From NCBI RefSeq assembly GCF_024227435.1, contig NZ_CP100447.1, positions 1 through 64,000 of the forward strand: a stretch of 64,000 bases of DNA. Reading direction: 5' to 3'. Source of the stretch: Natrinema caseinilyticum (GTDB lineage Archaea > Halobacteriota > Halobacteria > Halobacteriales > Natrialbaceae). The translations under genes and the position numbers were made by a program. Numbering within the stretch: position 1 is the stretch's first letter; each line of letters starts with the position of its first letter. Below, piece after piece: positions 1-64,000 of the stretch. The notes beneath the pieces were generated by a model. It saw nothing but the letters and a program-made list of their open reading frames with translations, made no database searches and was not told where the DNA came from.

Positions 1-2
1 CA

Positions 3-150
3 TTAGAGACGGTTTTAGCGCCAATAGCATTAGAATAATTATTGACGTTAGAAACGCTATTAATATTAGAAACGTCAGACATCCGGCTGACCAACGTTTT
101 TAGCGTTAGAAACAGTCGAAACGGATAGAGCATCAGAAATGTCGGAAACC
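3..150. repeat. phased 9-bp repeats upstream of parA, candidate centromere
   Basis: Copies of TTAGAAACG or close variants fall in a strict 9-base register. Block one: 3 (TTAGAGACG), 30 (TTAGAATAA), 48 and 66 (both TTAGAAACG), with weaker units between and a final unit at 75. Block two, offset by a 13-base spacer: 97, 106 (TTAGAAACA), 115 (GTCGAAACG), 124, 133 (TCAGAAATG) and 142 (TCGGAAACC), running across the parA start codon. All frames I checked through the block contain stops, so it is not coding. Phased short repeats beside parA are typical of plasmid centromeres or partition operators. That role is inferred here. The block touches the window edge and may extend further left. Confidence 0.6.
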
Positions 151-1023
151 ACCCCACCAGAGGTAATCGCAGTATCGTTCCAGAAAGGCGGAACAGGAAA
201 GACCTTCACCGCACTCAACCTCGCGGGTGGCCTCGCAGCACGCGGATTCGATGTCCTCCTTGTCGACCTCGATCCACAGGGGTCGCTCACGGCAAACCTT
301 GGCAAGAGGGAAGTCTACGAGGACATCGACCAGCTGTCACTGGACAACGTTCTCCTCGACGTGAACAAGTGGTCTCAGATCAACGAGATCATCCTCACCG
401 ATCACGAGGAGTTCGATCTCATCCCGTCGAACACGACGTTCAACGGGAACAAGACGCCGCTCGACTCGGCTGATGCCGGTGAGAATCGCCTCGGAAAGGT
501 CATCGAGCAGATCGACCACGAGTACCATTTCATCGTCTGTGACTGCCCCCCTGATCTCTCTGCATACTCGAAGAATGCGGTTACGGCCGGCGAGAACGTC
601 ATCGTCCCGATGCAGCCGCGTTCAGAGATGATTCACTCGGCGAACCTTCTGTTTGACCACTACGAGACGCTGGGGATGATGCACAGCCTCGAAATCGAAT
701 ATCTCGCGTTCACGATGACCTACGACTCGACGAAGCTCACCAAGGAGAAGCGGAAGGTCATCGACTGGTTCGAGGACACGTTCGACGAGAAAGGCGTCCT
801 CGTCGACGACCGGGCGGCCTTCGACCGGGCGAAATGGAACCAAGCGTCGATATACACGCACAGTGAGGCTGTCAAGAACGACCAGTTCCCCGTGTTCGAC
901 CAGGTCGTACAGCTTGTCCTCGAGCAGACATCACCGCCAGATCACGACGTCGACCTCGAACACGCACGGAACATGAGCACGGAAGAACTCCGGGACCGCA
1001 TCAAGGAGGCTCCTGAAGCATGA
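139..1023 (+). CDS. parA: ParA-family partition ATPase
   Basis: A 294-residue ParA/MinD-superfamily ATPase. The deviant Walker A motif KGGTGKT lies at residues 16-22 with the signature lysine at its start. A DLDPQGSLT segment follows near residues 43-51 and an IVCDCPPDLS segment near residues 132-141. In plasmid segregation such proteins form nucleotide-dependent patches on the nucleoid that move centromere-bound partner complexes. The ATG at 139 sits inside the phased 9-bp repeats, so partition-complex binding could autoregulate expression. The stop overlaps the next start by four bases (ATGA), implying co-translation with the partner. There is no N-terminal helix-turn-helix extension, so it resembles the short ParA class, where the partner usually acts as repressor. 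Confidence 0.93.
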   Translation: MSETTPPEVIAVSFQKGGTGKTFTALNLAGGLAARGFDVLLVDLDPQGSLTANLGKREVYEDIDQLSLDNVLLDVNKWSQINEIILTDHEEFDLIPSNTTFNGNKTPLDSADAGENRLGKVIEQIDHEYHFIVCDCPPDLSAYSKNAVTAGENVIVPMQPRSEMIHSANLLFDHYETLGMMHSLEIEYLAFTMTYDSTKLTKEKRKVIDWFEDTFDEKGVLVDDRAAFDRAKWNQASIYTHSEAVKNDQFPVFDQVVQLVLEQTSPPDHDVDLEHARNMSTEELRDRIKEAPEA

Positions 1024-1535
1024 GCGACCTCGAGCAAGAAATGGAAGAGACGGCCGAACGGGCAAAGGCACTCGGTGTGAGCGGCGGACAGACGACAGAT
1101 CCGTCTGAATTAGTCGAAGAAGACGAGGGGGGAGTACCCGACGAGCACGACGACGATGAAGCGGAGAGTGACGAAGTGGAAACAACAGAAGCATCAGCAA
1201 CATCAGAAACGTTAGAAACGCAAGAAACGCAAGAAACAGTAGAGACGGAAGACGAAGACGAACAGGAACCAGGCGGCCTCGATGAGCACGTCTATCCAAA
1301 TCCGGACAAGGATCTGGGGTCACTGATCGACACGTACGAGAATTTCAACGTCTACGTACCTCCCGAAGTGAAGAAAGAGGTCAACGCGTTCTACAAGCAG
1401 CTCGACTACGAGTTCTCTCAGGAGTTCGGAGACGAGCTCGACAAGCACTGGGATTTCTACACGGCTCTCTTCAGAGCAGTGCTACAGAATCGAGAGATCG
1501 TTAGAGAGGAGTTAGGGATGAGCGAGTCCGAGTAG
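1020..1535 (+). CDS. putative partition partner protein (centromere-binding candidate)
   Basis: A 171-residue protein translationally coupled to parA through an ATGA overlap, the usual position of a ParB-type partner. The first roughly 85 residues are extremely acidic and low-complexity, including a run of X-E-T triplets near residues 53-76. The C-terminal part (about 95-165) is compact and could be the folded domain: a short strand ending in VPPEV followed by predicted helices. This is compatible with a ribbon-helix-helix-like binder with an insertion, but I cannot establish that. No canonical ParB box or HTH is visible. Role assigned mainly from position, and family not recognised. Confidence 0.6.
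   Translation: MSDLEQEMEETAERAKALGVSGGQTTDPSELVEEDEGGVPDEHDDDEAESDEVETTEASATSETLETQETQETVETEDEDEQEPGGLDEHVYPNPDKDLGSLIDTYENFNVYVPPEVKKEVNAFYKQLDYEFSQEFGDELDKHWDFYTALFRAVLQNREIVREELGMSESE
1176..1247 (+). repeat. 9-bp coding repeat matching the parA upstream repeats
   Basis: Eight consecutive nonamers lie within the partner gene: GTGGAAACA, ACAGAAGCA, TCAGCAACA, TCAGAAACG, TTAGAAACG, CAAGAAACG, CAAGAAACA and GTAGAGACG. They encode serial X-E-T or X-E-A triplets in the acidic N-terminal region. The unit TTAGAAACG (1212-1220) is identical to the noncoding units at 48 and 66. The stretch could be a second cluster of binding sites, or a low-complexity coding repeat that resembles the first by composition. 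Confidence 0.6.
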
Positions 1536-1594
1536 GGGGGTAACGAATAGAGAATCTACAGAGAACAGCACTGCGAAAGCCGATATGGATTCGT

Positions 1595-4504
1595 TTATAT
1601 CGAGAGAGTTAAGCAGAGATTCTCGATTTCAGGAGCAAGCGAGATGACCTGTGCCTTCCGCTGTAGCTCCTGCCGGCGTTGTTCGATGCGTTCTTCGAGC
1701 TTCGAGAGTCGATCCCGCTGTCTTCTGATTGCGATATCCATGTCCGTCCCTGCTTCTGCCTTCCGCTCGTAGTCGGCGATAAACGTCTCAATCCGTTCTC
1801 GTTCGGATTCCGCATATGCTTCAAGATCTTCAAGTTCTTGTTGCGTCTCTTCACGCCTCCGTTTCTGGAGGTCGTCTCGACGTGACTCAACACGTTGACT
1901 AATGTATCGGTCGGCAGACGACCGCATCTCACCCTCGTTTTCTAGCAGGACTCGAATCGGCTCTTCATCGGGCGAACCTTTGATGCTATCCCCATCGACA
2001 ACTCGCTGTCCGAGGCGCTCTTGCGGATCGTTGTGTGCTGCATCGACAAAGACTGGGAGAATCTCTTCACGAATCACTTCGCCGGTACCGTCCTCAAATC
2101 GGACTCGGTAGTTATAGGTGATTCCTGGGTCGACGACGAACGGAAGCATCTTGAGACCAACCGCACCCTGTTCGCCGTCGAGGACACACTGCATCAACTC
2201 CTGGACCAACCGTGCGTCTGGAGAGATATATTCGATGTCGTCGTGATCCATTGCGAACTCGCGGTTGAACGTGAACGGACCATAGGGCTCGCCATCGGTT
2301 GTCCGACTGAGTGCATCGGGTAACTCGGCCCGAAACAGATTCGTCCCGGCTTTTTCGACATCGCCGCCAAGTGCCCCAATCCCACGTTCGAAGAACTCCC
2401 GAATGTCAGCCTCGCTGCCATAGACGTCCTCGGACTGATCCATCACTTCCTGAATCTTCTCTCGGCTCTCCTGGTCGAAGGTACTCGTGTCGACGAGACT
2501 GCGCTCGTACCACTCCTGGAGCGTCCGCTGTCGTTCGTCGATGAGTTCCTCCAGTTCCTCTTTCGTCGCACTCGCTGGTTCGTCATTCCGGATAGACTCC
2601 ATGATGAGCGAGTCCACGTCGATATCGTCGAGCATCCCGAGGACGTCAGCAGTGTTTCCGAGCTTCCCCCGGATGTTCTCGACTTTGTCCTGGAGCATCT
2701 CGAAGATCTCACCTTCGCGAGTGTCCTCGAACGTGAAGTTCCACACCTTCACTTCCTTGTCCTGGCCGTACCGGTGGAGGCGACCGATCCGCTGTTCGAG
2801 CCGGTTCGGATTCCACGGCAGCTCGTAGTTGACCATGATGTGGCAACTGTGCTGGAGGTCGATCCCTTCGCTCGCCGCGTCGGTCGCGAACAGGAGTCGA
2901 GACTGTCCGTGGTTGAACTCGTCTTCGATCTTCGCCCGATCCTCTTTGTCGACGTCCCCGTGGATAGTTAGAATCTCGTCGGCCCACGGTTCGTCCTTCA
3001 CGAGATCGAGAATGTAATCGAGCGTATCACGGTACTCGGTGAACAGCAGCACCTTTTCGTTCGGGTTCTCCTCAAGGAGTTGCTGGATGTAGCGACGGAC
3101 TTTCTGGGCCTTCGAATCAACTGGGATTCCTTCGGCGAGAGAGACGAGGTCACGAAGCGTTTCGATCTCCTCTTCGAGTTGAGCGTCGCTCTCGGTAATG
3201 GTGAGACCTGCGAGCTCTTCCTCTGCCTTCTGCTTGTCTGCTTCGTCGAGGTCTTCGCCTTCGAGGTAGGCAGTGGCCTCTTCAGAAAGCGAGGTCGCAG
3301 TGGACTGTTGGTCGACCAGGTTCGCGAGTCGTCGGCTTAGGGTGGCTTTGATCGCGCCGATACTGCTCACGAGGCGCTTCTGCATCAGCGCCATCGCGAA
3401 GCCGACTGCAGGCTCGTTGAGCTGCTCCGAGCGATTGTAGACGTGTTTGACGTACTCGGTGACTGCCTGGTAGAACTGCCGCTCTTCGTGTGTCCGCTCG
3501 ACAGGAATCGTCCCTACCTCGCGATTCGGGAAGATCCGTTCACCGTTGTCGTCGTAGATCGTTTGCTTGCCGCGACGCATCATCACGCGGTCGACGGCCT
3601 CTTTCGAGAGTTCCTGATCTTCCGCGACGAGGAACGGGTCGATATATTCGACGAGCGAGCGGAAGGCGTCTCCCTTCCCGTCGTGTGGGGTTGCACTGAG
3701 GAGCAGCAGTGAGTCAGAGTTGTCGGCGACGCGTTCGACCATCTTCGAGGTCTTGCTCGGGGACTCGCCGCGCTTGGCCGCCTTGTGTGCTTCGTCGACG
3801 ACAACAACGTCCCAGAACGCATTGTCGAGTTCGTCACGGAATTCCTCCTGACGCAGAAACGCCATACTCGCGACCATCTGCTGGTGGTCCTGGTTCCAGA
3901 TGTTCGCCTCCTCACCCAGCCGGCGGCGCTCGCCCTCGACCCACTGTCGGTCGCCAGGCGTCAGAGAGATATCGAAGAAGCGGTCCATATCCCGAATCCA
4001 CTTCTTCTGGAGATGGGCAGGGACCACGAACAGCACCCGATCTGCACGATTGCGTGCAGTGAGTTCTTTGAGGATGAGCCCCGCCTCGATGGTCTTCCCC
4101 AGCCCGACGTCGTCAGCGATGAGTGCCCGCTGGCGGAGCTTCTGCATCACCCAGTTGACGCAGGCCAGTTGGTACGGCTCCAGGCGAACCAGCGAGTTGG
4201 AGATGCTGAGCAGTTGGCCTTGCTCGTGCGCGATCTGGAGCTGGAGGGCTTGCGAGCGAAGATCGAACCACTCCGCAGAGACAGCGTCGTGATCCGGATG
4301 GAGTTGCCCAGCAGTTGTGGTATCGAGTGCGCCGAGTTGTTCTCGCTTCGGCTCGATGTTCACGTCGTCGATGCAGACGGTCTTCACACCGACGTTCTCG
4401 ACGTAGGCTCTGAGATAATCAAGATCACCGACGGAGTACGTCTTTATGACCTCGGCGGGCTGACCGTTGAGGAGAATCGCATCTCCGGGTTCGAAGTCAT
4501 TCAT
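1595..4504 (-). CDS. brxHII: BREX SNF2/DEAD-type helicase BrxHII
   Basis: A 969-residue superfamily 2 helicase of the SNF2/HepA type. Visible motifs are DDVGLGKTIEAGLI (Walker A, about residues 130-143), VVDEAHK (motif II), LLLSATPHDG (motif III), and the C-terminal helicase block with ASEGIDLQ and QRIGRLHRYGQ (motifs V-VI). The last roughly 150 residues are charged and probably coiled coil. BrxHII helicases of this kind occur in BREX types 3 and 5 and are required components of unknown mechanism. It is the last gene of the minus-strand BREX cluster, separated from pglZ by one small gene. The ATG at 4504 has a short AT-rich leader. Other SNF2 defence helicases such as DISARM DrmD are similar, but pglZ, pglX, brxC, brxB and brxA upstream decide for BREX. 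Confidence 0.88.
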   Translation of the reverse strand: MNDFEPGDAILLNGQPAEVIKTYSVGDLDYLRAYVENVGVKTVCIDDVNIEPKREQLGALDTTTAGQLHPDHDAVSAEWFDLRSQALQLQIAHEQGQLLSISNSLVRLEPYQLACVNWVMQKLRQRALIADDVGLGKTIEAGLILKELTARNRADRVLFVVPAHLQKKWIRDMDRFFDISLTPGDRQWVEGERRRLGEEANIWNQDHQQMVASMAFLRQEEFRDELDNAFWDVVVVDEAHKAAKRGESPSKTSKMVERVADNSDSLLLLSATPHDGKGDAFRSLVEYIDPFLVAEDQELSKEAVDRVMMRRGKQTIYDDNGERIFPNREVGTIPVERTHEERQFYQAVTEYVKHVYNRSEQLNEPAVGFAMALMQKRLVSSIGAIKATLSRRLANLVDQQSTATSLSEEATAYLEGEDLDEADKQKAEEELAGLTITESDAQLEEEIETLRDLVSLAEGIPVDSKAQKVRRYIQQLLEENPNEKVLLFTEYRDTLDYILDLVKDEPWADEILTIHGDVDKEDRAKIEDEFNHGQSRLLFATDAASEGIDLQHSCHIMVNYELPWNPNRLEQRIGRLHRYGQDKEVKVWNFTFEDTREGEIFEMLQDKVENIRGKLGNTADVLGMLDDIDVDSLIMESIRNDEPASATKEELEELIDERQRTLQEWYERSLVDTSTFDQESREKIQEVMDQSEDVYGSEADIREFFERGIGALGGDVEKAGTNLFRAELPDALSRTTDGEPYGPFTFNREFAMDHDDIEYISPDARLVQELMQCVLDGEQGAVGLKMLPFVVDPGITYNYRVRFEDGTGEVIREEILPVFVDAAHNDPQERLGQRVVDGDSIKGSPDEEPIRVLLENEGEMRSSADRYISQRVESRRDDLQKRRREETQQELEDLEAYAESERERIETFIADYERKAEAGTDMDIAIRRQRDRLSKLEERIEQRRQELQRKAQVISLAPEIENLCLTLSI

Positions 4505-4574
4505 AGAACTTCAGTAAGCATTCCTGGCTCGCGATTCGAGGCAGTGATCATATTGTTCATATTTTTGTGAGACG

Positions 4575-4892
4575 TTATCCCTTCCTGTGTGACGAGTCGT
4601 TGGTCTTCTGGGGATCCCCGTCGACGGTTTCTATGTGTCCACAAGCGATGCATCGAGCAACACGAAGCACGGAATCACTCCGTAACGTCCGGGCCTTTAC
4701 CATTCTAAAATACGAAAGCTTGCGAACGGTACAGCTGGGGCATACGTCGTGGGGCACGTATACGTGACAGTACTTGGATTTCAGGGTCTGTCCACTCCAA
4801 GGACCGTGCTTGACGTCGATTTTACCTCCCATCCCTTGCACGTCTCGCGTTTGCTTCTGATCGACGATGTTTTCGAACTCACTAGCTTTCAT
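4575..4892 (-). CDS. small zinc-ribbon-like protein inside the BREX cluster
   Basis: A 105-residue protein with two cysteine knuckles: VCPSC near residues 50-54 and RCIACGH near residues 79-85, spaced as in a treble-clef or zinc-ribbon fold. The rest is basic and polar with no membrane segment. It lies between pglZ and brxHII in the same orientation, with an AT-rich gap of about 90 bases on the pglZ side. It is not a listed core BREX gene. It could be an accessory nucleic-acid-binding subunit or an unrelated small gene caught in the cluster. I do not recognise the family. Confidence 0.6.
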   Translation of the reverse strand: MKASEFENIVDQKQTRDVQGMGGKIDVKHGPWSGQTLKSKYCHVYVPHDVCPSCTVRKLSYFRMVKARTLRSDSVLRVARCIACGHIETVDGDPQKTNDSSHRKG

Positions 4893-4984
4893 AGCTTTTC
4901 GTGCTCAATTGGATACAAGTCTTGTACCTTTTTTGTTTAATTTCATATCCATCTGTTAGTCTCATCATGATAAATTGAGTGGAA

Positions 4985-7135
4985 TCACTCCTGCGTGATC
5001 GTGACGAAGTTCAGGACGAACTCTTGCGGGAGGACGCCGCCGTGATAGAAGCGAGCATCCGGAAGTCCCTGGTTCCTGAATCGCTGAATCGGGTCAGTCA
5101 GGATGCTGATTCTGGCATCGTCGTCGAGGTAGCCCAGATGTGTGTCTTCGTCCAGCAAGACGCCAGGTGCGTCGTCGTCGAGGTCTGCGCCGGCGACCCA
5201 CCGACGGGTCACTTTCTCGGCGTTGCTCGGTGGATGCAGATCGTTGATGTCGACGTGCCGTGGGAGTGAGACGAAGCCGTGATCGGAGAGGATGTACGCA
5301 CGGTCCCACTCGCCTTTCCGGAGCTTCTCGGTGATGATCCGGGAGATGGCGTCGATTCGGTCGCTGAACAGCTCCTCGAAGTCCGTGAGTTCTTTCTCGC
5401 CGGTCTCGTCGATGTCGTTCCAGTAGTAGGCGACGCGTGTGTTGCTCCAGCCGACCTCGTCCTCGGCGTCCTGCATGATGTAGCTCCAGCCGTCGTTCTC
5501 GAGGAGCGTCTGTCGGCGATGATTCGTAATCTTGCGTCCGTTCCGTTCGGGAACGAGCTCGCCGTCCTGCAGTTCGATGTTGAAGCTGAACTTGCTGCCG
5601 GGGGTGAGTGCAGCCTTTCCGAACTCGGTATCAGAGGGAAGAGTTCCTACCCACTTGCTCTCGTCAACTTCGAGCTGGGGAAGTTCTCTCCGAATGGACT
5701 CTGCGAGTTCGTGTGCGAGGTCGAAGCGCAAGGCGTCGACGATGAACAGCGCGACGCTCTGACCGCTCTGGAGGTGTTCCTGCTCTTCGGCGAAGAACTG
5801 GTGGGCGTGGTTCTCGCCGACGAACGGCGAGCCCGCCTTGATCTGGTCCTCGACGAGGTCGCCCAGATCAGTGAGGTACTCCAGGTATCTGGATTCGACC
5901 AGCGACGAGCGGAGATCCTCGAGTTTCGCGGTTGCAGGATGCTCTTCTGGAAGGGCGGTTTCCGGTTCGCCGGAGATTATGAGGTTGAACACGGCGTTGT
6001 CGATCTGCCACGTTCCATTCTCTACGTCACCGTATAGCTCCACGACATCACCAGTATCGCCGCCTTCCTCCCAGGTTTCGAGTTCGTTCGCGAGCGTCGC
6101 AATGTCGATGGCCTGCTCCCAGAGTTGTGTCCACGGAACGTCGCCGTAGGTCGCGTCGAGGCGCTCGTGGCGTTGTTCCGCCTGGGTTGCACACTGTTCG
6201 TAGTCGCCGGCGTGGAAGGACTGCGTCCACTCGTCCCAGAGGCGGTGTTCGAGCGAGGCGTCGACGGGACAGTCGACGAGCTCCCACGGGTCGTCGTAGG
6301 TACGGAGGACATCGTGCCAGAACCGCTGGTCAGGGTCGAGGTAGACGCGAGCCAGTTCCTGTGTGCGTTCGGTTTTGCTCAGGACGGAGCGGAGTTCTGG
6401 TCTGGAGACGCCGAATCCACTGCTGGCTTCGGGCTGGTACTCCTGAGGGAGCATGGATTTGTCCAGCCCCTCGTCGACGAGCCACTCCGCAACGGCCCAG
6501 CGTCGCGTTCGTTCGACGATAGTCTGGGCGTCGCTCACGCCTTCGACGGCCGCCACGCCGTTGTCGACCAAGAGATCCCGAATCTCGATGAGGTCATCTT
6601 CGCCGGGGAGGCCCTCAGTGCCGTGTTCGAGGACGAACTGCACGGGATCGTCGTGCCCGTCGAGGACGATCTTCGTCTGGAGGCCCTGGAGCGATGGAAG
6701 GCCACCTTGGCCGTTGAGTTCTTCATAGAGCGTCTTGGCGACTTTCTCTCGGTCGTCGGCGTCCTCGTAGGCTGTTCGAATCGTCGCCGCTTGAAGCCGG
6801 TCGTTCTCGAAGCAGCGGGCTGCGAGCTTCCCGATGTGCTGTTCGATCACGTCGCCGGTGTGCTCGACGTCTTTGAACCAGTCGACGTCGTCGCTGCTGG
6901 CCTGTGGGACGTACCAGATGGTTCGGTCTCGTGGTGCCTCTGCGCGAAGCTCCAGTGGCGTCTGTTCCGCGGCCCGAAACTCGCAGCCGAGTTGGTGGCT
7001 AGTGTTTCGGATAATGTCACGGAGGTAGCCGCCGTCGTCCCACCAGAGGACGACCGGTTCCTCGTCAGCGGCTTCGTCGATAGCACTCTCGATAGCGTCG
7101 TGAGCGCACTGTGGGAGTGTCTTCGTCGCGGGCAT
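4985..7135 (-). CDS. pglZ: BREX PglZ alkaline-phosphatase-superfamily protein
   Basis: A 716-residue protein carrying the PglZ domain in its C-terminal half. FIVDALRFDLAHE (near residue 460) supplies the first metal-binding aspartate, PSDTEFGKAALTPG the nucleophile region, and ILSDHGF (near residue 615) the second metal site. PglZ is the common marker of all BREX systems and is needed for BREX-dependent methylation and phage exclusion. The ATG lies two bases after the pglX stop, so the two are co-translated. Length fits the family. The N-terminal half is helical, as in other PglZ proteins, with no recognisable enzymatic motif. Confidence 0.92.
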   Translation of the reverse strand: MPATKTLPQCAHDAIESAIDEAADEEPVVLWWDDGGYLRDIIRNTSHQLGCEFRAAEQTPLELRAEAPRDRTIWYVPQASSDDVDWFKDVEHTGDVIEQHIGKLAARCFENDRLQAATIRTAYEDADDREKVAKTLYEELNGQGGLPSLQGLQTKIVLDGHDDPVQFVLEHGTEGLPGEDDLIEIRDLLVDNGVAAVEGVSDAQTIVERTRRWAVAEWLVDEGLDKSMLPQEYQPEASSGFGVSRPELRSVLSKTERTQELARVYLDPDQRFWHDVLRTYDDPWELVDCPVDASLEHRLWDEWTQSFHAGDYEQCATQAEQRHERLDATYGDVPWTQLWEQAIDIATLANELETWEEGGDTGDVVELYGDVENGTWQIDNAVFNLIISGEPETALPEEHPATAKLEDLRSSLVESRYLEYLTDLGDLVEDQIKAGSPFVGENHAHQFFAEEQEHLQSGQSVALFIVDALRFDLAHELAESIRRELPQLEVDESKWVGTLPSDTEFGKAALTPGSKFSFNIELQDGELVPERNGRKITNHRRQTLLENDGWSYIMQDAEDEVGWSNTRVAYYWNDIDETGEKELTDFEELFSDRIDAISRIITEKLRKGEWDRAYILSDHGFVSLPRHVDINDLHPPSNAEKVTRRWVAGADLDDDAPGVLLDEDTHLGYLDDDARISILTDPIQRFRNQGLPDARFYHGGVLPQEFVLNFVTITQE

Positions 7136-7137
7136 GA

Positions 7138-10100
7138 TTAGAGGACGTCATCCCCCACCGTCTTCGGGACGATCTCTGCCTCTGCGAGCGGTGTGATATT
7201 GATTGCGACGCCGTGCTTGTGATTCGGTTGGTACCCTTCGGTCGTTATCTCCGAGAGCGCCCGATCAGTCCAATCCGAGGGAATTCGCTTGTCGATGGTC
7301 TGGCAGCGATCGTCGATCTCCTCTGCCAGGGCCTTGAACTGTGCCAGTGGCGAGAGATCGTCGACGTCATCGACGCCCTCGTCGTCCGCTATCGCTTCGA
7401 GGAACTCCTCGTTGACAACTGAGGGGTCGTCGAGTCCAGTCGCTAGCGAGGCGAGCAGACGTTCTTCGTCTTTCAAGTTCTCGTAGGGTTCTCCGTTATC
7501 GTCGAGGAACTCTGACCCCTCCCGCTCGAAGTAATACGTCATGAAGAGGATGCCCGTGCTAGAGTAGTGATCCGACCCTTTGAGCCGATCGTTGAAGTAG
7601 TCGAATAGGTCAGCCAGGTGTGCCTCGACGGACTCGTCGGAGGGCTTGGCGTACGCTTGACAAGCGCATTCGAGATCGTCTAAAGCATCGATCCATTCAG
7701 CACGCCATTCCTCGACAGTCTCCCAGAACTTGTCCGAAAACGTCTCTTTGAACCAACTGGTGCTCTGATGCTCGTGCAGTTGAGCCAGCGTCTCCACCCG
7801 TTCACGGGTCTCGTCGCAAAAGACATTAACCTTCCTCGAGAGTTCGTTGGCGAGTTCGCGGTCCTCAGCATCGAAGTCGCGTTCGTGGGTACTCCCGAGT
7901 TCCTGCATTACATCTTCGAGGACCGAAATCTGGTTGAGCGCGCTCACACACTGCTCGTACTCCTGTGCAGCTTCGGCCTGATCGCTGGGCGACAACGATT
8001 CATCGCCTCGACGGCGGTTTGCGGCACTGCGTCGTTCTCGAAGTTCAGCCTTTCGAGGTTCGAGGTACTGATTAGCGAGTCGATCCAATACACCTGAATC
8101 GAGGCTATGATAATCGATGAAGCAAGCGAATCCCTCACCTATCGAGTCGGCCATAAGGCGTTCGGTGGTGACCTTCCAGAGAACTGGCGTGTTCTCCATG
8201 CGGTCGACGTGGTAGTCAAACAGTTCCTCCGTGACAAACGTTTGTATATTTGGATAAGCCTCATCTGTAGCGGATTCGCTCCCAAGAATCTCGTCAACTT
8301 CGACAAGACGGTCAGTTGCGTGTTTGCCATAGGCCGCTTCGAAACGCTCAACAATCCGGTCAAGCATCGACGCTCGGTCGTCCAAGTTCTGAAGCGGGAC
8401 GATGCCATCCTCTGCCTGCTGAACAGCCTCAATCGCGAAGTGATGTATGAGGTCTTTGACCTGCTTCTCGATATTCTCTGGGACTTCCGGAATCGATTCT
8501 GGGTCTGGGACCTCACGATCTTCTGGGGTTTCAGAGGTGCGGAGGAAAATTTCCTTTTCAATGTATCTCTGTATTTGCTTACTGATTTCCAACTCTTCGT
8601 AGATTACAGAGTCAATTTCACCTGATAGTTCTTCCAGTCGCTGTCTTCTAATCAGTTCATTCTGCTTCGCCCTCCTCGCGATTCTAGCAATCGACTGCTC
8701 TGGTTTGTCAGTGAAAGACTCTCTTGCATCAAAATCAGATATCTCGCGTTCTTCGGTGTGTGGATGGTCGTAGAAGAACCCAGACACCGCATCAGACGGC
8801 AGCAATTCTGGGCCTATGTAGTACTGACTGATTGGATCATGAATATGGTTACGTGACATCACGCGGAACTGTTCCTTTGCGAGGTCCTCTATCTCGTCGA
8901 GTTCGAGTTCGGTCCGCCACGGAATACGGCCGACGTCACCGACCTGCCAATCTCGCTCGGGTGTGAGTGAGAGGAATAAGTTATGGTAGAGGGAGGAGTT
9001 CAGGACGCCCATCATCTGCCAGAGTGAGGTATCTTCTGGGAAGTACATCGACCCTTTGCCGTCGAAGGCACCCCCGGCAGGGAAGTAGCCGTACCGTCTA
9101 CCCGTCCGTTTCGCGTAGGTCCATGTCAGTCCTTGTCGTCCGTATAATTCGGCGTTTTTGATAACCGAACCGGTGAATCGTTTCACCTCTGTCCCGCCAC
9201 CAGCCCAGTTAATCATGATGTTCGACGTTGGCACAATCCACGCATCTGTCCCCCCTTTAGCGTATGGAATATACTCATCAGGGGTCGCTGCCCAGTGGTT
9301 CGTTAAGAATCGACTGTTGTCTCCGGTATTCATTCCGTTTGCGGCATTTCCGACTGAGTCCCCATCAATTCGAGCTGAATCGGCATCCAGTTTTGAGTCC
9401 GTATCGTGTAATTCGAGTACTTCCGCTGGAATAGAGTAGCAAATCGGCGTTCGAGGAATCTGCTCGAAGGTACTCAATTCGATCTCGAAGAACCGTCGAA
9501 CGTCCGACTCGATCGAATTCGACAGGACTGAAAGATACTGGTTTTCTTTTTTCTTGGCATCCAAATCGTGAAGTCGGATGAACGTCCCCATATCATTGAG
9601 AGTCGTTCCCGTCCGTACGACGGTTCCGACAGTCCCAACCATAGCATTGTCCAGGATATCATAGCCGAATTCGCATAGGAAATCGAAACCACCCTGGTCG
9701 CCTACGAAATCTTCCCGGAACTGCTGGAAAGTGTTTTTGAACATAAAACTCCACGGGACGAGCATTCCGACTCGTCCACTATTGACAGTCAAGTTGTCAC
9801 ATACTTCAAAGAAGTTGATGTAAAATTCTGGAGGGTAACTGAACCGATCCCTGACGTACTCGCGTACAGTTTCGGGCATCCGATTGCGCGCGCCGTAGGG
9901 CGGGTTCATCAGCGCCACATCGTAGTCCTGAGCCAGAATATCCAGAAGCCGCACGAAGCTCCGGAGGTCCTGTGCGAGGAACGAGTCCGAGTCTCTGTGT
10001 TCTTCGACAGCCTCACGCAGACTGTGTAGCACCTGTCCGAGTGTGTGGTCTGCCGTCGGGTCGTCGTCGAGCGTGATCTGAACTCCTTCTGTATCGCTGT

Positions 10101-11457
10101 CGTCCTCGAATAGGTCACCGAGCGTCCCGCGAACGTCGAGCAGACTCCCGAGCCCGTGAACCTCCTCGAAGGCGTCGAGGATTCGCCTGAGAGCGTCTTC
10201 GACCTTCGGATCGTCGCCGGCCACCTCGTCGAACACTGCCTCGACGCCGTCGACGTCGGCCACCTTTGCGTCCGCACAGACGATGCCGACTTCGGGCATA
10301 TCGAACCCGTCAGCACCTTCCGTCTCTGCGCGGGTCCGACCCTTCAGATACAGATTGAACGCCGCGAGCTGGCAGGCCCGCATGTCCAGGTCGACGCCGT
10401 AGAGATTGTGCTGGAGAATCTTCCGAGGGATCTTCTCCTCGGAGAGATCCGTCTCAGCACGCCAGATACGCTCCAGGACGTCGAACGCGTACAGCAGGAA
10501 GTGTCCGCTCCCACAGGCAGGGTCGATGACGCGTAGCTCCTCCGGGTGGTCGAAATCGGTCGGCTCACCCTCCTCTTCAGAGGGTACGAGATAGGTACAG
10601 AAATCCGCTATGTCGGATGACTCGTCTGGGGAGAGCGGTCGATTCTTGCGCTCAGCCGGGGAGAAACCTTCCTGCGCTTCGACGACGTCCTGCAATTCGC
10701 CGGTGTGTTCGAGGTAGAGTTTCCCGAGGGAATTGTCGGTGAGCATCCGGACGACCCAGTGGGGCGTATAGAACTGGTTCGCCGCGGGAACGTCCTCGGG
10801 TTCGAGACCTTCACGGTCGCCTTTGCGGCGCAGGTCGTCGAGCAGCTTGACGTTGTAGTACTCGTAGACCCATCCAAGCACATCGTCCGCCCGCCAGACC
10901 TCGTCGGGGACGGAGTCGAGCATTTCGCAGAGTTCCTCGAAGGTATCGTCATCAGGATCGACGAGGCTGTATGCCGACGAGCGATCGAATAGAATCTCGA
11001 TCTCTTCAGCAAGAGTATCGCATGTACGATGGTACGCCTCTAGAATAGCCTCATCTTCAAGCAGGAACTCCTCGTGGACGAGCGTCTCCGCAGCAGGTGT
11101 CAGACCGTTCTCCTTGAAGACAGTGACCTCCTCTTCGATGAAGTTACGGACCTCCATACAGCGGAGCGCAGCCAGCCGGTTGACGATTGTGTAGCCGACG
11201 CCCGTGATGTACTGCTCGAAGCCGTCATCCCAGGAGTGACCGTCCACGGCTTCCAGTTCGATCGCCTCGACAAGCGACGACGTTTCCTCGTCCAGTCCAT
11301 CCTTCTCATCTGGCTCGTCGTCGAGCCCTTGCTGCGTGAGCTGGAATCGGACGTTATCTTCGACCCGATCCCGCATCCCGGTAACGACATCTTCGAGGTG
11401 TTCGCGTTCGGCCTTATCCAGTTGCGCCTTCTGTTGAGAGAGAGAATCACTTTCCAT
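7138..11457 (-). CDS. pglX: BREX PglX adenine-specific DNA methyltransferase
   Basis: A 1439-residue N6-adenine methyltransferase. The AdoMet site is VIDPACGSGHFLLYAF (motif I, near residue 313) and the catalytic motif IV is LMNPPYG (near residue 516). In BREX this enzyme marks host DNA at a non-palindromic site and also contributes to exclusion. The region after motif IV (about residues 550-1150, bases 8000-9800) is visibly richer in A/T than both flanks and should hold the target-recognition part, so module exchange is likely. The 252 bases upstream of the ATG may carry an internal promoter, though no clear TATA box is seen. The stop lies two bases before pglZ. Confidence 0.93.
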   Translation of the reverse strand: MESDSLSQQKAQLDKAEREHLEDVVTGMRDRVEDNVRFQLTQQGLDDEPDEKDGLDEETSSLVEAIELEAVDGHSWDDGFEQYITGVGYTIVNRLAALRCMEVRNFIEEEVTVFKENGLTPAAETLVHEEFLLEDEAILEAYHRTCDTLAEEIEILFDRSSAYSLVDPDDDTFEELCEMLDSVPDEVWRADDVLGWVYEYYNVKLLDDLRRKGDREGLEPEDVPAANQFYTPHWVVRMLTDNSLGKLYLEHTGELQDVVEAQEGFSPAERKNRPLSPDESSDIADFCTYLVPSEEEGEPTDFDHPEELRVIDPACGSGHFLLYAFDVLERIWRAETDLSEEKIPRKILQHNLYGVDLDMRACQLAAFNLYLKGRTRAETEGADGFDMPEVGIVCADAKVADVDGVEAVFDEVAGDDPKVEDALRRILDAFEEVHGLGSLLDVRGTLGDLFEDDSDTEGVQITLDDDPTADHTLGQVLHSLREAVEEHRDSDSFLAQDLRSFVRLLDILAQDYDVALMNPPYGARNRMPETVREYVRDRFSYPPEFYINFFEVCDNLTVNSGRVGMLVPWSFMFKNTFQQFREDFVGDQGGFDFLCEFGYDILDNAMVGTVGTVVRTGTTLNDMGTFIRLHDLDAKKKENQYLSVLSNSIESDVRRFFEIELSTFEQIPRTPICYSIPAEVLELHDTDSKLDADSARIDGDSVGNAANGMNTGDNSRFLTNHWAATPDEYIPYAKGGTDAWIVPTSNIMINWAGGGTEVKRFTGSVIKNAELYGRQGLTWTYAKRTGRRYGYFPAGGAFDGKGSMYFPEDTSLWQMMGVLNSSLYHNLFLSLTPERDWQVGDVGRIPWRTELELDEIEDLAKEQFRVMSRNHIHDPISQYYIGPELLPSDAVSGFFYDHPHTEEREISDFDARESFTDKPEQSIARIARRAKQNELIRRQRLEELSGEIDSVIYEELEISKQIQRYIEKEIFLRTSETPEDREVPDPESIPEVPENIEKQVKDLIHHFAIEAVQQAEDGIVPLQNLDDRASMLDRIVERFEAAYGKHATDRLVEVDEILGSESATDEAYPNIQTFVTEELFDYHVDRMENTPVLWKVTTERLMADSIGEGFACFIDYHSLDSGVLDRLANQYLEPRKAELRERRSAANRRRGDESLSPSDQAEAAQEYEQCVSALNQISVLEDVMQELGSTHERDFDAEDRELANELSRKVNVFCDETRERVETLAQLHEHQSTSWFKETFSDKFWETVEEWRAEWIDALDDLECACQAYAKPSDESVEAHLADLFDYFNDRLKGSDHYSSTGILFMTYYFEREGSEFLDDNGEPYENLKDEERLLASLATGLDDPSVVNEEFLEAIADDEGVDDVDDLSPLAQFKALAEEIDDRCQTIDKRIPSDWTDRALSEITTEGYQPNHKHGVAINITPLAEAEIVPKTVGDDVL

Positions 11458-11709
11458 GCGAAGATGACCTGTATGCTACTTTCCACTGACAGCAGTGACT
11501 TCAATGTTGCCGACGCCACCTGGCCTTCTACCGCTAATCACCAGAATCGTCCGGGCAGGTTTCTCCGTACGAGATGATGGTTGTGTCGACGGTTATCTTG
11601 TTAGGACAGCTGGAGCCAGTGGCTTTGGAGGTACAGGGGTTCGAGAGATATCCTGACAAAGGATTCACAAACTGCAGAGTTGAAGTGGGTTCCGAGAAAT
11701 CCTTAGGTG
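11458..11709. other. intergenic gap upstream of pglX
   Basis: This stretch separates pglX (reading left) from a short plus-strand ORF (reading right). A weak TATA-like string on the minus strand about 27 bases before the pglX ATG is the only promoter-like signal. No repeat, RNA gene or terminator is apparent. Confidence 0.4.
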
Positions 11710-11889
11710 ATGTCTGATGTGGAATATCCAGTCGGCCAAGCCATACTTGCGATGATTCTAGGTATACCCGGAGCGTTGCTAATGGGTGTTTTCAGATGGG
11801 CTGGATTCGTGGGCTCTGATGCGGTACTTCTAGCTTGGATGGGTAGTGGACTGGTTCTCACTCTCTGGATTACTGGATTGGACAACTGA
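11710..11889 (+). CDS. possible 59-residue two-span membrane protein
   Basis: A short ORF on the strand opposite to the BREX cluster. After a polar start (MSDVEYP) it has two hydrophobic stretches, about residues 10-28 and 35-55, separated by a short loop with an arginine, giving a membrane hairpin. A GTG lies directly before the ATG as an alternative start. No TATA box or Shine-Dalgarno is obvious. Small membrane proteins are common in defence islands as effectors or toxins, but this is only a possible role. It could also be a chance ORF. Confidence 0.4.
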   Translation: MSDVEYPVGQAILAMILGIPGALLMGVFRWAGFVGSDAVLLAWMGSGLVLTLWITGLDN

Positions 11890-11966
11890 CAGTATGCCGT
11901 AGTTTTGTCGATAGGCCACCGGAATAGGAATCAGATTAGGTGCCAGGGGTTCTTTGGCCTGCTCAC

Positions 11967-12377
11967 TCAACTGTCTCGGCGATAAAATGTGTACTCCTCG
12001 TGATCGATGACCACCGAAGGGTCGACGCCAGTTTCATCGACGGCGTCGACGAATTGCTTGGGGTTAATTCTCACAACCTCCGCTGGATCCGCGCCGGCGT
12101 CTTCGAGCATCTCTAGGGCAGCCGCATTGTCCGTCACAGTTGGCCGCTCGCCCTCCAGCCTTTGCACGCCGGCCACGCTATCTCCAACGTCCACTTCCTG
12201 ATCTAACGCAGGTTCAACCACCTGCTTTCGTGCTTCTTCAGCCACTTTCTCCAAACTGATCAGCGCATTACGCATCTTAGCAAGTGCCTTGGCGTTGGTC
12301 GTGTCTATGCCGCGATCAGCCACCGACTCAGCGTAGCGGGCCGCGTCTTGGAGCGTCCCAGGGTCAGGGCGTACCAT
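11967..12377 (-). CDS. unrecognised 136-residue acidic protein within the BREX cluster
   Basis: The start is placed at the ATG at 12377 (MVRPDPG); an upstream in-frame start would add 15 residues that look noncoding. The protein is acidic and mostly helical. A segment rich in A, E and K (about residues 25-55) may form a coiled coil, and the C-terminal half contains an NPKQFVDAVDETG segment. I see no catalytic motif and do not recognise the family, although the style resembles small haloarchaeal virus or plasmid proteins. It sits between a PD-(D/E)XK nuclease gene and pglX in the cluster orientation, with gaps of about 120 bases to its upstream neighbour. Confidence 0.55.
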   Translation of the reverse strand: MVRPDPGTLQDAARYAESVADRGIDTTNAKALAKMRNALISLEKVAEEARKQVVEPALDQEVDVGDSVAGVQRLEGERPTVTDNAAALEMLEDAGADPAEVVRINPKQFVDAVDETGVDPSVVIDHEEYTFYRRDS

Positions 12378-12499
12378 CGTATCTGAACCGTTGGGGAAAG
12401 GCCGGTGTATAGCTTTCTGCAATCCTGACCACTAGATAAGAGCAGGAAGCGTTCGACCACTTCAGGGCGAATGTAGACGAATTCGCATGACTCGGGTTG

Positions 12500-13228
12500 T
12501 CAGAAGAAGTCATCAAGGGTCTGGTTCTCCTGAGATGAGTCCTCGCTTTTGCGTGAAAACTCGTCCAGTGTCCGGTCAAATGCTCCAGATTCTAGCTGCT
12601 GGTCCAGATTACGTGGCTGAAACGCAGATATGAACCGACGGGCGGACTCGTGAATGTCCACTGATCGAAGTTCCCCATATTCACGATATTCCCCGACGGT
12701 TGAATTCCAAAGAACGTAGTGACCTTCAAGGCTCGGAGAGACTACATTCTCCTCAAGAAAATACTGAAACAGAGCCGGCCGGAAAGTATGATATTCGAGC
12801 ACGGCGACGTTCTGGCGTCTATCACCAGGCTCTCGGATGAAGAGCCAGTTTACTCCGTCCGTTGCTATCCCGAACTCAGTTCCAGTTGTCCGGTGGCCCA
12901 GGTACTCTCTAAGGTCTTTTACTGCCTTCTTGTAGTGGTTGAATGGTTTACACTCCCCCAAGACACGGTGTGAGGTGTTCTGGATTGAGAAATCCACCTG
13001 TCCATTGTAGCCCGACAGATACGCTTCCGTGATGAAATCGACATCAACTGCTTCAAGGAGAGGCCAAACAAGGTTTTCTGACACAAACCGTTCGGGAGAT
13101 TGCCCCAACGTTTCTCGTTTGATTCGGTCTTTACGTCCAATCAGAAATGGTTTGACTTCCTCTGGAGAGCGTGCTACTAGTTCGTCACAGAACGATTCGA
13201 TAGCATTGTAGATCGGTTGTGTTTTCAT
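12500..13228 (-). CDS. HsdR-N-like PD-(D/E)XK nuclease domain protein in the BREX cluster
   Basis: A 242-residue stand-alone protein resembling the N-terminal nuclease domain of type I restriction HsdR subunits. FVSENLVWPLLEA gives the helical start of the fold, GQVDFSI (near residue 77) the catalytic aspartate strand, and LGECKPF (near residue 91) the E-x-K pair. A later KDLREYLGHR...ATDGVNWLFI stretch matches the same family. The C-terminal tail is acidic and disordered and ends in DDFF. It follows brxC by 43 bases in the same direction, so it is probably in the operon. It is not a standard BREX component and may be an accessory effector. Codon use is somewhat AT-richer than in brxC. Confidence 0.72.
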   Translation of the reverse strand: MKTQPIYNAIESFCDELVARSPEEVKPFLIGRKDRIKRETLGQSPERFVSENLVWPLLEAVDVDFITEAYLSGYNGQVDFSIQNTSHRVLGECKPFNHYKKAVKDLREYLGHRTTGTEFGIATDGVNWLFIREPGDRRQNVAVLEYHTFRPALFQYFLEENVVSPSLEGHYVLWNSTVGEYREYGELRSVDIHESARRFISAFQPRNLDQQLESGAFDRTLDEFSRKSEDSSQENQTLDDFF

Positions 13229-13271
13229 CGGGCGTTAGTACTTTCAGCGAGTTAGGAAGTGCAATCCTGAT

Positions 13272-16200
13272 CTACTTTTCAATCAGAACGATACTCTCTT
13301 CATCAATTTCGTCCAGTTCGTCCTTTACAGCTCTAATCCGATTCAGTAGTTCTTCTGCTTCCGCAAGGAGCTCCGACACACGATCATCGGTCGGGCGGTC
13401 GTCAGCATCAACGACGCTGGTTACTTCGTCGGTGATCGTCGCGTTCGGGAGTTCCTGACGGAGTTCCTCAGCGACACGCTGCAGCTCCGCCCAGACATCG
13501 TCATCGGCTCCAGGTGGCTTCGGATCGTCCGCTTCATCGATGAGCTGCTGGACGCGCTGGAGCGACGGTGGGCGGGAGGAGCCAAGCACTGTCTCTACAG
13601 CTTCGGTCGTCGGTGAGTCTGGATGCTCTGCACGAAGGGTATCCCCTGCCGGTTCCAGCTGTGCCCACAGACTCGGGTCGCCATCGAGAATCTCGTGGAC
13701 GTTCTCGTATGTTTTTGCCTGCTGTCGGACGCTGGAAGCGACGAGGGCTGCTTCTTCTATTTGATCGCCATCCCACGCAGTCTCGAACACTTTCTCGAGG
13801 CTGTCAAACGAAACGTCACTGAACGTGTCTGTGGCGTCTTCGAGCAGCGTTCGAACCGGCGATTCGTTCTCGCCCAGCCACGTGCTGAGACCTCCACATA
13901 TCTCCGTCGGGTCTGATTTGTCCACCGCTCCACCAGTGATTCGCCGATACTGACCTGAGAGGACGTCGACGCGGTGGCCGGTCGCGTCGGCGATCCGGGT
14001 TGTCAGCGTCTCCTTCGTGGGCACGGAACTGCTTTCGGCCGTGGTCTGCATTCGCGACGTAATCGTTGCGCTGGGATACAACGACTCCAGCAACTCCAGC
14101 GTCTCCGAGAACTGCGCCCAGAGCGATTTCTCGCCATCTTCGACGGCGAACAGTTCACGCGCATCTGCGAACGTCTCGGCCTCCGACTTGACGCCATCCT
14201 CGACGAGATCCGAGGTGGTGATCTCGCCCCCACTGTACGCCGGCGACAATGCGCTTTCGAGGGCACCCAGGGAAACATCGAACTCGCGAGAGACGCCCTT
14301 GAACGTTCGTTTGACGAGAACGCTGTTTTCGTCGACCCAGGTAGCGAGTTCGTCGACCCACGCGTCCGGGTCGTCGCCGTCCGGCTCGTGACCGAGGACA
14401 GTCGACACGACCGTCCTGATCTCCTTGGGATTGATCGTATCGACGCCGAACCGCACCTGCAACGAGGTGAGACCGCTCTTCGTACGCACCTGGCGACCGA
14501 TCGCTGCTGGATCGGTGACGTAGTCGGTGTCTTGTTTGAGAGCAACCTTCTCATTGGACGTCGCGAGCGTGATGAGCAACGCTGCAATCGACTCCTGGGG
14601 CGTCCCTCGATAGTCACCGTTTGCCGTCCGGGTTTGCTGGAGCAACGTCTCGACGTCAACTGCGCTCTGTTGTTCGTATTCGTCGATGAACCCCCGACAC
14701 CAGCCACTGCTACCGATAGTTCGATTCGACGTGTCCACGCCCAACATGACTGCATCGCTATTGGCGAGCGGCCAATCGCCGCTCCCTCTGAAGAACTTCG
14801 CCAACCCCTTCGCATCGTCGACCTCGACGAGCGGGCGGGACAGTACCTTCCGAGTCGACCCGAACACGGACTGAACTTGGTCTTCGACGACGTCTTCGAG
14901 GACACTCGGGCGCTCTCCACGGTACTCGTGAACCGTATGGACTGATGCATTCTCGAGGAGATCGCTCACCGAAGATTCCAGTCGACGTTTGTCAGTTCGA
15001 TGTTCTCGTTCGAGTTCCTCGTGTGTCTCCGTCTCTTCGTCGAGGACTTTCCCCATACCGAGGACGTTCCGAATCCTGTCGAGCGTCGTCTCGGGAACCT
15101 CGATTGCGATGAGAATGTGTTCTCCACCGGCTCGGCCGTCGTTTACGTCTTTCCACGTGTCGACCTGGTCAGTAACCGTATCTGGATCGTCGGCCAGTAC
15201 CCGAATCCGAACGGCATCGAATTCCGTCGTTGGCGCTCGACCAACTGGGTCGAGGATGGAGTATTCGTACCGGAGCGGAACGAGCCGTTCGTCGCCGACG
15301 TCCGCTTCGTGAAGGCTACTATCGCTCCGGAAGAAGCCGTCGTTCTCTCTGAGTCGCGTCTCGAGCCACGCGGACAGCTGATGCGGCGAAATCTGCTCAG
15401 CTTTGGTCTGGGCTCGACTGAGAATACTCTCCTGCTCTTCCGAGACCAGCGTGTATACTTCGCCACCTTTGTCGTTCGTTTCAGTGAGCACCTTTCGCTT
15501 GTCGACGAGCGTGTTCAGCGCCGACTTGGTCTCTTCGACGCTTTCATCGACAGAGGAGTGAACGTCGTCAAGCATCAGCCGACCCAAGTTCTCCGGCGTT
15601 GCTGGAACGGCCGGCGTCTGGTTGAGGAGGTACAGTGCTTTCGATACTCGGACCTCCCAGGCGTTCTCATCGCCATCGAAGGTCGGAATCAACGTATTGT
15701 CCAGCATCTCCTGCACCCACAGGGGAACATACGTCGTCTCCTCGACGAGGAGGTCGAACAGTTCATCCCATGTGACGAGCGCACCCTCCTCAGCTGTTGC
15801 CCAGCCGAACTTCGTGAACAGCGACCGAACCAACACGAGCAGCGCTCGTCCCTGGATGTAGTCCCGATCCGTCGCTCTCCCCTGGGTGATCAACTCCTGC
15901 ATCACCTTTCGGAGCAGCGTGAGATCGTACTCGCGGAAGGGATACGACTCGACCGGGTCCGGGTCGGCGCTACCGACTGGCGAATACGTCTCCAGCGACA
16001 GATCAGGCATCGATGAAACGAGTGACGATACCCGCTCACTGCCCGAACTGTCCTTCTGCAGCCACCGCTTCCGGACGATGATCTCCGTGTCAGCGCCTTC
16101 GAGTGGGACCTGCTGGTGTGTCCAGTGATCGTCCGCCGGCTCACCGATCAGGCTCTCACGTGTCGCCGGGAGGGAGTACTGTCCAGTTGTAACAACGACC

Positions 16201-17084
16201 GGATTCGGGCCGTGTTGGAGGGCTTCCATCGTCTCCTCGAATTCGCGGTAGCGATGCCGACTGTCGCCGACGAACAGCGCAACCTCGTCAAGTCCGAGGA
16301 GCAACTCGGTCCGGGGGCCACCATCGTTCAGTGCATCGGTGACGGTCTCCACTCTCTCTACCAGTTCTGCGGGATCGAACGACTCGGGGTCGACATCGTC
16401 CTCGGCTTGCTCGATGGATGCTTTGACGCCAGCTTTACTGTCGAGCTCGGTGCCTGCTGTCTCCGTCAACGACGGAAGTGCTTCGTAGAGCCACCGGCGT
16501 AGAGATGCCCGTTCTTCGAGAACGTCCTCGAACGTCTGGCCGTCGTGCTCGGCGTCGACGAGCGCGTCCCAGACACCGTCGTATTCCATATCGACGGTCC
16601 AGGCCCACTCGAGCAACCAGTTCGGGTCTGTCGGATAGCCGAGTTCGCGACCGATCGCCTCGAAGATGAGGAACGGAAGCGGCGGTTCTTTCGAGGCGTC
16701 CCGGTCGAGGAGATTCAGGAAGACCGGCTTGAGGCGATCGACGTGTGAGTCGTCAATCGAGCGGGCAAGGTTGTCGAATCCGGGCCACTGCTGAGCGAGG
16801 TCATCACCCAGATGTGCGAACTCTGATTCACTGTCTGCGACGAGCCCGATGAGCTTCAGGAGGTGAGTTTTCCCTGATCCGAAGGTCGCGTGGAGATAGA
16901 GAAAGCGTGCTGCTTCTCCGGGATGGGTTTGGATGACTTCTCCGAGCTCCGTGAGTACACGCTTTGCACTTTCAGTCTCGTGGAACTCTGCGACGTCGGT
17001 CTCTGCGCGCTCTCGCGCATTGACCTTCTGGACTTCTTCGAGTTGTCGTGTCGGATCGCTACGGAATAGCTCTTTGATACTCAT
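13272..17084 (-). CDS. brxC: BREX BrxC/PglY P-loop ATPase, second copy
   Basis: A 1270-residue ATPase of the BrxC/PglY (DUF499-like) group. The Walker A motif HATFGSGKTHLLKL lies near residues 65-78, and a LLLGLDEVALFVGD segment (near residue 265) fits Walker B. The remainder is long and helical with acidic loops, typical of the large BREX ATPases. It overlaps brxB by four bases (ATGA). The window also holds a second, divergent BrxC-type ATPase on the other side of brxB. A duplicated brxC/pglY is, from memory, the hallmark of the type 5 BREX found in haloarchaea. Confidence 0.88.
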   Translation of the reverse strand: MSIKELFRSDPTRQLEEVQKVNARERAETDVAEFHETESAKRVLTELGEVIQTHPGEAARFLYLHATFGSGKTHLLKLIGLVADSESEFAHLGDDLAQQWPGFDNLARSIDDSHVDRLKPVFLNLLDRDASKEPPLPFLIFEAIGRELGYPTDPNWLLEWAWTVDMEYDGVWDALVDAEHDGQTFEDVLEERASLRRWLYEALPSLTETAGTELDSKAGVKASIEQAEDDVDPESFDPAELVERVETVTDALNDGGPRTELLLGLDEVALFVGDSRHRYREFEETMEALQHGPNPVVVTTGQYSLPATRESLIGEPADDHWTHQQVPLEGADTEIIVRKRWLQKDSSGSERVSSLVSSMPDLSLETYSPVGSADPDPVESYPFREYDLTLLRKVMQELITQGRATDRDYIQGRALLVLVRSLFTKFGWATAEEGALVTWDELFDLLVEETTYVPLWVQEMLDNTLIPTFDGDENAWEVRVSKALYLLNQTPAVPATPENLGRLMLDDVHSSVDESVEETKSALNTLVDKRKVLTETNDKGGEVYTLVSEEQESILSRAQTKAEQISPHQLSAWLETRLRENDGFFRSDSSLHEADVGDERLVPLRYEYSILDPVGRAPTTEFDAVRIRVLADDPDTVTDQVDTWKDVNDGRAGGEHILIAIEVPETTLDRIRNVLGMGKVLDEETETHEELEREHRTDKRRLESSVSDLLENASVHTVHEYRGERPSVLEDVVEDQVQSVFGSTRKVLSRPLVEVDDAKGLAKFFRGSGDWPLANSDAVMLGVDTSNRTIGSSGWCRGFIDEYEQQSAVDVETLLQQTRTANGDYRGTPQESIAALLITLATSNEKVALKQDTDYVTDPAAIGRQVRTKSGLTSLQVRFGVDTINPKEIRTVVSTVLGHEPDGDDPDAWVDELATWVDENSVLVKRTFKGVSREFDVSLGALESALSPAYSGGEITTSDLVEDGVKSEAETFADARELFAVEDGEKSLWAQFSETLELLESLYPSATITSRMQTTAESSSVPTKETLTTRIADATGHRVDVLSGQYRRITGGAVDKSDPTEICGGLSTWLGENESPVRTLLEDATDTFSDVSFDSLEKVFETAWDGDQIEEAALVASSVRQQAKTYENVHEILDGDPSLWAQLEPAGDTLRAEHPDSPTTEAVETVLGSSRPPSLQRVQQLIDEADDPKPPGADDDVWAELQRVAEELRQELPNATITDEVTSVVDADDRPTDDRVSELLAEAEELLNRIRAVKDELDEIDEESIVLIEK

Positions 17085-17671
17085 TGTTGGAGATGCACCT
17101 CCCGGATCTGCCCGTCGATCTGATGTGCTGGATAGTAGTGCCGCGAGTCGCCGCCGAAGAAACTCAGCTTTCCGCCGACGACATCGCCGGGGAATGGAAT
17201 GCCGATGGTAGACCTGACGTTGCGACGGTCGAGTTCGTCGAGCAGTTCGGACGCTCGAGTGAACGGATAGAGGCTCCCGAGGTTGAGAAGCAAGACGACG
17301 TGCTGTTGCGTTTCCAGCCGGTCGTCGTCGATCTCGTTCGTGATCATCTCCTCGACGAGCTCCTCTGCCAACCGATCCTGCATCGTCTCTTCAATTCGCT
17401 CAGCGGTCGTCTCGCCACCAAGTGCCACCGAGAGATTGTAGACCTTCGTCTTCGGGAGGAGTTCGTCGAGCCAAATCGGCTGGACTGTGACTCCGTTATC
17501 CACAACTGGCGGCTCTTCTGCGCCCGTCGCCCATCCACTGAGTCGGTCCGCAACCCGGTGTTCGACTGACGGATCGACCGCTGCGATCACGAATGGGTTC
17601 CGGATGCCTGCTTGCCCATCAGCGAACGTGCACAGCTTCTCCTTGAATGCGAGATACGGTGAGTCAGTCAT
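17081..17671 (-). CDS. brxB: BREX BrxB protein (DUF1788-like)
   Basis: A 196-residue protein matching BrxB. The central block LLLNLGSLYPFTRASELLDEL is followed by a strand and PFPGDVVGGKLSFFGG, then a RHYYPAHQI end, the family's typical layout. BrxB is a small core BREX protein of unknown activity. It sits between the two brxC genes and overlaps both by four bases, so the three should be co-translated. Length and order are as expected. No extra domain is present. Confidence 0.87.
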   Translation of the reverse strand: MTDSPYLAFKEKLCTFADGQAGIRNPFVIAAVDPSVEHRVADRLSGWATGAEEPPVVDNGVTVQPIWLDELLPKTKVYNLSVALGGETTAERIEETMQDRLAEELVEEMITNEIDDDRLETQQHVVLLLNLGSLYPFTRASELLDELDRRNVRSTIGIPFPGDVVGGKLSFFGGDSRHYYPAHQIDGQIREVHLQQ

Positions 17672-20600
17672 CGAATGATCACCCCCGAATCAGCCTGCTC
17701 TACATCCAATTCTCTGCTCTCGACGAGACGTTCGAGGCGCTGATCGATGCCCTGTCGGTCGTCCGGGAGAACTCCGATTTGATCCACGTCGTTGGGTGTC
17801 CGGTCGCCGACAATTGCAGAGAGGCTGTCGAGTCTGGATTCGAGGACGTCGATGTCATCTTCGGTAGCGTCTGTCCGAGGTTGCACACCAGCGATGTCAT
17901 CTGCGACCGACGCCAGCGTATCTTCGTCGTCCGAGTCAAGTGCCGTGACTGCCTCGTCTACGGTTTCGTACCAGTGTCGAAGCTCACGAAGCGGCGTGAT
18001 GTAGGTCCGCTCGAAGGCGACATGCACACTCGACGGGAGTTCCGTTGCAGGAATGACCCATGGATGTTCCTCTAGCCGCTCCACGAATGCAGCGAGTCCG
18101 TGCTCCTCGACGTACGCGTTCCAAGAGCGTTGAAGTTCACTGCTACAGTCGGTGGCAGTCTCTCCAACCAGGACTTTCCACCCATCGGTCGTCCACCAGC
18201 TCCCATCGAACGCATGGAGAGCATCACGCTGTTCCGCGACCAATGACTGCGCCTTCTGATCGACCCATTCGAATTCACTGTCACCGACGACCAGTTCCGC
18301 ATCGTAGCGGTAGAGAGACTGGAGCCGTCGGTTCCAGACATCGACGACTTCGTCGAGCCATTCCTGTCCGGCGTTGGTCTGTTCAATCGCATCCCCGAGT
18401 CCGTCCCCCTGTGACCTGACGACGGTGAGCCGGTCAGAGGTTGCATCAATGCGTTCAGATAACTCTTCGACGAGGTTGTCAAGCAAGCCAGCGACGGCGT
18501 CCGAACGGATATCGGTGTCTGCGACCAATTGGACGTCCTCTTGGAGACCAGTGAGCGCCGAACGGAGCTGTGTATTCGCGTTCTGGAGGTTAATGAGTCC
18601 ATCAGCGACAGTCTCTGTAGTCTCCTTGAACCCGCCCTCTTCGAGGAGTTTCCCGATCGGCTCACGTGGAAGGAGTTTCAGTCTCGTCGTCGAGAGCTGG
18701 CTCTGATCGAGAACGACTTCGTTTGCGAGCGTGTTCCCGTCTTCGTCGACAGGAACGAGTCGGCCTTCTCGACAGAATCCCCAGATGATGGCACACAATG
18801 CAGGGCGGGCCTCATCGTAGAACGGCTTTTCGTCGGTGATCCCATCGAGGACCGTGTTCATGTTGAGGCCATCGTCCTTGTCCTTCAGCTGCCGGCCAGT
18901 GAGCGACAACACGTTTCGCTGAATGCTTTTCTTTCCTTGACTCGCGGAGGGATCCGAGGAGGGGACCTGTATTGTATGTGCCCACGCTGGGAGTGGATCT
19001 TCAGTGGAAAGCTCGGCGAGTTCCTGCAGTCGGTCGTCGGTCACCTGGAGCATCATCGGATGGAAGTCGTCTGGGTATCCGACATCGACGGCAGTTTGCA
19101 CTGCTTTCGTGAGACTTCCAATGTTCGTTCGATCTTTCACCGTGTAGGAGCCGCTCTGCATCGCGCTGACGAGTTTGCTTCTGACAGCACTAGCCCGCCG
19201 GTCGAGATCGCGTTCAACAGCAGGTGGGACGGTGTGTGTCGAAATCGCGTCCCGAAGCGCCCACCACTCGACGATGTGCTTTCGAAGGTCGTCGAGTCCG
19301 TCAGTGTCTATCTCCCAGTACAGCGTTTCTTCATCCCCATTGTCTGGCGAATGGGTTGGATGAACGCCCTGCACTGCAATGGAGACTTCTAGTCCCCCCT
19401 TGGCTTCCCTAATCGTCTCGAATCCGACGCCGTCGAGACTAAATTCGTATGCGACGGGATATTCGTCACCTGATTCACTATACGGAACGGATTCCGGGAG
19501 AGAAAGATCCTGCATAATCCGCTCCCAGAGATGCTCGTCCAATGCGTGGAGAATAGCATCCCAGTCTGGGTTCTCCTCGTTTGCCTCGGTATCGTCGTAG
19601 ATGAGGCGCTCTTCCTGTGTGGCGAACCGATATCTCGCACCAGATTCGTCCTCGGTCGGCCGGATGAATTTTTGGAGCCGCCCCAGCGATTCTTCGACTC
19701 GGTTTTGCGTACTGATCCACGACCGACCGTTGAGGTCGGACATCACGGAGACGGCGATGTTCCCCTCGTTCAGTGGAACGATATCGTGGACGTGCTGCAG
19801 CAACAAGACCGCTTTCGCCACGTCGAGGTCGAACTCTTCCAGATTGCCATCCGCGACTTCGTCTGCGATACTTCGCCCCCCTTCATGGGACTCATTCTCT
19901 CCAACCTCGTCATCGTCGGGTAGCTCTCCGATGACTCGGACGTCTTTCTCGAGGGTCTCCTCCAGCTCTGGTTTGATCAGTTCATAGAAATCGACCAACG
20001 TAACGACGTGGTCAGGTTCTCCGTCTTCAACCCAACTCTGGAGGAGATTGTGCATGAGCGCGAGAATCGCGCGAGCGGTCCCCGAAAAGATCGATTTTGC
20101 TGGATCGGGGGCTTCCTGCCTAAGATTGAACAGTATTTCGAGGAACAGCGGCGCGTGATAGGGAAGGAATGGGTAGAACTCGACGAGCTCGTCGTCGTCG
20201 ATGCTGTCGAGTGGCGGTTTCGTATTCTGCTTGATTTCGTTGTAAACCAGCGATTCGGTCGGTTTTACCGAGGCCTCGTCGAGCACCTCACGAACCCGGG
20301 CTTCCCCTTGATCGGACTTCTCGAACAGACGCCGCTTTGCGATGTCGCCAACGTGTTTACTGGGTAGCTGGTAGCGATGCGGGAAGCGGTCTTTGACGAT
20401 ACTAAAGTCGGCACCGTGAGCGGCGAATTTCGGCTGGACGTCTTCGATCTTGGCTTGTGCGGTCGCAACGAGCTGGATGTCGCCATCGCCGATATCGTCG
20501 ATATTCTCCGCGAGCGTCTGGAGTTCAGTCAGGCGCTCGAAGTCCGTCCCGATAAAGAGACTCACCTCGTCGAGAAGCAACACCAACTTCACCGGCTTCC

Positions 20601-21423
20601 CTAACTCTTCCTCCCGCTCTTCACGCAGTTGATTCAGCCGTGTCACCACTTCCTCTGGATCGATATCCGATGGTCTGAGGTCCGTGTACCCATCACGGGT
20701 TTCGTTGACCTCCTCGAAAAGTTTGGGTAGAACCACATCTGCGAGCGCACTGTAGCTCTGTATATCCTTCCAGAGATTCTCCGAATTCCAATCGTACCCA
20801 CCGCTCTCGGCAGTGACTGGTTCAAGCACCTCTTGTGCACGAGTCTGGCGGTCAGGCCATGCTTCGGTCGTCCGGAACCACTTCTCGAAATACGCGACGT
20901 CAAGCTGTGAGGAGAGTCCAGTCGAGATCTCATCGTCGACGCCGGTCAAATCGGGGTCCTGATGGGCGTGTCTGAGAACAATTTCGCTGAAACTCCGCTG
21001 CTTTTGCCCCTGGTATTTCAGGAGATTGATCGAGACAGGGATGACGTAATATTCCTCGTGGATATTCTGCCAGCGCTCACGCAGTTGGTCGACACTGGCA
21101 TCTTCCGTTACTTGCGTCAAGTCATCCCAGACCTCGCTATATTGTCCTTCGAGCCAGTCAGTATCGAGCAGTCCGTCAAGGACGGTCAGAAGATGGCTCT
21201 TTCCGCTGCCGTAATAGCCGTAGAGCCAGTAGTTCGACCCGGTACGCATATCGTCCGCCTGTCCGAGCATCCGGTCGACGAAGTCTCGAATAAAGCGTTG
21301 AGAGTCCGCAGTTACGTGGTATGACTGGATGGCCCGCTCGCGATGATCGCGTTCATCCCTGTCGATACGGACCGATTCCTCGAAATCGTCTGGAAGGTCT
21401 TCAAACCAACTCGCATCGACCAT
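17668..21423 (-). CDS. brxC: BREX BrxC/PglY P-loop ATPase, first copy
   Basis: A 1251-residue ATPase. The start is the ATG at 21423, whose A is shared with the brxA stop (TGATG); the codon upstream is TTG and is not needed. Walker A is GYYGSGKSHLLTVL (near residues 70-83) and LLLDEVSLFIGTD (near residue 285) resembles Walker B. The long C-terminal part is helical. It differs clearly from the other brxC in the window (different P-loop context, little obvious similarity elsewhere), so the pair is an old duplication with divided roles, not a recent copy. Confidence 0.88.
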   Translation of the reverse strand: MVDASWFEDLPDDFEESVRIDRDERDHRERAIQSYHVTADSQRFIRDFVDRMLGQADDMRTGSNYWLYGYYGSGKSHLLTVLDGLLDTDWLEGQYSEVWDDLTQVTEDASVDQLRERWQNIHEEYYVIPVSINLLKYQGQKQRSFSEIVLRHAHQDPDLTGVDDEISTGLSSQLDVAYFEKWFRTTEAWPDRQTRAQEVLEPVTAESGGYDWNSENLWKDIQSYSALADVVLPKLFEEVNETRDGYTDLRPSDIDPEEVVTRLNQLREEREEELGKPVKLVLLLDEVSLFIGTDFERLTELQTLAENIDDIGDGDIQLVATAQAKIEDVQPKFAAHGADFSIVKDRFPHRYQLPSKHVGDIAKRRLFEKSDQGEARVREVLDEASVKPTESLVYNEIKQNTKPPLDSIDDDELVEFYPFLPYHAPLFLEILFNLRQEAPDPAKSIFSGTARAILALMHNLLQSWVEDGEPDHVVTLVDFYELIKPELEETLEKDVRVIGELPDDDEVGENESHEGGRSIADEVADGNLEEFDLDVAKAVLLLQHVHDIVPLNEGNIAVSVMSDLNGRSWISTQNRVEESLGRLQKFIRPTEDESGARYRFATQEERLIYDDTEANEENPDWDAILHALDEHLWERIMQDLSLPESVPYSESGDEYPVAYEFSLDGVGFETIREAKGGLEVSIAVQGVHPTHSPDNGDEETLYWEIDTDGLDDLRKHIVEWWALRDAISTHTVPPAVERDLDRRASAVRSKLVSAMQSGSYTVKDRTNIGSLTKAVQTAVDVGYPDDFHPMMLQVTDDRLQELAELSTEDPLPAWAHTIQVPSSDPSASQGKKSIQRNVLSLTGRQLKDKDDGLNMNTVLDGITDEKPFYDEARPALCAIIWGFCREGRLVPVDEDGNTLANEVVLDQSQLSTTRLKLLPREPIGKLLEEGGFKETTETVADGLINLQNANTQLRSALTGLQEDVQLVADTDIRSDAVAGLLDNLVEELSERIDATSDRLTVVRSQGDGLGDAIEQTNAGQEWLDEVVDVWNRRLQSLYRYDAELVVGDSEFEWVDQKAQSLVAEQRDALHAFDGSWWTTDGWKVLVGETATDCSSELQRSWNAYVEEHGLAAFVERLEEHPWVIPATELPSSVHVAFERTYITPLRELRHWYETVDEAVTALDSDDEDTLASVADDIAGVQPRTDATEDDIDVLESRLDSLSAIVGDRTPNDVDQIGVLPDDRQGIDQRLERLVESRELDVEQADSGVIIR

Positions 21424-22262
21424 CAACTGTCACCTCTATCCTGTACCCACGAATATGTTTCTTCACTGGGGCGTAGGTCGAGGTCACCGTGAAGTTCGAG
21501 ATATTCCCAAGCGGTGGTGGTGGCAGCACGGTCGAACAGTTCTTCCCAGCGCTGCTCCGGTTGGAAGAGGTATAGCAATCCTCGAGGGGCTGTAATCCAA
21601 TCTTCATCGCCGATCTCGAACGAATAGTCCAACGCAACTAGAAGTGGTATAGTTCCTACTGACGGAGAATCCCCTTCTACTGCTTGTTGTCCCTCGAGAA
21701 CACCGATTTCACGCATTACGGATCTGATCCCTTCGCACCAACGTTCCGTCGTCGATTCTGCGTAATCGAAGCTGCTACCATCGGAATAGGTGAGGTTGCC
21801 GAGGATCGTTGAGAGAGTCTCGTTCGAGAAGTCCAGTGGGTTCGGCTCGCCTCGAGCTACACGGGCACTGTATTCGTGGACGACGTACCGAACCAAGCTA
21901 TCATCAGAAACAAGATACAGGTAGAGGATCTGTGCCTTGTCTCTAGATGTATCACACTGGTCAAACACTTGGGGGAGAACGCTCGGATTCGGGAGGGCCG
22001 TTGGTGCGTTTTTGAACCGCGATGTCAGCACCCGGTAGATTTTCTGAGAACTCCCCCGTGTGCTCCGATTCGAGAGGCGCTCGTCGAACCAGATTTCCTT
22101 CACATCGTTCCAGTTCCCCTTATCTGCGTAGAGCTGAACCAATTCCTCAGCCCGATCGACGAGGAGACCGCACATCGTGAGATCCATGTTGACTTCATCT
22201 GGCGAAAGTTGTCCAGACAAAGATGAGATAGGAGCGTCACCTCCATCGGATATGAGGGTCAT
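21423..22262 (-). CDS. brxA: BREX BrxA protein (DUF1819-like)
   Basis: A 279-residue protein. The segment IWFDERLSNRSTRGSSQKIYRVLTSRF (quoted only in parts here: WFDERLSNRST and KIYRVL, near residues 57-83) is the characteristic BrxA block. The family is small, helical and reported to bind DNA in type 1 BREX. It is the first gene of the minus-strand cluster and has a well-placed TATA box at 22288-22297, so the message probably begins at or near its ATG. The one-base overlap with brxC implies co-translation. Confidence 0.85.
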   Translation of the reverse strand: MTLISDGGDAPISSLSGQLSPDEVNMDLTMCGLLVDRAEELVQLYADKGNWNDVKEIWFDERLSNRSTRGSSQKIYRVLTSRFKNAPTALPNPSVLPQVFDQCDTSRDKAQILYLYLVSDDSLVRYVVHEYSARVARGEPNPLDFSNETLSTILGNLTYSDGSSFDYAESTTERWCEGIRSVMREIGVLEGQQAVEGDSPSVGTIPLLVALDYSFEIGDEDWITAPRGLLYLFQPEQRWEELFDRAATTTAWEYLELHGDLDLRPSEETYSWVQDRGDS

Positions 22263-22287
22263 ACGTTGGTAGACTAAACCGACCCAC

Positions 22288-22297
22288 TTTATATTTC
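22288..22297 (-). promoter_or_regulatory. TATA box of the BREX operon
   Basis: The minus strand reads GAAATATAAA here, centred about 30 bases before the brxA ATG. This is the spacing expected for a leaderless haloarchaeal transcript. It is the clearest promoter of the whole BREX cluster. Confidence 0.65.
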
Positions 22298-22456
22298 GTC
22301 TATCCCCGATATGCCACCGATGGCCCGATTATTGCCGATGCAGTGTTCAGACTAACCTATTTGGATTCGATGACGATGCCCTAAACGGTCTCCAACTGAG
22401 CGGCGAATTTGTCTGAGGAACTGGGACACACTGAGAAGGTATCATTCATCTAATTA

Positions 22457-22480
22457 CTGTTACCAAGAGTGAAGTAACAG
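22457..22480. promoter_or_regulatory. inverted repeat upstream of the addB-like gene
   Basis: CTGTTAC and GTAACAG form perfect 7-bp arms with a 10-base spacer, ending 24 bases before the ATG at 22505. The position overlaps where a core promoter should be, so an operator role is plausible. The 242-base interval between the divergent brxA and addB-like genes contains nothing else recognisable apart from the brxA TATA box. Confidence 0.45.
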
Positions 22481-22504
22481 CCTTGTCATCGTACAGGTTG
22501 TTCG

Positions 22505-25500
22505 ATGGATTCCACGCTTCTCACAGGGCCCAAACATTCACTTCTGGAAGAGCAGGCGTTCCAGAAAGCCAACACCGTTGCTGGTGATTCGCTCGGTAGT
22601 ATTCTCTACATCACGCGAAACGACGCTCGAAGAGGTCACATCGAAGATTCATGGGCAGACACACACCGTCCGCTTCGCCTCCGAGCCGAGACGCTTGACG
22701 CAGTCGTCCGTGACTGGTACGAAGCTCTCGACGGTCCAATCGCGAGACTCTCCGGGCAGGTGAACCGTCGTCTCACGGAATTCGCACTCGATCACGCGAC
22801 AAAGAGTGAGGGGAGCATTCTCGCAGGTGAACCAGCGTCTGCGGCACTTGCGGACGCGTTCAGTAGTCGCTTCTCGCTGTTCGATGACGCTGGCGTCGCG
22901 ACAGCTGAGGAACTTGCCACCGAATTCGCGGGGTCAGACCTCGACGAACGAATCGCGACGGCGACTGTCGATGCCTATCGATCCTATGGAGAGCTTCACC
23001 GCGACCACGTCGACGAATGGACCGCCACACGGGGTGAGATCTTCCAGACCGTTGCGACTGCCGACACTAATATCGCAGCCCTCTCGCCAGAACTCGACAC
23101 CGTCATACTCTCCGGCTATCACGAGTTCCGACCCGTCGAACGGGCTGTGATCGAGCGGATCGTCGATGCGTTCGATACGATTGCGATTCTCCCGCTCCAC
23201 CAGCACGGCGACGGGGGCGTCGACAGTGTCACCGTCGATGGACTGGAGTTTTACGAGGAGTTGGGATTCGAGCGGAACGTGGTTGAGCCACAGCAGGGTA
23301 CTGCTGTCGACGTCGCCACAGTCACGAATGCGATGTATCGCCACGACCCCGGAGACGTACCGACGCCAGAGACACTCAGGTGGCGGGAGTTACCGACGCC
23401 GGAACGCGAGGTTCGATTCGTCGCTCGCGAGCTCCGAGCGGAACTCGCTGATGGTCGCGATCCGGACGACCTCGCGGTCGTAATTCCAGGGACCGAGGCG
23501 TATGCGGGGTACGTCGACGATGTCTTCGAGACCTATGGCATTCCCCACGTGACGACCGCTGCCTCCCAACTGGATCGGACCTTTGCAGGGAGCGTCGTCC
23601 ACGATCTGCTTCGTCTTGCCGAGCAGGAACCACACGCTGAGGATTTGACATCGCTGCTGGCGAATCCACTCGTCGACTTCCTCTCCCGAGCGCAAGTTGA
23701 CGCTATCACGGCAGCTGCTCGACGCCGCGACACTGTCGCGCTCGATCCGTTGCTCGACGACATCGACGACGACGCGAGGAGACATATTGAAGACCTCATC
23801 TCGTCGCTCGGCACGCTCCGTACTGGTGACCTCGAAACAGCGCTCGACATTTTCCGTCGAGTGCTGGCTGACGACTTCGAGCTCGAATCTGCAGTCGAGA
23901 ACTATGCCGGCGGGACGACACAGGCGACGGAGCAGCAAGCGTACGCCGTCGTCGACGAGGTTCTCAGTTCATTTGAATCGATGCAAGCTGTTTCCAGTGA
24001 TCTCTCGCCACTGGCGTTGCTCACTCGAGCGTTCGATGGCGTTCCGATTCGTGTTCCTCAGGGTGCTGCCAGCGGTCACGTCGAGGTTCTGGGGATGCTC
24101 GACGCGCGGATGCGCTCGTTCGAGAACGTCTACGTCGTCGGGCTCACGACGGAACATTTCCCCGTCTCACCGGAACGACCGGCATTTTTCGATGAGATGA
24201 CCGATGCCCATCCTCGGTTCGACACTGGTGACGAGCGCCTTCGAGGCCGCTATCTCTTCGCAACGCTGCTGGCGAACGTCGATGAAGTCACACTCACAAC
24301 GCCAGCATCGGGCGATGATGAATCGGCAGTCGTCCGCTCACCGGTACTCGATGAACTCCAACGAGTAACCGGTATCGAACCAGTAGAGGGTCTTGACGAG
24401 CGCGTCGGCTCCCGTGAAGATCTCCAGCGTCGCCTCGCCGCTCACTCACGTCGGCGAGTTGCTGTCGATCACGCCGGCGAGCAGGGCGACCTCACACCCG
24501 AGCAGACGAAACGAACTGACCGGGGCCTCAGCTGTGCCGAGAATCGAAGCGATCCAGATCTCACATCTCACGATGGCCTTCTCGATGCTGACACTGTCGA
24601 TGCAGTGTATCCTCCCTCTGAGCGCGAACCCTACAGCGCGAGCCGAATCGAACGGTACGTCGAATGCGGATTCAAGTTCTACGCGGAGAACGTTCTCGAC
24701 ATCGAGGATCCGGACGATGTCGAAGTGACGCCGACACCTCTCGAGACCGGTAGTTACGTTCATGACGTTCTCGAACGCTTCTATGTGGAGCTTGCGGCGG
24801 AGTCGAGCGAGGAACTCGATGTCAGTGCATACGAGAGAGACGAATTGGAAGACCGTCTCCTCGATATCGCACTCGACGAACTGGCGGACGCCGACTTCGA
24901 GTACGAGGGCCTGTTCTATGAACGCTGGCTCACTGAGTTGTTCGCAGGATTGGGAGACGCAGAGACGAACCCGTACGCGGGCAGTTCGAGACCGCACGAA
25001 GCACCCGAGAAAGGGTTGCTCGCGACGTTCATCGAAGAGGAACTCATGCGAGGCGGCGATACCCGACCGCGTTGGTTCGAAGCCCCATTCGGTGACGGGT
25101 TACCTGACTCCGACACTGGACCGTTCGAGGTTGAACATCCTGATGGGTCGACCGTTTCGATCCGTGGGTACATCGACCGCGTCGACGAGGCCGGTACCGA
25201 CGAACAACCGGAATTAGCGCTGTACGACTACAAGACGGGGCGCGCACCGTATATGACCAAAACGACAGGCGGGACGAAGTTCCAGCTCCCGATTTATCTC
25301 CTCGCTGCGGAGGCCGTCTTGAGTGAGGACGATCTCGATGACGCTGCGCTGTCCGCGACGTACTACCAAGTTCGGCCGCCAAACGACGTCAAAGTCCCAC
25401 GCGGTGTGGAATCGAAGTTCGATTCACAGGCAGAGCTACGTCGATTCTTGGACGAAGTCGTGCCGGAGTGGCTCGGTCAGATCGACGACGCCATCGCGAA

Positions 25501-25693
25501 TGGCCGGTTCCATACGACGTTGTTGTCGAGTCGGGGAGCGAATTGCAGCTACTGTGACTATCGTCGCGCCTGTGACGTCCGCCACCATCGGAAGCGCGAG
25601 CGTGTCGACCACGCACGGGGAGACGAGTCAGCGTATGTTCCGTTACGCGTACAGGACGATGCGGACCTCGAGGCGGTGATGAGCGATGACTGA
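22505..25693 (+). CDS. AddB-like helicase/nuclease subunit (PD-(D/E)XK, Fe-S type)
   Basis: A 1062-residue protein with the layout of AddB/RexB-type subunits. The N-terminal part is helicase-related, but I see no intact Walker A. The C-terminal part is a RecB-type nuclease with LALYDYKTGRAPY (near residue 915) followed by KFQLPIYLLAAE. Cysteines in YVECGFKFYAENVL (near residue 720) and in CSYCDYRRAC (near residue 1018) fit the four-cysteine iron-sulfur signature of AddB and Cas4-like nucleases. It overlaps the UvrD/RecB-type gene downstream by eight bases. Such a pair would process double-strand ends, in repair or against invading DNA. It stands back-to-back with BREX. Confidence 0.82.
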   Translation: MDSTLLTGPKHSLLEEQAFQKANTVAGDSLGSILYITRNDARRGHIEDSWADTHRPLRLRAETLDAVVRDWYEALDGPIARLSGQVNRRLTEFALDHATKSEGSILAGEPASAALADAFSSRFSLFDDAGVATAEELATEFAGSDLDERIATATVDAYRSYGELHRDHVDEWTATRGEIFQTVATADTNIAALSPELDTVILSGYHEFRPVERAVIERIVDAFDTIAILPLHQHGDGGVDSVTVDGLEFYEELGFERNVVEPQQGTAVDVATVTNAMYRHDPGDVPTPETLRWRELPTPEREVRFVARELRAELADGRDPDDLAVVIPGTEAYAGYVDDVFETYGIPHVTTAASQLDRTFAGSVVHDLLRLAEQEPHAEDLTSLLANPLVDFLSRAQVDAITAAARRRDTVALDPLLDDIDDDARRHIEDLISSLGTLRTGDLETALDIFRRVLADDFELESAVENYAGGTTQATEQQAYAVVDEVLSSFESMQAVSSDLSPLALLTRAFDGVPIRVPQGAASGHVEVLGMLDARMRSFENVYVVGLTTEHFPVSPERPAFFDEMTDAHPRFDTGDERLRGRYLFATLLANVDEVTLTTPASGDDESAVVRSPVLDELQRVTGIEPVEGLDERVGSREDLQRRLAAHSRRRVAVDHAGEQGDLTPEQTKRTDRGLSCAENRSDPDLTSHDGLLDADTVDAVYPPSEREPYSASRIERYVECGFKFYAENVLDIEDPDDVEVTPTPLETGSYVHDVLERFYVELAAESSEELDVSAYERDELEDRLLDIALDELADADFEYEGLFYERWLTELFAGLGDAETNPYAGSSRPHEAPEKGLLATFIEEELMRGGDTRPRWFEAPFGDGLPDSDTGPFEVEHPDGSTVSIRGYIDRVDEAGTDEQPELALYDYKTGRAPYMTKTTGGTKFQLPIYLLAAEAVLSEDDLDDAALSATYYQVRPPNDVKVPRGVESKFDSQAELRRFLDEVVPEWLGQIDDAIANGRFHTTLLSSRGANCSYCDYRRACDVRHHRKRERVDHARGDESAYVPLRVQDDADLEAVMSDD

Positions 25694-28600
25694 TGAAGAC
25701 GATGCAATTCAGCTTACCACCGAACAGGAAGACGCGCTCGTTCAGGACCGGAACGTAGCCATCACCGCCGGCGCTGGGACCGGCAAAACGACGACACTGA
25801 CTGAGCGATACGTCACCATTCTCGAAGAGAATCCGTCACTCACCCCTGAGAACATCGTCACGATCACGTTCACGCGAAAGGCCGCGGCGGAGTTGACCGA
25901 ACGCGTCCGGACGGAAGTCTACGACCGGCTCGCTGCCGAGGATTCTCCTGATGGATACCATCGGTGGCGAGACGTTCTCGACGAACTCGAAGACGGCTAC
26001 GTCCACACGATACACGCATTCTGTACCCGACTGTTACGAGAACGTGCCGTCGAAGCGCCAGTCCCACTCGGGTTCGATGTCCTCGATGAGGACGGCGCCG
26101 CAACCCTCCAGCGAGAAGTCGTCACGGAGTTCCTCGAAGGAAATCAGAGCGACGAGGACGTCGCGCTGCTCGCCCAGCTCTGGGGACGAAGCCAACTCGT
26201 CGACGTATTGACCGGGTTGCTCGATGAGCGCCCACAGAGCGAGGCCGTCCTCGAACGCTGGCGAGATGCTGACGTCGAGGAGTACGTGGATGTCCTCTGG
26301 GAGACTGTCTGTGACCTGGAGGCCGATGACGCTCGTGAGACGCTCTACACACACGGCGTTCTGGAAACCCTGCGAGAGCTAGCTGACCGGCTCCCCGCGG
26401 GGGCCGACATTCAGGACGAGGACGGCTTGCGAGCGTATCGGACCTTCGAGGACATCGCGACGACGCTTCCGGAGTCTCCCTCGGAGAGTGATTCCCGCAG
26501 GTGCCAGCGCGCGATTCTCGACCTCCACGAGGTGTGTGAGAAGAAGAGCGGTGGACTCTACAGTAGTTCAGGCTACGTCGTTGGGTCTCGGGAGGACTGG
26601 CACGAACACGGTGACGTCTACGATGATCTGAAAGACGCTGTCGACGTGGTAATCGGGGCTGTCGAATCCCACGAGGACGCGGTCGACACGACGCCGGGCG
26701 AACTCGAGGAGAACAGTGCTCACTACGCGCTGGCACTGATGCGTGTTTTCGATGGAGTTCTGGAACGCTACGAAGCTGGGAAGGACCGTCGAGATGCGCT
26801 CGATTTCCCCGACGTGATCGAGACCACCATTTCGTTCCTCCGTGAGAATGAGGAGGTTCGTCGCCGTCTCCAGGACAAGTTCGAGGCGGTCATGGTCGAC
26901 GAGTTCCAGGACACGGACGACCGGCAGTGGGAGCTCGTGAAGCTCCTCACCGGCGTCGACGAGGAAACGGCGACGAACGTGTTCCTCGTCGGTGACGAGA
27001 AACAGAGTATCTACGCCTTCCGCGGCGCTGACGTCACCACGTTCGGCGCAGCACGGGACGAACTGCAATCTGTAAACCGCAGTCTCGGGCTGGACGAGGT
27101 TCCCGACAGCGACGTCGAGAGCCCGACCTCCCTCGAACTCTCGGGTAATTTCCGGACGCTTGAGGCCCCTCTCACGTTCTTGAACAGACTCTTTGATCAG
27201 TTGTTCCAGCCCGAAGACGACGAACATGCGCCGTTCGAAGCGCCGCCACAACCGCTCACGGCGAGACGAGACCGAGTCGAAGACATCGAGGGACTCGACG
27301 GCAGTATCGAATATCTCGTCGTCCCTGACGATGCAGAGATGGCAGCGACGCTCTTCGGGGACGACCACCCTGTCGCTGAGGGAGCGTTGGACCATACAAT
27401 CGAAGCAGAGGCACAGGCACTCGCAGCCCGACTGACGACCATCTTTGACGACCCACCGCTCGTTCAGGATACGGATACGGGTGAGCACCGTTCCGCGACT
27501 CCTGACGACGTGGCAATCTTGCTCCGTCGGCGAACACACCTCGACCGGTACCAGCGAGCCCTCGAAGAGTACGACATCCCGTATACGGTCATCGGCGGTG
27601 TCGGGTTCTACGATACGCCCGAGGTGCAGGCGCTCACGAATCTCCTACGGGTACTTGGCGATCCGACGGACGACGTCTCTCTGTACGGTGTACTCCGATC
27701 ACCCCTGTTTGGGTTTACCGACGACCGGCTCGCGCCGGCGGTCGCAAGTGCAGACTCGATCTGGACGGCCTTGGAAACGTCCGATGATCCACAGCTTACG
27801 GACGCGTTCGAGCTGCTATCGAGCTGGCGTACGCTGAGTGGGTGTGCGGAGCCGGGAGAAGAGGGCGTCCTTTCGTGGAACCGCGTCCTCACGCGCGTCA
27901 TCGACGATACCGGGTACCTGACGAGTGTCAGTGCCGACGAACGCGGCCAGCAGGCAGTCGCGAACGTCGAGAAGTTCCGTGATCAGGTCCGAACTTGGAG
28001 CGAAAACGGCGTTCACACGGCTGCTGGGTTGCTACACCGGATCGACCGGCAGGCAGAAATCGATCCACGTGAGGGTGAAGCAGATATTCCTGGCGATGCC
28101 GAGGGCGTTCGAATCATGACGATTCACTCCTCGAAAGGACTAGAGTTCCCGATCGTCACGATCCCGGATCTCGGAAGCAGTCTAAACTTCGGGCGAAGCG
28201 TCGACGACTACGGCTACGTCCGACTCGTAGAGGGTACTACAGATGCACCTCCGCTCCCTGCAGTTGGTGGTCCACATCCCAGAGACGCCTTCTCAATCGA
28301 GAAGACTGCCGTCCACGAGTACGCAGATCGGCTCTCACTGCCACAGGAACGAGCCGAGGCGAAACGCCTCCTCTACGTCGCTTGCACCAGGACTCGCGAC
28401 CATCTCCTGCTGTGTGGAACGCACGACATCGACCGCAGCGAGTCTGGACAAATCGAACTCGGCGAGCCGGCGGCATTCGACGAGGCTGACCGCTGGCGTG
28501 ACTGGCTTCAACCCCACCTCCTCGAAGATGGCGAGCTCATAGGTGAGGCTGTCCAGAACGGGGGTACTCGCAGTCAGCTTGGTGAGGCAGGCTATACCAT

Positions 28601-29324
28601 TCGGACACCACCACATCCGACGGACTGGGCATCCGACGAAGACATCGATGAGACGATGCCGGAAATCTCGATTCCGTCACCCCCCGAACGCGACACGGGA
28701 GTCCGAGTGACAGCGACCACGCTCGTGAATGAGGTGGCCGAACACTCCGGTGGCGGACACACATACGCAGCGGGTGAAGAATCACCAGGCCTCAGCCCGA
28801 CCACATTCGGAACTGTCGTCCATCGACTGAACGAGCTTCGCCCGCCGAGAGACGAATGGGAATCGTTCGTCGAACGAGTGAGTCAGATGGCCGGTGAAGA
28901 ACCGACAGCGGACGACATCTACGCGGCAATCGACCACGCAGAAGACGCGATTCGATTCGTCGACGATCTCGAGGCTTCGGTTACTCTCGAAGCAGTCCAC
29001 GATGAGTACTCGGTGATGGCACGTCTGGACAAATCGAGAATCGTCGGCGATATCGACCGCCTGCTCGTCACGCCAGACCGGTATCACATCATCGACTACA
29101 AGACCAACGACCTTTCAGCAACGACATCGGAAAACCTGGCGGCACATTACCGGCCACAGATGCTCTCGTACGCACTGGCCCTCTTCCAGCACGATCCGAG
29201 CCGGCGTGTTCGAGCCTCTCTCAGATTCACCAACGCCGGCGTTGAGGAACGATTCGAGTGGGATTCAGACGAATTGGACGACATCAAATCCGAGCTACGT
29301 GAGATGGTCGATCTGATGATGTAG
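25686..29324 (+). CDS. AddA/RecB-like UvrD helicase with C-terminal nuclease
   Basis: A 1212-residue superfamily 1 helicase. Motifs in order are ITAGAGTGKTTTLTERY (Q/Walker A, near residue 30), ITFTRKAAAEL (Ia), MVDEFQDTD (II, near residue 403), LVGDEKQSIYAFRGAD (III), and VRIMTIHSSKGLEFP (V-VI region, near residue 812). The C-terminal RecB-type nuclease has GDIDRLL and HIIDYKTND (near residues 1120-1138). It is translationally coupled to the AddB-like gene. Together they form a two-nuclease AddAB-type enzyme that unwinds and degrades DNA ends. No Chi-type regulation can be inferred from sequence. Confidence 0.9.
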   Translation: MTDEDDAIQLTTEQEDALVQDRNVAITAGAGTGKTTTLTERYVTILEENPSLTPENIVTITFTRKAAAELTERVRTEVYDRLAAEDSPDGYHRWRDVLDELEDGYVHTIHAFCTRLLRERAVEAPVPLGFDVLDEDGAATLQREVVTEFLEGNQSDEDVALLAQLWGRSQLVDVLTGLLDERPQSEAVLERWRDADVEEYVDVLWETVCDLEADDARETLYTHGVLETLRELADRLPAGADIQDEDGLRAYRTFEDIATTLPESPSESDSRRCQRAILDLHEVCEKKSGGLYSSSGYVVGSREDWHEHGDVYDDLKDAVDVVIGAVESHEDAVDTTPGELEENSAHYALALMRVFDGVLERYEAGKDRRDALDFPDVIETTISFLRENEEVRRRLQDKFEAVMVDEFQDTDDRQWELVKLLTGVDEETATNVFLVGDEKQSIYAFRGADVTTFGAARDELQSVNRSLGLDEVPDSDVESPTSLELSGNFRTLEAPLTFLNRLFDQLFQPEDDEHAPFEAPPQPLTARRDRVEDIEGLDGSIEYLVVPDDAEMAATLFGDDHPVAEGALDHTIEAEAQALAARLTTIFDDPPLVQDTDTGEHRSATPDDVAILLRRRTHLDRYQRALEEYDIPYTVIGGVGFYDTPEVQALTNLLRVLGDPTDDVSLYGVLRSPLFGFTDDRLAPAVASADSIWTALETSDDPQLTDAFELLSSWRTLSGCAEPGEEGVLSWNRVLTRVIDDTGYLTSVSADERGQQAVANVEKFRDQVRTWSENGVHTAAGLLHRIDRQAEIDPREGEADIPGDAEGVRIMTIHSSKGLEFPIVTIPDLGSSLNFGRSVDDYGYVRLVEGTTDAPPLPAVGGPHPRDAFSIEKTAVHEYADRLSLPQERAEAKRLLYVACTRTRDHLLLCGTHDIDRSESGQIELGEPAAFDEADRWRDWLQPHLLEDGELIGEAVQNGGTRSQLGEAGYTIRTPPHPTDWASDEDIDETMPEISIPSPPERDTGVRVTATTLVNEVAEHSGGGHTYAAGEESPGLSPTTFGTVVHRLNELRPPRDEWESFVERVSQMAGEEPTADDIYAAIDHAEDAIRFVDDLEASVTLEAVHDEYSVMARLDKSRIVGDIDRLLVTPDRYHIIDYKTNDLSATTSENLAAHYRPQMLSYALALFQHDPSRRVRASLRFTNAGVEERFEWDSDELDDIKSELREMVDLMM

Positions 29325-29360
29325 TCGATTGGCTGAGAGTAGAGTCCACGTTTTCATCTT

Positions 29361-30512
29361 TCAGCCGGGTTCTATTTCGAAGGCTGTCTCGAGCAGGTCG
29401 GTTAATTCTCGGAGCGCTGTGACGACGGATTCATCGACCTGAACCGTGACCCGGTCGGTTTCCTTGGGATGTTTCTTCCCCAGTGAGAGGACGACGTCCC
29501 CATCTGGAGAGAGGGATGCTGAAAGCCACGCCGTTACTCGGGGGGATCCCGCAAGCCAAGCGGTGGTGAGGTCGTGCCAGGGGTGTTCACGCTCTGCCTC
29601 CGATGGACGTTCCTGACCGAACGCTTTCGGCTGGAGTGTCTCTACAAAGGACCGTAATTCCGCACAATCGCTCTGTTCAAGCTGGACCGTGACTCGATGC
29701 GTATCTGCGTTCCATCCCCAGTCCTTCTTTCCGAGCTGGAAGGTGAGATTCCCTGTTGGTGAGCGAGAAATCGTTACCCACGCCCGTCCCTTCTGACGAA
29801 TGCGGCGCTGTGCGACGGTTACCCACTCTCCGGACTTGTCGAATGAGGCCCAGAACTCACCAGGGATCGGGACTTCCATGGACACAGAGACCGACTTCTC
29901 CTGCCAGAGCCATCTCGTCACGTCGGGATAGCCTTCGGTTCCAGTCCTACTCGGAAGCACGTAGGGCCAGACGGTCAGCATACCGGAGAGATCCACGTCG
30001 TACTCTGTGAAGTCAGCTTCATCGAGCCATGCGACACTGTACTCCCGGTCGAGATAATGCTCCGTGACCGCCTCGATATCCTTTCCGTGATTTCGATACT
30101 GGGCCTCCACAGCAATCCCCTTCCCATACGGATGACAGGGCTCGTCGAAGGTCACCAAAACGTCAGCAATTCGGTCACCGACGCCCGATTCCAACTCTAC
30201 TGTGGCGTCGGGGAAATCGTGTTCGAGACGAGCATAGGCGATTGACTTCATCTTCAGATGCTCATCTGACTCACCAGGGCATTCGCCGGTCGTGGCGAGA
30301 TCATCGAACGTGACCTGCCCTGATTCTGTAGAGATTTCAGACCTCTGTTCCTGTTCGTGGTGACGGAAATGCCGAGAAATGAAGGCGTTCCCCCGTTCGT
30401 GTGATTTCACTACTGCCATCGGTTGTTCGCAGACAGGGCAGGAGACGGTCTCTCCATCGTCTACTTGTGGAGGAATGACTCGAGTATCGTCGAGGAGGGC
30501 TAAGTAGGGCAT
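29361..30512 (-). CDS. CoiA-like competence/nuclease family protein
   Basis: The start is placed at ATG 30512 (MPYLALLDD), giving 383 residues. The open frame runs on to 30968, but its extra N-terminus would translate the origin repeats. A zinc-finger-like start (SCPVCEQPM...SRHFRHHEQ) is followed by a nuclease-type region: SDEHLKMKSIAYARLE, then DVLVTFDEP and IAVEAQYRNHGKDIEA with a D...ExQ pattern, then YLDREYSVAWL. This is the CoiA/competence-protein-like layout. The C-terminal 200 residues contain two related segments with SRSPTGNLTFQLGKKD and SLSPDGDVVLSLGKKH, an internal duplication. Function unknown. It sits beside the replication origin. Confidence 0.65.
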   Translation of the reverse strand: MPYLALLDDTRVIPPQVDDGETVSCPVCEQPMAVVKSHERGNAFISRHFRHHEQEQRSEISTESGQVTFDDLATTGECPGESDEHLKMKSIAYARLEHDFPDATVELESGVGDRIADVLVTFDEPCHPYGKGIAVEAQYRNHGKDIEAVTEHYLDREYSVAWLDEADFTEYDVDLSGMLTVWPYVLPSRTGTEGYPDVTRWLWQEKSVSVSMEVPIPGEFWASFDKSGEWVTVAQRRIRQKGRAWVTISRSPTGNLTFQLGKKDWGWNADTHRVTVQLEQSDCAELRSFVETLQPKAFGQERPSEAEREHPWHDLTTAWLAGSPRVTAWLSASLSPDGDVVLSLGKKHPKETDRVTVQVDESVVTALRELTDLLETAFEIEPG

Positions 30513-30657
30513 CAGACTCGTTTTAGGGAATAGGTTACTTGGCAGACGTAAAGACAGTTTCTGCGACATTCGCCGCGATGGTATCACCCGCAATCGGTCG
30601 CAACGTACTATCTTCCAGCACCGAATGAGCCGTAGATCTATATGCAGGAGTCGACTT

Positions 30658-30680
30658 TTACACTTCGATGACGGGGGGTG
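30658..30680 (+). repeat. origin recognition box-like element 1
   Basis: TTACACTTCGATGACG followed by a run of six G. It is the first of three same-orientation copies upstream of orc1. The G run is typical of archaeal ORB elements bound by Orc1/Cdc6. Confidence 0.75.
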
Positions 30681-30729
30681 CGGTACGTGTGGGGAAGATT
30701 CCAGTCGAGGACTGCGGGAGATGTGCGAG

Positions 30730-30752
30730 TTACACATCGATGACGGGGGGTG
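30730..30752 (+). repeat. origin recognition box-like element 2
   Basis: TTACACATCGATGACG followed by a G run, same orientation as element 1 and 72 bases from it. Confidence 0.75.
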
Positions 30753-30816
30753 TGGCTGACAAATAGTTTGGACGACAATATCAGGGGGTATCCAAATCCA
30801 GCCGAACCGCCCGCTG

Positions 30817-30839
30817 TTACACTTCGAACACGGGGGGAG
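30817..30839 (+). repeat. origin recognition box-like element 3
   Basis: TTACACTTCGAACACG followed by a G run, same orientation as elements 1 and 2, about 140 bases before the orc1 start. The 467-base interval from the coiA-like start to orc1 holds elements 1-3 and the orc1 promoter; I see no gene in it. Confidence 0.7.
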
Positions 30840-30949
30840 AACCACAACAATGTACTTCGTCACCGGTACTGAGCCGAGAAACCCCAGAATGGCGAATGCG
30901 AGGAGTAGCCCAAATGACGCGGAGAGATATACATCGACGGAGGTTAATC

Positions 30950-30958
30950 TTTTTAATA
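30950..30958 (+). promoter_or_regulatory. TATA box of orc1
   Basis: TTTTTAATA is centred 26 bases before the ATG at 30980. This decides the start codon: an upstream in-frame start at 30896 would lie before the promoter. Confidence 0.7.
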
Positions 30959-30979
30959 CCTCCGTCACACAGCAGAAGT

Positions 30980-32443
30980 ATGGCCGGCAGCAATCAGGGT
31001 GGCACTGATCAATCTACGTTGGAAGATGAAGCAACGCAATCACAGACAGAGGACACGTCCGACGCCACTCAGGACAATACCGCTGCTGACAACGCGTCTC
31101 TGAGTCTTTCCGAAGACGACGCTGACGGAAGTACACAGCAGTCGATTCGAGATATGCTCAACGAGGACGGTGGCGGGTCAGTCTTCGTCAACCGTGACCT
31201 CGTCGAGCCCGACACCATCATCGACGAGGAGCGAATCGTCGGTCGCGACGACCAACTCGAGTCCGTCGTGTCGTTCCTGAAGCCAACACTGCAAGGAAAC
31301 CGGCCGCCGAATATGCTTCTCTACGGTCCCGCCGGTACTGGGAAGTCACTCATCATTGGCGCCGTGACGCAGCAGATCGTCGAGCTCTGCAAATCGAAGG
31401 GTGAGAGCTTCGGTGTCGTCGACATCAACTGCCAGCCGATCAACACTCTCGACCAGGCGGTCTACGAACTCGTCCAGACGGTCGCGAAGGACGTCGGCGC
31501 GGAAGTGGGCGTGCCCGAAACTGGCGTGTCGACGAAACGCAAGTACCGACGACTCTACGAACTCATCAACACCCACTACGACTCGGTCATTTTCATCCTC
31601 GACGAGATCGACCTCTTGGTCGGACGCCGCGCTAACGACGAGCCCGCCTACTCGAAGCTGCTCTACCAGCTCTCACGAGCCAGTAATACGAACGAGATCG
31701 AAGGCAGAGTCTCCGTCGCGGCACTGACGAACGATCCGAAGTTCATGGAAGACATCGACGGCCGAGCCGAGAGTTCGTTCAACCCACGGGACGTCTACTT
31801 CCCGGACTACGATGCCAACCAGTTGCGCGAGATACTCCAGAATCGTCGCGACGCCTTCCGACCGGATGCACTCTCCGATGACGTGATTCCACTCGTCGCT
31901 GCGTTCGCAGCGCAGAGTCACGGGGATGCTCGGAAGGCCATCGACCTGTTCCGTGGCGCCGGCGATCTCGCCGACGAACGTGGTGATGACGGCGTCGACG
32001 AACACCACGTCCGCGAGTCTCAGGAAGAGATCGACAAGGACCGTTCGCTGAAGCTCGTCGAGGGGCTCACGACGCAGAAAAAGATCTCGCTGTACGCCAC
32101 TGCCGCCGTCGCGCATTACTCGAAGCGTTCAGGGAGCTCGGTTCCGAGCCCTGTCGGATTCAAGGTGTATCAGTGGGTGACTGACGAACTCGACGCGGAT
32201 CAGATGACTCGGGAGACATACGTCAAGTACGTCAAGGAGCTTTCCACGTACGGATTGATTTCGACATCGAGGAAGAGTCGAGGTCGCGGTGGTGGGATGT
32301 ACATGGAGTTCACCTTCACGGGTGACCCCACTGGGATTATGAAACGGATCACGGAGGACACCCGGTTGGAGAGTATTGCCGAACAGGAGGAACTTCTCCG
32401 AACGGTGGTCAACGCACAGCTGAAGGACTTCCACCAGAACTGA
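30980..32443 (+). CDS. orc1: Orc1/Cdc6 replication initiator
   Basis: A 487-residue Orc1/Cdc6. After an acidic N-terminal tail of about 90 residues typical of haloarchaeal plasmid homologues come the AAA+ motifs: LLYGPAGTGKSLIIGAV (Walker A, near residue 115), VIFILDEIDLLVG (Walker B, near residue 205), and ALTNDPKFMEDIDGRAESSF (sensor 1 region). A C-terminal winged-helix domain lies at about 365-480. It binds origin recognition boxes and loads MCM. The start at 30980 is chosen because a TATA box lies 26 bases upstream and the upstream in-frame extension is not protein-like. The flanking boxes point inward toward the gene on both sides. Confidence 0.94.
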   Translation: MAGSNQGGTDQSTLEDEATQSQTEDTSDATQDNTAADNASLSLSEDDADGSTQQSIRDMLNEDGGGSVFVNRDLVEPDTIIDEERIVGRDDQLESVVSFLKPTLQGNRPPNMLLYGPAGTGKSLIIGAVTQQIVELCKSKGESFGVVDINCQPINTLDQAVYELVQTVAKDVGAEVGVPETGVSTKRKYRRLYELINTHYDSVIFILDEIDLLVGRRANDEPAYSKLLYQLSRASNTNEIEGRVSVAALTNDPKFMEDIDGRAESSFNPRDVYFPDYDANQLREILQNRRDAFRPDALSDDVIPLVAAFAAQSHGDARKAIDLFRGAGDLADERGDDGVDEHHVRESQEEIDKDRSLKLVEGLTTQKKISLYATAAVAHYSKRSGSSVPSPVGFKVYQWVTDELDADQMTRETYVKYVKELSTYGLISTSRKSRGRGGGMYMEFTFTGDPTGIMKRITEDTRLESIAEQEELLRTVVNAQLKDFHQN

Positions 32444-32477
32444 GGTTGGCGGTTTTCGCGGAGTATGAGTGGAGACA

Positions 32478-32500
32478 CACCCCCCGTCGTCGATGTGTAA
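32478..32500 (-). repeat. origin recognition box-like element 4
   Basis: The minus strand reads TTACACATCGACGACG then a G run. It is the first box after orc1 and points toward the gene. Confidence 0.75.
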
Positions 32501-32511
32501 GTTCCTGGCCC

Positions 32512-32534
32512 CTCCCCCCGTCATCGAAGTGTAA
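32512..32534 (-). repeat. origin recognition box-like element 5
   Basis: The minus strand reads TTACACTTCGATGACG then a G run, 34 bases from element 4 in the same orientation. Confidence 0.75.
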
Positions 32535-32721
32535 CTGGTTTCGATGCAGTGACTGATTCCACGACATCGAGTAAGGGCGTTCGGTATTAGTGAACGCAGA
32601 GTCCAAGTCGCCAATCGTACAGAGCACTCCTATCAGACTCTACTGATATCTGAAGGTGCCTTCGTCCAAATGAAGGGGAAGAGTTCCCCGACGAATTACC
32701 TCGAGTCCATACCGCAACCCC

Positions 32722-32744
32722 CTCCCCCCGTCATCGATGTGTAA
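32722..32744 (-). repeat. origin recognition box-like element 6
   Basis: The minus strand reads TTACACATCGATGACG then a G run. It forms the left side of the inverted pair around the AT-rich stretch. Confidence 0.75.
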
Positions 32745-33082
32745 ATCACCGATGAAGGACGGGTAGAGACGACAGAGCGAACGGTATCAATCATATAGAG
32801 AGCGTCTAACGCTAGTGATAGCAAGGAAAGAAGGGTGTAGAACACCAGCCATTCAGAGTGTTTGACCTCGTTCGGTCAGCTGGAACACTACCCAACCTGA
32901 CACTCACTCTAGGTCCATTGCGGTTCTGATTAATCCGGAGGTTACATAAAACTTCGTCAGACTAGAGTCATAACTTCTAGAGATGTTATTTCTGGAGTCT
33001 CACGACCTCTCGTCCGTGTCTGCGGCTGTTCCGTCCGTTTTCGCATGACCTCGTCTTCACCCCCCGCCCCCTTCTCACGGTT

Positions 33083-33105
33083 TTACACATCGATGACAGG
33101 GGGAG
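33083..33105 (+). repeat. origin recognition box-like element 7
   Basis: TTACACATCGATGACA followed by five G. It is opposite in orientation to element 6 and forms the right side of the inverted pair. Confidence 0.72.
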
Positions 33106-33139
33106 AGGGTCCCGGTTTCTGGCCTCGTCGAGCTCGTTC

Positions 33140-33526
33140 TCACCTCGGGTTAACCGGTGCGATGTACTCGTTCTTCCACGAATCGCTCTCTCGCCACTGC
33201 CAGTAGTAGTACCGGTAACTTCTCTCTCCGGTCTGTTTCGTTGTCTTCACCGTGATGTAGGCCCCACTAGCAGGGACATCATCGTAATCCTCAGGATCTG
33301 TCGATATCTCACGTTCTTCCAGCTCCTCGAGGTCCTCTTCGTCGACCTCTTCTTCAGCCCGTCGACGTTCGAGTTCATCTTGGCGTTGCTGCCGTTTCCA
33401 TTCCGCCAACTCGGTCGCGTACGACGCAACCTCTTCGAGCCGCTCCGACGATTGCTTCTCCAGTGGCTCGCGAAGATATTTCGGGAGATCGGGCGCTGGT
33501 GGTTTCGTTAACTCTTCTTCTCCCAT
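33140..33526 (-). CDS. 128-residue hypothetical protein next to the origin
   Basis: The N-terminal half is highly charged with a long E/R-rich helix (about residues 30-85), probably coiled coil. The C-terminal 45 residues contain an aromatic block (YRYYYWQWRE) and end in YIAPVNPR, resembling a short domain seen in haloarchaeal plasmid hypotheticals; I would compare it with DUF6788, without certainty. The ATG lies three bases from an inverted repeat whose centre holds a TATA-like ATTAATA, so the gene looks leaderless and operator-controlled. A role in copy control or regulation at the origin is possible but unproven. Confidence 0.65.
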   Translation of the reverse strand: MGEEELTKPPAPDLPKYLREPLEKQSSERLEEVASYATELAEWKRQQRQDELERRRAEEEVDEEDLEELEEREISTDPEDYDDVPASGAYITVKTTKQTGERSYRYYYWQWRESDSWKNEYIAPVNPR

Positions 33527-33528
33527 AG

Positions 33529-33568
33529 TTACCCCACAGAGGGTGACTGATATTAATCTGTGGGGTAA
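33529..33568. promoter_or_regulatory. inverted repeat operator over the promoter of the 128-residue gene
   Basis: TTACCCCACAGA and TCTGTGGGGTAA form perfect 12-bp arms. The core TTACCCCAC to GTGGGGTAA spacing is 22 bases. The interior reads ATTAATA on the minus strand, about 25-30 bases before the ATG at 33526, so a bound protein would flank or cover the TATA box. The same core with the same spacing recurs at 37694. Confidence 0.7.
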
Positions 33569-33629
33569 TTCAAAGTCGCTCGCTCAGGTCCAAACGAAGA
33601 AACTCTCTCCGGTGACGCAGGACCTGTAA

Positions 33630-34916
33630 CTACAGTACTTCGACGAGATAATCAGACGCATCCGATTCGAGCGCATCGACATAATCGTCGTAGGAAAAAA
33701 CAGACGCATTTGTGGAGATGGTTCTCGAGTGGAGTCTATATGCGTCTAACACCCTCGATTGTTCTGATCCTCGATCTCGATGTCCCGGGAAAACCAGCAC
33801 TCCGTCAGTCTCCATCGCAAGGATATAGGAGGTCAACTGGTACACGTCTCCAGATGAAACAGAACCTGTCTTCCATTTCGCGTCTACAACCGTAATCGGA
33901 GATCCTTCGCGATTTCTGACGACGACATCAGGACGCATCGAGACGGCATGTGGTCCATCTACGATGTTTTGAATTGACGCTTGCCCTTCCACGACCAAGT
34001 CACCCTGTTCCTTCGCTGCCGCCCGAAATGCCCGTTCTACGATCCGTTCAAAAATATAATTCATATTCACGAAGAGAGCGAGTGACCGCTGTGATCCAGC
34101 ACTAACATCCTCGAAGAAATCACGTGTCAAAACAGTCCGAGTCAGGTCTACCAGAGTCTCGTAATGGTCATTCAGTCGCGACAGCTCGATTCGTTCTACT
34201 GCCTCCACCGAGACTGGCGAAGGGGTTACAAACTGCCGGAGCCGCTGCTCCTGAACACGAAGACTGCTGGCGAGGTCTGTATCTCGAACCAACCGAGTGA
34301 GGACTCGAGTCGCTGTGAGTACAGCACGATTCAATTCAGAATCCGCCGTGAACTCATCGTGCTCGATCGCAAAGTCCGTTGGTGCACTTATCGATCGCCG
34401 AAGCTGTCGTTGGACGTCAATTCGACCGGTGACGTGCTCTCGAACCGAGTTCGTCCTAACGTATTCCCGATGCAGTCCCCGGTCAAGAACAGTCCGTAGC
34501 TCACTGAGAAACAATACAGCGATCGCATCGAAAAAGGTCGATGCAGCACTAAACTCTGTCTCGACATCAATTGACTCGACAGGGGTATCGAAGGCATATT
34601 GCAGTGCCCAGAGTAGGTTAGTGACGGACCGTTTCGGTGTTACCTCCACCTGCGTTCCGCTTGGGAGGGTCAACACACCAACATGCGAGCCCGTAGAAAG
34701 TACCGCTAGTCCCTCGCTTGTATATGATACAGAGAGCGGTGCTGGCGTACACTCCTCCTCAAGTTGTTCTAGAAAGGCAATATCTTCTTCACCAATCTCA
34801 AATGGAATTGTTTGGTCATGTTCCTCTAGCGAGATCGGGTCTGACGGTGGAACCGTTTCATCCTTCGATGTAGAGTCAACTACGGGTCCGAAGTGGCTGA
34901 CAGCAAACTCACTCAT
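33630..34916 (-). CDS. mcrC: McrC-like subunit of a modification-dependent restriction system
   Basis: A 428-residue protein. The start at 34916 (MSEFAVSHFG) overlaps the mcrB end by eight bases; upstream residues in the open frame are unlikely to be coding. The N-terminal half has the McrC-type beta-rich arm (HVGVLTLPSGTQVEVTPK and NLLWALQYAF). The C-terminal part has the PD-(D/E)XK nuclease with MRPDVVVRN (near residue 332) and TVVDAKWKTG (near residue 348). In known systems McrC supplies the cleavage activity driven by the McrB GTPase motor. Codon use looks more AT-rich than in the neighbouring T4SS genes. Confidence 0.87.
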   Translation of the reverse strand: MSEFAVSHFGPVVDSTSKDETVPPSDPISLEEHDQTIPFEIGEEDIAFLEQLEEECTPAPLSVSYTSEGLAVLSTGSHVGVLTLPSGTQVEVTPKRSVTNLLWALQYAFDTPVESIDVETEFSAASTFFDAIAVLFLSELRTVLDRGLHREYVRTNSVREHVTGRIDVQRQLRRSISAPTDFAIEHDEFTADSELNRAVLTATRVLTRLVRDTDLASSLRVQEQRLRQFVTPSPVSVEAVERIELSRLNDHYETLVDLTRTVLTRDFFEDVSAGSQRSLALFVNMNYIFERIVERAFRAAAKEQGDLVVEGQASIQNIVDGPHAVSMRPDVVVRNREGSPITVVDAKWKTGSVSSGDVYQLTSYILAMETDGVLVFPGHRDRGSEQSRVLDAYRLHSRTISTNASVFSYDDYVDALESDASDYLVEVL

Positions 34917-37575
34917 CTTGGTTTGCCGCCTGTTGAGCGAAGGACTGGAGCCCCTCAACCAATGCGTCCATCTCTTCGTCGGTTAACGTGGCGACATCGA
35001 GCGTCGGTGATTCGAACTCATCCTCAACAGGACTCCATGTGTGTGCATACCCGTCAATCTCATCAAATACGGATGCAGCATCATCTATGAATTCAGGAGT
35101 AAGCGAATTCTCTTCGCGACCCGAAAGCCAGTCCCATCGGAAATCGATTTCGCCGTCCTGATTGAGTTGAATCACGCCGACACCAGGATCGATGTCGTCG
35201 GTTTTGAGCTGGGCGGTTGGGAATTGATCTCCCCGGCCAGTATCAACCCATCCAAGGTCCTCACCGACGTCCAACAGCCGTTCGACCCGTTCTGCTGCTT
35301 CCGAATCTAAATTGCTTCGTATGCGCTCTCGAAATGCCTCTTGAGTCTTCTCGCCGGCAGCCCAGGAATCCTGACCCTCGACCGATGTACCGTCTCCGTC
35401 AGATACGACGACCTCTGATGCATCAATAAGCGGGGTCGGATCGGTGATTCGCGCAATCTGGCATAGCGCGATATACAACGACTCGCCATCGAATGACCGA
35501 ATCTGTTCTGTTTCCCAGTCGATGAGGCGTTCGCCGGTTTCCGTGAGGAGGTCGTTCTGAAGCCGGTCGAATTGGCCGAAATAGTACTCCTCCAGTTGCG
35601 GAAGGATATCGTACCGCCATGCGTCGACAACGTCTATTGCTGAATCATGTCCGAGCAAGTAGGTATGACCGAGCTGCTTGCCTTTCCCAAGCTCGGGTGC
35701 ATGCAGAATCCGCTTATTAAGCTCCGATATCGCCTCTACACTCGCGCCCAACAATTGTTCTCTGCGAGAGCCTGCAGCGCCTGGCTGCATCACTGCAGCG
35801 GTCGGTGTGTTCGCCTCCATGTTGTATTCCTGCCAGATTACATCGAGATCCGGGGGGAAATCCACGAACCGGAAGCGCCGGCGAAGCGCTGTATCCACCA
35901 GCGCGATCGACTGGTCGGCTGTGTTCATGGTTCCGATCACGTATAGATTAGGCGGCAGCGAGAACTGTTTACCTGAGTGAGCCAATGAAACTTCAAAGCT
36001 CCCACGTTTGTCCGCCTCAAGTAACGTGATGACTTCTCCGAACACTTGGGCGAGATTCCCGCGATTGATCTCGTCGATAATGAGAACATACGGGGGTGCT
36101 TTTCCAGACTCGCTAAATTCGCCCGAGGCCGAGCTGGACTCCTGTGCCTGGTCGTACGCTTGTTGGGCCCGTTCCGCGACACGCTTCAACACCCCGTCTT
36201 CGATCTGGTACTGGACGTCGCCATCTTCTGTAGCCTCAGCAGTCAGTCCCTCAATGAAGTCTTCATATGAAAACGAGGGATGGAACGTTACGGACGCAAC
36301 CTGTTCATCGCGCGGCTTCCCGTCGCTCTGGTCGAAAACCCACCACTCGGCAAAACGCTTCGCCTCGAACGTCTTACCCGTTCCCGGTGGTCCATAGAAC
36401 ACGACCTGCTTTGCAGACTCCAACTGTCGCGTCACCGTCTCAACCACGTCTTCTGGCGGCCGCTCTGGTGGGTCAACACTCTGAATCTCATTCAACCGAT
36501 AGTACTCCGGCAGCACTTCATCGAATTTGTCGATCAAGAGATCCAGAGTCAGCGCGTCGGTTTCGGTGATGGTCTCGATGTCGACTCGGTCTTGCCATCC
36601 ATCTTCACATAGTTCGTCTCCAACGTACAACCCGTACCGCACACCGTCCCACTGAATCCCCATGAACAACTGGTACGCGTTGCCCTTGCTCCCACGGCTT
36701 TCGGGATAGATCGCAAACCAAGCGTCGTCACTAAGGATATTTCGAGGGGCGAGGAAATCGACGACGTGAGCCGTACTTTCGTCAATTCCCACCTCCTCAA
36801 TCAGAGCGCTCGTAATATCGTCTAAATATGCACTGACACGCGGGCGGAAATAGTCGAAGTACAGTTGACCGAGAACGCTGAATGAATCGAACGCCCGCAT
36901 GATGTCAGTGTCATACTTTGTATTCTCTTCATCCACGAACGTCTGCAGATCTTCTTCTGACAACAAACCCTGTTGCCGGATCCTTTCCAGTGCGCTGAAC
37001 CGGATCTGATTGACTTTGATATCACCCTCGTACTGAGCGTGCTTCGTCTCCAGGTATTCTCCAGGAAGGCGATGGATTGCTGGTATTAGTCCGACCTCGT
37101 CAGGATTGTCGATATCTGAATCACCAGACCTTTCGAGCTGCTCTGTACCAGAAAACAGCGTCTGGTCGTACTCATGCAACTGCTTCGAAAACCGCCACAA
37201 CCAGCGTAAGAAGAACGTTCCAAGTGGCTTCGGTACAGGTTGTTGTGTGATTCGGTGGAGAAACCCTTCAAATTTCTCTTGATCAATATCTCTGCTGTAC
37301 TGCTCTTCGAGATTCCTGGCTAACCGCTTGGTAAATTCGTTGTAGAGCTCTCTCTTTTCATCGCCGGACAAGGACTCCAACGTCTCTTCTGGTTGTGCCA
37401 TTAATGACTCTTCACGGGCAGGCCACCAGTCAGCAAAATACCGGATCAGCGCTTCGAGCGCTGCCTCATCGTACCCCTTGTTGGACGATCGCGCCGCAGG
37501 TGGAACCGCTAGATACGCATCCTTCAGTGCCTGCGTATCGAACACGAACCCCTGAATTTTGAGAAAGCTCGGCAT
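34909..37575 (-). CDS. mcrB: McrB-like AAA+ GTPase subunit
   Basis: An 888-residue protein. The N-terminal 390 residues are an unknown helical region followed by a MrcB-N/DUF3578-like module (DAWFAIYPESRGSKGNAYQ... near residue 280). The AAA+ domain has VVFYGPPGTGKTFEAKRF (Walker A, near residue 395), YVLIIDEINRGNLAQVFGE (Walker B, near residue 500) and VIGTMNTADQSIALVD (McrB signature). McrB recognises modified DNA and hydrolyses GTP to translocate. A TATA-like box (37601-37607, minus strand) lies 26-32 bases before the ATG. The large N-terminal region should define what is recognised and is not one of the well-known reader domains by eye. Confidence 0.88.
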   Translation of the reverse strand: MPSFLKIQGFVFDTQALKDAYLAVPPAARSSNKGYDEAALEALIRYFADWWPAREESLMAQPEETLESLSGDEKRELYNEFTKRLARNLEEQYSRDIDQEKFEGFLHRITQQPVPKPLGTFFLRWLWRFSKQLHEYDQTLFSGTEQLERSGDSDIDNPDEVGLIPAIHRLPGEYLETKHAQYEGDIKVNQIRFSALERIRQQGLLSEEDLQTFVDEENTKYDTDIMRAFDSFSVLGQLYFDYFRPRVSAYLDDITSALIEEVGIDESTAHVVDFLAPRNILSDDAWFAIYPESRGSKGNAYQLFMGIQWDGVRYGLYVGDELCEDGWQDRVDIETITETDALTLDLLIDKFDEVLPEYYRLNEIQSVDPPERPPEDVVETVTRQLESAKQVVFYGPPGTGKTFEAKRFAEWWVFDQSDGKPRDEQVASVTFHPSFSYEDFIEGLTAEATEDGDVQYQIEDGVLKRVAERAQQAYDQAQESSSASGEFSESGKAPPYVLIIDEINRGNLAQVFGEVITLLEADKRGSFEVSLAHSGKQFSLPPNLYVIGTMNTADQSIALVDTALRRRFRFVDFPPDLDVIWQEYNMEANTPTAAVMQPGAAGSRREQLLGASVEAISELNKRILHAPELGKGKQLGHTYLLGHDSAIDVVDAWRYDILPQLEEYYFGQFDRLQNDLLTETGERLIDWETEQIRSFDGESLYIALCQIARITDPTPLIDASEVVVSDGDGTSVEGQDSWAAGEKTQEAFRERIRSNLDSEAAERVERLLDVGEDLGWVDTGRGDQFPTAQLKTDDIDPGVGVIQLNQDGEIDFRWDWLSGREENSLTPEFIDDAASVFDEIDGYAHTWSPVEDEFESPTLDVATLTDEEMDALVEGLQSFAQQAANQDE

Positions 37576-37600
37576 CTACGGATGAGATGATACCCTACTC

Positions 37601-37607
37601 AAATATC
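37601..37607 (-). promoter_or_regulatory. TATA-like box of mcrBC
   Basis: The minus strand reads GATATTT, 26-32 bases before the mcrB ATG at 37575, consistent with a leaderless transcript. Confidence 0.45.
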
Positions 37608-37693
37608 AGTTTCGCTACTCATAATCTCCCGAACAGGGTCTCGTTGGCTAGAATATCTCTTCAGGGAATGAGGGCATATTCGCTCTCACAAGA

Positions 37694-37735
37694 GTTACCC
37701 CACGGATCAGAACTTGTTTGGTTTTGTGGGGTAAC
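37694..37735. promoter_or_regulatory. second copy of the TTACCCCAC inverted repeat
   Basis: GTTACCCCAC and GTGGGGTAAC form perfect 10-bp arms around a 22-base spacer, the same core and spacing as at 33529. It lies between the end of the AAA ATPase gene and the mcrB start, about 120 bases before mcrB. The spacers of the two copies are not obviously alike, so the arms carry the information. Confidence 0.68.
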
Positions 37736-37772
37736 TAACCGCAATGGAATCTTTGTTTTCCTCGACTAAATC

Positions 37773-39332
37773 TCACTGGAACCCGACGGCAGAATCGTCG
37801 TCTGATGCAGAATCGGTCCAGTCGACATCGCCAGAACCGACTTGTGGAGTTCGGTTAGTGGAGGATGACCTACTGGTCACATCGAGGTCCTTGATACTCG
37901 GGAAGTCTTCTAGAGAAACCCTGTCAGCATCTCGCGTCGCCGCATTCCGCTTCGCTTTCGTGACTACTTCTTCGATATCCGCACCACTGAGACCGCGACT
38001 CCGCCTTGCGAGATCTGCAAAACTATCACCCGAGAGTTCGTGTGGAACCCCCTGCAGTTTCGACTGGAAAATCGAGTGACGACTCTCCTCTTCGGGAAGA
38101 CCAATCTCGATATGCGTGGCCAATCGTCCTGGTCGAAGAATCGCTGGATCGATGTCTTCGGGGCGATTCGTTGCTCCGACAACGATGGCCGTTCGATCGT
38201 CTGCAGTGAGGTGAACCAGAAGTTCGCTCGTAATCTTCCGGTCTTCAGCGTGAGCTCCGCCGGCGCCGACATCGCGACCGCCGAGGAGATGTTCGGCCTC
38301 GTCGAGGAAGATCACACAAGGGCCGACCGATTCAGCTTCTTCGAACAACTGGCGAACTCGTTGTGGCCCCTCGTTGATCCATTTACTCGTGATGTCAGCA
38401 GGGCCTAACTCGACGAACGGGACAGCGAGTTCTCCTGCTAGCGCTCGAGCAAACAGAGTCTTCCCAGTTCCTGGCGGTCCGTGGAGGAGAATCCCTCGTG
38501 ACGGCTCGATACCGAAACGGTCGAAGCGTTCGTCACCCTGGGTCGCTGCATGAATTGGCTGTACAACCTCGTCTGTGAGCCGCTGCTTGACTTCGTAGTA
38601 GCCCCCAACGTCGTTGAAGCCAATCTCTGAGTTCATCCAGTCGTACTCGAATTCGTCGGTAGCTGCTTTCGCTGGTACTCTGGAGGTCTGGGAGTGACGT
38701 TGAGTCTTGTCTGAGCTGGTAACATTCGACGAGTCCGGCTCATCCCGACCTGTCTCACTTTCTCGCTGGATCTGTCTGAACTTGTCGTAATCGACGTTCG
38801 GCGTTACATGACGGCCAGTAGCGTAGTAGTACCCGTTTTCTCCTCGGGGATTGTAGTACAACGCCGAGACGATCGAGGCAGAAACAACCAATCCGAGAGC
38901 CGCCTGTATCAGAACGTCAGCTGGAACGACTGCCGAGAAGAATCTAAACTGAGGAACTGGAAGAGAAGAAGCAGCCCATGACACAGCCTCTGCGGAAAGC
39001 AACAGGACGACGAATATCTCATACACCAACGCGAATGGATAGAGTCCGATGGCATCCACTGACTTGAACACGGGGAGGCCAATCCCCCCTGCGACAAAGA
39101 CAATCAAAATCCCGAGCCCGAGTGCGACTACAGCGGTTGGAGGGAGATTGAGCCAGGGAGCGACCACCCACATATGAATAAGCGCCAACGCCGACCAACC
39201 AATCATAAAGAACAGCCGGTATATGCTCCGCTTCTTGTGATCACGCTCCATTACTCGGTAGGTCACGTACTCGATGGTGGCGAATATACCGAGGAAGATG
39301 ATGACGGAGAGTACGGTGTTGAGGAGTTTCAT
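37773..39332 (-). CDS. membrane-anchored AAA+ ATPase
   Basis: A 519-residue protein starting at ATG 39332 (MKLLNTV). Four or five hydrophobic segments fill the first 150 residues. After a polar linker comes one AAA module: DVGGYYEVKQ, ILLHGPPGTGKTLFARAL (Walker A, near residue 285), CVIFLDEAEHLLGG (Walker B, near residue 340), ATNRPEDIDPAILRPGRL (second region of homology), and a GLSGADIEEVVTKAK lid. The AAA core is FtsH/Cdc48-like, but there is no HExxH, so it is not a protease. It follows the VirB6/TrbL-like gene in the same direction. It may be an unfoldase or assembly factor for the secretion machine. Confidence 0.8.
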   Translation of the reverse strand: MKLLNTVLSVIIFLGIFATIEYVTYRVMERDHKKRSIYRLFFMIGWSALALIHMWVVAPWLNLPPTAVVALGLGILIVFVAGGIGLPVFKSVDAIGLYPFALVYEIFVVLLLSAEAVSWAASSLPVPQFRFFSAVVPADVLIQAALGLVVSASIVSALYYNPRGENGYYYATGRHVTPNVDYDKFRQIQRESETGRDEPDSSNVTSSDKTQRHSQTSRVPAKAATDEFEYDWMNSEIGFNDVGGYYEVKQRLTDEVVQPIHAATQGDERFDRFGIEPSRGILLHGPPGTGKTLFARALAGELAVPFVELGPADITSKWINEGPQRVRQLFEEAESVGPCVIFLDEAEHLLGGRDVGAGGAHAEDRKITSELLVHLTADDRTAIVVGATNRPEDIDPAILRPGRLATHIEIGLPEEESRHSIFQSKLQGVPHELSGDSFADLARRSRGLSGADIEEVVTKAKRNAATRDADRVSLEDFPSIKDLDVTSRSSSTNRTPQVGSGDVDWTDSASDDDSAVGFQ

Positions 39333-39359
39333 CGGCTCACGAGGATTCCCTCTGTACGC

Positions 39360-39386
39360 TGAGTACGTCACCGAAAGACGTACTCA
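39360..39386. promoter_or_regulatory. perfect inverted repeat before the AAA ATPase gene
   Basis: TGAGTACGTC and GACGTACTCA form 10-bp arms around a 7-base loop, in the 141-base gap between the TrbL-like and ATPase genes. There is no T-run for a terminator. It could be an operator or an mRNA hairpin that sets ATPase levels apart from the rest of the operon. Confidence 0.5.
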
Positions 39387-39473
39387 TGGGCTTCTACACA
39401 CACTCTATGCCGTTACTACGCTATAACATCTCGCTCCGTGGGAGGTGGTCGGGTCGTCGTCCCAGGCGGAATT

Positions 39474-41441
39474 TCAAAGCGTCTCTGATTGCTCACCTCC
39501 ACCATCATTCTCCCACGGAGGATCGGAGGCTTGATTCGGCCCCTCTCTTTGGGCTGCCCAGTCGATGTCTGCCTCACTTGCTGGATCAGCCAACTCGTCG
39601 TTTCCAGGGCCGATGAGGTGTTTTCCACCCCGCTTTCCCATATTGTACGCTGCGTATGGGCTTCGCGTCATTGCCCCTGCGAAGACGATTCCGCTTGCCT
39701 TCCCGGCCCTAACACCTGTCTTCCCGACTTGCTTGCTGGCTCGACCAGTCGTGATCGCAGCTCGTCCTGGAGCTTTCGCCGCGCTCTGTGCAGTCCGAAG
39801 TCGTTTCACACTCCTGGCCGACTTGGAGGCGTCATCTCTGAGCGCCGCAGCCTGCTGACTGAAGCTCTGGGCTCTATCGTTAATGTCGATGGTTGTACTC
39901 CCGCCAGATGTGGTCTCGTAGGTCACCTTGCCCTCAGCATCGGGAGTCACGGTGGAGACTCCAGTTGCTGGCTCTTCAGCACCAGTCAGAATCCCCCGAC
40001 TGGAAGCCTCAGTGACATCGAATTCGCCATCCTGGTACGCCTCAGTCAGGAAGTCGCGGTTCGCATCGGCCTCATCGGCAGCAGCAAGATTCTGACTGAT
40101 CGCTCTTCGATGACTGTCGATGCTCTCCGACCCAATTGCCTTACGAGCGCTACCTAATCCACCGCTCTTCGCTCGTGAACCCAGCTTCTTTGCGGTGGAT
40201 CCAGCCCGGCTCGCATGAGATCGTGCCGCGTTCACTCCTGGGGCAGCAGAAACTAACCCGGCAACGGAGCCTTTTCTTTTAGATAAGAATCCGGGTGCTG
40301 AATCGACACTGTCCTCAACGGCCGATTCTCGAGTACCTAGCGCATCTGAGATACTACTCCGCATCGTGCCGCCGACGGTCGAGTTCCCGGTGGAAGCAGA
40401 TGGATCCGACGCGGTCCCTCCGCTTCCAGCGACACCGGCTCCGCCACTACTTGCCCCGCCGGCACTCCCACCACCCGCTGCTCCAGATCCAGAGCTAGAG
40501 GCACTGCTGACAGCCGCCGACCCGGCTCCCGCGCCGACAGCGACTGCACCGACGCCGGTGGCTGCGATTGCGGCGGCCACCGTCATGGTGAATGCGGCGT
40601 CGACGCCGAGCGGCTGGCCTGCCCAACCGATGGTCTTCCAGATCACGACGAACAGGATGATCGGGAAGATCAACGCCAATGCTGCCGAAACGTAGAAGTC
40701 GGCGACGTCGCCGGTTGCGGAGATCCCACCGGTCGCGATGACGTTGAACACGCGCATCACCAGCGCAATGATCGGGCCGACGAGCAGGGCGTACACGCCC
40801 ATTCGAAGCCACGTCGCAGCAAAGTTGCTGATAGCCTTCATCGGCCCCCAGTTCGCGTACCAGAGAACGGCGAAGAAAGGCGCACCCACGGCGACCGTGA
40901 CGACAATGAACTGCCGGAGGACCAGCAGGACAGATGCAAGGATCGTTGCGATGAGCATCAGCGGTACTGCCACGAGGAGCGCGACGACCTCGACGCCAAG
41001 TCCGAGCGTGGATCCCCAGCTCCCGCCGAGGTCGGCGTTGAACGTGAGGACGAACGTCGCTGGTGCAAGCGCATTCGTGACGGCGTTCGAGGCTTCGATG
41101 AGGAACCCGAACAGCGGCTGAGAGATCGCGATGAAGAAGATAACAGCGACCACGCGGGCCACCATGTTCCAGAGCGAGGCTTCGCGGTCCTGACTGAACG
41201 GCATCGCGATTAACCCGGCGGCAATCAGGATGGGGAGCAATGCAATCGAGAGACGGAAGACGTCGTCCCAGGCGGTCGTGACCTGGGCACTGCTCATGAT
41301 CGCTGGATCGATGTTCAGCAATGGCTTCAGCCCGAAGTTGAACATGAAGTTGATCGCACTCACGAGCATCGAGCGGATGAACTCGAAGAGCGCCCGAGCG
41401 ATAGCGTCGGGAATCCAGCCGAGGTCTAGGAGATCACCCAT
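39474..41441 (-). CDS. VirB6/TrbL-like polytopic T4SS protein
   Basis: A 655-residue protein starting at ATG 41441 (MGDLLDLGW); the open frame upstream begins with TTG. Roughly eight hydrophobic segments occupy residues 15-320. The rest is a long soluble tail: a Gly/Ser/Ala-rich low-complexity stretch (about 320-385), then charged helices with ALRDDASKSARSVKRLRTA. A membrane channel-like N-terminal half and a long hydrophilic C-terminal tail match VirB6/TrbL inner-membrane proteins of conjugation systems. It follows VirB4 with only a 29-codon micro-ORF between. Confidence 0.75.
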   Translation of the reverse strand: MGDLLDLGWIPDAIARALFEFIRSMLVSAINFMFNFGLKPLLNIDPAIMSSAQVTTAWDDVFRLSIALLPILIAAGLIAMPFSQDREASLWNMVARVVAVIFFIAISQPLFGFLIEASNAVTNALAPATFVLTFNADLGGSWGSTLGLGVEVVALLVAVPLMLIATILASVLLVLRQFIVVTVAVGAPFFAVLWYANWGPMKAISNFAATWLRMGVYALLVGPIIALVMRVFNVIATGGISATGDVADFYVSAALALIFPIILFVVIWKTIGWAGQPLGVDAAFTMTVAAAIAATGVGAVAVGAGAGSAAVSSASSSGSGAAGGGSAGGASSGGAGVAGSGGTASDPSASTGNSTVGGTMRSSISDALGTRESAVEDSVDSAPGFLSKRKGSVAGLVSAAPGVNAARSHASRAGSTAKKLGSRAKSGGLGSARKAIGSESIDSHRRAISQNLAAADEADANRDFLTEAYQDGEFDVTEASSRGILTGAEEPATGVSTVTPDAEGKVTYETTSGGSTTIDINDRAQSFSQQAAALRDDASKSARSVKRLRTAQSAAKAPGRAAITTGRASKQVGKTGVRAGKASGIVFAGAMTRSPYAAYNMGKRGGKHLIGPGNDELADPASEADIDWAAQREGPNQASDPPWENDGGGEQSETL

Positions 41442-41523
41442 CGGCCTGATCCTCAATGTCGTCGACGCTTCCGCCCGGCTGCGTCATGCGAGTGATCCCC
41501 GTCGTGTAGAGTAACGAGTTCAT
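41434..41523 (-). CDS. 29-residue micro-ORF bridging virB4 and the TrbL-like gene
   Basis: Starts MNSLLYTTGITRM and ends in DQADG. The start overlaps the virB4 stop as ATGA. The stop lies eight bases inside the next gene (ATGGGTGA). With both overlaps, ribosomes leaving virB4 would reach the next start without a gap. It may be a coupling device and not a functional peptide. It is too short for composition evidence. Confidence 0.4.
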   Translation of the reverse strand: MNSLLYTTGITRMTQPGGSVDDIEDQADG

Positions 41524-43901
41524 GCCTCCTCCGGGGTGTTCCCGTTCTCGCTTGCCCCGGCTGGCCCATCCGGATCTACATCGCTGGCGTCTATCGCTGG
41601 TTCGTCGATCTCGACAGAGAGACCGTCGTCGAAATCAGCCTCCATCGCCATCTGGAGGTCCATGTCTCGATTCATCACGTGGGGCAGGTCGGTCATGTCG
41701 AGGTCCTCGTGGAGTTCGACGTTTCGAGCATGACCCTCACCCTCGACGAGATCGACACCTTCGACGCCGGCGAGCCAGTCCCACGGGTCTAGCGCGTCGT
41801 CAAGGACCGTGTGTTCGAACGGGCCGCTTCGAATTTCGAGACGGCGTCGACCGTGGACACTCGTCGCGAGCAGACACTCCGAGTAGTCCGAGTCCTGTCC
41901 ACGCGCCGCCGTCTGGATGAATCGGATTTCGTCGGCGGACAGCCCGTAGTACTCGGCGGTCTCCTCGGAGACGGATTCGGCGTAGAACAGGCACTTCACG
42001 TCACAGTTCTCGTACACCTCACGGCGCTCAGGCGTCCGAACGAACTCGTGGGCTGTCTGGCTCATCAGCGTCAGGCCCGCCTCGTAGTGGCGGGCGTGCC
42101 GGATGTAGAGGTTGATCAGGTCGCGTGCGGCTGGCCGGCCCAGGAGGTAGTGTGCCTCGTCGAAGGTCACGTCCACCTTGTACGGCGAGCGCTTGGCCTC
42201 GAGGTACGCCCATGAGAGCATCGCGTGGAGGATGAGCGGCATCTCGCCCGTGTCTGCGAACGAACTCATGTCCATCACGACCAGTCGAGAGGAGAGGTCG
42301 AGGTTCGTCTGACCGTTCAGATTGTGGTTGATACCGCCGGGCTTGAACGACTCGAACTTCGGTTGGAGCGAGGTCGCAAGTGCGACGTGATGCTCGGTCG
42401 GGGTGACAATCGTGTCCGAGAACGGGACACCCTTTGCAGCCGCACTGCTCCCGGATTCATCATCAAGTTCGTCACCGAACACACCGAGCGCTCGGAAGTG
42501 TTCCACCTCTTCATCGTCGATGACGCCGGCTTCGGTTGCGACTTCGATACCGCCGGTCGCGATGACGTTCACGCCCCGAATCAGGTCGTCGATGACTGGC
42601 GATTCATTGCCGTACGTATCGAACTCTCCGAGGATGATCCCCTTCGAGAGATACGCGTAGTGGGCTGCCTGAATCAGGATGCCCTCCTCGCCAGCAGACA
42701 TCCCGTCACGCTGTTCGAGGTGCGTGTTCAGCATCTCGATGACAGACCGAATCGTGAGCGCGTACGTGTCCTCACCGCCCTCGTACTCCGCCTCAGCAGG
42801 TGGCGAGATGTCCAGCGGATTCACCGTGTAGTTCCCACCAAAACGGATTACCTCGCCGCCCAGCGACTGAGCGAAGCGTGGATAGTCGTCGCCGGCCGGG
42901 TCGAACAGGATACACTGAACGTTTGGGTCGCCGAGCAAGCGACGGTAGATCTCCATCTTCCGGAAGTAGCTCTTGCCCGACCCGGTCTTCCCGGAGATCG
43001 CCATCGAGTGTCCTGATAGCGCGTAGCGGTCGAGGATGACCGGGCGCTTCGTATCGTCGAACCCAAACAGGACGCCCTCCGGGTCGTAGATGGACGGCTC
43101 GACCAGGTTGAAGAACGTCCCCAGCGCTTCGAGCTGGATCGGATGGGTGTTGTTGATCGTGTCGGTCGCGAGCGGCGCGACGGAGCCCATCGCGTCCAGC
43201 TGTTGGTGCTTGACCGGACTGAGGTCGACGTCTTGCTCGGCGAGGATGGCTTCGACACGGTCGAGCATCTCGTCCAGCTCGTCCTGGGTGTCCGCGACGA
43301 GTTCGAGATAGATCGAGACGTCGTAGAGCTTAGTCGTTCCTCGAATGGTATTCTGGAGAAGTCGTTCCAGATCTTGTCGTTCGAGTTCGTCCTGATATGT
43401 GTCCGTCCGACCGCGTTTCTGCTTCACCGCGACCGACGTGACTGCCTGTGTGTAGCGTTTCTGGAGTTGTCGACGAACGTCCTTCGCGGCTCGTGGTCGA
43501 ACGTGCAACGAGAGTCGGAGATCGACATCTGCGAGCGTGAGTGGGACGAGCCAGCCCAGTCCCACCTTTCGGGGGAACGAGGTGACTGTCAGAATCTGTG
43601 AGATTCGGTCGTCGCGGATTTGGAACTCCGGATAGTCCTGCACGACTCGCGGTGCGATGAGTCGCTTATCGAGTTCCCCGCGCTCTTTCATTGTCTCCAT
43701 CGGCGTCGCGAGGTCGACGTCGTCGGCCTGGAGTTGGTATGCCGCCCACTCGATGTTCTCAGTCGTCGTCTCCTTACCGAGGAGATTCAGGTAGTCGAGA
43801 GCGTGCTGTGTTTCGTCACCCGACAGCCCATCTATCGGGAGTCGTTCGTCACCGTCTTCCGGTGAGTCGTTACTGAACGCTTGCGTGATTCGATTGATCA
43901 T
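41520..43901 (-). CDS. virB4: VirB4/TraC-family T4SS ATPase
   Basis: A 793-residue ATPase. MAISGKTGSGKSYFRKMEI (Walker A, near residue 305), ILFDPAGDDYPRFAQ, and VDVTFDEAHYLLGRPAAR (Walker B, near residue 580) with the VirB4-type NLYIRHARHYEAGLTLMSQ region identify the family. VirB4 is the universal ATPase of conjugation-type T4SS, powering pilus biogenesis and substrate passage. A strong Shine-Dalgarno (GGAGG) lies about seven bases before the ATG, inside an upstream micro-ORF. Acidic termini are typical of haloarchaea. Confidence 0.9.
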   Translation of the reverse strand: MINRITQAFSNDSPEDGDERLPIDGLSGDETQHALDYLNLLGKETTTENIEWAAYQLQADDVDLATPMETMKERGELDKRLIAPRVVQDYPEFQIRDDRISQILTVTSFPRKVGLGWLVPLTLADVDLRLSLHVRPRAAKDVRRQLQKRYTQAVTSVAVKQKRGRTDTYQDELERQDLERLLQNTIRGTTKLYDVSIYLELVADTQDELDEMLDRVEAILAEQDVDLSPVKHQQLDAMGSVAPLATDTINNTHPIQLEALGTFFNLVEPSIYDPEGVLFGFDDTKRPVILDRYALSGHSMAISGKTGSGKSYFRKMEIYRRLLGDPNVQCILFDPAGDDYPRFAQSLGGEVIRFGGNYTVNPLDISPPAEAEYEGGEDTYALTIRSVIEMLNTHLEQRDGMSAGEEGILIQAAHYAYLSKGIILGEFDTYGNESPVIDDLIRGVNVIATGGIEVATEAGVIDDEEVEHFRALGVFGDELDDESGSSAAAKGVPFSDTIVTPTEHHVALATSLQPKFESFKPGGINHNLNGQTNLDLSSRLVVMDMSSFADTGEMPLILHAMLSWAYLEAKRSPYKVDVTFDEAHYLLGRPAARDLINLYIRHARHYEAGLTLMSQTAHEFVRTPERREVYENCDVKCLFYAESVSEETAEYYGLSADEIRFIQTAARGQDSDYSECLLATSVHGRRRLEIRSGPFEHTVLDDALDPWDWLAGVEGVDLVEGEGHARNVELHEDLDMTDLPHVMNRDMDLQMAMEADFDDGLSVEIDEPAIDASDVDPDGPAGASENGNTPEEA

Positions 43902-43969
43902 CTCTGTCCCTCCAGCTCAGGTCGAGCCAGAGTAACCGCCTCCCGGCGAAGCCCGGGTAGCTCAGACAT
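43898..43969 (-). CDS. 23-residue micro-ORF bridging the 508-residue gene and virB4
   Basis: Starts MSELPGLRREAV and ends in LEGQR. The start overlaps the previous gene's stop (ATGTCTGA). The stop overlaps the virB4 start (ATGA). It also contains the virB4 Shine-Dalgarno. The layout repeats that of the 29-residue micro-ORF after virB4. Confidence 0.38.
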   Translation of the reverse strand: MSELPGLRREAVTLARPELEGQR

Positions 43970-45488
43970 CTGCTTCCTCCGTCGGAGATTCGCTGTCTCG
44001 ACTCTCGTCTGTCGGCTCACTCATCTCCTCGAAATGTTCGAGAACGCTTCTGCGACCGCGCACGGCGAGGCCGACACCGACGACGAGGAGGAGCAACCCG
44101 ACTGCATACACCTCGACGACGAACGCCGTCGACGCCGTCGGCGTACTATCCCACTGGAAGGGATACGCCTGGCTGAACAGGTAGACTGCCACAGCGGTCA
44201 CGCCGACGCCGACGAAGCCCACGATGGACGCACGCCGGCTCGATGGAAGCAGGACAGCAAGACTCAGCAGGAAGATCGGGAGGCTTCCCGCTGCAAGTCC
44301 GAACGAGGCCTCGCGGACGACCCAGTAGGACTCCGATCCCGGCTGACCGCTCCCGAGGAACGTCCCGAGCGCGACCACTGCGAACAGGAGGCTCGCAGCG
44401 AACAACCCCACGCCAGCGTACACCGACAGCGGCGAGCGGTAGTTTTTCCCTCGACCGATGGGACCGACGGCTCTGGCGTACCACGCGAGAATCCGTGAGT
44501 TGTCGACCTGTTCGACGTACTCCTCTTGGACCCGACCACCATACGGGAGGTCACCCGTTGTCTCCGGACGCGGATCCGCGTCATCATCTGGTTCGAGCAG
44601 CGCCTCTTCTCGATCGGCGCTGTCAAACGCCGCTTCCAGATCTAACCGCTCACCAGTCGCTGGATCGGTCAGCGTCTTCTCATCGGGTTGGGTGAAGACG
44701 CTATGCTCGAAGGAGATCGGAGCCTCCTGTCCTCGATAGACCTGGTAAAGGACGTCGAGAACCTTCGCTCTGTCATCGAGGATATTGGTTTCGACGCGAG
44801 TCCGAGGGAGCTGTGAGGCGACTCGCTGAACGCGAGCCCAGACCTCGTCGAGATACGGCTCTTCGTCATCGACGTTCTTCGCACCGCCTCCGAACGGGAG
44901 TGCATCCGCAATCGCGTCGAATCGACCGCCCTCGTCGTCTTCTCCCTTCATGACCGCGACGGCAACGAAGAATCGACGATCTCGGACGTTCGCGAGCGCA
45001 ATCGTTCGGTCCAGCCACTCCGCGTGAGCAACGCGTCCGTATTCGAGGAGCGCCGAGTCAGCGACGTGGTCGATGTGTGGCTGTGGAGTTACGCCCGCCG
45101 TAGCGACGCCGCCGTCAGTGGCGGGGTCCTTGACGACCTCGTCCGGGGCCTCAACATCGTCCGCTTCCGGGATGGCTGTCGGTTGTCCCGTTGGTGCGCC
45201 CAGTGCATTCGGGCCGATGAAGCGTTCGAGGTAGCGGTCGCCGTCGAACCGGGTCGTCAGCGTCAGGAACTGTGTCGGGAACTGCAGTCCCCGGAGGAAC
45301 GTCATGTACGAGATGTACAGGCTGGTCCGTCGCTCTTCGGAGAGCGTCAGCCACTCACGGGGCTCGATCTCGACGAGCATCGTGTACGCTGTGGGCGTTT
45401 CGATAACGCCGCCATCTCGGACGTTCTCGAAGTTGAGCAGGTCAAGCGTCGACTGCTCGCCACTGCCCACGCTACTCTGGAGATTCAT
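43962..45488 (-). CDS. 508-residue T4SS-associated membrane protein
   Basis: The N-terminal region (AYTMLVEIEPREWLTLSEE... FPTQFLTLTTRFD) resembles the N-terminal domain that precedes the motor in VirB4/TraC-type proteins. The C-terminal 150 residues hold about four membrane spans after GKNYRSPLSVY. The middle is acidic and soluble (CHAV is absent; a DPATGERLDLEAAF stretch is visible). It overlaps the VirB3/PrgI-like gene by four bases and precedes virB4. One reading is a split VirB4 accessory with its own membrane anchor. I do not know a named family. Confidence 0.68.
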   Translation of the reverse strand: MNLQSSVGSGEQSTLDLLNFENVRDGGVIETPTAYTMLVEIEPREWLTLSEERRTSLYISYMTFLRGLQFPTQFLTLTTRFDGDRYLERFIGPNALGAPTGQPTAIPEADDVEAPDEVVKDPATDGGVATAGVTPQPHIDHVADSALLEYGRVAHAEWLDRTIALANVRDRRFFVAVAVMKGEDDEGGRFDAIADALPFGGGAKNVDDEEPYLDEVWARVQRVASQLPRTRVETNILDDRAKVLDVLYQVYRGQEAPISFEHSVFTQPDEKTLTDPATGERLDLEAAFDSADREEALLEPDDDADPRPETTGDLPYGGRVQEEYVEQVDNSRILAWYARAVGPIGRGKNYRSPLSVYAGVGLFAASLLFAVVALGTFLGSGQPGSESYWVVREASFGLAAGSLPIFLLSLAVLLPSSRRASIVGFVGVGVTAVAVYLFSQAYPFQWDSTPTASTAFVVEVYAVGLLLLVVGVGLAVRGRRSVLEHFEEMSEPTDESRDSESPTEEADV

Positions 45489-45946
45489 TGCTCCTCCTCC
45501 ATCGACGAACCATCCAGATTGGGTCGCGTTGCGTCGAGGACGCCCTGATAGGCGAGGTCCGCTCCGCTAGTCTTCGCAGTGTACTCTCCCCAACCTGGGG
45601 GTCCCGGTTGGGTGAGCCACTCGTCTTGCGTCACGCCGATACCGAGATCGCCGTGTTCCGGATCGGGATGACGCCAGACGTAGACGTTCGACCCCGTCTT
45701 GAAGTGAAACACCGCATGAGCGTATCGGAGGGGACGCTGTCCGGGCGGTGTCTTCATGAAGATCAACCCGCCGATTCCGATGCCGACGACGAACAGCGGG
45801 AACGTGAACAGAAGTGGGAAGCCAACCGTATAGAGAACGGCACACGGCGCTAACGGGATTGCCAAGGATTCGGCGAGTCGCTTCACCGAGAAGCCGAGGA
45901 ACTTCGACTCCAGGAGGTTGCTCGCGACGGGCACAGGATCGGGCAT
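45485..45946 (-). CDS. VirB3/PrgI-like small membrane protein
   Basis: A 153-residue protein with two adjacent hydrophobic segments (about residues 27-46 and 48-65), then a soluble tail with TPPGQRPLRYAHAVFHF and VYVWRHPDPEHGD. Size, membrane hairpin and place just upstream of VirB4-type genes match VirB3/PrgI proteins, which link VirB4 to the inner membrane. The start codon directly follows the stop of a 58-residue gene (TAGATG), and its end overlaps the next gene by ATGA. Confidence 0.72.
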   Translation of the reverse strand: MPDPVPVASNLLESKFLGFSVKRLAESLAIPLAPCAVLYTVGFPLLFTFPLFVVGIGIGGLIFMKTPPGQRPLRYAHAVFHFKTGSNVYVWRHPDPEHGDLGIGVTQDEWLTQPGPPGWGEYTAKTSGADLAYQGVLDATRPNLDGSSMEEEQ

Positions 45947-46123
45947 CTACTCGACCTCCTCGCCGTCACAGAGTTCCTCTTCCGTCGGAAGCACACCGCC
46001 GTCTTCCAGCCGTTCGGCTCCCTTGATCAGCATCCCGCGCCAGTTGACGCCGTGTCGTTCACGAACCGCGTCTAACTGTTCGAACTGCTCGTCGTCCTTG
46101 ATGATGATTCTCGTCGACGTCAT
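45947..46123 (-). CDS. 58-residue ribbon-helix-helix-like protein
   Basis: A short strand (TSTRIIIKD), a helix (EQFEQLDAVRERHG) and a turn plus helix (VNWRGMLIKGAERLE) follow the ribbon-helix-helix plan of CopG/Arc-type DNA-binding proteins. An acidic tail ends in DGEEVE. It is a paralogue of the N-terminal 40 residues of the adjacent gene, sharing the WRGMLI core and GA-x-RLE. Start and stop overlap or abut both neighbours. Likely a small regulator of the T4SS operon; the fold is inferred. Confidence 0.68.
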   Translation of the reverse strand: MTSTRIIIKDDEQFEQLDAVRERHGVNWRGMLIKGAERLEDGGVLPTEEELCDGEEVE

Positions 46124-46515
46124 CGCTCGACCTCAACTGGATTGAACTCGTCGACGGACGAGCGCTCGTGATGTGCTTCGGTGTCGAGCGTTCGGAGTGA
46201 CCCTCGGGAATCGAACAGCGAAGAAGTCGGTTTGTGGCCCTCAGCAGAGCCACCTGGACTATCATGCCTACTGGACTCGGGGAGTTCCTCTCGTCTTCGC
46301 GGCTCTTGCCCGTGTGACCGTTCCGATACGTGGCTCCGGGGGCTTTCAGTCGAAGCGTCACCCCTCTTCTGGTCGGTGAACCAGGTCTCGCGCCCTTCGA
46401 GGCGCTTGGCTCCTTGAATCAGCATCCCACGCCACTGCACGCCGTACTTGTCTCGGATGGTTCTGAGTCGGTGGTACTCGGTCTCGTTTCTGAACCGAAT
46501 CTCGATTTCAGGCAT
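46120..46515 (-). CDS. 131-residue protein with N-terminal ribbon-helix-helix-like domain
   Basis: The start is the ATG at 46515 (MPEIEIRF), with a good Shine-Dalgarno (GGTGGTGAG) about nine bases upstream. Residues 1-40 give strand, helix and WRGMLIQGAKRLE second helix, paralogous to the 58-residue neighbour. Residues 45-131 are hydrophilic, rich in S, R, E and H, and look disordered. Together with the neighbour it is the best candidate for the factor that binds the TGCG-N5-CGCA arrays in the T4SS promoters, because ribbon-helix-helix proteins commonly bind short tandem palindromes and autoregulate. That link is inference. Confidence 0.62.
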   Translation of the reverse strand: MPEIEIRFRNETEYHRLRTIRDKYGVQWRGMLIQGAKRLEGRETWFTDQKRGDASTESPRSHVSERSHGQEPRRREELPESSRHDSPGGSAEGHKPTSSLFDSRGSLRTLDTEAHHERSSVDEFNPVEVER

Positions 46516-46531
46516 TCTCAACTCACCACCC

Positions 46532-46660
46532 TCAGCTGGCACACTCGGCTAGCGAGCCGTCACTCAGGAACGAGAGTTCGATTGCAGTCACGACTGGTAG
46601 CATCGTGCCGGCGGGGAGCGACAGGACTGCCCCAGTTGTGGGTACTGTTTGGTAGTGCAT
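46532..46660 (-). CDS. 42-residue leader ORF of the T4SS operon
   Basis: Starts MHYQTVPTTGAVLSLPAG and ends in LAECAS, with a moderately hydrophobic centre. Its ATG lies 43 bases from the operator array on the minus side, matching the 45-48 bases seen for the pilin-like genes in the other array-controlled promoters. An AT-rich GAAATAAACAAAT lies 26-38 bases upstream as TATA element. A Shine-Dalgarno for the next gene follows the stop. The peptide family is not recognised. Confidence 0.5.
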   Translation of the reverse strand: MHYQTVPTTGAVLSLPAGTMLPVVTAIELSFLSDGSLAECAS

Positions 46661-46703
46661 CACACCACTCCTCGGCGAGGAACCCATTTGTTTATTTCAG
46701 GAA

Positions 46704-46767
46704 TGCGTATGGCGTAATACTGCGTACAGCGCACTGTTGCGGCAGGCGCAAGCCTGCGATTTCCGCA
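46704..46767. promoter_or_regulatory. four tandem TGCG-N5-CGCA palindromes between divergent T4SS operons
   Basis: Units are TGCGTATGGCGTA (46704), TGCGTACAGCGCA (46721), TGCGGCAGGCGCA (46738) and TGCGATTTCCGCA (46755), at an exact 17-base period with 4-base linkers. The array ends 43 bases from the ATG of the minus operon and 48 from the pilin-like ATG at 46816. On the minus side the last unit is followed by TTCCTGAAATAAACA, nearly identical to the bases after the array at 56207. A cooperative operator or activator site for both operons is inferred. Confidence 0.78.
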
Positions 46768-46815
46768 TTCTTAGAGGACTTTTCTCGCGGTACAGCCTCG
46801 TCGATAGCGACGACC

Positions 46816-47250
46816 ATGCTGACACCTCACCAGTTCCACCTCCCGCCGCCGTTCGCTGGTGGCTTCCTTGAGCGCCTGCCTGACCTGTTGCTCCCCGTTA
46901 CGGGACCACTGGCAATCCCAATCGAACGATTCTACATCGTTGGTGATGTCTTTGGTTCGTTCACCGACCTCCGATGGCTGTCTCTCTTCGTATTCCAGCA
47001 GCTGCGTCCGGAGACAATACTCGCAGTCGTGGACTTCAGTTCGATGCTCGACTTCCCACCGTGGACGGCGACAGTATTCGTCTACGCTGGACTCGTCCTG
47101 CTGGTCCTGGGCGTGATGGCCTGGCTCGGGAGCCACAGCCTCTATCGTCGTGCCTGGGGCCGACGGCTCGCGATGTCAGGCGGCGGGCTGTTCGTCGTCG
47201 GGACCGCTTTCGGAACGTTCGTGGACCTCCTGCAGTATGTCCTCGGATAA
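46816..47250 (+). CDS. VirB2/TrbC-like pilin candidate 1
   Basis: A 144-residue protein; the ATG at 46816 is chosen because the long upstream open frame overlaps the opposite operon and the operator array. The C-terminal 65 residues form a membrane hairpin: FVYAGLVLLVLGVMAWLG, a basic loop (SLYRRAWGRRLAMSGGG), then a second span. Sequence and layout match the pilin-like proteins at 56316 and 53872. The N-terminal 80 residues are moderately hydrophobic and may include a signal segment. No TATA box is obvious. The next gene's start overlaps its end by 14 bases. Confidence 0.66.
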   Translation: MLTPHQFHLPPPFAGGFLERLPDLLLPVTGPLAIPIERFYIVGDVFGSFTDLRWLSLFVFQQLRPETILAVVDFSSMLDFPPWTATVFVYAGLVLLVLGVMAWLGSHSLYRRAWGRRLAMSGGGLFVVGTAFGTFVDLLQYVLG

Positions 47251-49576
47251 GTCTCGCGAGGGTCGTTTGTCCCCCTCGAAACTTCGTCGAGTAGCCCGAT
47301 TCACGAAACGACTGCGTCGACCTCCGCTTAGTCTTCCTGGAACACTCGTGAAGACACGGCTCGTCGTCGCCGGCGTCGTCTTCCTACTCGTCTCCAGCGC
47401 AGTCATCGGCGCAGCGGCAGGCGATCTACTCATCCCCAGTCCAGAACCCGGCGTCGAGAAAGATTACGACGACACCTTCCGGGTGCTGGCGAGTAACGAC
47501 CCCGACCCAGGCCGGGGGTCCAGTGTCGTCCAGGTCTACGAGTACGGCGAGAACGGAACGATCACCGAAGTGAACCGGACCGTGGTTACCCAGCCGGTCC
47601 AGCTCTGGGACTCGAACATCCAATCACGCGACGCACTGCTCATCGCGAACGAGTCCGATATGTACCAATCCGGCCTCCACGGATTCGTCCAGGTACCGTA
47701 CCGTGACCAGTGGACAACCCTCCGAGATTGGTGGGACGGCGAGTTCCGAATTCTCCCGATCTATACCGGCGACCCGAGTCGAGCCACGAGCAACGACGGC
47801 CAGTACACTGTCGAAGTCAGGCATCCGAACGGCTGGTGGAATCCGGTGTACAACGCAGACGTCGAGCGCGTCGACGGGAACCTCACCGTCACGAATCCAG
47901 ACGAGGCGCTCGTCCTCTCCTCGTACTACAGCACCGTTATCGAGCGGAAGATCCAGATCATCGAATCACTCCTCCAGCACTCCGAGATGGCCCCCAGTGA
48001 GTCCGCTGCCCGAAGTACGTCCGTCGTGCCCACCGAGAACGGTATCGAAGTATTCCCGACCACCGATGGCGCGAACGTCAACCTCCAGTGGCAGCCCGGC
48101 TCTCATGCGCTCGTCCGCGATGCGTACGTCGGGAACATCGACGTTATCCCTGGTGTCTGGCACGACGGCCGGTACGTCACCCCGAGTTGGCAGCTCACCA
48201 CCTACGTCCCGTGGGATTACCGCATCGAAGAGCCAGCCGATTACAGCGAGAGCGGAACCTGCACGATCACCCACCACCACAAGCAGGGCAACACGACGGT
48301 CACCCACAATCACACCTATCCCCTGACGCGCTGGGCCAACTACCGGCTCATCGATTCGAACGCGTCGATCGTGAACGTCACAGCGGGGAACATCAGCCTC
48401 GACCGAACGCGACCGGGGATGTGGACGACGATGAACTACACGACGTCTCGACCTCGTCGGCTCCCACCGGGGAACTACGACCTCACTGCGACACTTCGAA
48501 TAGAGGTCGAGATGGAGACTCACTACGGCGTCTCTAGCGCACAGTGTTCCGAGTGGAACAACCGACGAACGGTCAACCGGACGGTCGAACTCCAGTACTC
48601 GGTTCCCATCGAGACGGTCAACAGCGACGACCTCTCCATCGACGTTCAGGTGTACGACCGACCGGGTCGAGACATCGTCGCCGTCAATTGGAGCGGCGAG
48701 CAGGGACTCGCAGCTGGCGCAGCTGCATGGGAAGACGTGGAAATCCAGATCGGCGAAAAGACGATGTACGTCACGGCGCCGTGGCGATTCTACTCTGTCT
48801 CTCGGAATACGCACGTCGAAGAGCGAACCCAGAGCGGGACAACCCAAGTTGAAGCCTCCCATTCGTACAACGGGGCCTATCCAGCGATGCTCCGATATCG
48901 GATGAGTCCCGGGAACGTGAGTGTCCTCGCGGAACAAACCGCAGACCAGCGTATCTGGTGGGAGACGACGTACGTCGCTCAGAACCGATCAGTTCCAGCG
49001 GCGTCGCTGCCGAGTACCATCGTCGCCCCGGAGAACACGAAGCCGACCTACCTCTACGACCAGTACGCGGGCATCCTGAAAAGTCTGGATCGAACGATGG
49101 GCGAGACCGTGAGTGCGCAGGCAGGCGATGTCTGGGGGCTTCCGGTCGATACCTCTGTGAGCGTCGTCCGGTATCAGGAGTCACGACTCACGGTGACGAT
49201 GAACCACAGCGCTGGGACAGCCGAGGTGTTCCTCTCTGATTCTGCCGGAAATCCGATCCCGAATCGACTGGTCAGTCTCGATGGGGCCAGCGTACAAAAC
49301 GTGACGACAGATGCGAACGGTCGAGCGACAGTTCCTCTCTCGGGGACGCTCGTCCGTGCCCACTTTGCCGGCGATAATTGGCGCGATTCTCGGTCCCAGT
49401 ACTACCTGGAGACCCACTCCTATGGCGTCTCGCCCACCTCGTTCCTTTCGGGAGCTACCGACCTCTTCGGCTACCTCAACGCCGCAATCTCGAATACAAT
49501 CATCTTCATCGAATGGCTCGTGCTCGGAATCTTCGCGCTGTTCTGGATTCGATTCATGCGCGAGAAGCCCGCGTGA
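47237..49576 (+). CDS. large surface protein anchored at both ends, T4SS-linked
   Basis: A 779-residue protein; the start at 47237 (MSSDKSREG) is followed by a basic stretch and a span at about residues 40-60. The long middle is polar, rich in T, N and W, with many N-x-S/T sites, and looks extracellular. Near residue 680 an Ig/carboxypeptidase-regulatory-like segment (AGNPIPNRLVSLDG, TTDANGRATVPL) occurs. A C-terminal span (IIFIEWLVLGIFALFWI) ends in a short basic tail. It is co-transcribed with the pilin-like gene, overlapping it by 14 bases, so a role in cell contact or as outer T4SS component is likely. Family not recognised. Confidence 0.72.
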   Translation: MSSDKSREGRLSPSKLRRVARFTKRLRRPPLSLPGTLVKTRLVVAGVVFLLVSSAVIGAAAGDLLIPSPEPGVEKDYDDTFRVLASNDPDPGRGSSVVQVYEYGENGTITEVNRTVVTQPVQLWDSNIQSRDALLIANESDMYQSGLHGFVQVPYRDQWTTLRDWWDGEFRILPIYTGDPSRATSNDGQYTVEVRHPNGWWNPVYNADVERVDGNLTVTNPDEALVLSSYYSTVIERKIQIIESLLQHSEMAPSESAARSTSVVPTENGIEVFPTTDGANVNLQWQPGSHALVRDAYVGNIDVIPGVWHDGRYVTPSWQLTTYVPWDYRIEEPADYSESGTCTITHHHKQGNTTVTHNHTYPLTRWANYRLIDSNASIVNVTAGNISLDRTRPGMWTTMNYTTSRPRRLPPGNYDLTATLRIEVEMETHYGVSSAQCSEWNNRRTVNRTVELQYSVPIETVNSDDLSIDVQVYDRPGRDIVAVNWSGEQGLAAGAAAWEDVEIQIGEKTMYVTAPWRFYSVSRNTHVEERTQSGTTQVEASHSYNGAYPAMLRYRMSPGNVSVLAEQTADQRIWWETTYVAQNRSVPAASLPSTIVAPENTKPTYLYDQYAGILKSLDRTMGETVSAQAGDVWGLPVDTSVSVVRYQESRLTVTMNHSAGTAEVFLSDSAGNPIPNRLVSLDGASVQNVTTDANGRATVPLSGTLVRAHFAGDNWRDSRSQYYLETHSYGVSPTSFLSGATDLFGYLNAAISNTIIFIEWLVLGIFALFWIRFMREKPA

Positions 49577-49702
49577 TAGTAATACTGATGAATAAGGGTT
49601 TCAAGAATCACCACTGACACATACTCTCGCCTGTCTCCACTATTCAGAACGCGACTTCTGTCCAGGTTGGAGGGTTCACAGAGCCGTATTCCCCTACACC
49701 AA

Positions 49703-51340
49703 CTACTCTTGATCTAATTCACTAATATACACCGCACTCCGGAAGATCTCCACAAGCAGTGACGCCGAGAAATCGTAGTGAGCCTCCTTATACCGGAGTT
49801 CACCGTGCGCAGTACGATTCCGCAGCGCCTCCCCAGTAGCGTCGTGGTATCTGAACCGTAGAAACTTCACATAGTCCTCGTCCAGCAACCCGTCCAACCG
49901 ATTCATCAATCCACCAAACGTCTTCGGAAGATCCTCGCCGCGAATGGACGCAGTAATCGCAGTGCCCGAGGCCTCCAACTGGTGTTTTATTACTCCCTCG
50001 AGACGGGGCATCCCGAGATGGACCGCCTCTGCATGTCGGTCCTCGAAGAACGCGATGATGAAGTCCGTCAGGAAGGCTTTGTCATCGACAGTCGCCCCGT
50101 CAATCGACTCAAGCAACGTGAAGAAGTGATGCTCCTTGATCAACCCTTGATTGATGAGTTTATACAATACCCGGGCAGTCAACCCGACCGATAATCGTGC
50201 CTCAGCGGAATACCCATCGGGAACATCGATATCTGATGTTTCGCTGGAGACTGAGTCTCCCTCATGAGTCATATGCCGTCGTGGGAAGATATCGGTGAGC
50301 GAAGCTGTCGGAAACCAATTCTCCCCTTCTTCCTCCTCTCCGGACTGCACCCCAGATTCGGAGGGTTCGTCATCAAGATGTGGAAGAAAGACAGGGACCT
50401 TCACGAGACCCAAGAACGCCTGTTCGGGCGAGAACTCGCTGGCAGCATTCTCGAAATTTTCAACTAGAGTGTTCGCAATAGAAGTAAAATTCTCGGCAAC
50501 TTCATCAGGGACTTCACCACCAACAGGCTTCATCTCCTGCTCGATTCCCTTTCGGTTCTCCCTGCGTTTTACAAGCCGCCATCGATTGAGCGTCTCCTCA
50601 TCGGCAAACGACTCACACTCTTTCAGTGCTTCCTCTATCGTCGTTGCAGTCACTAAGTGACCTCGCGTCTTCTGGAACTCAATCTCGTTCTCATAGGACT
50701 CAATCAGTCCCTCTTGGACATCTTCGATTGATCCGTCCCTCTGTTCCTGGATTTGACGGATACGATGGAGGTAATTCCGCTGCGCATGGTAGTTGTGTTG
50801 CTTGTTGGTGTACTCCGCACGAGCCCAAGAGAACTCGACAAGTCGATCAAGTGTTGCTGAATCAATCGATCGAAGGTCCGCTTCCGAGATCGCATCCAAG
50901 ATGCGTCCCGCACTCCCCTCGTCTGTATCGAACTCTGAATACTGCTCTTCGAGCAATTCGATAGCGTCGTCGACGGCCTGCTGTAACCGGTCTTCGTGGC
51001 TCAATGAGTCAGCGAGATCGATGTACGCGGCGAGGGACCAGCTCGCTACGTGAAACCAGCAGTCATCAAGGGCTTGGTCGATTCCCTCTTCGTATTTCTT
51101 CAGGGCGTGCTCTGCTCCGTTCTCGTAGTCTTGCTCGTTCTCCCAACGTTGGTAGCCTCGAAGTGCTTCCAGTAGCGGATGTTCGGCGTCGGTGGATTCG
51201 AGAAGAGCAATATTGTAGAGAAGATCGTTCCGGACTTCCCCATCGATTTGTCGCTTTAATGTATGCAAGGCTGACCGGAAACCGAAATCATCGCTAGCGG
51301 ATGTATTGGCATTATCGAGGGCCTCTTCAATGGGGTCCAT
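49703..51340 (-). CDS. DUF4209-like protein
   Basis: A 545-residue, mostly helical, acidic protein. The C-terminal region has FRYHDATGEALRNRTAHGEL, an RNxxxH-type motif that fits DUF4209 and is reminiscent of HEPN-like catalytic motifs. The region before it (SVGLTARVLYKLINQGLI) also fits. Function is unknown; such proteins are found scattered in defence and mobile regions. A Shine-Dalgarno (GGTGA) and an AT-rich AAAAATAATG lie before the ATG. It is divergent from the propeller/TPR gene. Confidence 0.62.
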   Translation of the reverse strand: MDPIEEALDNANTSASDDFGFRSALHTLKRQIDGEVRNDLLYNIALLESTDAEHPLLEALRGYQRWENEQDYENGAEHALKKYEEGIDQALDDCWFHVASWSLAAYIDLADSLSHEDRLQQAVDDAIELLEEQYSEFDTDEGSAGRILDAISEADLRSIDSATLDRLVEFSWARAEYTNKQHNYHAQRNYLHRIRQIQEQRDGSIEDVQEGLIESYENEIEFQKTRGHLVTATTIEEALKECESFADEETLNRWRLVKRRENRKGIEQEMKPVGGEVPDEVAENFTSIANTLVENFENAASEFSPEQAFLGLVKVPVFLPHLDDEPSESGVQSGEEEEGENWFPTASLTDIFPRRHMTHEGDSVSSETSDIDVPDGYSAEARLSVGLTARVLYKLINQGLIKEHHFFTLLESIDGATVDDKAFLTDFIIAFFEDRHAEAVHLGMPRLEGVIKHQLEASGTAITASIRGEDLPKTFGGLMNRLDGLLDEDYVKFLRFRYHDATGEALRNRTAHGELRYKEAHYDFSASLLVEIFRSAVYISELDQE

Positions 51341-51503
51341 TTACTTCACCAATACAACCTCCCTTTCATTATTTTTCGGAAACACGCCCTCCTCCGCACT
51401 ATAGAGACGCTTAATCGTGCTGTCTTAATCGAAAAGCAGGGGGCGTTTGTTGTTGTCAGAACCATTGTGGGCCTTTATCACATATTCGTCAGTGACTAGT
51501 GTT

Positions 51504-52598
51504 ATGGGATTGCTTAGTCGGTTATTCGGTTCGGGGAACGACACCGATTCGGAATCGAAGGACGTCTCTGGGCCGGAACCAGATATCGTGATTGACAGCC
51601 CATTAGACAAGGAGTTCATCCAGGGAGAGTTTCGTGGCGAGCGGGTCACCTTCTCGTCAGTGCCATCGCCAAATGGGGAGTGGCGGTGCTTGTACGGGCG
51701 AACTGGAATGAACGATGGCGCTCCAATCGTCTTAGTCAGAGGGGACGGGGAGGTTCAACACGCCTTCGCCGTAACTCGTGCAGAAAACGTTGCCGTCGCA
51801 AACACCGGGCACGTCGTTGTTACCGACATCGGCGAAGCTGATAATCAAGATCTCGCTGGGACACTCAATGTTGTCGCTCCTGATGGTCAGCCAATCATCG
51901 AGTACGAGTTCGATGCGAACATCTGGGAGTGTTCGATTACCGAGGACGGTCAATATGCTTCCACAGCAACCTACAATCCCGACCGCTCGGTATACATCTT
52001 CGATATCGAGTCCGAGGAACTCATCACGGAGTTCGAGACGCCGAATCTCAACGGCCCTTCACAAGAATTCGGAGAGATCGATGGCGAACTCGTTCTGTAC
52101 CTCTTCGATGGTGACGAACGGTATCGGGCTATCGACCTCGACGGTAATACGGTCTGGAAGAGCCAGAAACTCGAGAATCAAGATCGTATTGACGAACTTC
52201 TGGATAGCAGCGAGCGGGCTGATTTGCAGGAGTCTATTGAACTTCTCGAAGAGGCGTACGAACTCACCGACGACGAGAACAGGAAGAAATCGATCGCAAA
52301 TCAATTAGCAGACGCTCACTGGAAGCTATCAAAGGAAATCCACAAAGAGGAGGGAGACACAGACGCATGGTGGGCGCACCTCAACCAGGCGAAACAGTAC
52401 TACTACGAAATCGTATCCTGGTACGACGGTAAGAAAGGGGTCGCCAAAGTGGAGCGCAAACAGGCGAAGTACCATCTGAAAGAAGGAGATGAAGAGACAG
52501 CGCTCCAGCTTTTACAGAGTATCTCTGAGCTTGAGGAGGAACACGACGTTCAGTTGCTCACCGACGCCGACAAGGAGAAAATCGAGAACCTCTCCTAA
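51504..52598 (+). CDS. beta-propeller plus TPR-like protein
   Basis: A 364-residue protein starting at ATG 51504 (MGLLSRLFG), with a TATA-like TTTATCA 25-31 bases upstream. Residues 45-225 hold repeated beta-rich segments (GEWRCLYG, TGHVVVTDIGE, DGQYASTATYNPDRSVYIFDI), as in WD40 or PQQ propellers but too few for a full ring. Residues 235-360 are TPR-like helices (ESIELLEEAYEL, AWWAHLNQAKQYYYEIVSWY). A protein-interaction role is all that can be inferred. Confidence 0.6.
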   Translation: MGLLSRLFGSGNDTDSESKDVSGPEPDIVIDSPLDKEFIQGEFRGERVTFSSVPSPNGEWRCLYGRTGMNDGAPIVLVRGDGEVQHAFAVTRAENVAVANTGHVVVTDIGEADNQDLAGTLNVVAPDGQPIIEYEFDANIWECSITEDGQYASTATYNPDRSVYIFDIESEELITEFETPNLNGPSQEFGEIDGELVLYLFDGDERYRAIDLDGNTVWKSQKLENQDRIDELLDSSERADLQESIELLEEAYELTDDENRKKSIANQLADAHWKLSKEIHKEEGDTDAWWAHLNQAKQYYYEIVSWYDGKKGVAKVERKQAKYHLKEGDEETALQLLQSISELEEEHDVQLLTDADKEKIENLS

Positions 52599-52632
52599 GA
52601 TCAATTCAATAGAATCGCGAGAATCACCTTCG

Positions 52633-53124
52633 TCAGAAGGGTCGGTAACACATCCCCAGTGCGAGTAACTGTGCTCCGATTCCTCCGACTAGTAACGCTA
52701 CATTCCAGATACGGGAGTTCGAACGAACGAGACCGAATTTGAGTTGTTCGGGGGACAGCGGTTGGAACGGGCGAATTGCGTGATCTCCCCGACCGACTGT
52801 AAGGGCATCTGCGATCAGGTGCGAGACGATACCCAGGAAGACGGTCGTTCCTGCGAGTAGAGCGAGCGGCCAAGCTGGAATTTCAATAGGGAGTCCGATG
52901 AGGCCGATATAGAGTCCAGCTGTCGTTACTGCTCCAGCACCCACTGCGAACCAAATCGTGTGCGTGAGTCCTCTGTGCGGGAGCCAACTGTAATCGTGGT
53001 CGAGATCGGGGAGCCGACAGACTGCCACCGCGAGAATCGTCATCCCAAATCCGACAATCCCGAACAGACCTGTTAGTGGAACCATCAGCAGTAATGCAAC
53101 GCCTCGGTGTCCGTCCTTGTACAT
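52633..53124 (-). CDS. YdjM/DUF457-like membrane metal-dependent hydrolase
   Basis: A 163-residue membrane protein with about four spans. RLPDLDHDYSWLPHRGLTHT (near residues 37-56) and SHLIADALT (near residue 107) carry the His/Asp set of the YdjM family. In bacteria YdjM is a LexA-regulated inner-membrane protein of unclear substrate. No partner is evident here. It converges with the propeller/TPR gene across a gap of about 35 bases. Confidence 0.8.
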   Translation of the reverse strand: MYKDGHRGVALLLMVPLTGLFGIVGFGMTILAVAVCRLPDLDHDYSWLPHRGLTHTIWFAVGAGAVTTAGLYIGLIGLPIEIPAWPLALLAGTTVFLGIVSHLIADALTVGRGDHAIRPFQPLSPEQLKFGLVRSNSRIWNVALLVGGIGAQLLALGMCYRPF

Positions 53125-53301
53125 GGGTTATCGACTCAGCCATCAGATCCGGAATGTGTGCTGATAGAATCAAATACGTAGAGGTGTATCTAATCAATTC
53201 TGGCGTAAGATGGTCTGAAACCCACATATTCCGCAAAACTATCGCAGTGACCAATCTTGCTCCGGAGGGAGTTGAATAGTGCCCGTAGCAAAGCTAGGGG
53301 T

Positions 53302-53787
53302 ATGGTCATCTGTGACCGCTGCAATAATTCCGTGAAGCCCACGGCAAACTACTGCCCGGAGTGTGGGTCAGAACTCAATCCAACGCGGAAAGACTGGTCA
53401 GATGGATTTCTCTCCCTCGTCGATCGAGGTCATATCCAGGAGGCGATCGACGGGAACGAGACACTGCCGGAGGGCTATCATACTCGACTACACGAAACTG
53501 TACGCCATGCAATGGCGGATTTCTGTCTACTGGATCGGTGGGCGGAATTCGACAACCACGAAGCTCTCTATGGGGACCTTCGAGACGAGGAGATTACGAC
53601 TGACGACGTTGGTGAGCTGGAAAAGCTGGTTCGATTGACCTGCCCATTTCGGTTTTTGATCAATGCAACTGGCGTGGATACTCTGGAGAATGTCTTAGAA
53701 GCCAGTATTCTATTCGCAAGCGATGAATCCGAGCTCACTCTCGACGATATTGATGTCTCGATCGAGGTAACAGGTGACGGTGAGTAG
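53302..53787 (+). CDS. 161-residue protein with N-terminal zinc ribbon
   Basis: The start at ATG 53302 gives MVICDRCNNSVKPTANYCPEC, with CxxC pairs at residues 4-7 and 18-21 forming a zinc ribbon. The rest is acidic and helical without a known motif. It lies upstream of the pilin-like gene at 53872 and its operator dyad. Family not recognised beyond the zinc ribbon. Confidence 0.62.
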   Translation: MVICDRCNNSVKPTANYCPECGSELNPTRKDWSDGFLSLVDRGHIQEAIDGNETLPEGYHTRLHETVRHAMADFCLLDRWAEFDNHEALYGDLRDEEITTDDVGELEKLVRLTCPFRFLINATGVDTLENVLEASILFASDESELTLDDIDVSIEVTGDGE

Positions 53788-53803
53788 CCACTGACCGTGG
53801 GGC

Positions 53804-53824
53804 CGCAACTGTGCGTGCTCCGCA
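53804..53824 (+). promoter_or_regulatory. reduced TGCG-N5-CGCA operator before the second pilin-like gene
   Basis: One perfect palindrome TGCGTGCTCCGCA (53812-53824) is preceded at the 17-base period by a half-site CGCA (53804-53807). The block CGCAA-N3-TGCG-N3-TCCGCA matches the corresponding part of the arrays at 46747 and, with one change, 56250. It ends 47 bases before the ATG at 53872. Confidence 0.62.
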
Positions 53825-53871
53825 CCTTCTAAGTCTATTTCTTCTTTCTCAACCCCTGTGAGGTACGAACA

Positions 53872-54372
53872 ATGCCGTCTGTTTCCGATCTCGTCGATCC
53901 AGCGTTTCGACTGTTCACCGTCGCAGATGTGACGGCCAGATATCTCGCGCTGATCTTCCTCGTTATCGGCATCATCGGCTTCTTCACAACAAAGGCGAAC
54001 TCGAGACGGTCGATTCGCTACCGAGGGATGATGTTTGGAGCTGCTGCCGCTCTCGTTGCTATCCTCGGTATGCATGCGTTCTACGACCTCATCGCGTTCA
54101 TCATGAGCGGAACGGGATTCCTCCCTTCCGGTTGGCCCTACGGGGCGAGTGGGACTTCGGGCCTCCTCCCCATAGCGCAAGCAGCGTCAGGAATGCTCTC
54201 CTATCTGGGTCTGGCTTGTTTTTCGCTGGGAGCTGCACTGTGGGCAGGAGGCTCAAGATATGGTCGAACCTCAACTCGCGGCTACCGCGGAGTCACTTGG
54301 GGACTCGTGATGATCGGTGTCTCGATGGGTGGAACCCTGTTCTCCGCCATCGCGGGGATCTATGGGCTCTGA
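53872..54372 (+). CDS. pilin-like membrane protein with two tandem hairpins
   Basis: A 166-residue protein containing two hairpins. Each has a span, a basic loop and a span: LALIFLVIGIIGFF with TKANSRRSIRYRG, then YLGLACFSLGAALWAGG with SRYGRTSTRGYRG. Both resemble the single hairpin of the pilin-like proteins at 46816 and 56316 (YAG-L---LG--W---). It looks like an internal duplication of the unit. It carries the same promoter motif as those genes, supporting a T4SS role such as a second pilin or pilus-base protein. Confidence 0.62.
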   Translation: MPSVSDLVDPAFRLFTVADVTARYLALIFLVIGIIGFFTTKANSRRSIRYRGMMFGAAAALVAILGMHAFYDLIAFIMSGTGFLPSGWPYGASGTSGLLPIAQAASGMLSYLGLACFSLGAALWAGGSRYGRTSTRGYRGVTWGLVMIGVSMGGTLFSAIAGIYGL

Positions 54373-54459
54373 GGTTTCGAGACACTGTAAAAACTGAAAG
54401 GCAAGTCGCGTTTCGGCCGACGGTGGCCGTCCCCCATTCTGATGCTGGCGGAATGTGAG

Positions 54460-54645
54460 TTAGACGCGACCTCGTTCGATGGTTCCGTACTGCGCGTTGA
54501 GTTCTTCGGCAGAGGCGAACTCCACTTGATCGAGGAGTTCGTTCACTGCCTGGTCGTAGGACTGTCGGTCGAGGAGATTCCGATTGCTGTACGCCCGAAG
54601 GCGATCACGGGTTCCCTCTTTCACGGGAATCGAATATCGGCTCAT
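54460..54645 (-). CDS. orphan VapB-like antitoxin/small DNA-binding protein
   Basis: A 61-residue protein starting MSRYSIPVKEGTRDRLRAY, with a strand-helix-helix pattern and NELLDQVEFAS. It resembles short haloarchaeal antitoxin-like proteins (VapB/DUF7557 style). No PIN-domain toxin gene is next to it: the flanks are a pilin-like gene and a GTPase. It could regulate locally or be a leftover of a toxin-antitoxin pair. A short GC-rich inverted repeat (CGGCC-GACG-GTGGCCG) lies just past its 3' end. Confidence 0.55.
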   Translation of the reverse strand: MSRYSIPVKEGTRDRLRAYSNRNLLDRQSYDQAVNELLDQVEFASAEELNAQYGTIERGRV

Positions 54646-54919
54646 CGCTGACGTCCCCTCTGGCTGTTCAGCCTACCCCTTCTGGTAGTATACGACATGG
54701 TGGTCACTATGGTTCGACTACAGATCGGGACCGCAACTACTTGCTCGCTCTATGTGGGTTGGTATCGAGCATAACTGTTTCCCCACAATCCCCTCATAGA
54801 GCACATGTATCCCCCATATTGTACAGTGTTGGCTGGCCTCTGAGAATCTTTAAAGTGGCCTGCAGTATCCAATCTTCCAGATGGCATAGATTTTTGAACA
54901 TTCTCCCCCACCAGAGGGT

Positions 54920-56182
54920 ATGGCTATTGACCCCGAGAAATTTCGCGGATTTACTGATCGACTTTCTCAGATCGCCGAAGCTGCTCCAATGAGTGACGAA
55001 CGTACGAAGGATATTATGGATACAGCCATTGGAACTGCGATTTCTGATATGGAGAATCTGATAGACGAATCTAGAGCTCCCAGACTGTATATTATGGGGC
55101 GTTCAGGGGTCGGAAAGTCATCCCTCATCAACGCACTAGCCAACCGTGAAGTTGCTGAGGTAGACTCTGTTGAACCAACTACTGTAGAATCTACGGCGTA
55201 TCATATCGGGTTTAGTGAACGGTATGCCAGCTGGGACGTAATCGACTCTCGCGGTCTATTTGAAAGTGTCTCCCCAGACGGCGATGTCCCGGCTGACACA
55301 GTAGATCTTCTCAGAGAGGATCTGAGAGAGTATCAACCTGATATGATCCTCCATGTAATGAGTCCTGACCAAGTTCGAGCTGGAGAAGAGGACTTTGAGA
55401 CAGTCAAGAAACTCCGATCAGAACTTGGATCCTTGTTTCCCCCTGTTCTTTATTGTTTAAACAAAGTAGACACACACGCCGCTCCGAATCAGTGGCCTCC
55501 GGAGGAACATCCAGAAGTCGCAGGTAAAATAAAACGGAATCTAGACTTCGTGGCGGAAGTAATCGGTGAAGACTCAAAAGAGCCATTTGAATCAACGCAA
55601 CCGCTGTATGGTTACGAATTCGATTCGGAGAAGCACATAGGCGTCGTACCAACATTTCTGCTGCAGGAGCCATACTGGAACGTAAATACACTCTCATGGA
55701 TGCTCGGAAGTTATCTTCCTGAAAGTGCTCAACTTCAATTTTTTCAAGCACAACAACGAGAAGACTTGATGCGGAAATTTTCACGTAGTACCACTGACCG
55801 CTTTGCTACAATAGCGGGTGGTATTGGTGGTGCTCCAACACCAATTGCAGACTTACCTATCTTGCTCGGGCTTCAGTTCCTCTTGATCGGACTCGTAGGC
55901 GGCTTCTCCTGTCGTGAAATCACCACTGACACCGCAACTGAATATGTGAGTGCAATGGGCGGCACTGCAGTTACCGGCTTTGTAGCACGCTCAGTGGCTC
56001 GAACGTTGTTTGAATTCGTCCCAGTCGCGGGTGCAGCAGTTTCTGCTGGTGTTGCATTTTCAACAACCTGGGCTCTTGGCAGGTCTGCTGAGCGTTATTT
56101 CTTCGATGATGAAACAGTATCACCGAATTCACTCCGTGATCAAGCAAGAGAGGTTTTCGAAGCCCGGAAAAACCGAGAGTAA
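54920..56182 (+). CDS. Era/dynamin-like GTPase with C-terminal membrane domain
   Basis: A 420-residue GTPase. G1 is GRSGVGKSS (residues 60-68), G2 a TTVEST threonine region, G3 DSRG (near residue 111) and G4 NKVD (near residue 180). The C-terminal 150 residues resemble the YcjF/DUF697 membrane-associated domain, with hydrophobic PILLGLQFLLIGLVGGF and a glycine/alanine-rich stretch. Such fused proteins are seen in stress and defence contexts, but their role is not settled. The gene is visibly more AT-rich than its neighbours, suggesting recent transfer. A TATA-like ATTTTTGAA lies about 27 bases before the ATG. The 274 bases upstream hold nothing else recognisable. Confidence 0.78.
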   Translation: MAIDPEKFRGFTDRLSQIAEAAPMSDERTKDIMDTAIGTAISDMENLIDESRAPRLYIMGRSGVGKSSLINALANREVAEVDSVEPTTVESTAYHIGFSERYASWDVIDSRGLFESVSPDGDVPADTVDLLREDLREYQPDMILHVMSPDQVRAGEEDFETVKKLRSELGSLFPPVLYCLNKVDTHAAPNQWPPEEHPEVAGKIKRNLDFVAEVIGEDSKEPFESTQPLYGYEFDSEKHIGVVPTFLLQEPYWNVNTLSWMLGSYLPESAQLQFFQAQQREDLMRKFSRSTTDRFATIAGGIGGAPTPIADLPILLGLQFLLIGLVGGFSCREITTDTATEYVSAMGGTAVTGFVARSVARTLFEFVPVAGAAVSAGVAFSTTWALGRSAERYFFDDETVSPNSLRDQAREVFEARKNRE

Positions 56183-56206
56183 ATGCCATCTCGAACCTGT
56201 TCTATG

Positions 56207-56270
56207 AGGGTATACCGCATCTGTGCGTCAGACGCAACCTTGCGGCCACCGTAAGATTGCGAAATCCGCA
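56207..56270. promoter_or_regulatory. tandem TGCG-N5-CGCA array before the pilin gene at 56316
   Basis: Units are AGGGTATACCGCA (56207, degenerate left half), TGCGTCAGACGCA (56224), TGCGGCCACCGTA (56241) and TGCGAAATCCGCA (56258), again at exact 17-base period. The array ends 45 bases before the ATG, and a TATA box (TTATA at 56286-56290) lies between. The last 34 bases match the corresponding part of the array at 46704-46767 at 26 positions. Confidence 0.76.
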
Positions 56271-56315
56271 TTCCTGAAACAAACATTATACCTTCCAGCT
56301 AACGGCTGGTGTGCA

Positions 56316-56717
56316 ATGACGAACCAGCACACCACAGACTCCGACCCCGACACGAACAGCCTCCGCCGCTTCCGGCGAGTCCTCAACTTCGAGAGCCTTC
56401 TCGTCACCGCGTTCTTCTCACTGATGCTCTTCGTTAGCCCGGCAGCTGCACAATCCAGCGGCCCCACGGGTGGGTCCGGTGGTTCCGTCGCCGGCTGGGA
56501 GACGATCCTCACCAATCTCTACGACGTCGTCTACACGACGCTCCAGTACGCCGGCCTCACTGTGCTGGTTCTGGGTCTGATCGTCTGGCTCACCGCCCGC
56601 ACGAACTCCCAGCGATCCGAGACGGGAATGAAACTCACGCTCGGTGGCGGTGCAATGGTCATCGCGTACTTCGGGCTCGGCGCACTCGTCTCCCTGCTCG
56701 AGTTCATCGCAGGGTGA
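56316..56717 (+). CDS. VirB2/TrbC-like pilin candidate 2
   Basis: A 133-residue protein starting at ATG 56316 (MTNQHTTD), supported by the TATA box 26-30 bases upstream. Residues 25-50 form a signal-like segment ending in FVSPAAAQSS, a plausible cleavage region. After a Gly/Ser-rich stretch comes the hairpin YAGLTVLVLGLIVWL, loop TARTNSQRSETGMK, and LGGGAMVIAYFGLGALVSLLEF. Signal, small size and two-span mature part are the plan of VirB2/TrbC pilins. It is the best major-pilin candidate of the three related proteins here. Confidence 0.72.
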   Translation: MTNQHTTDSDPDTNSLRRFRRVLNFESLLVTAFFSLMLFVSPAAAQSSGPTGGSGGSVAGWETILTNLYDVVYTTLQYAGLTVLVLGLIVWLTARTNSQRSETGMKLTLGGGAMVIAYFGLGALVSLLEFIAG

Positions 56718-56825
56718 ACCCGACGAACACCCTACCCATTGACCCCTTTGGAACCGACCCGTGGCCAGATTTCATACCGCCATTGCGAGGCACCTACCCG
56801 TCGGGGTGGACGCTCCACCTGCGTA

Positions 56826-57008
56826 GTGAACGTCTTTCCTGACTGGGCGCTCCGTGGCATCGGTCACAGCTCTCACGATGTGGCCTTCTTTCCGAACATG
56901 CACACGCTAACCCACAATCCGCTGTATAGCCGCCTCAGCCAGCGACTCGCTCCGCGCGAGCTCCCACAGCAGTCGCAGTTGATCACCAGCGAGGGGTGGT
57001 CCAGGTGA
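56826..57008 (+). CDS. possible 60-residue protein coupled to the coupling ATPase
   Basis: A GTG start at 56826 gives MNVFPDWALRG; an in-frame ATG at 56739 is an alternative. The stop overlaps the GTG of the next gene as GTGA. It ends in ITSEGWSR and has no membrane span or known motif. Third-position GC is roughly what the neighbours show. If it is not real, the 287 bases between the pilin and the ATPase gene are unexplained. Confidence 0.42.
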   Translation: MNVFPDWALRGIGHSSHDVAFFPNMHTLTHNPLYSRLSQRLAPRELPQQSQLITSEGWSR

Positions 57009-60000
57009 CGAACGGGTCGGAATCATCCCGTCGGTCCGGCTCTGGAGGACGGGAACCACGACTTCCGAGCATCGATGACTCCGAAATCCAGAACGCGGTT
57101 TCGACACGGATCCTGGGTCAGAGGAGTGACGACTCCGGACCAAGTTCGGAAGGCGGAAAACCTGCTGACAGTGCCGAAGAGAGTTACCCGGACACCTCTC
57201 CGAGTGATGGACCATCCCAGCCGGACCACGATTTGGGGAGGGACAACTCTGACAGACTTTCCGCCGACTCTGATGACGACGACGATGGATTTCGCCCGTA
57301 TATCAAAATCACGCCGGCCCGTGAGCAGGTGACACCGGACCACGTTGTCAAGGGTCTCTATGGTCTCTACCGAGCTGGCAGTGGCCGAGAGATGCCCTTC
57401 CATCTCGAACGCCGGCTCTCGTTCGTGAGCACGCAGCGGACGTTCGAGTTCCTGATTCACAAGCCAGCAGATACCCGTCGTTTCGACTTCTACCTCGGCG
57501 TTCGGCCTTACGAGGTCGAGGCACTCGAACACCTTGCAGCGAACGTCAGGGCGATGTATCCAGAGAGCTTCCACTTCGAAATCGTCCCGTTCGCCACGAC
57601 CGACATCTTCGTCGACGACGTCGAGCCCGCTGGTGCGACGCTCGCGGATCTGGCCGCATTCGACGGTATCGACGAACTCATTGAACTGGACGGCTTCGAA
57701 CCAGACCTTCTCGACACAGCTGAAGATACCCGCGACGAATCTGGGCGTGACGCGAATGCCGATCCGACGCCGCCGGCGATGGTTCGCTGGGAGGGCGTTG
57801 AGACGAAGAATAATGACTGGATGACGCTGCTCTCGCAGTTCAGCGAGATCTCGGTCGACATCGAGGATTCGTTCCGGTCGCCCCTGAGCGTCCTCCTCGA
57901 ACAGGCAACGGAGACGGACGAACCGTTCATCTTCCAGGTCGTCTTCACGCCTCGCCGTGACTGGACGAAGGAAGCGGAGGTCCAGAAACGGAACCTCAAG
58001 ATGGGGACGACTGGCGTCTTCAGTTCGTTCAAGCAGGAGGCTGCCGCGATGATTCTCGGTACGTCTGAAGAGGAGCGACGGCAGCGCCACCGGCCAGATA
58101 CGCCCGAGCAAATCGGGGGCACCATCTCTGGCGGGGCAGACGGTCAATCGACGCGACACAGCCGAATGGGACAGATCGACCTGAAGCAGCCGACCGTGAC
58201 GTTCGATGTCTCCCTACGAGCGGCTGGTGAACCGAGCGTGGTGAACGGCGTCACTGGCGCGTTCACGGCTCTGAGCGGGCCGTACTACGGCGTCGAGGGG
58301 GCAAGCGTCAGTCGGATTGGGCGCGAGTTCGACGCGCTCTGCCGGTCGCGACTGAGCCCGACGAGTATCCGAGAGCGCTTCCAGAGCAAGAACCCGATCA
58401 TCGTCGCTAGCCCAGACGAACTCGCGAATTTCGTTACTGTACCCAGCACAGGCGCGCTCCCGAAGGCAAGCCGTGGCGCGTCTGGTGGTGCTCCAGACGC
58501 TCGTTCACCACTCACCGCGACCGACGAAGAGTTGCTCGCGGAATTCGACTCTGGGATGTGCATCGGTGAGGCTGAAACGGCATCTCCCGACCGCGACAAC
58601 ATCCCTATCAGTCTGACTGCGGAGCAACTCACCCATCACGTACTCAGGGCGTCGACGACGGGTGGCGGGAAGACGACCGCGATGATCAACGACGGTCTCA
58701 GCGCGTACGACGAACTCGACGGGCCGATCTTCATCTTCGACAAGAAGGGCGGCAGTATGGCGACAGAGTACAAACGAGCGCACTTCCGACAGTTCGGCGA
58801 CCTCGACGACATCGTCCATCTCCCGGTTCCAGGGCCGAACGGCGAACTGCCCGCGTTCCCGTTCTTCGACATCCGGCCCCAGATTGCGGCTGGCATGAGT
58901 CGTGAGGCAGCTGTGCAGGAGAAGATTGACCGCTACAACGAACTACTGGAGTACGTCCTCGGTGACGAACAACACAACCAGGCGTTCGTCGCACAGGAAA
59001 TCCTCAGTAACCTCATTGGTGCGTTGTTCGACCCGGTGTACGGCCAAGACGCGTACGCCATCAGCGACCTCCTCAATGCGGCCACGAAGATGCAGACCGA
59101 ACAGAAAGTTCCAGAGGTCAGCGATCCAGAGCTTCACGCGACGCTCACGCGCCACTTCAGTGCCGAGGAACGACGCTTCGCCACGTCGATCGACGCCGTT
59201 CTCAACCGCATCACGAAGCTGAAAGAGCGGGACTTCATCTGGCGAATGCTGAACTTCGTTCCCGAATGGGATGGGGAAGCCCAGCGGTATGCTGACGAGC
59301 AGATGCTGCTTGACCTCGATGGGCTCCTCGATTCGAAGTCGGTCGTGCTGATCGATACCGGCGAGTTCCGCCCCGCGTCAAGCAACGTCTTCACGGTGCT
59401 GATGCTGGATTACCTCTGGTCGTGGGTGCGACTCCGAAAGCGATGGAACCGGACTGTCCTCGACCCTGCCGACGGCTACTGTGTGAACCTGATCATCGAC
59501 GAGGCCGCACCGATCATGCAGTCCAGTCTCGTTCGTGACGAGATGATTCCTGACGCCCGTGAGTTCGCTCTCGCGTTCGAGCTTATCGTTCACTTCCCGG
59601 AGCAGGTCAAACGTGACGCACTCGATACGCGGGCCTACAAGGAAATCCTCCGCAACATCAACACCAAGCTCATCGGCAAGCTCGCAATCGACGACGAGCT
59701 GGCGACGACGCTGTTTCACGAAGAACTCGACGCCGTCGCCCTCTCGAATCGGATCGCCTCACTCCCTCGCGGTGAGTGGCTCGCACAGTTACCCGATACC
59801 GGCTTCATGACCGACACGCCGGAGTTGGTGACGCTCAAGCCGCTTCCCGTCCCCGACGGACACAGCGATGGAGAGGAGTCGGTCGACGCGGGCACGTACA
59901 GCCAGACGGCAGAGATGACCTTCCAGGAGGCAGACGAACTGCAGTGGTCACGCACTCGATTCACGTACTGCCTCGTCCCCGGCGTCAACAGCCCGCCAGA

Positions 60001-61090
60001 TGCCGCCCAGCGTGCAGCCCGCTATGGAACCGGCCCGATGAACAGCGCGACAACCGAGCGACCACCGACGCCTCCAGACAGAGAAGAGAAGGCTGAACGC
60101 CCAGCTCCCGGCGACACTGACGAGTCAAGGACCCTGGACGAAGACGACTCTCAGGTGGAATCCCATTCAGATTCTGCTCTGGGCGGGGCTTCCAACGAGT
60201 TCGGAACCGTTCTCGGAACTGGTTCGCCATCACGGGTTCAATCGGATGATGCGACGGATAGAGACACTCCAGGAACGGAGGGCCCAACCGCAGAAACCAC
60301 ACCCCACGTCTCTGACCTTCCTGCGACACCTGGGGCTGGGAAGAATCTCGACCAGGGGGGTGTCCTGACCGACACCGAACGGCAGTTCCTTCGAGACGTG
60401 ATTGCAGGGATCAACGGTGAACTGGAAGGGTATGACCTGACGCAGTCGATGACGACCATTCGGGATGCGCTAGATGAGGAGATCGACGAAGAGCAGTTGG
60501 TGGAAGACGGATTCCTCGAAATTCAGCGCGTGTACGGTCGGAAGTACTACTACGTTCCTCCAGCTGGGCAGACTGCAGTCAGCAGGAAGATCTACGCGGG
60601 CCGGAACAACGGCGACCTCTTCGAGAAAACGGCTCACAAGGTCTACGTCGAGTACATCGCTCGGCACCTGCGAAACCGTGGACTTCTCGTCGAGACCTAC
60701 TACGAGCCGATGGCCGGCGGGATGGTCTTCGATGTCGCTGCGTTCCTTCCGCGTGACGACGGAAGCCGACAACTTGCGGTGATTGCTGAGGTGGTGACGA
60801 ACATCCGCCCGGAACTGATGGTCAAACACTACGATGATCTCGCGTCGTTCGATGGAGTTCGGAAGATGTGGATTGTCCCGCATACGGACGTTGCTCACGA
60901 AATTATCAGGGCACTGGTTGATGCGGGGCGGCTTGAGAACGCACCACACAAAACTACCAAGAACTATGCACGTCTCTCCGAGGAGGCGTTCGACAATCCC
61001 TGTGAATGGCGATTCGTCGGGGGCCGCAATATCATCGAATCGGTCGACCAAGCTGAGGAGGACTCCGAGGGCGATGACCTGCGTCACTAG
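57005..61090 (+). CDS. VirD4/TraG-like coupling ATPase with C-terminal nuclease-like domain
   Basis: A 1361-residue protein starting at GTG 57005 with a Shine-Dalgarno (GAGGGGTGGT) just upstream. The first 100 residues are acidic and disordered. A domain with TRRFDFYLGVRPYEVEALEH and VVFTPRRDW follows (about 140-480). The motor has VLRASTTGGGKTTAMI (Walker A, near residue 548) and VNLIIDEAAPIMQSS (Walker B, near residue 825). About 1190-1300 a separate domain has FDVAAFLP, AVIAEVVTNIRPELMVKHYDDL and KMWIVPH, resembling a restriction-like fold with E-x-V in place of E-x-K. It should recruit substrate to the T4SS. No relaxase gene is in the window. Confidence 0.8.
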   Translation: MTNGSESSRRSGSGGREPRLPSIDDSEIQNAVSTRILGQRSDDSGPSSEGGKPADSAEESYPDTSPSDGPSQPDHDLGRDNSDRLSADSDDDDDGFRPYIKITPAREQVTPDHVVKGLYGLYRAGSGREMPFHLERRLSFVSTQRTFEFLIHKPADTRRFDFYLGVRPYEVEALEHLAANVRAMYPESFHFEIVPFATTDIFVDDVEPAGATLADLAAFDGIDELIELDGFEPDLLDTAEDTRDESGRDANADPTPPAMVRWEGVETKNNDWMTLLSQFSEISVDIEDSFRSPLSVLLEQATETDEPFIFQVVFTPRRDWTKEAEVQKRNLKMGTTGVFSSFKQEAAAMILGTSEEERRQRHRPDTPEQIGGTISGGADGQSTRHSRMGQIDLKQPTVTFDVSLRAAGEPSVVNGVTGAFTALSGPYYGVEGASVSRIGREFDALCRSRLSPTSIRERFQSKNPIIVASPDELANFVTVPSTGALPKASRGASGGAPDARSPLTATDEELLAEFDSGMCIGEAETASPDRDNIPISLTAEQLTHHVLRASTTGGGKTTAMINDGLSAYDELDGPIFIFDKKGGSMATEYKRAHFRQFGDLDDIVHLPVPGPNGELPAFPFFDIRPQIAAGMSREAAVQEKIDRYNELLEYVLGDEQHNQAFVAQEILSNLIGALFDPVYGQDAYAISDLLNAATKMQTEQKVPEVSDPELHATLTRHFSAEERRFATSIDAVLNRITKLKERDFIWRMLNFVPEWDGEAQRYADEQMLLDLDGLLDSKSVVLIDTGEFRPASSNVFTVLMLDYLWSWVRLRKRWNRTVLDPADGYCVNLIIDEAAPIMQSSLVRDEMIPDAREFALAFELIVHFPEQVKRDALDTRAYKEILRNINTKLIGKLAIDDELATTLFHEELDAVALSNRIASLPRGEWLAQLPDTGFMTDTPELVTLKPLPVPDGHSDGEESVDAGTYSQTAEMTFQEADELQWSRTRFTYCLVPGVNSPPDAAQRAARYGTGPMNSATTERPPTPPDREEKAERPAPGDTDESRTLDEDDSQVESHSDSALGGASNEFGTVLGTGSPSRVQSDDATDRDTPGTEGPTAETTPHVSDLPATPGAGKNLDQGGVLTDTERQFLRDVIAGINGELEGYDLTQSMTTIRDALDEEIDEEQLVEDGFLEIQRVYGRKYYYVPPAGQTAVSRKIYAGRNNGDLFEKTAHKVYVEYIARHLRNRGLLVETYYEPMAGGMVFDVAAFLPRDDGSRQLAVIAEVVTNIRPELMVKHYDDLASFDGVRKMWIVPHTDVAHEIIRALVDAGRLENAPHKTTKNYARLSEEAFDNPCEWRFVGGRNIIESVDQAEEDSEGDDLRH

Positions 61091-61338
61091 CTGGGCGCAC
61101 CGTGCGCTCTATACCCGCTCTAAAGCAACCTCCTGCCTTCCTGCGCCTATCGGCGAAACACCTAGAATAGGTCTTGGTAGGGGAGGGAACGCAGATCCGC
61201 CCCACGGACGCACAGCCATACGGTTTTGGGCGCACCAGCCCAGTTCGAGAGAGGAATCGAGCGCACGCCGGCGCACCGAGGTTTATCGCGATGCCGAATC
61301 GGCTGTGAAGACGACCGAAGCAGTTCCCCGTTCCATCC

Positions 61339-63027
61339 ATGTCCAGCAGTGAAATCGACGATCATATGATTCCAGATAGATTGGCCGAGTGTGAGCAATG
61401 GATCTGTTGGCAGGAGGTCGAACGTGATGGGAAGCCGACAAAGGTTCCAATCAAGCCCTATCACACAAGTGGGACTTCGAACGCCAGTGCAACGGACCCC
61501 GCAACGTGGCGTGATCTCCAGAGCGCGCTCGAGTTCCACCAGAGCGACCGCGTCGACACCGATGGGATTGGATTCGTCTTCGCCTCCGAGACATCTATCG
61601 TCGGCGTTGACCTGGATGACTGCCGTGACCCTGATACTGGTGACCTCACTGACTGGGCTCGTGATATCGTCGAGCGACTCGATTCCTACACTGAGGTTTC
61701 TCCATCTGGCCGCGGTGTTCACGTCCTCCTCGAAGGAGAACTCCCGCCTGGACGCAACCGGCGTGGTGACGTCGAGATGTACGACGAAGCTCGCTTCTTT
61801 ACCGTCACGACCGACCACGTCGAAGGGACGCCTGAGACAATTGCTCGCCGGCAAGACGCATTGCTCGGTGTACACTACGAATACGTTCAGTCCTCATCTG
61901 ATTCGGATACTGAGGCAGTTGACCTCGATCAGGCAATCAACGCGGTAGCGAAGAATGGGAACGAAGCGTCGGATGGCGAGTCGGCTGGTGATTCACCCGC
62001 TGGAGAGTCGGGTGATGAGAAACCACAGGCCATCGGTTCGAAGTCGAGTCTGTATGCTCGCTATGGCCTCGATTTCCCGGACATAGAAGATCCGGCGCTC
62101 GAAGTCGCACTGCACAGTTGCAGCGTAGATATCCTTCCTGATGATCCCCCGACTACACTCGACGAAATCGTCGGTCCCGGGGTCGACCTCGACGATGACG
62201 CACTCCTCCAGCAGGCGATGGCCTCGAAAAGTGGCGACACCATCGCGGCTCTCTACGATGGAAACAAGGAACTCTGGGCATCGCCTGAGAGCCGATATCC
62301 CTCGCAGTCGGAGGCAGACATGGGGCTGTGTTTCTATCTGGGGTTTTGGACCGGTGGCGATCCTGAACGGATGGATCGCTTGTTCCGGGATTCTGGCCTC
62401 TACCGGGGTAAGTGGGATCGGGTCCACTTCGCGAACGGCGCGACGTATGGAGACGTGTGTATCGCTCGGACGCTCTTGACTATCGATGACTACTACACAC
62501 CGCCAACGGACCGAGAGCGTTCAACACCTGATGACCGAAACGAAAACCTGGATGAGACGGCACTCTCGGAGGAGCCAGCTCATAACACTGGTTCTGATCT
62601 CGTGGATACTGACGCCGTTGACGACGCTCGTCGTTTAGCCGCAAAGGTACAACGTCAGCAGCGTGAACTTGACGAGAAGCGTGAGCGGATTGCAGAATTA
62701 GAGAGTCGGCTTCGTCAGTATCGGACAGTTCTCGGGATTGACCCTGCCAGCGAGAGGACTCTCCTCAGAGAATTGAGGGACACAGACACTGTCACCAGCA
62801 ACGGGAGTCGAAGCCACCCTAGCCGCCAGTCCTGGACTGGACAACACGGCGACAGTGAATCCAAGGATGGTGCTGAGCTACATTCGAATGGACAGGACCA
62901 GCCTGATCGCGAGGAGACGGCTACTGATGATGTACTCCCCTCTGATGAAGAACTCAGTGGGACATCAGATGAGGAGAAGCCATCCTCGAGTGGATTACTC
63001 AATCGTCTTCGCCGGCGACTGTCTTGA
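61339..63027 (+). CDS. NrS-1-type primase-polymerase family protein
   Basis: A 562-residue protein. IPDRLAECEQWICWQ, KVPIKPYHT, GIGFVFA, VGVDLDDC (metal-binding acidic pair, near residue 92) and SPSGRGVHVLLEG (histidine motif, near residue 123) give the primase-polymerase (AEP) fold. GLCFYLGFWTGGDPERMDRLFRDSG and KWDRVHFANGATYGD (near residue 330-370) match the helix-bundle domain found in NrS-1-type phage primase-polymerases. A coiled coil at about 425-470 and a disordered acidic tail follow; there is no helicase domain. It probably primes or copies DNA during transfer or replication. The 248 bases upstream contain no clear promoter. Confidence 0.75.
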   Translation: MSSSEIDDHMIPDRLAECEQWICWQEVERDGKPTKVPIKPYHTSGTSNASATDPATWRDLQSALEFHQSDRVDTDGIGFVFASETSIVGVDLDDCRDPDTGDLTDWARDIVERLDSYTEVSPSGRGVHVLLEGELPPGRNRRGDVEMYDEARFFTVTTDHVEGTPETIARRQDALLGVHYEYVQSSSDSDTEAVDLDQAINAVAKNGNEASDGESAGDSPAGESGDEKPQAIGSKSSLYARYGLDFPDIEDPALEVALHSCSVDILPDDPPTTLDEIVGPGVDLDDDALLQQAMASKSGDTIAALYDGNKELWASPESRYPSQSEADMGLCFYLGFWTGGDPERMDRLFRDSGLYRGKWDRVHFANGATYGDVCIARTLLTIDDYYTPPTDRERSTPDDRNENLDETALSEEPAHNTGSDLVDTDAVDDARRLAAKVQRQQRELDEKRERIAELESRLRQYRTVLGIDPASERTLLRELRDTDTVTSNGSRSHPSRQSWTGQHGDSESKDGAELHSNGQDQPDREETATDDVLPSDEELSGTSDEEKPSSSGLLNRLRRRLS

Positions 63028-63173
63028 GACGCCGCCAATAACAAACTGCTGCACCCTGTTTCACCAGCTGGCGTTACGTGGATCTGGATATCTATCGGCT
63101 CCCAGTAGTTCAGGAATGGGTGACATTTATTTATCCGTGACTTGTGCTTCTATCTCACTGTCTAGTCGTACTC

Positions 63174-64000
63174 ATGAAGGACGCCCTGGAACTACTGTAC
63201 ACGGGAGATCTCCACCTCGGCCGTCACCCGAGTCGAATTCCGGATGATTTGGATGGTCCGGAGCTGTCGCCGAAAGCCGTCTGGCTGTCGACGGTCCAGG
63301 AGGCAATCGACCGGGATGTCGACGCGGTCGTGATTGCTGGTGATGTCGTCGATCAGGAGAATCGCTACTTCGAGGCGTACGGCGCGTTCGAAGATGGAGT
63401 TGCACAACTCGACGAAGCTGGGATTCCAGTCGTTGTGGTAGCCGGGAACCACGACTTCGATGCCCTCCCTGATATGGTCGATAACCTCGACGCTGACACG
63501 CTCCAGTTCCTCGGGAGAGACGGGCAGTGGGAACGTTGGACGCTCGAACGGGACGGCAAGCCCATCGCCCACTTCGATGGCTGGTCGTTTTCGGCCGAAC
63601 ACGTCTACGAGTCCCCGCTCGATGAGTATGACCTCCCGGCGACCGATGACGCTCCTCAGATCGGAGTACTTCACGCCGACCTCAACTCGCGAGGCAGCCG
63701 GTACGCACCGGTTCTGTCGAGCGAACTCCGCGACACCGCGGCAGATGCCTGGTTACTCGGTCATATTCACAGTCCAGGCATCCAGATCGACTCGCGTCCA
63801 CTGGCGTTGTACTCGGGGTCGCCACAACCCCTTGACCCAGGGGAACAGCAAGCCCACGGCCCGTGGACGATAACGATACCTGAAAACGGAGACGTACAAG
63901 CTGAACAGATTCCCCTGGCATCCGTTCGCTACGACAGGGTTTCTGTCGACGTCTCCGGGGTAGACGACCCACAGGAAGCGACCGCCGTCATTTCGGACGA
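63174..64000 (+). CDS. SbcD/Mre11-like metallophosphoesterase, cut by the window end
   Basis: The first 275 codons of a calcineurin-type nuclease starting MKDALELLYTGDLHLGR. Metal-binding motifs are GDLHLGR (DxH), VVIAGDVVD, VVVAGNHDF, LHADLNSRG and LLGHIHSPG, in the right order for Mre11/SbcD. The partner (SbcC/Rad50 ATPase) would lie past the window. An AT-rich ATTTATTTATCC is about 40-50 bases upstream. Haloarchaea also have chromosomal Mre11; this shorter, SbcD-like version may serve the element or defence. Confidence 0.85.
   Translation, partial: MKDALELLYTGDLHLGRHPSRIPDDLDGPELSPKAVWLSTVQEAIDRDVDAVVIAGDVVDQENRYFEAYGAFEDGVAQLDEAGIPVVVVAGNHDFDALPDMVDNLDADTLQFLGRDGQWERWTLERDGKPIAHFDGWSFSAEHVYESPLDEYDLPATDDAPQIGVLHADLNSRGSRYAPVLSSELRDTAADAWLLGHIHSPGIQIDSRPLALYSGSPQPLDPGEQQAHGPWTITIPENGDVQAEQIPLASVRYDRVSVDVSGVDDPQEATAVISD

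What the first reader, a model, noticed from the sequence alone, without database searches (positions are those of the whole stretch)
56207..56270. The same palindrome array recurs 9.5 kb away at the pilin gene
The period is again 17 bp with three good units and one degenerate one, 45 bases before the start. The last 34 bases match the first array at 26 of 34 positions without gaps. The bases after it (TTCCTGAAACAAACA) differ by one from those on the minus side of the first array. This indicates a shared regulon, not chance.
Basis: seen in the sequence. Interest (0 to 1): 0.7.

Follow-up and report, generated by a model that had tools for sequence, protein, structure and literature searches.

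The report
Shared switch for archaeal plasmid-transfer genes
A short array of repeated mirror-image DNA words sits just in front of the promoters of a salt-loving archaeon's plasmid-transfer genes, and related plasmids keep such an array at the same places even when its letters change, so it is very probably a shared control switch for this DNA-transfer machine.

Summary
The window is part of a 113.5-kb haloarchaeal plasmid (C3). 56207-56270 holds one half-site plus three 13-bp palindromes (TGCG-N5-CGCA, period 17 bp), 45 nt before the ATG of a VirB2/TrbC-like pilin. The array at 46704-46767 is the same kind and lies between two divergent promoters: the T4SS operon and a second pilin-like gene. 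In this genome and two other carriers tested, every site matching the promoter pattern with at most one mismatch is on the plasmid. In clade-A plasmids the last palindrome ends 41-51 nt before the start codon, abutting a BRE/TATA-like element. In more distant plasmids the motif letters change (TRCG, TACAT, TTGTAA), but in 14 of 15 systems the two main promoter regions of one plasmid share a motif better than shuffles. Best reading: an upstream activating array bound by a dedicated plasmid-encoded regulator, most likely a small ribbon-helix-helix-like protein encoded by the controlled operon. The shared regulon is well supported; the regulator's identity and the sign of regulation are inferred.

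The parts
56207..56270 (+). Array 2: half-site (CGCA at 56216-56219) plus three 17-bp-spaced TGCG-N5-CGCA units at 56224, 56241 and 56258
   Evidence: conserved in L002, L003, L004, L006, L093, L091, L137, L138
56274..56292 (+). Core promoter-like element (BRE/TATA-like CTGAAACAAACATTATAC) abutting array 2
   Evidence: sequence; the equivalent stretch follows the last unit at every array promoter listed; promoter function is inferred
56316..56717 (+). VirB2/TrbC-like pilin gene (pilin 2)
   Evidence: Pfam TrbC E=2.7e-4, below the curated cut-off; conserved family
46704..46767 (.). Array 1: four 17-bp units shared by two divergent promoters
46535..46660 (-). 42-aa leader ORF, first ORF downstream of array 1 on the minus side
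   Evidence: 95% identical to the annotated WP_255355561 in L002
46123..46515 (-). RHH-1: small putative ribbon-helix-helix-like protein, candidate regulator
   Evidence: syntenic with the pilin in related plasmids; model with helix 11-24 and helix 26-55 after an N-terminal stretch without helix; no database family
45950..46123 (-). RHH-2: paralogue of RHH-1, second candidate regulator
37773..45946 (-). T4SS-like operon: 153-aa small membrane protein; DUF7139 protein; VirB4/HerA-type ATPase (DUF87, 41520-43901); TrbL/VirB6-like protein (39474-41456, below cut-off); AAA ATPase (37773-39371)
46816..47250 (+). Pilin 1: small membrane protein with weak T4SS_pilin similarity, paralogous to pilin 2
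   Evidence: E=0.046, below cut-off; cross-matches pilin 2 at E about 1e-7
53804..53824 (+). Third site: half-site plus one full unit (CGCAACTGTGCGTGCTCCGCA), 47 nt before the ATG
   Evidence: conserved in L002-L006 and, in G113 and G135, by pattern search
53872..54372 (+). Third array-controlled gene: small membrane protein (166 aa) with weak pilin-like similarity in some relatives
   Evidence: no Pfam match; weak pilin hits at the equivalent gene
54463..54645 (-). RHH-3: small RHH/VapB-like protein; in most relatives encoded next to array 2 and divergent from pilin 2
   Evidence: DUF7557 best member E=1.3e-4; VAPB_antitox 0.093
56996..61090 (+). 1364-aa HerA-like protein downstream of pilin 2, possible coupling ATPase
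   Evidence: DUF87 E=0.009, below cut-off; conserved position in related plasmids

Best explanation
The arrays are cis-regulatory sites of one plasmid-wide regulon. Each ends directly upstream of a BRE/TATA-like element, with the start codon 41-51 nt beyond the last half-site. A dedicated plasmid-encoded DNA-binding protein binds cooperatively along the 17-bp-spaced palindromes (half-sites alternating 9 and 8 bp apart) and so sets transcription of the T4SS operon, two pilin-like genes, a third small membrane protein and a secreted lipoprotein together. Array 1 serves two divergent promoters at once. Most likely the regulator is RHH-1 (46123-46515), encoded in the controlled operon, possibly with its paralogue RHH-2, and it acts mainly as an activator by helping TBP/TFB at weak promoters, with autoregulation. 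Shown here: recurrence, spacing, plasmid restriction, conservation and motif turnover at the same promoters. Inferred: that the array is bound, by which protein, and the sign of regulation.
For: Four loci on C3 against 0 expected. In G000, G113 and G135 every match with at most one mismatch to half-site+unit+TGA lies on the plasmid contig, at corresponding sites where these were read; in 391 Halobacteria genomes, zero-mismatch tandem arrays in several overlapping units are confined to T4SS plasmids among the matches listed. Constant distance to the ATG. Ortholog conservation in five plasmids, lipoprotein site included. In six motif clades the two main promoter regions of a plasmid match each other better than all of 40 shuffles in 14 of 15 systems. 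RHH-1 and the pilin co-occur and are syntenic. In five plasmids where array 1 is split by inserts, both promoters keep at least two units. RHH-1 strand residues follow the motif: MPE[IVA]E[IV][RQC]F with TRCG motifs, M[PH]E[IV]Q[IV]DW with TACAT/TTGTAA/TTGAAAC motifs. Haloarchaeal precedent: GvpE UAS elements adjacent to BRE, shared by divergent promoters (PMC4390858); CdrS, an RHH regulator with sites mostly 41-110 nt upstream of the TSS, acting as activator (PMC8406309).
Against: No expression or binding data. The RHH fold of RHH-1 is not confirmed: no Pfam, NCBIfam, PHROG or PDB match, and the model shows helices but no strand (a strand would need a dimer partner). The RHH-1/motif correlation is confounded with phylogeny. 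RHH-2, RHH-3 and a plasmid TFB (C3:81368-81916) are also present. Repression is not excluded. The Haloglomus (L080) region pair did not exceed shuffles with the boundaries used.
Confidence: 0.6

Rival explanations
1. Same regulon, but the arrays are operators of a repressor that keeps the transfer genes silent until mating; the bound array blocks TFB at the abutting BRE.
For: Regulators of bacterial conjugation genes can be autoregulatory repressors (MobC of RA3 autoregulates its operon, PMC4175270 abstract). The array abuts the BRE closely enough for interference. RHH-1 lies in the controlled operon.
Against: The sites lie wholly upstream of BRE/TATA, where activators typically bind in archaea (PMC8406309), and several TATA elements look weak (AACAAATGG, GTACTTG).
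Confidence: 0.25
2. Same regulon, but the reader protein is not RHH-1: RHH-2, RHH-3 next to array 2, the plasmid TFB, or another plasmid factor.
For: RHH-2 and RHH-3 are also conserved with the arrays. RHH-3 has a weak VapB/DUF7557-like signal. C3 encodes a TFB, and two related plasmids carry one too.
Against: RHH-3 strand residues do not follow the motif: clade D (RYQNIPLK) resembles clade A (RYSIPVK) although the motifs differ. RHH-2 changes between A and B (RIIIK vs RIEV/RIEI) while the motif hardly does. A TFB alone would contact the BRE, not 60 bp of upstream palindromes.
Confidence: 0.35
3. The arrays are not transcriptional but replication iterons, a partition centromere or transfer-origin elements.
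For: Tandem palindromes on a plasmid; RHH proteins also serve at oriT in bacteria (PMC5675868, PMC6514445).
Against: At least four separate sites, each at a fixed distance upstream of a start codon, and not next to the orc1/cdc6 gene (30896-32443).
Confidence: 0.05
4. Chance or shared ancestry of duplicated promoters without regulatory meaning.
For: The pilin genes are paralogous, so one promoter could have been copied.
Against: Null counts are 0; motifs turn over at both main promoters together across plasmids; the lipoprotein gene is not a pilin.
Confidence: 0.02

Closest known systems
GvpE upstream activating sequences of haloarchaeal gas-vesicle promoters (PMC4390858)
   Same: Symmetric element directly adjacent to BRE, shared in the middle of two divergent promoters, served by a regulator encoded in the controlled cluster
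   Different: GvpE UAS is one 20-nt element (two 8-nt parts, 4-nt gap) and GvpE is leucine-zipper-like; here up to four 13-bp palindromes at 17-bp period at several dispersed promoters, and the candidate regulators look RHH-like
CdrS, ribbon-helix-helix regulator of Haloferax volcanii (PMC8406309)
   Same: Small haloarchaeal protein predicted as RHH; symmetric motif upstream of promoters
   Different: Chromosomal cell-division regulator with 18 dispersed sites; no tandem array described in the passages read; its sequence was not compared with RHH-1 here
Bacterial RHH proteins and autoregulators of conjugation modules (pLS20 auxiliary relaxosome proteins, PcfF of pCF10, MobC of RA3)
   Same: Small plasmid-encoded DNA-binding proteins tied to conjugation
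   Different: Those studied act at oriT or on mob operons; here the sites are archaeal promoters of the transfer apparatus and no relaxase or oriT was identified

Membership tests
Archaeal upstream activating sequence (UAS) adjacent to BRE | Regulatory element directly upstream of BRE/TATA at a fixed distance | tested here: met
   Last half-site to ATG 41-51 nt with the BRE/TATA-like element starting 3-5 nt after it
Archaeal upstream activating sequence (UAS) adjacent to BRE | Required for activation of the promoter | not testable with these tools
   needs reporter assays
Plasmid regulon with tandem operator array | Same array at several promoters and more than chance | tested here: met
Plasmid regulon with tandem operator array | Cognate DNA-binding protein shown to bind | not testable with these tools
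   only co-occurrence and residue/motif correlation
Ribbon-helix-helix (Arc/MetJ/CopG) superfamily, for RHH-1 | Strand followed by two helices, strand pairing in a dimer | tested here: inconclusive
   Helices 11-24 and 26-55 predicted after an N-terminal stretch with no strand assigned; no Foldseek hit
Ribbon-helix-helix (Arc/MetJ/CopG) superfamily, for RHH-1 | Sequence match to a known RHH family | tested here: not met
   no match in Pfam, NCBIfam, PHROGs or PDB sequences; hence called RHH-like only
Type IV secretion/conjugation system | VirB4-type ATPase with VirB6- and VirB2-like membrane partners | tested here: met
   DUF87/AAA_10 1.5e-9; TrbL_3 1e-3 and TrbC 2.7e-4, both below curated cut-offs, so the partners are weakly supported
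Type IV secretion/conjugation system | Relaxase and oriT | not tested
   no dedicated search was made; MOB-suite calls the related plasmids non-mobilizable

The most novel reading that the evidence does not exclude
A lineage-wide, co-evolving cis/trans control module for archaeal conjugation: a small RHH-like activator encoded at the head of the T4SS operon and its tandem 17-bp palindrome arrays have changed recognition letters together several times while keeping promoter position, giving each plasmid clade its own non-cross-reacting transfer switch.
Probability: 0.45. Interest if true: 0.7.

Novelty: new variant of a known kind. Interest (0 to 1): 0.55.

Why it matters
Control of conjugation-like DNA transfer in haloarchaea is little described; the searches of the held open-access library found no paper on regulation of such a T4SS. 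Here the regulon, its promoters and a short list of candidate regulators can be read from sequence and compared across more than a dozen plasmids with at least five different motif versions, so both recognition code and transfer control can be tested directly in laboratory haloarchaea.

Tried and rejected
PDB sequence searches with RHH-1, RHH-1+RHH-2 and RHH-3 profiles gave nothing meaningful; Foldseek and VIA gave no hit for the RHH-1 model; the RHH-3 model is of low confidence (mean pLDDT 63). Viral contigs hold only one distant RHH-1-like hit. Isolated single-mismatch pattern hits elsewhere (e.g. the CGCGTCATTCGTACCCGTG family in genus g30; L094-L097) have no T4SS pilin or RHH-1 nearby and were taken as unrelated; hit counts there are mostly no higher than the reversed-pattern controls. 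The Ig-like neighbour of pilin 1 was checked as a possible fusexin because fusexin islands carry VirB4 (PMC9259645); no sequence match. One exact unit at C3:111638 has neither a neighbouring half-site nor a clear promoter context and is probably chance.

Full report
What is there. The window is bases 1-64000 of contig C3 (113,539 bp) of a 4.77-Mb haloarchaeal genome. Array 2 (56207-56270) is one half-site (CGCA, 56216-56219) followed by three TGCG-N5-CGCA units with starts 17 bp apart (56224, 56241, 56258). Array 1 (46704-46767) has four such units. The ATG of the downstream pilin is 56316, so 45 nt separate array and start. The better match is inverted, 44 of 62 bases, and runs from the palindromes into the promoter (56224-56285 vs the minus strand of 46689-46750).

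More than chance. Scanning C3 for three 17-bp-spaced units with 3 mismatches or fewer gives 4 places; 60 first-order Markov resamples give none. A half-site plus full unit with no mismatch gives 8 matches on C3 and none in mononucleotide shuffles. In the whole genome every zero-mismatch TGCGN5CGCAN4TGCG lies on C3. Two shorter sites were not in the finding: 53804-53824 and C3:104132-104152. The latter precedes an ORF (C3:104204) whose N-terminus looks like a twin-arginine lipoprotein signal; orthologs in NZ_CP010531 and NZ_CP031151 carry the same site. With a half-site+unit+TGA pattern, every match at one mismatch or fewer in G000, G113 and G135 is on the T4SS plasmid contig. Over 391 Halobacteria genomes the looser pattern is overall no more frequent than its control, but overlapping zero-mismatch arrays are seen only in G000:C3, G113:C4 and G135:C3 among the matches listed; a few isolated zero-mismatch hits elsewhere (G162, G144) are single places.

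Anatomy. Array 1 sits between the T4SS-like operon (minus: 42-aa leader, RHH-1, RHH-2, small membrane protein, DUF7139 protein, VirB4/HerA ATPase, TrbL/VirB6-like protein, AAA ATPase) and a pilin-like gene followed by an Ig-like membrane-anchored protein. Array 2 drives the VirB2/TrbC-like pilin, followed by a 1364-aa HerA-like protein. The third site precedes a 166-aa membrane protein whose equivalents in some relatives show weak pilin similarity. In the clade-A promoters the last CGCA is followed by a conserved stretch (e.g. TTCCTGAAACAAACATTATA; TTCTGAGCGAACTTTTG; CCTTCTAAGTCTATTTC) that reads as BRE plus TATA, and the ATG comes 41-51 nt after the array.

Comparison. The same arrays occur at the same places in NZ_CP118159 (Halosimplex), NZ_CP010531 (Haloarcula), NZ_CP147875 and NZ_CP031151 (Haloplanus) and, partly rearranged, NZ_CP101162 (Halorarius). 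More distant plasmids keep the gene order but change the motif: T[GA]CG-N5-CG[TC]A in Salinigranum and some Haloplanus; TGCGGCTNCCGCA in Salinigranum salinum, with a looser form in Halapricum; TACAT/ATGTA repeats in Haloglomus, Halarchaeum, Halorarius and Halorientalis; TTGTAAYATTACAAC in Haloarcula pelagica; TTGAAAC-GTTGTAAG in Halosimplex carlsbadense. In 14 of 15 systems the two main promoter regions of one plasmid resemble each other more than all of 40 shuffles. Clades A, B and E also resemble one another (between-clade scores up to 23), as their motifs are variants of TRCG; the TACAT, TTGTAA and TTGAAAC versions do not. Both main promoters therefore change together, which is what a shared trans-acting factor predicts and what simple promoter duplication does not.

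Regulator. RHH-1 is found with the T4SS pilins throughout; in the own genome the only other relatives are RHH-2 and two weak chromosomal ones. The AlphaFold model has a confident helix pair after a short N-terminal stretch, compatible with a ribbon-helix-helix monomer, but no library confirmed the fold. The residues expected on the strand change with the motif (E-I-R/Q/C-F with CG-rich motifs; Q-V/I-D-W with TA-rich ones), whereas RHH-2 and RHH-3 follow it less well. The correlation is confounded with phylogeny, so it is a lead and not proof. A plasmid TFB may co-operate.

Mechanism. Placement upstream of and against BRE resembles the GvpE UAS, which also overlaps between divergent promoters (PMC4390858), and CdrS, a haloarchaeal RHH regulator read as an activator from its upstream sites (PMC8406309). 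Activation is therefore preferred over repression, without experimental evidence. A detail in favour of function: in at least five plasmids array 1 has been split by inserted DNA, and each separated promoter keeps two or more units.

Verdict. The system is a new variant of known kinds (tandem operator array; archaeal UAS). No paper describing it was found in the held open-access library; that library is incomplete.

Noticed in passing
L002:13305-14767 (NZ_CP118159), same in NZ_CP010531; L098 and L091 (Haloferax larsenii contig); L100/L005 (NZ_CP101162) and L101 (Haloglomus irregulare): Array 1 is split by inserted DNA. In NZ_CP118159 and NZ_CP010531 an insert of about 1.4 kb with one gene is flanked by a perfect 34-bp (two-unit) duplication of the array, suggesting insertion or recombination at the array itself.
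   Followed up: partly
window 54920-56182: A GTPase-like gene (MMR_HSR1) lies between the RHH-3 gene and array 2 in the window, while the related plasmids NZ_CP118159 and NZ_CP010531 have no gene there; the region between pilin 1 and pilin 2 is variable cargo (CBASS cyclase, IS701 transposase and others in relatives).
   Followed up: partly
L113-L119; own genome C1:59653 and C1:2176752: Small chromosomal proteins with the RHH-1 core (YGLTWRGML) occur without a T4SS pilin nearby; function unknown.
   Followed up: no
C3:81368-81916: The plasmid encodes its own TFB; plasmids NZ_CP031151 and NZ_CP010531 also carry one.
   Followed up: no
window 56294-56310 and 46666-46683: Short inverted repeats (CCAGCTAACGGCTGG; CCTCGCCGAGG) and a shared TGGTGTG lie between the TATA-like element and the ATG at both main promoters; a possible second control element.
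   Followed up: no
window 47237-49576: Large Ig-like, C-terminally anchored protein conserved next to pilin 1 in the plasmid clades examined; no relative of known structure found.
   Followed up: partly
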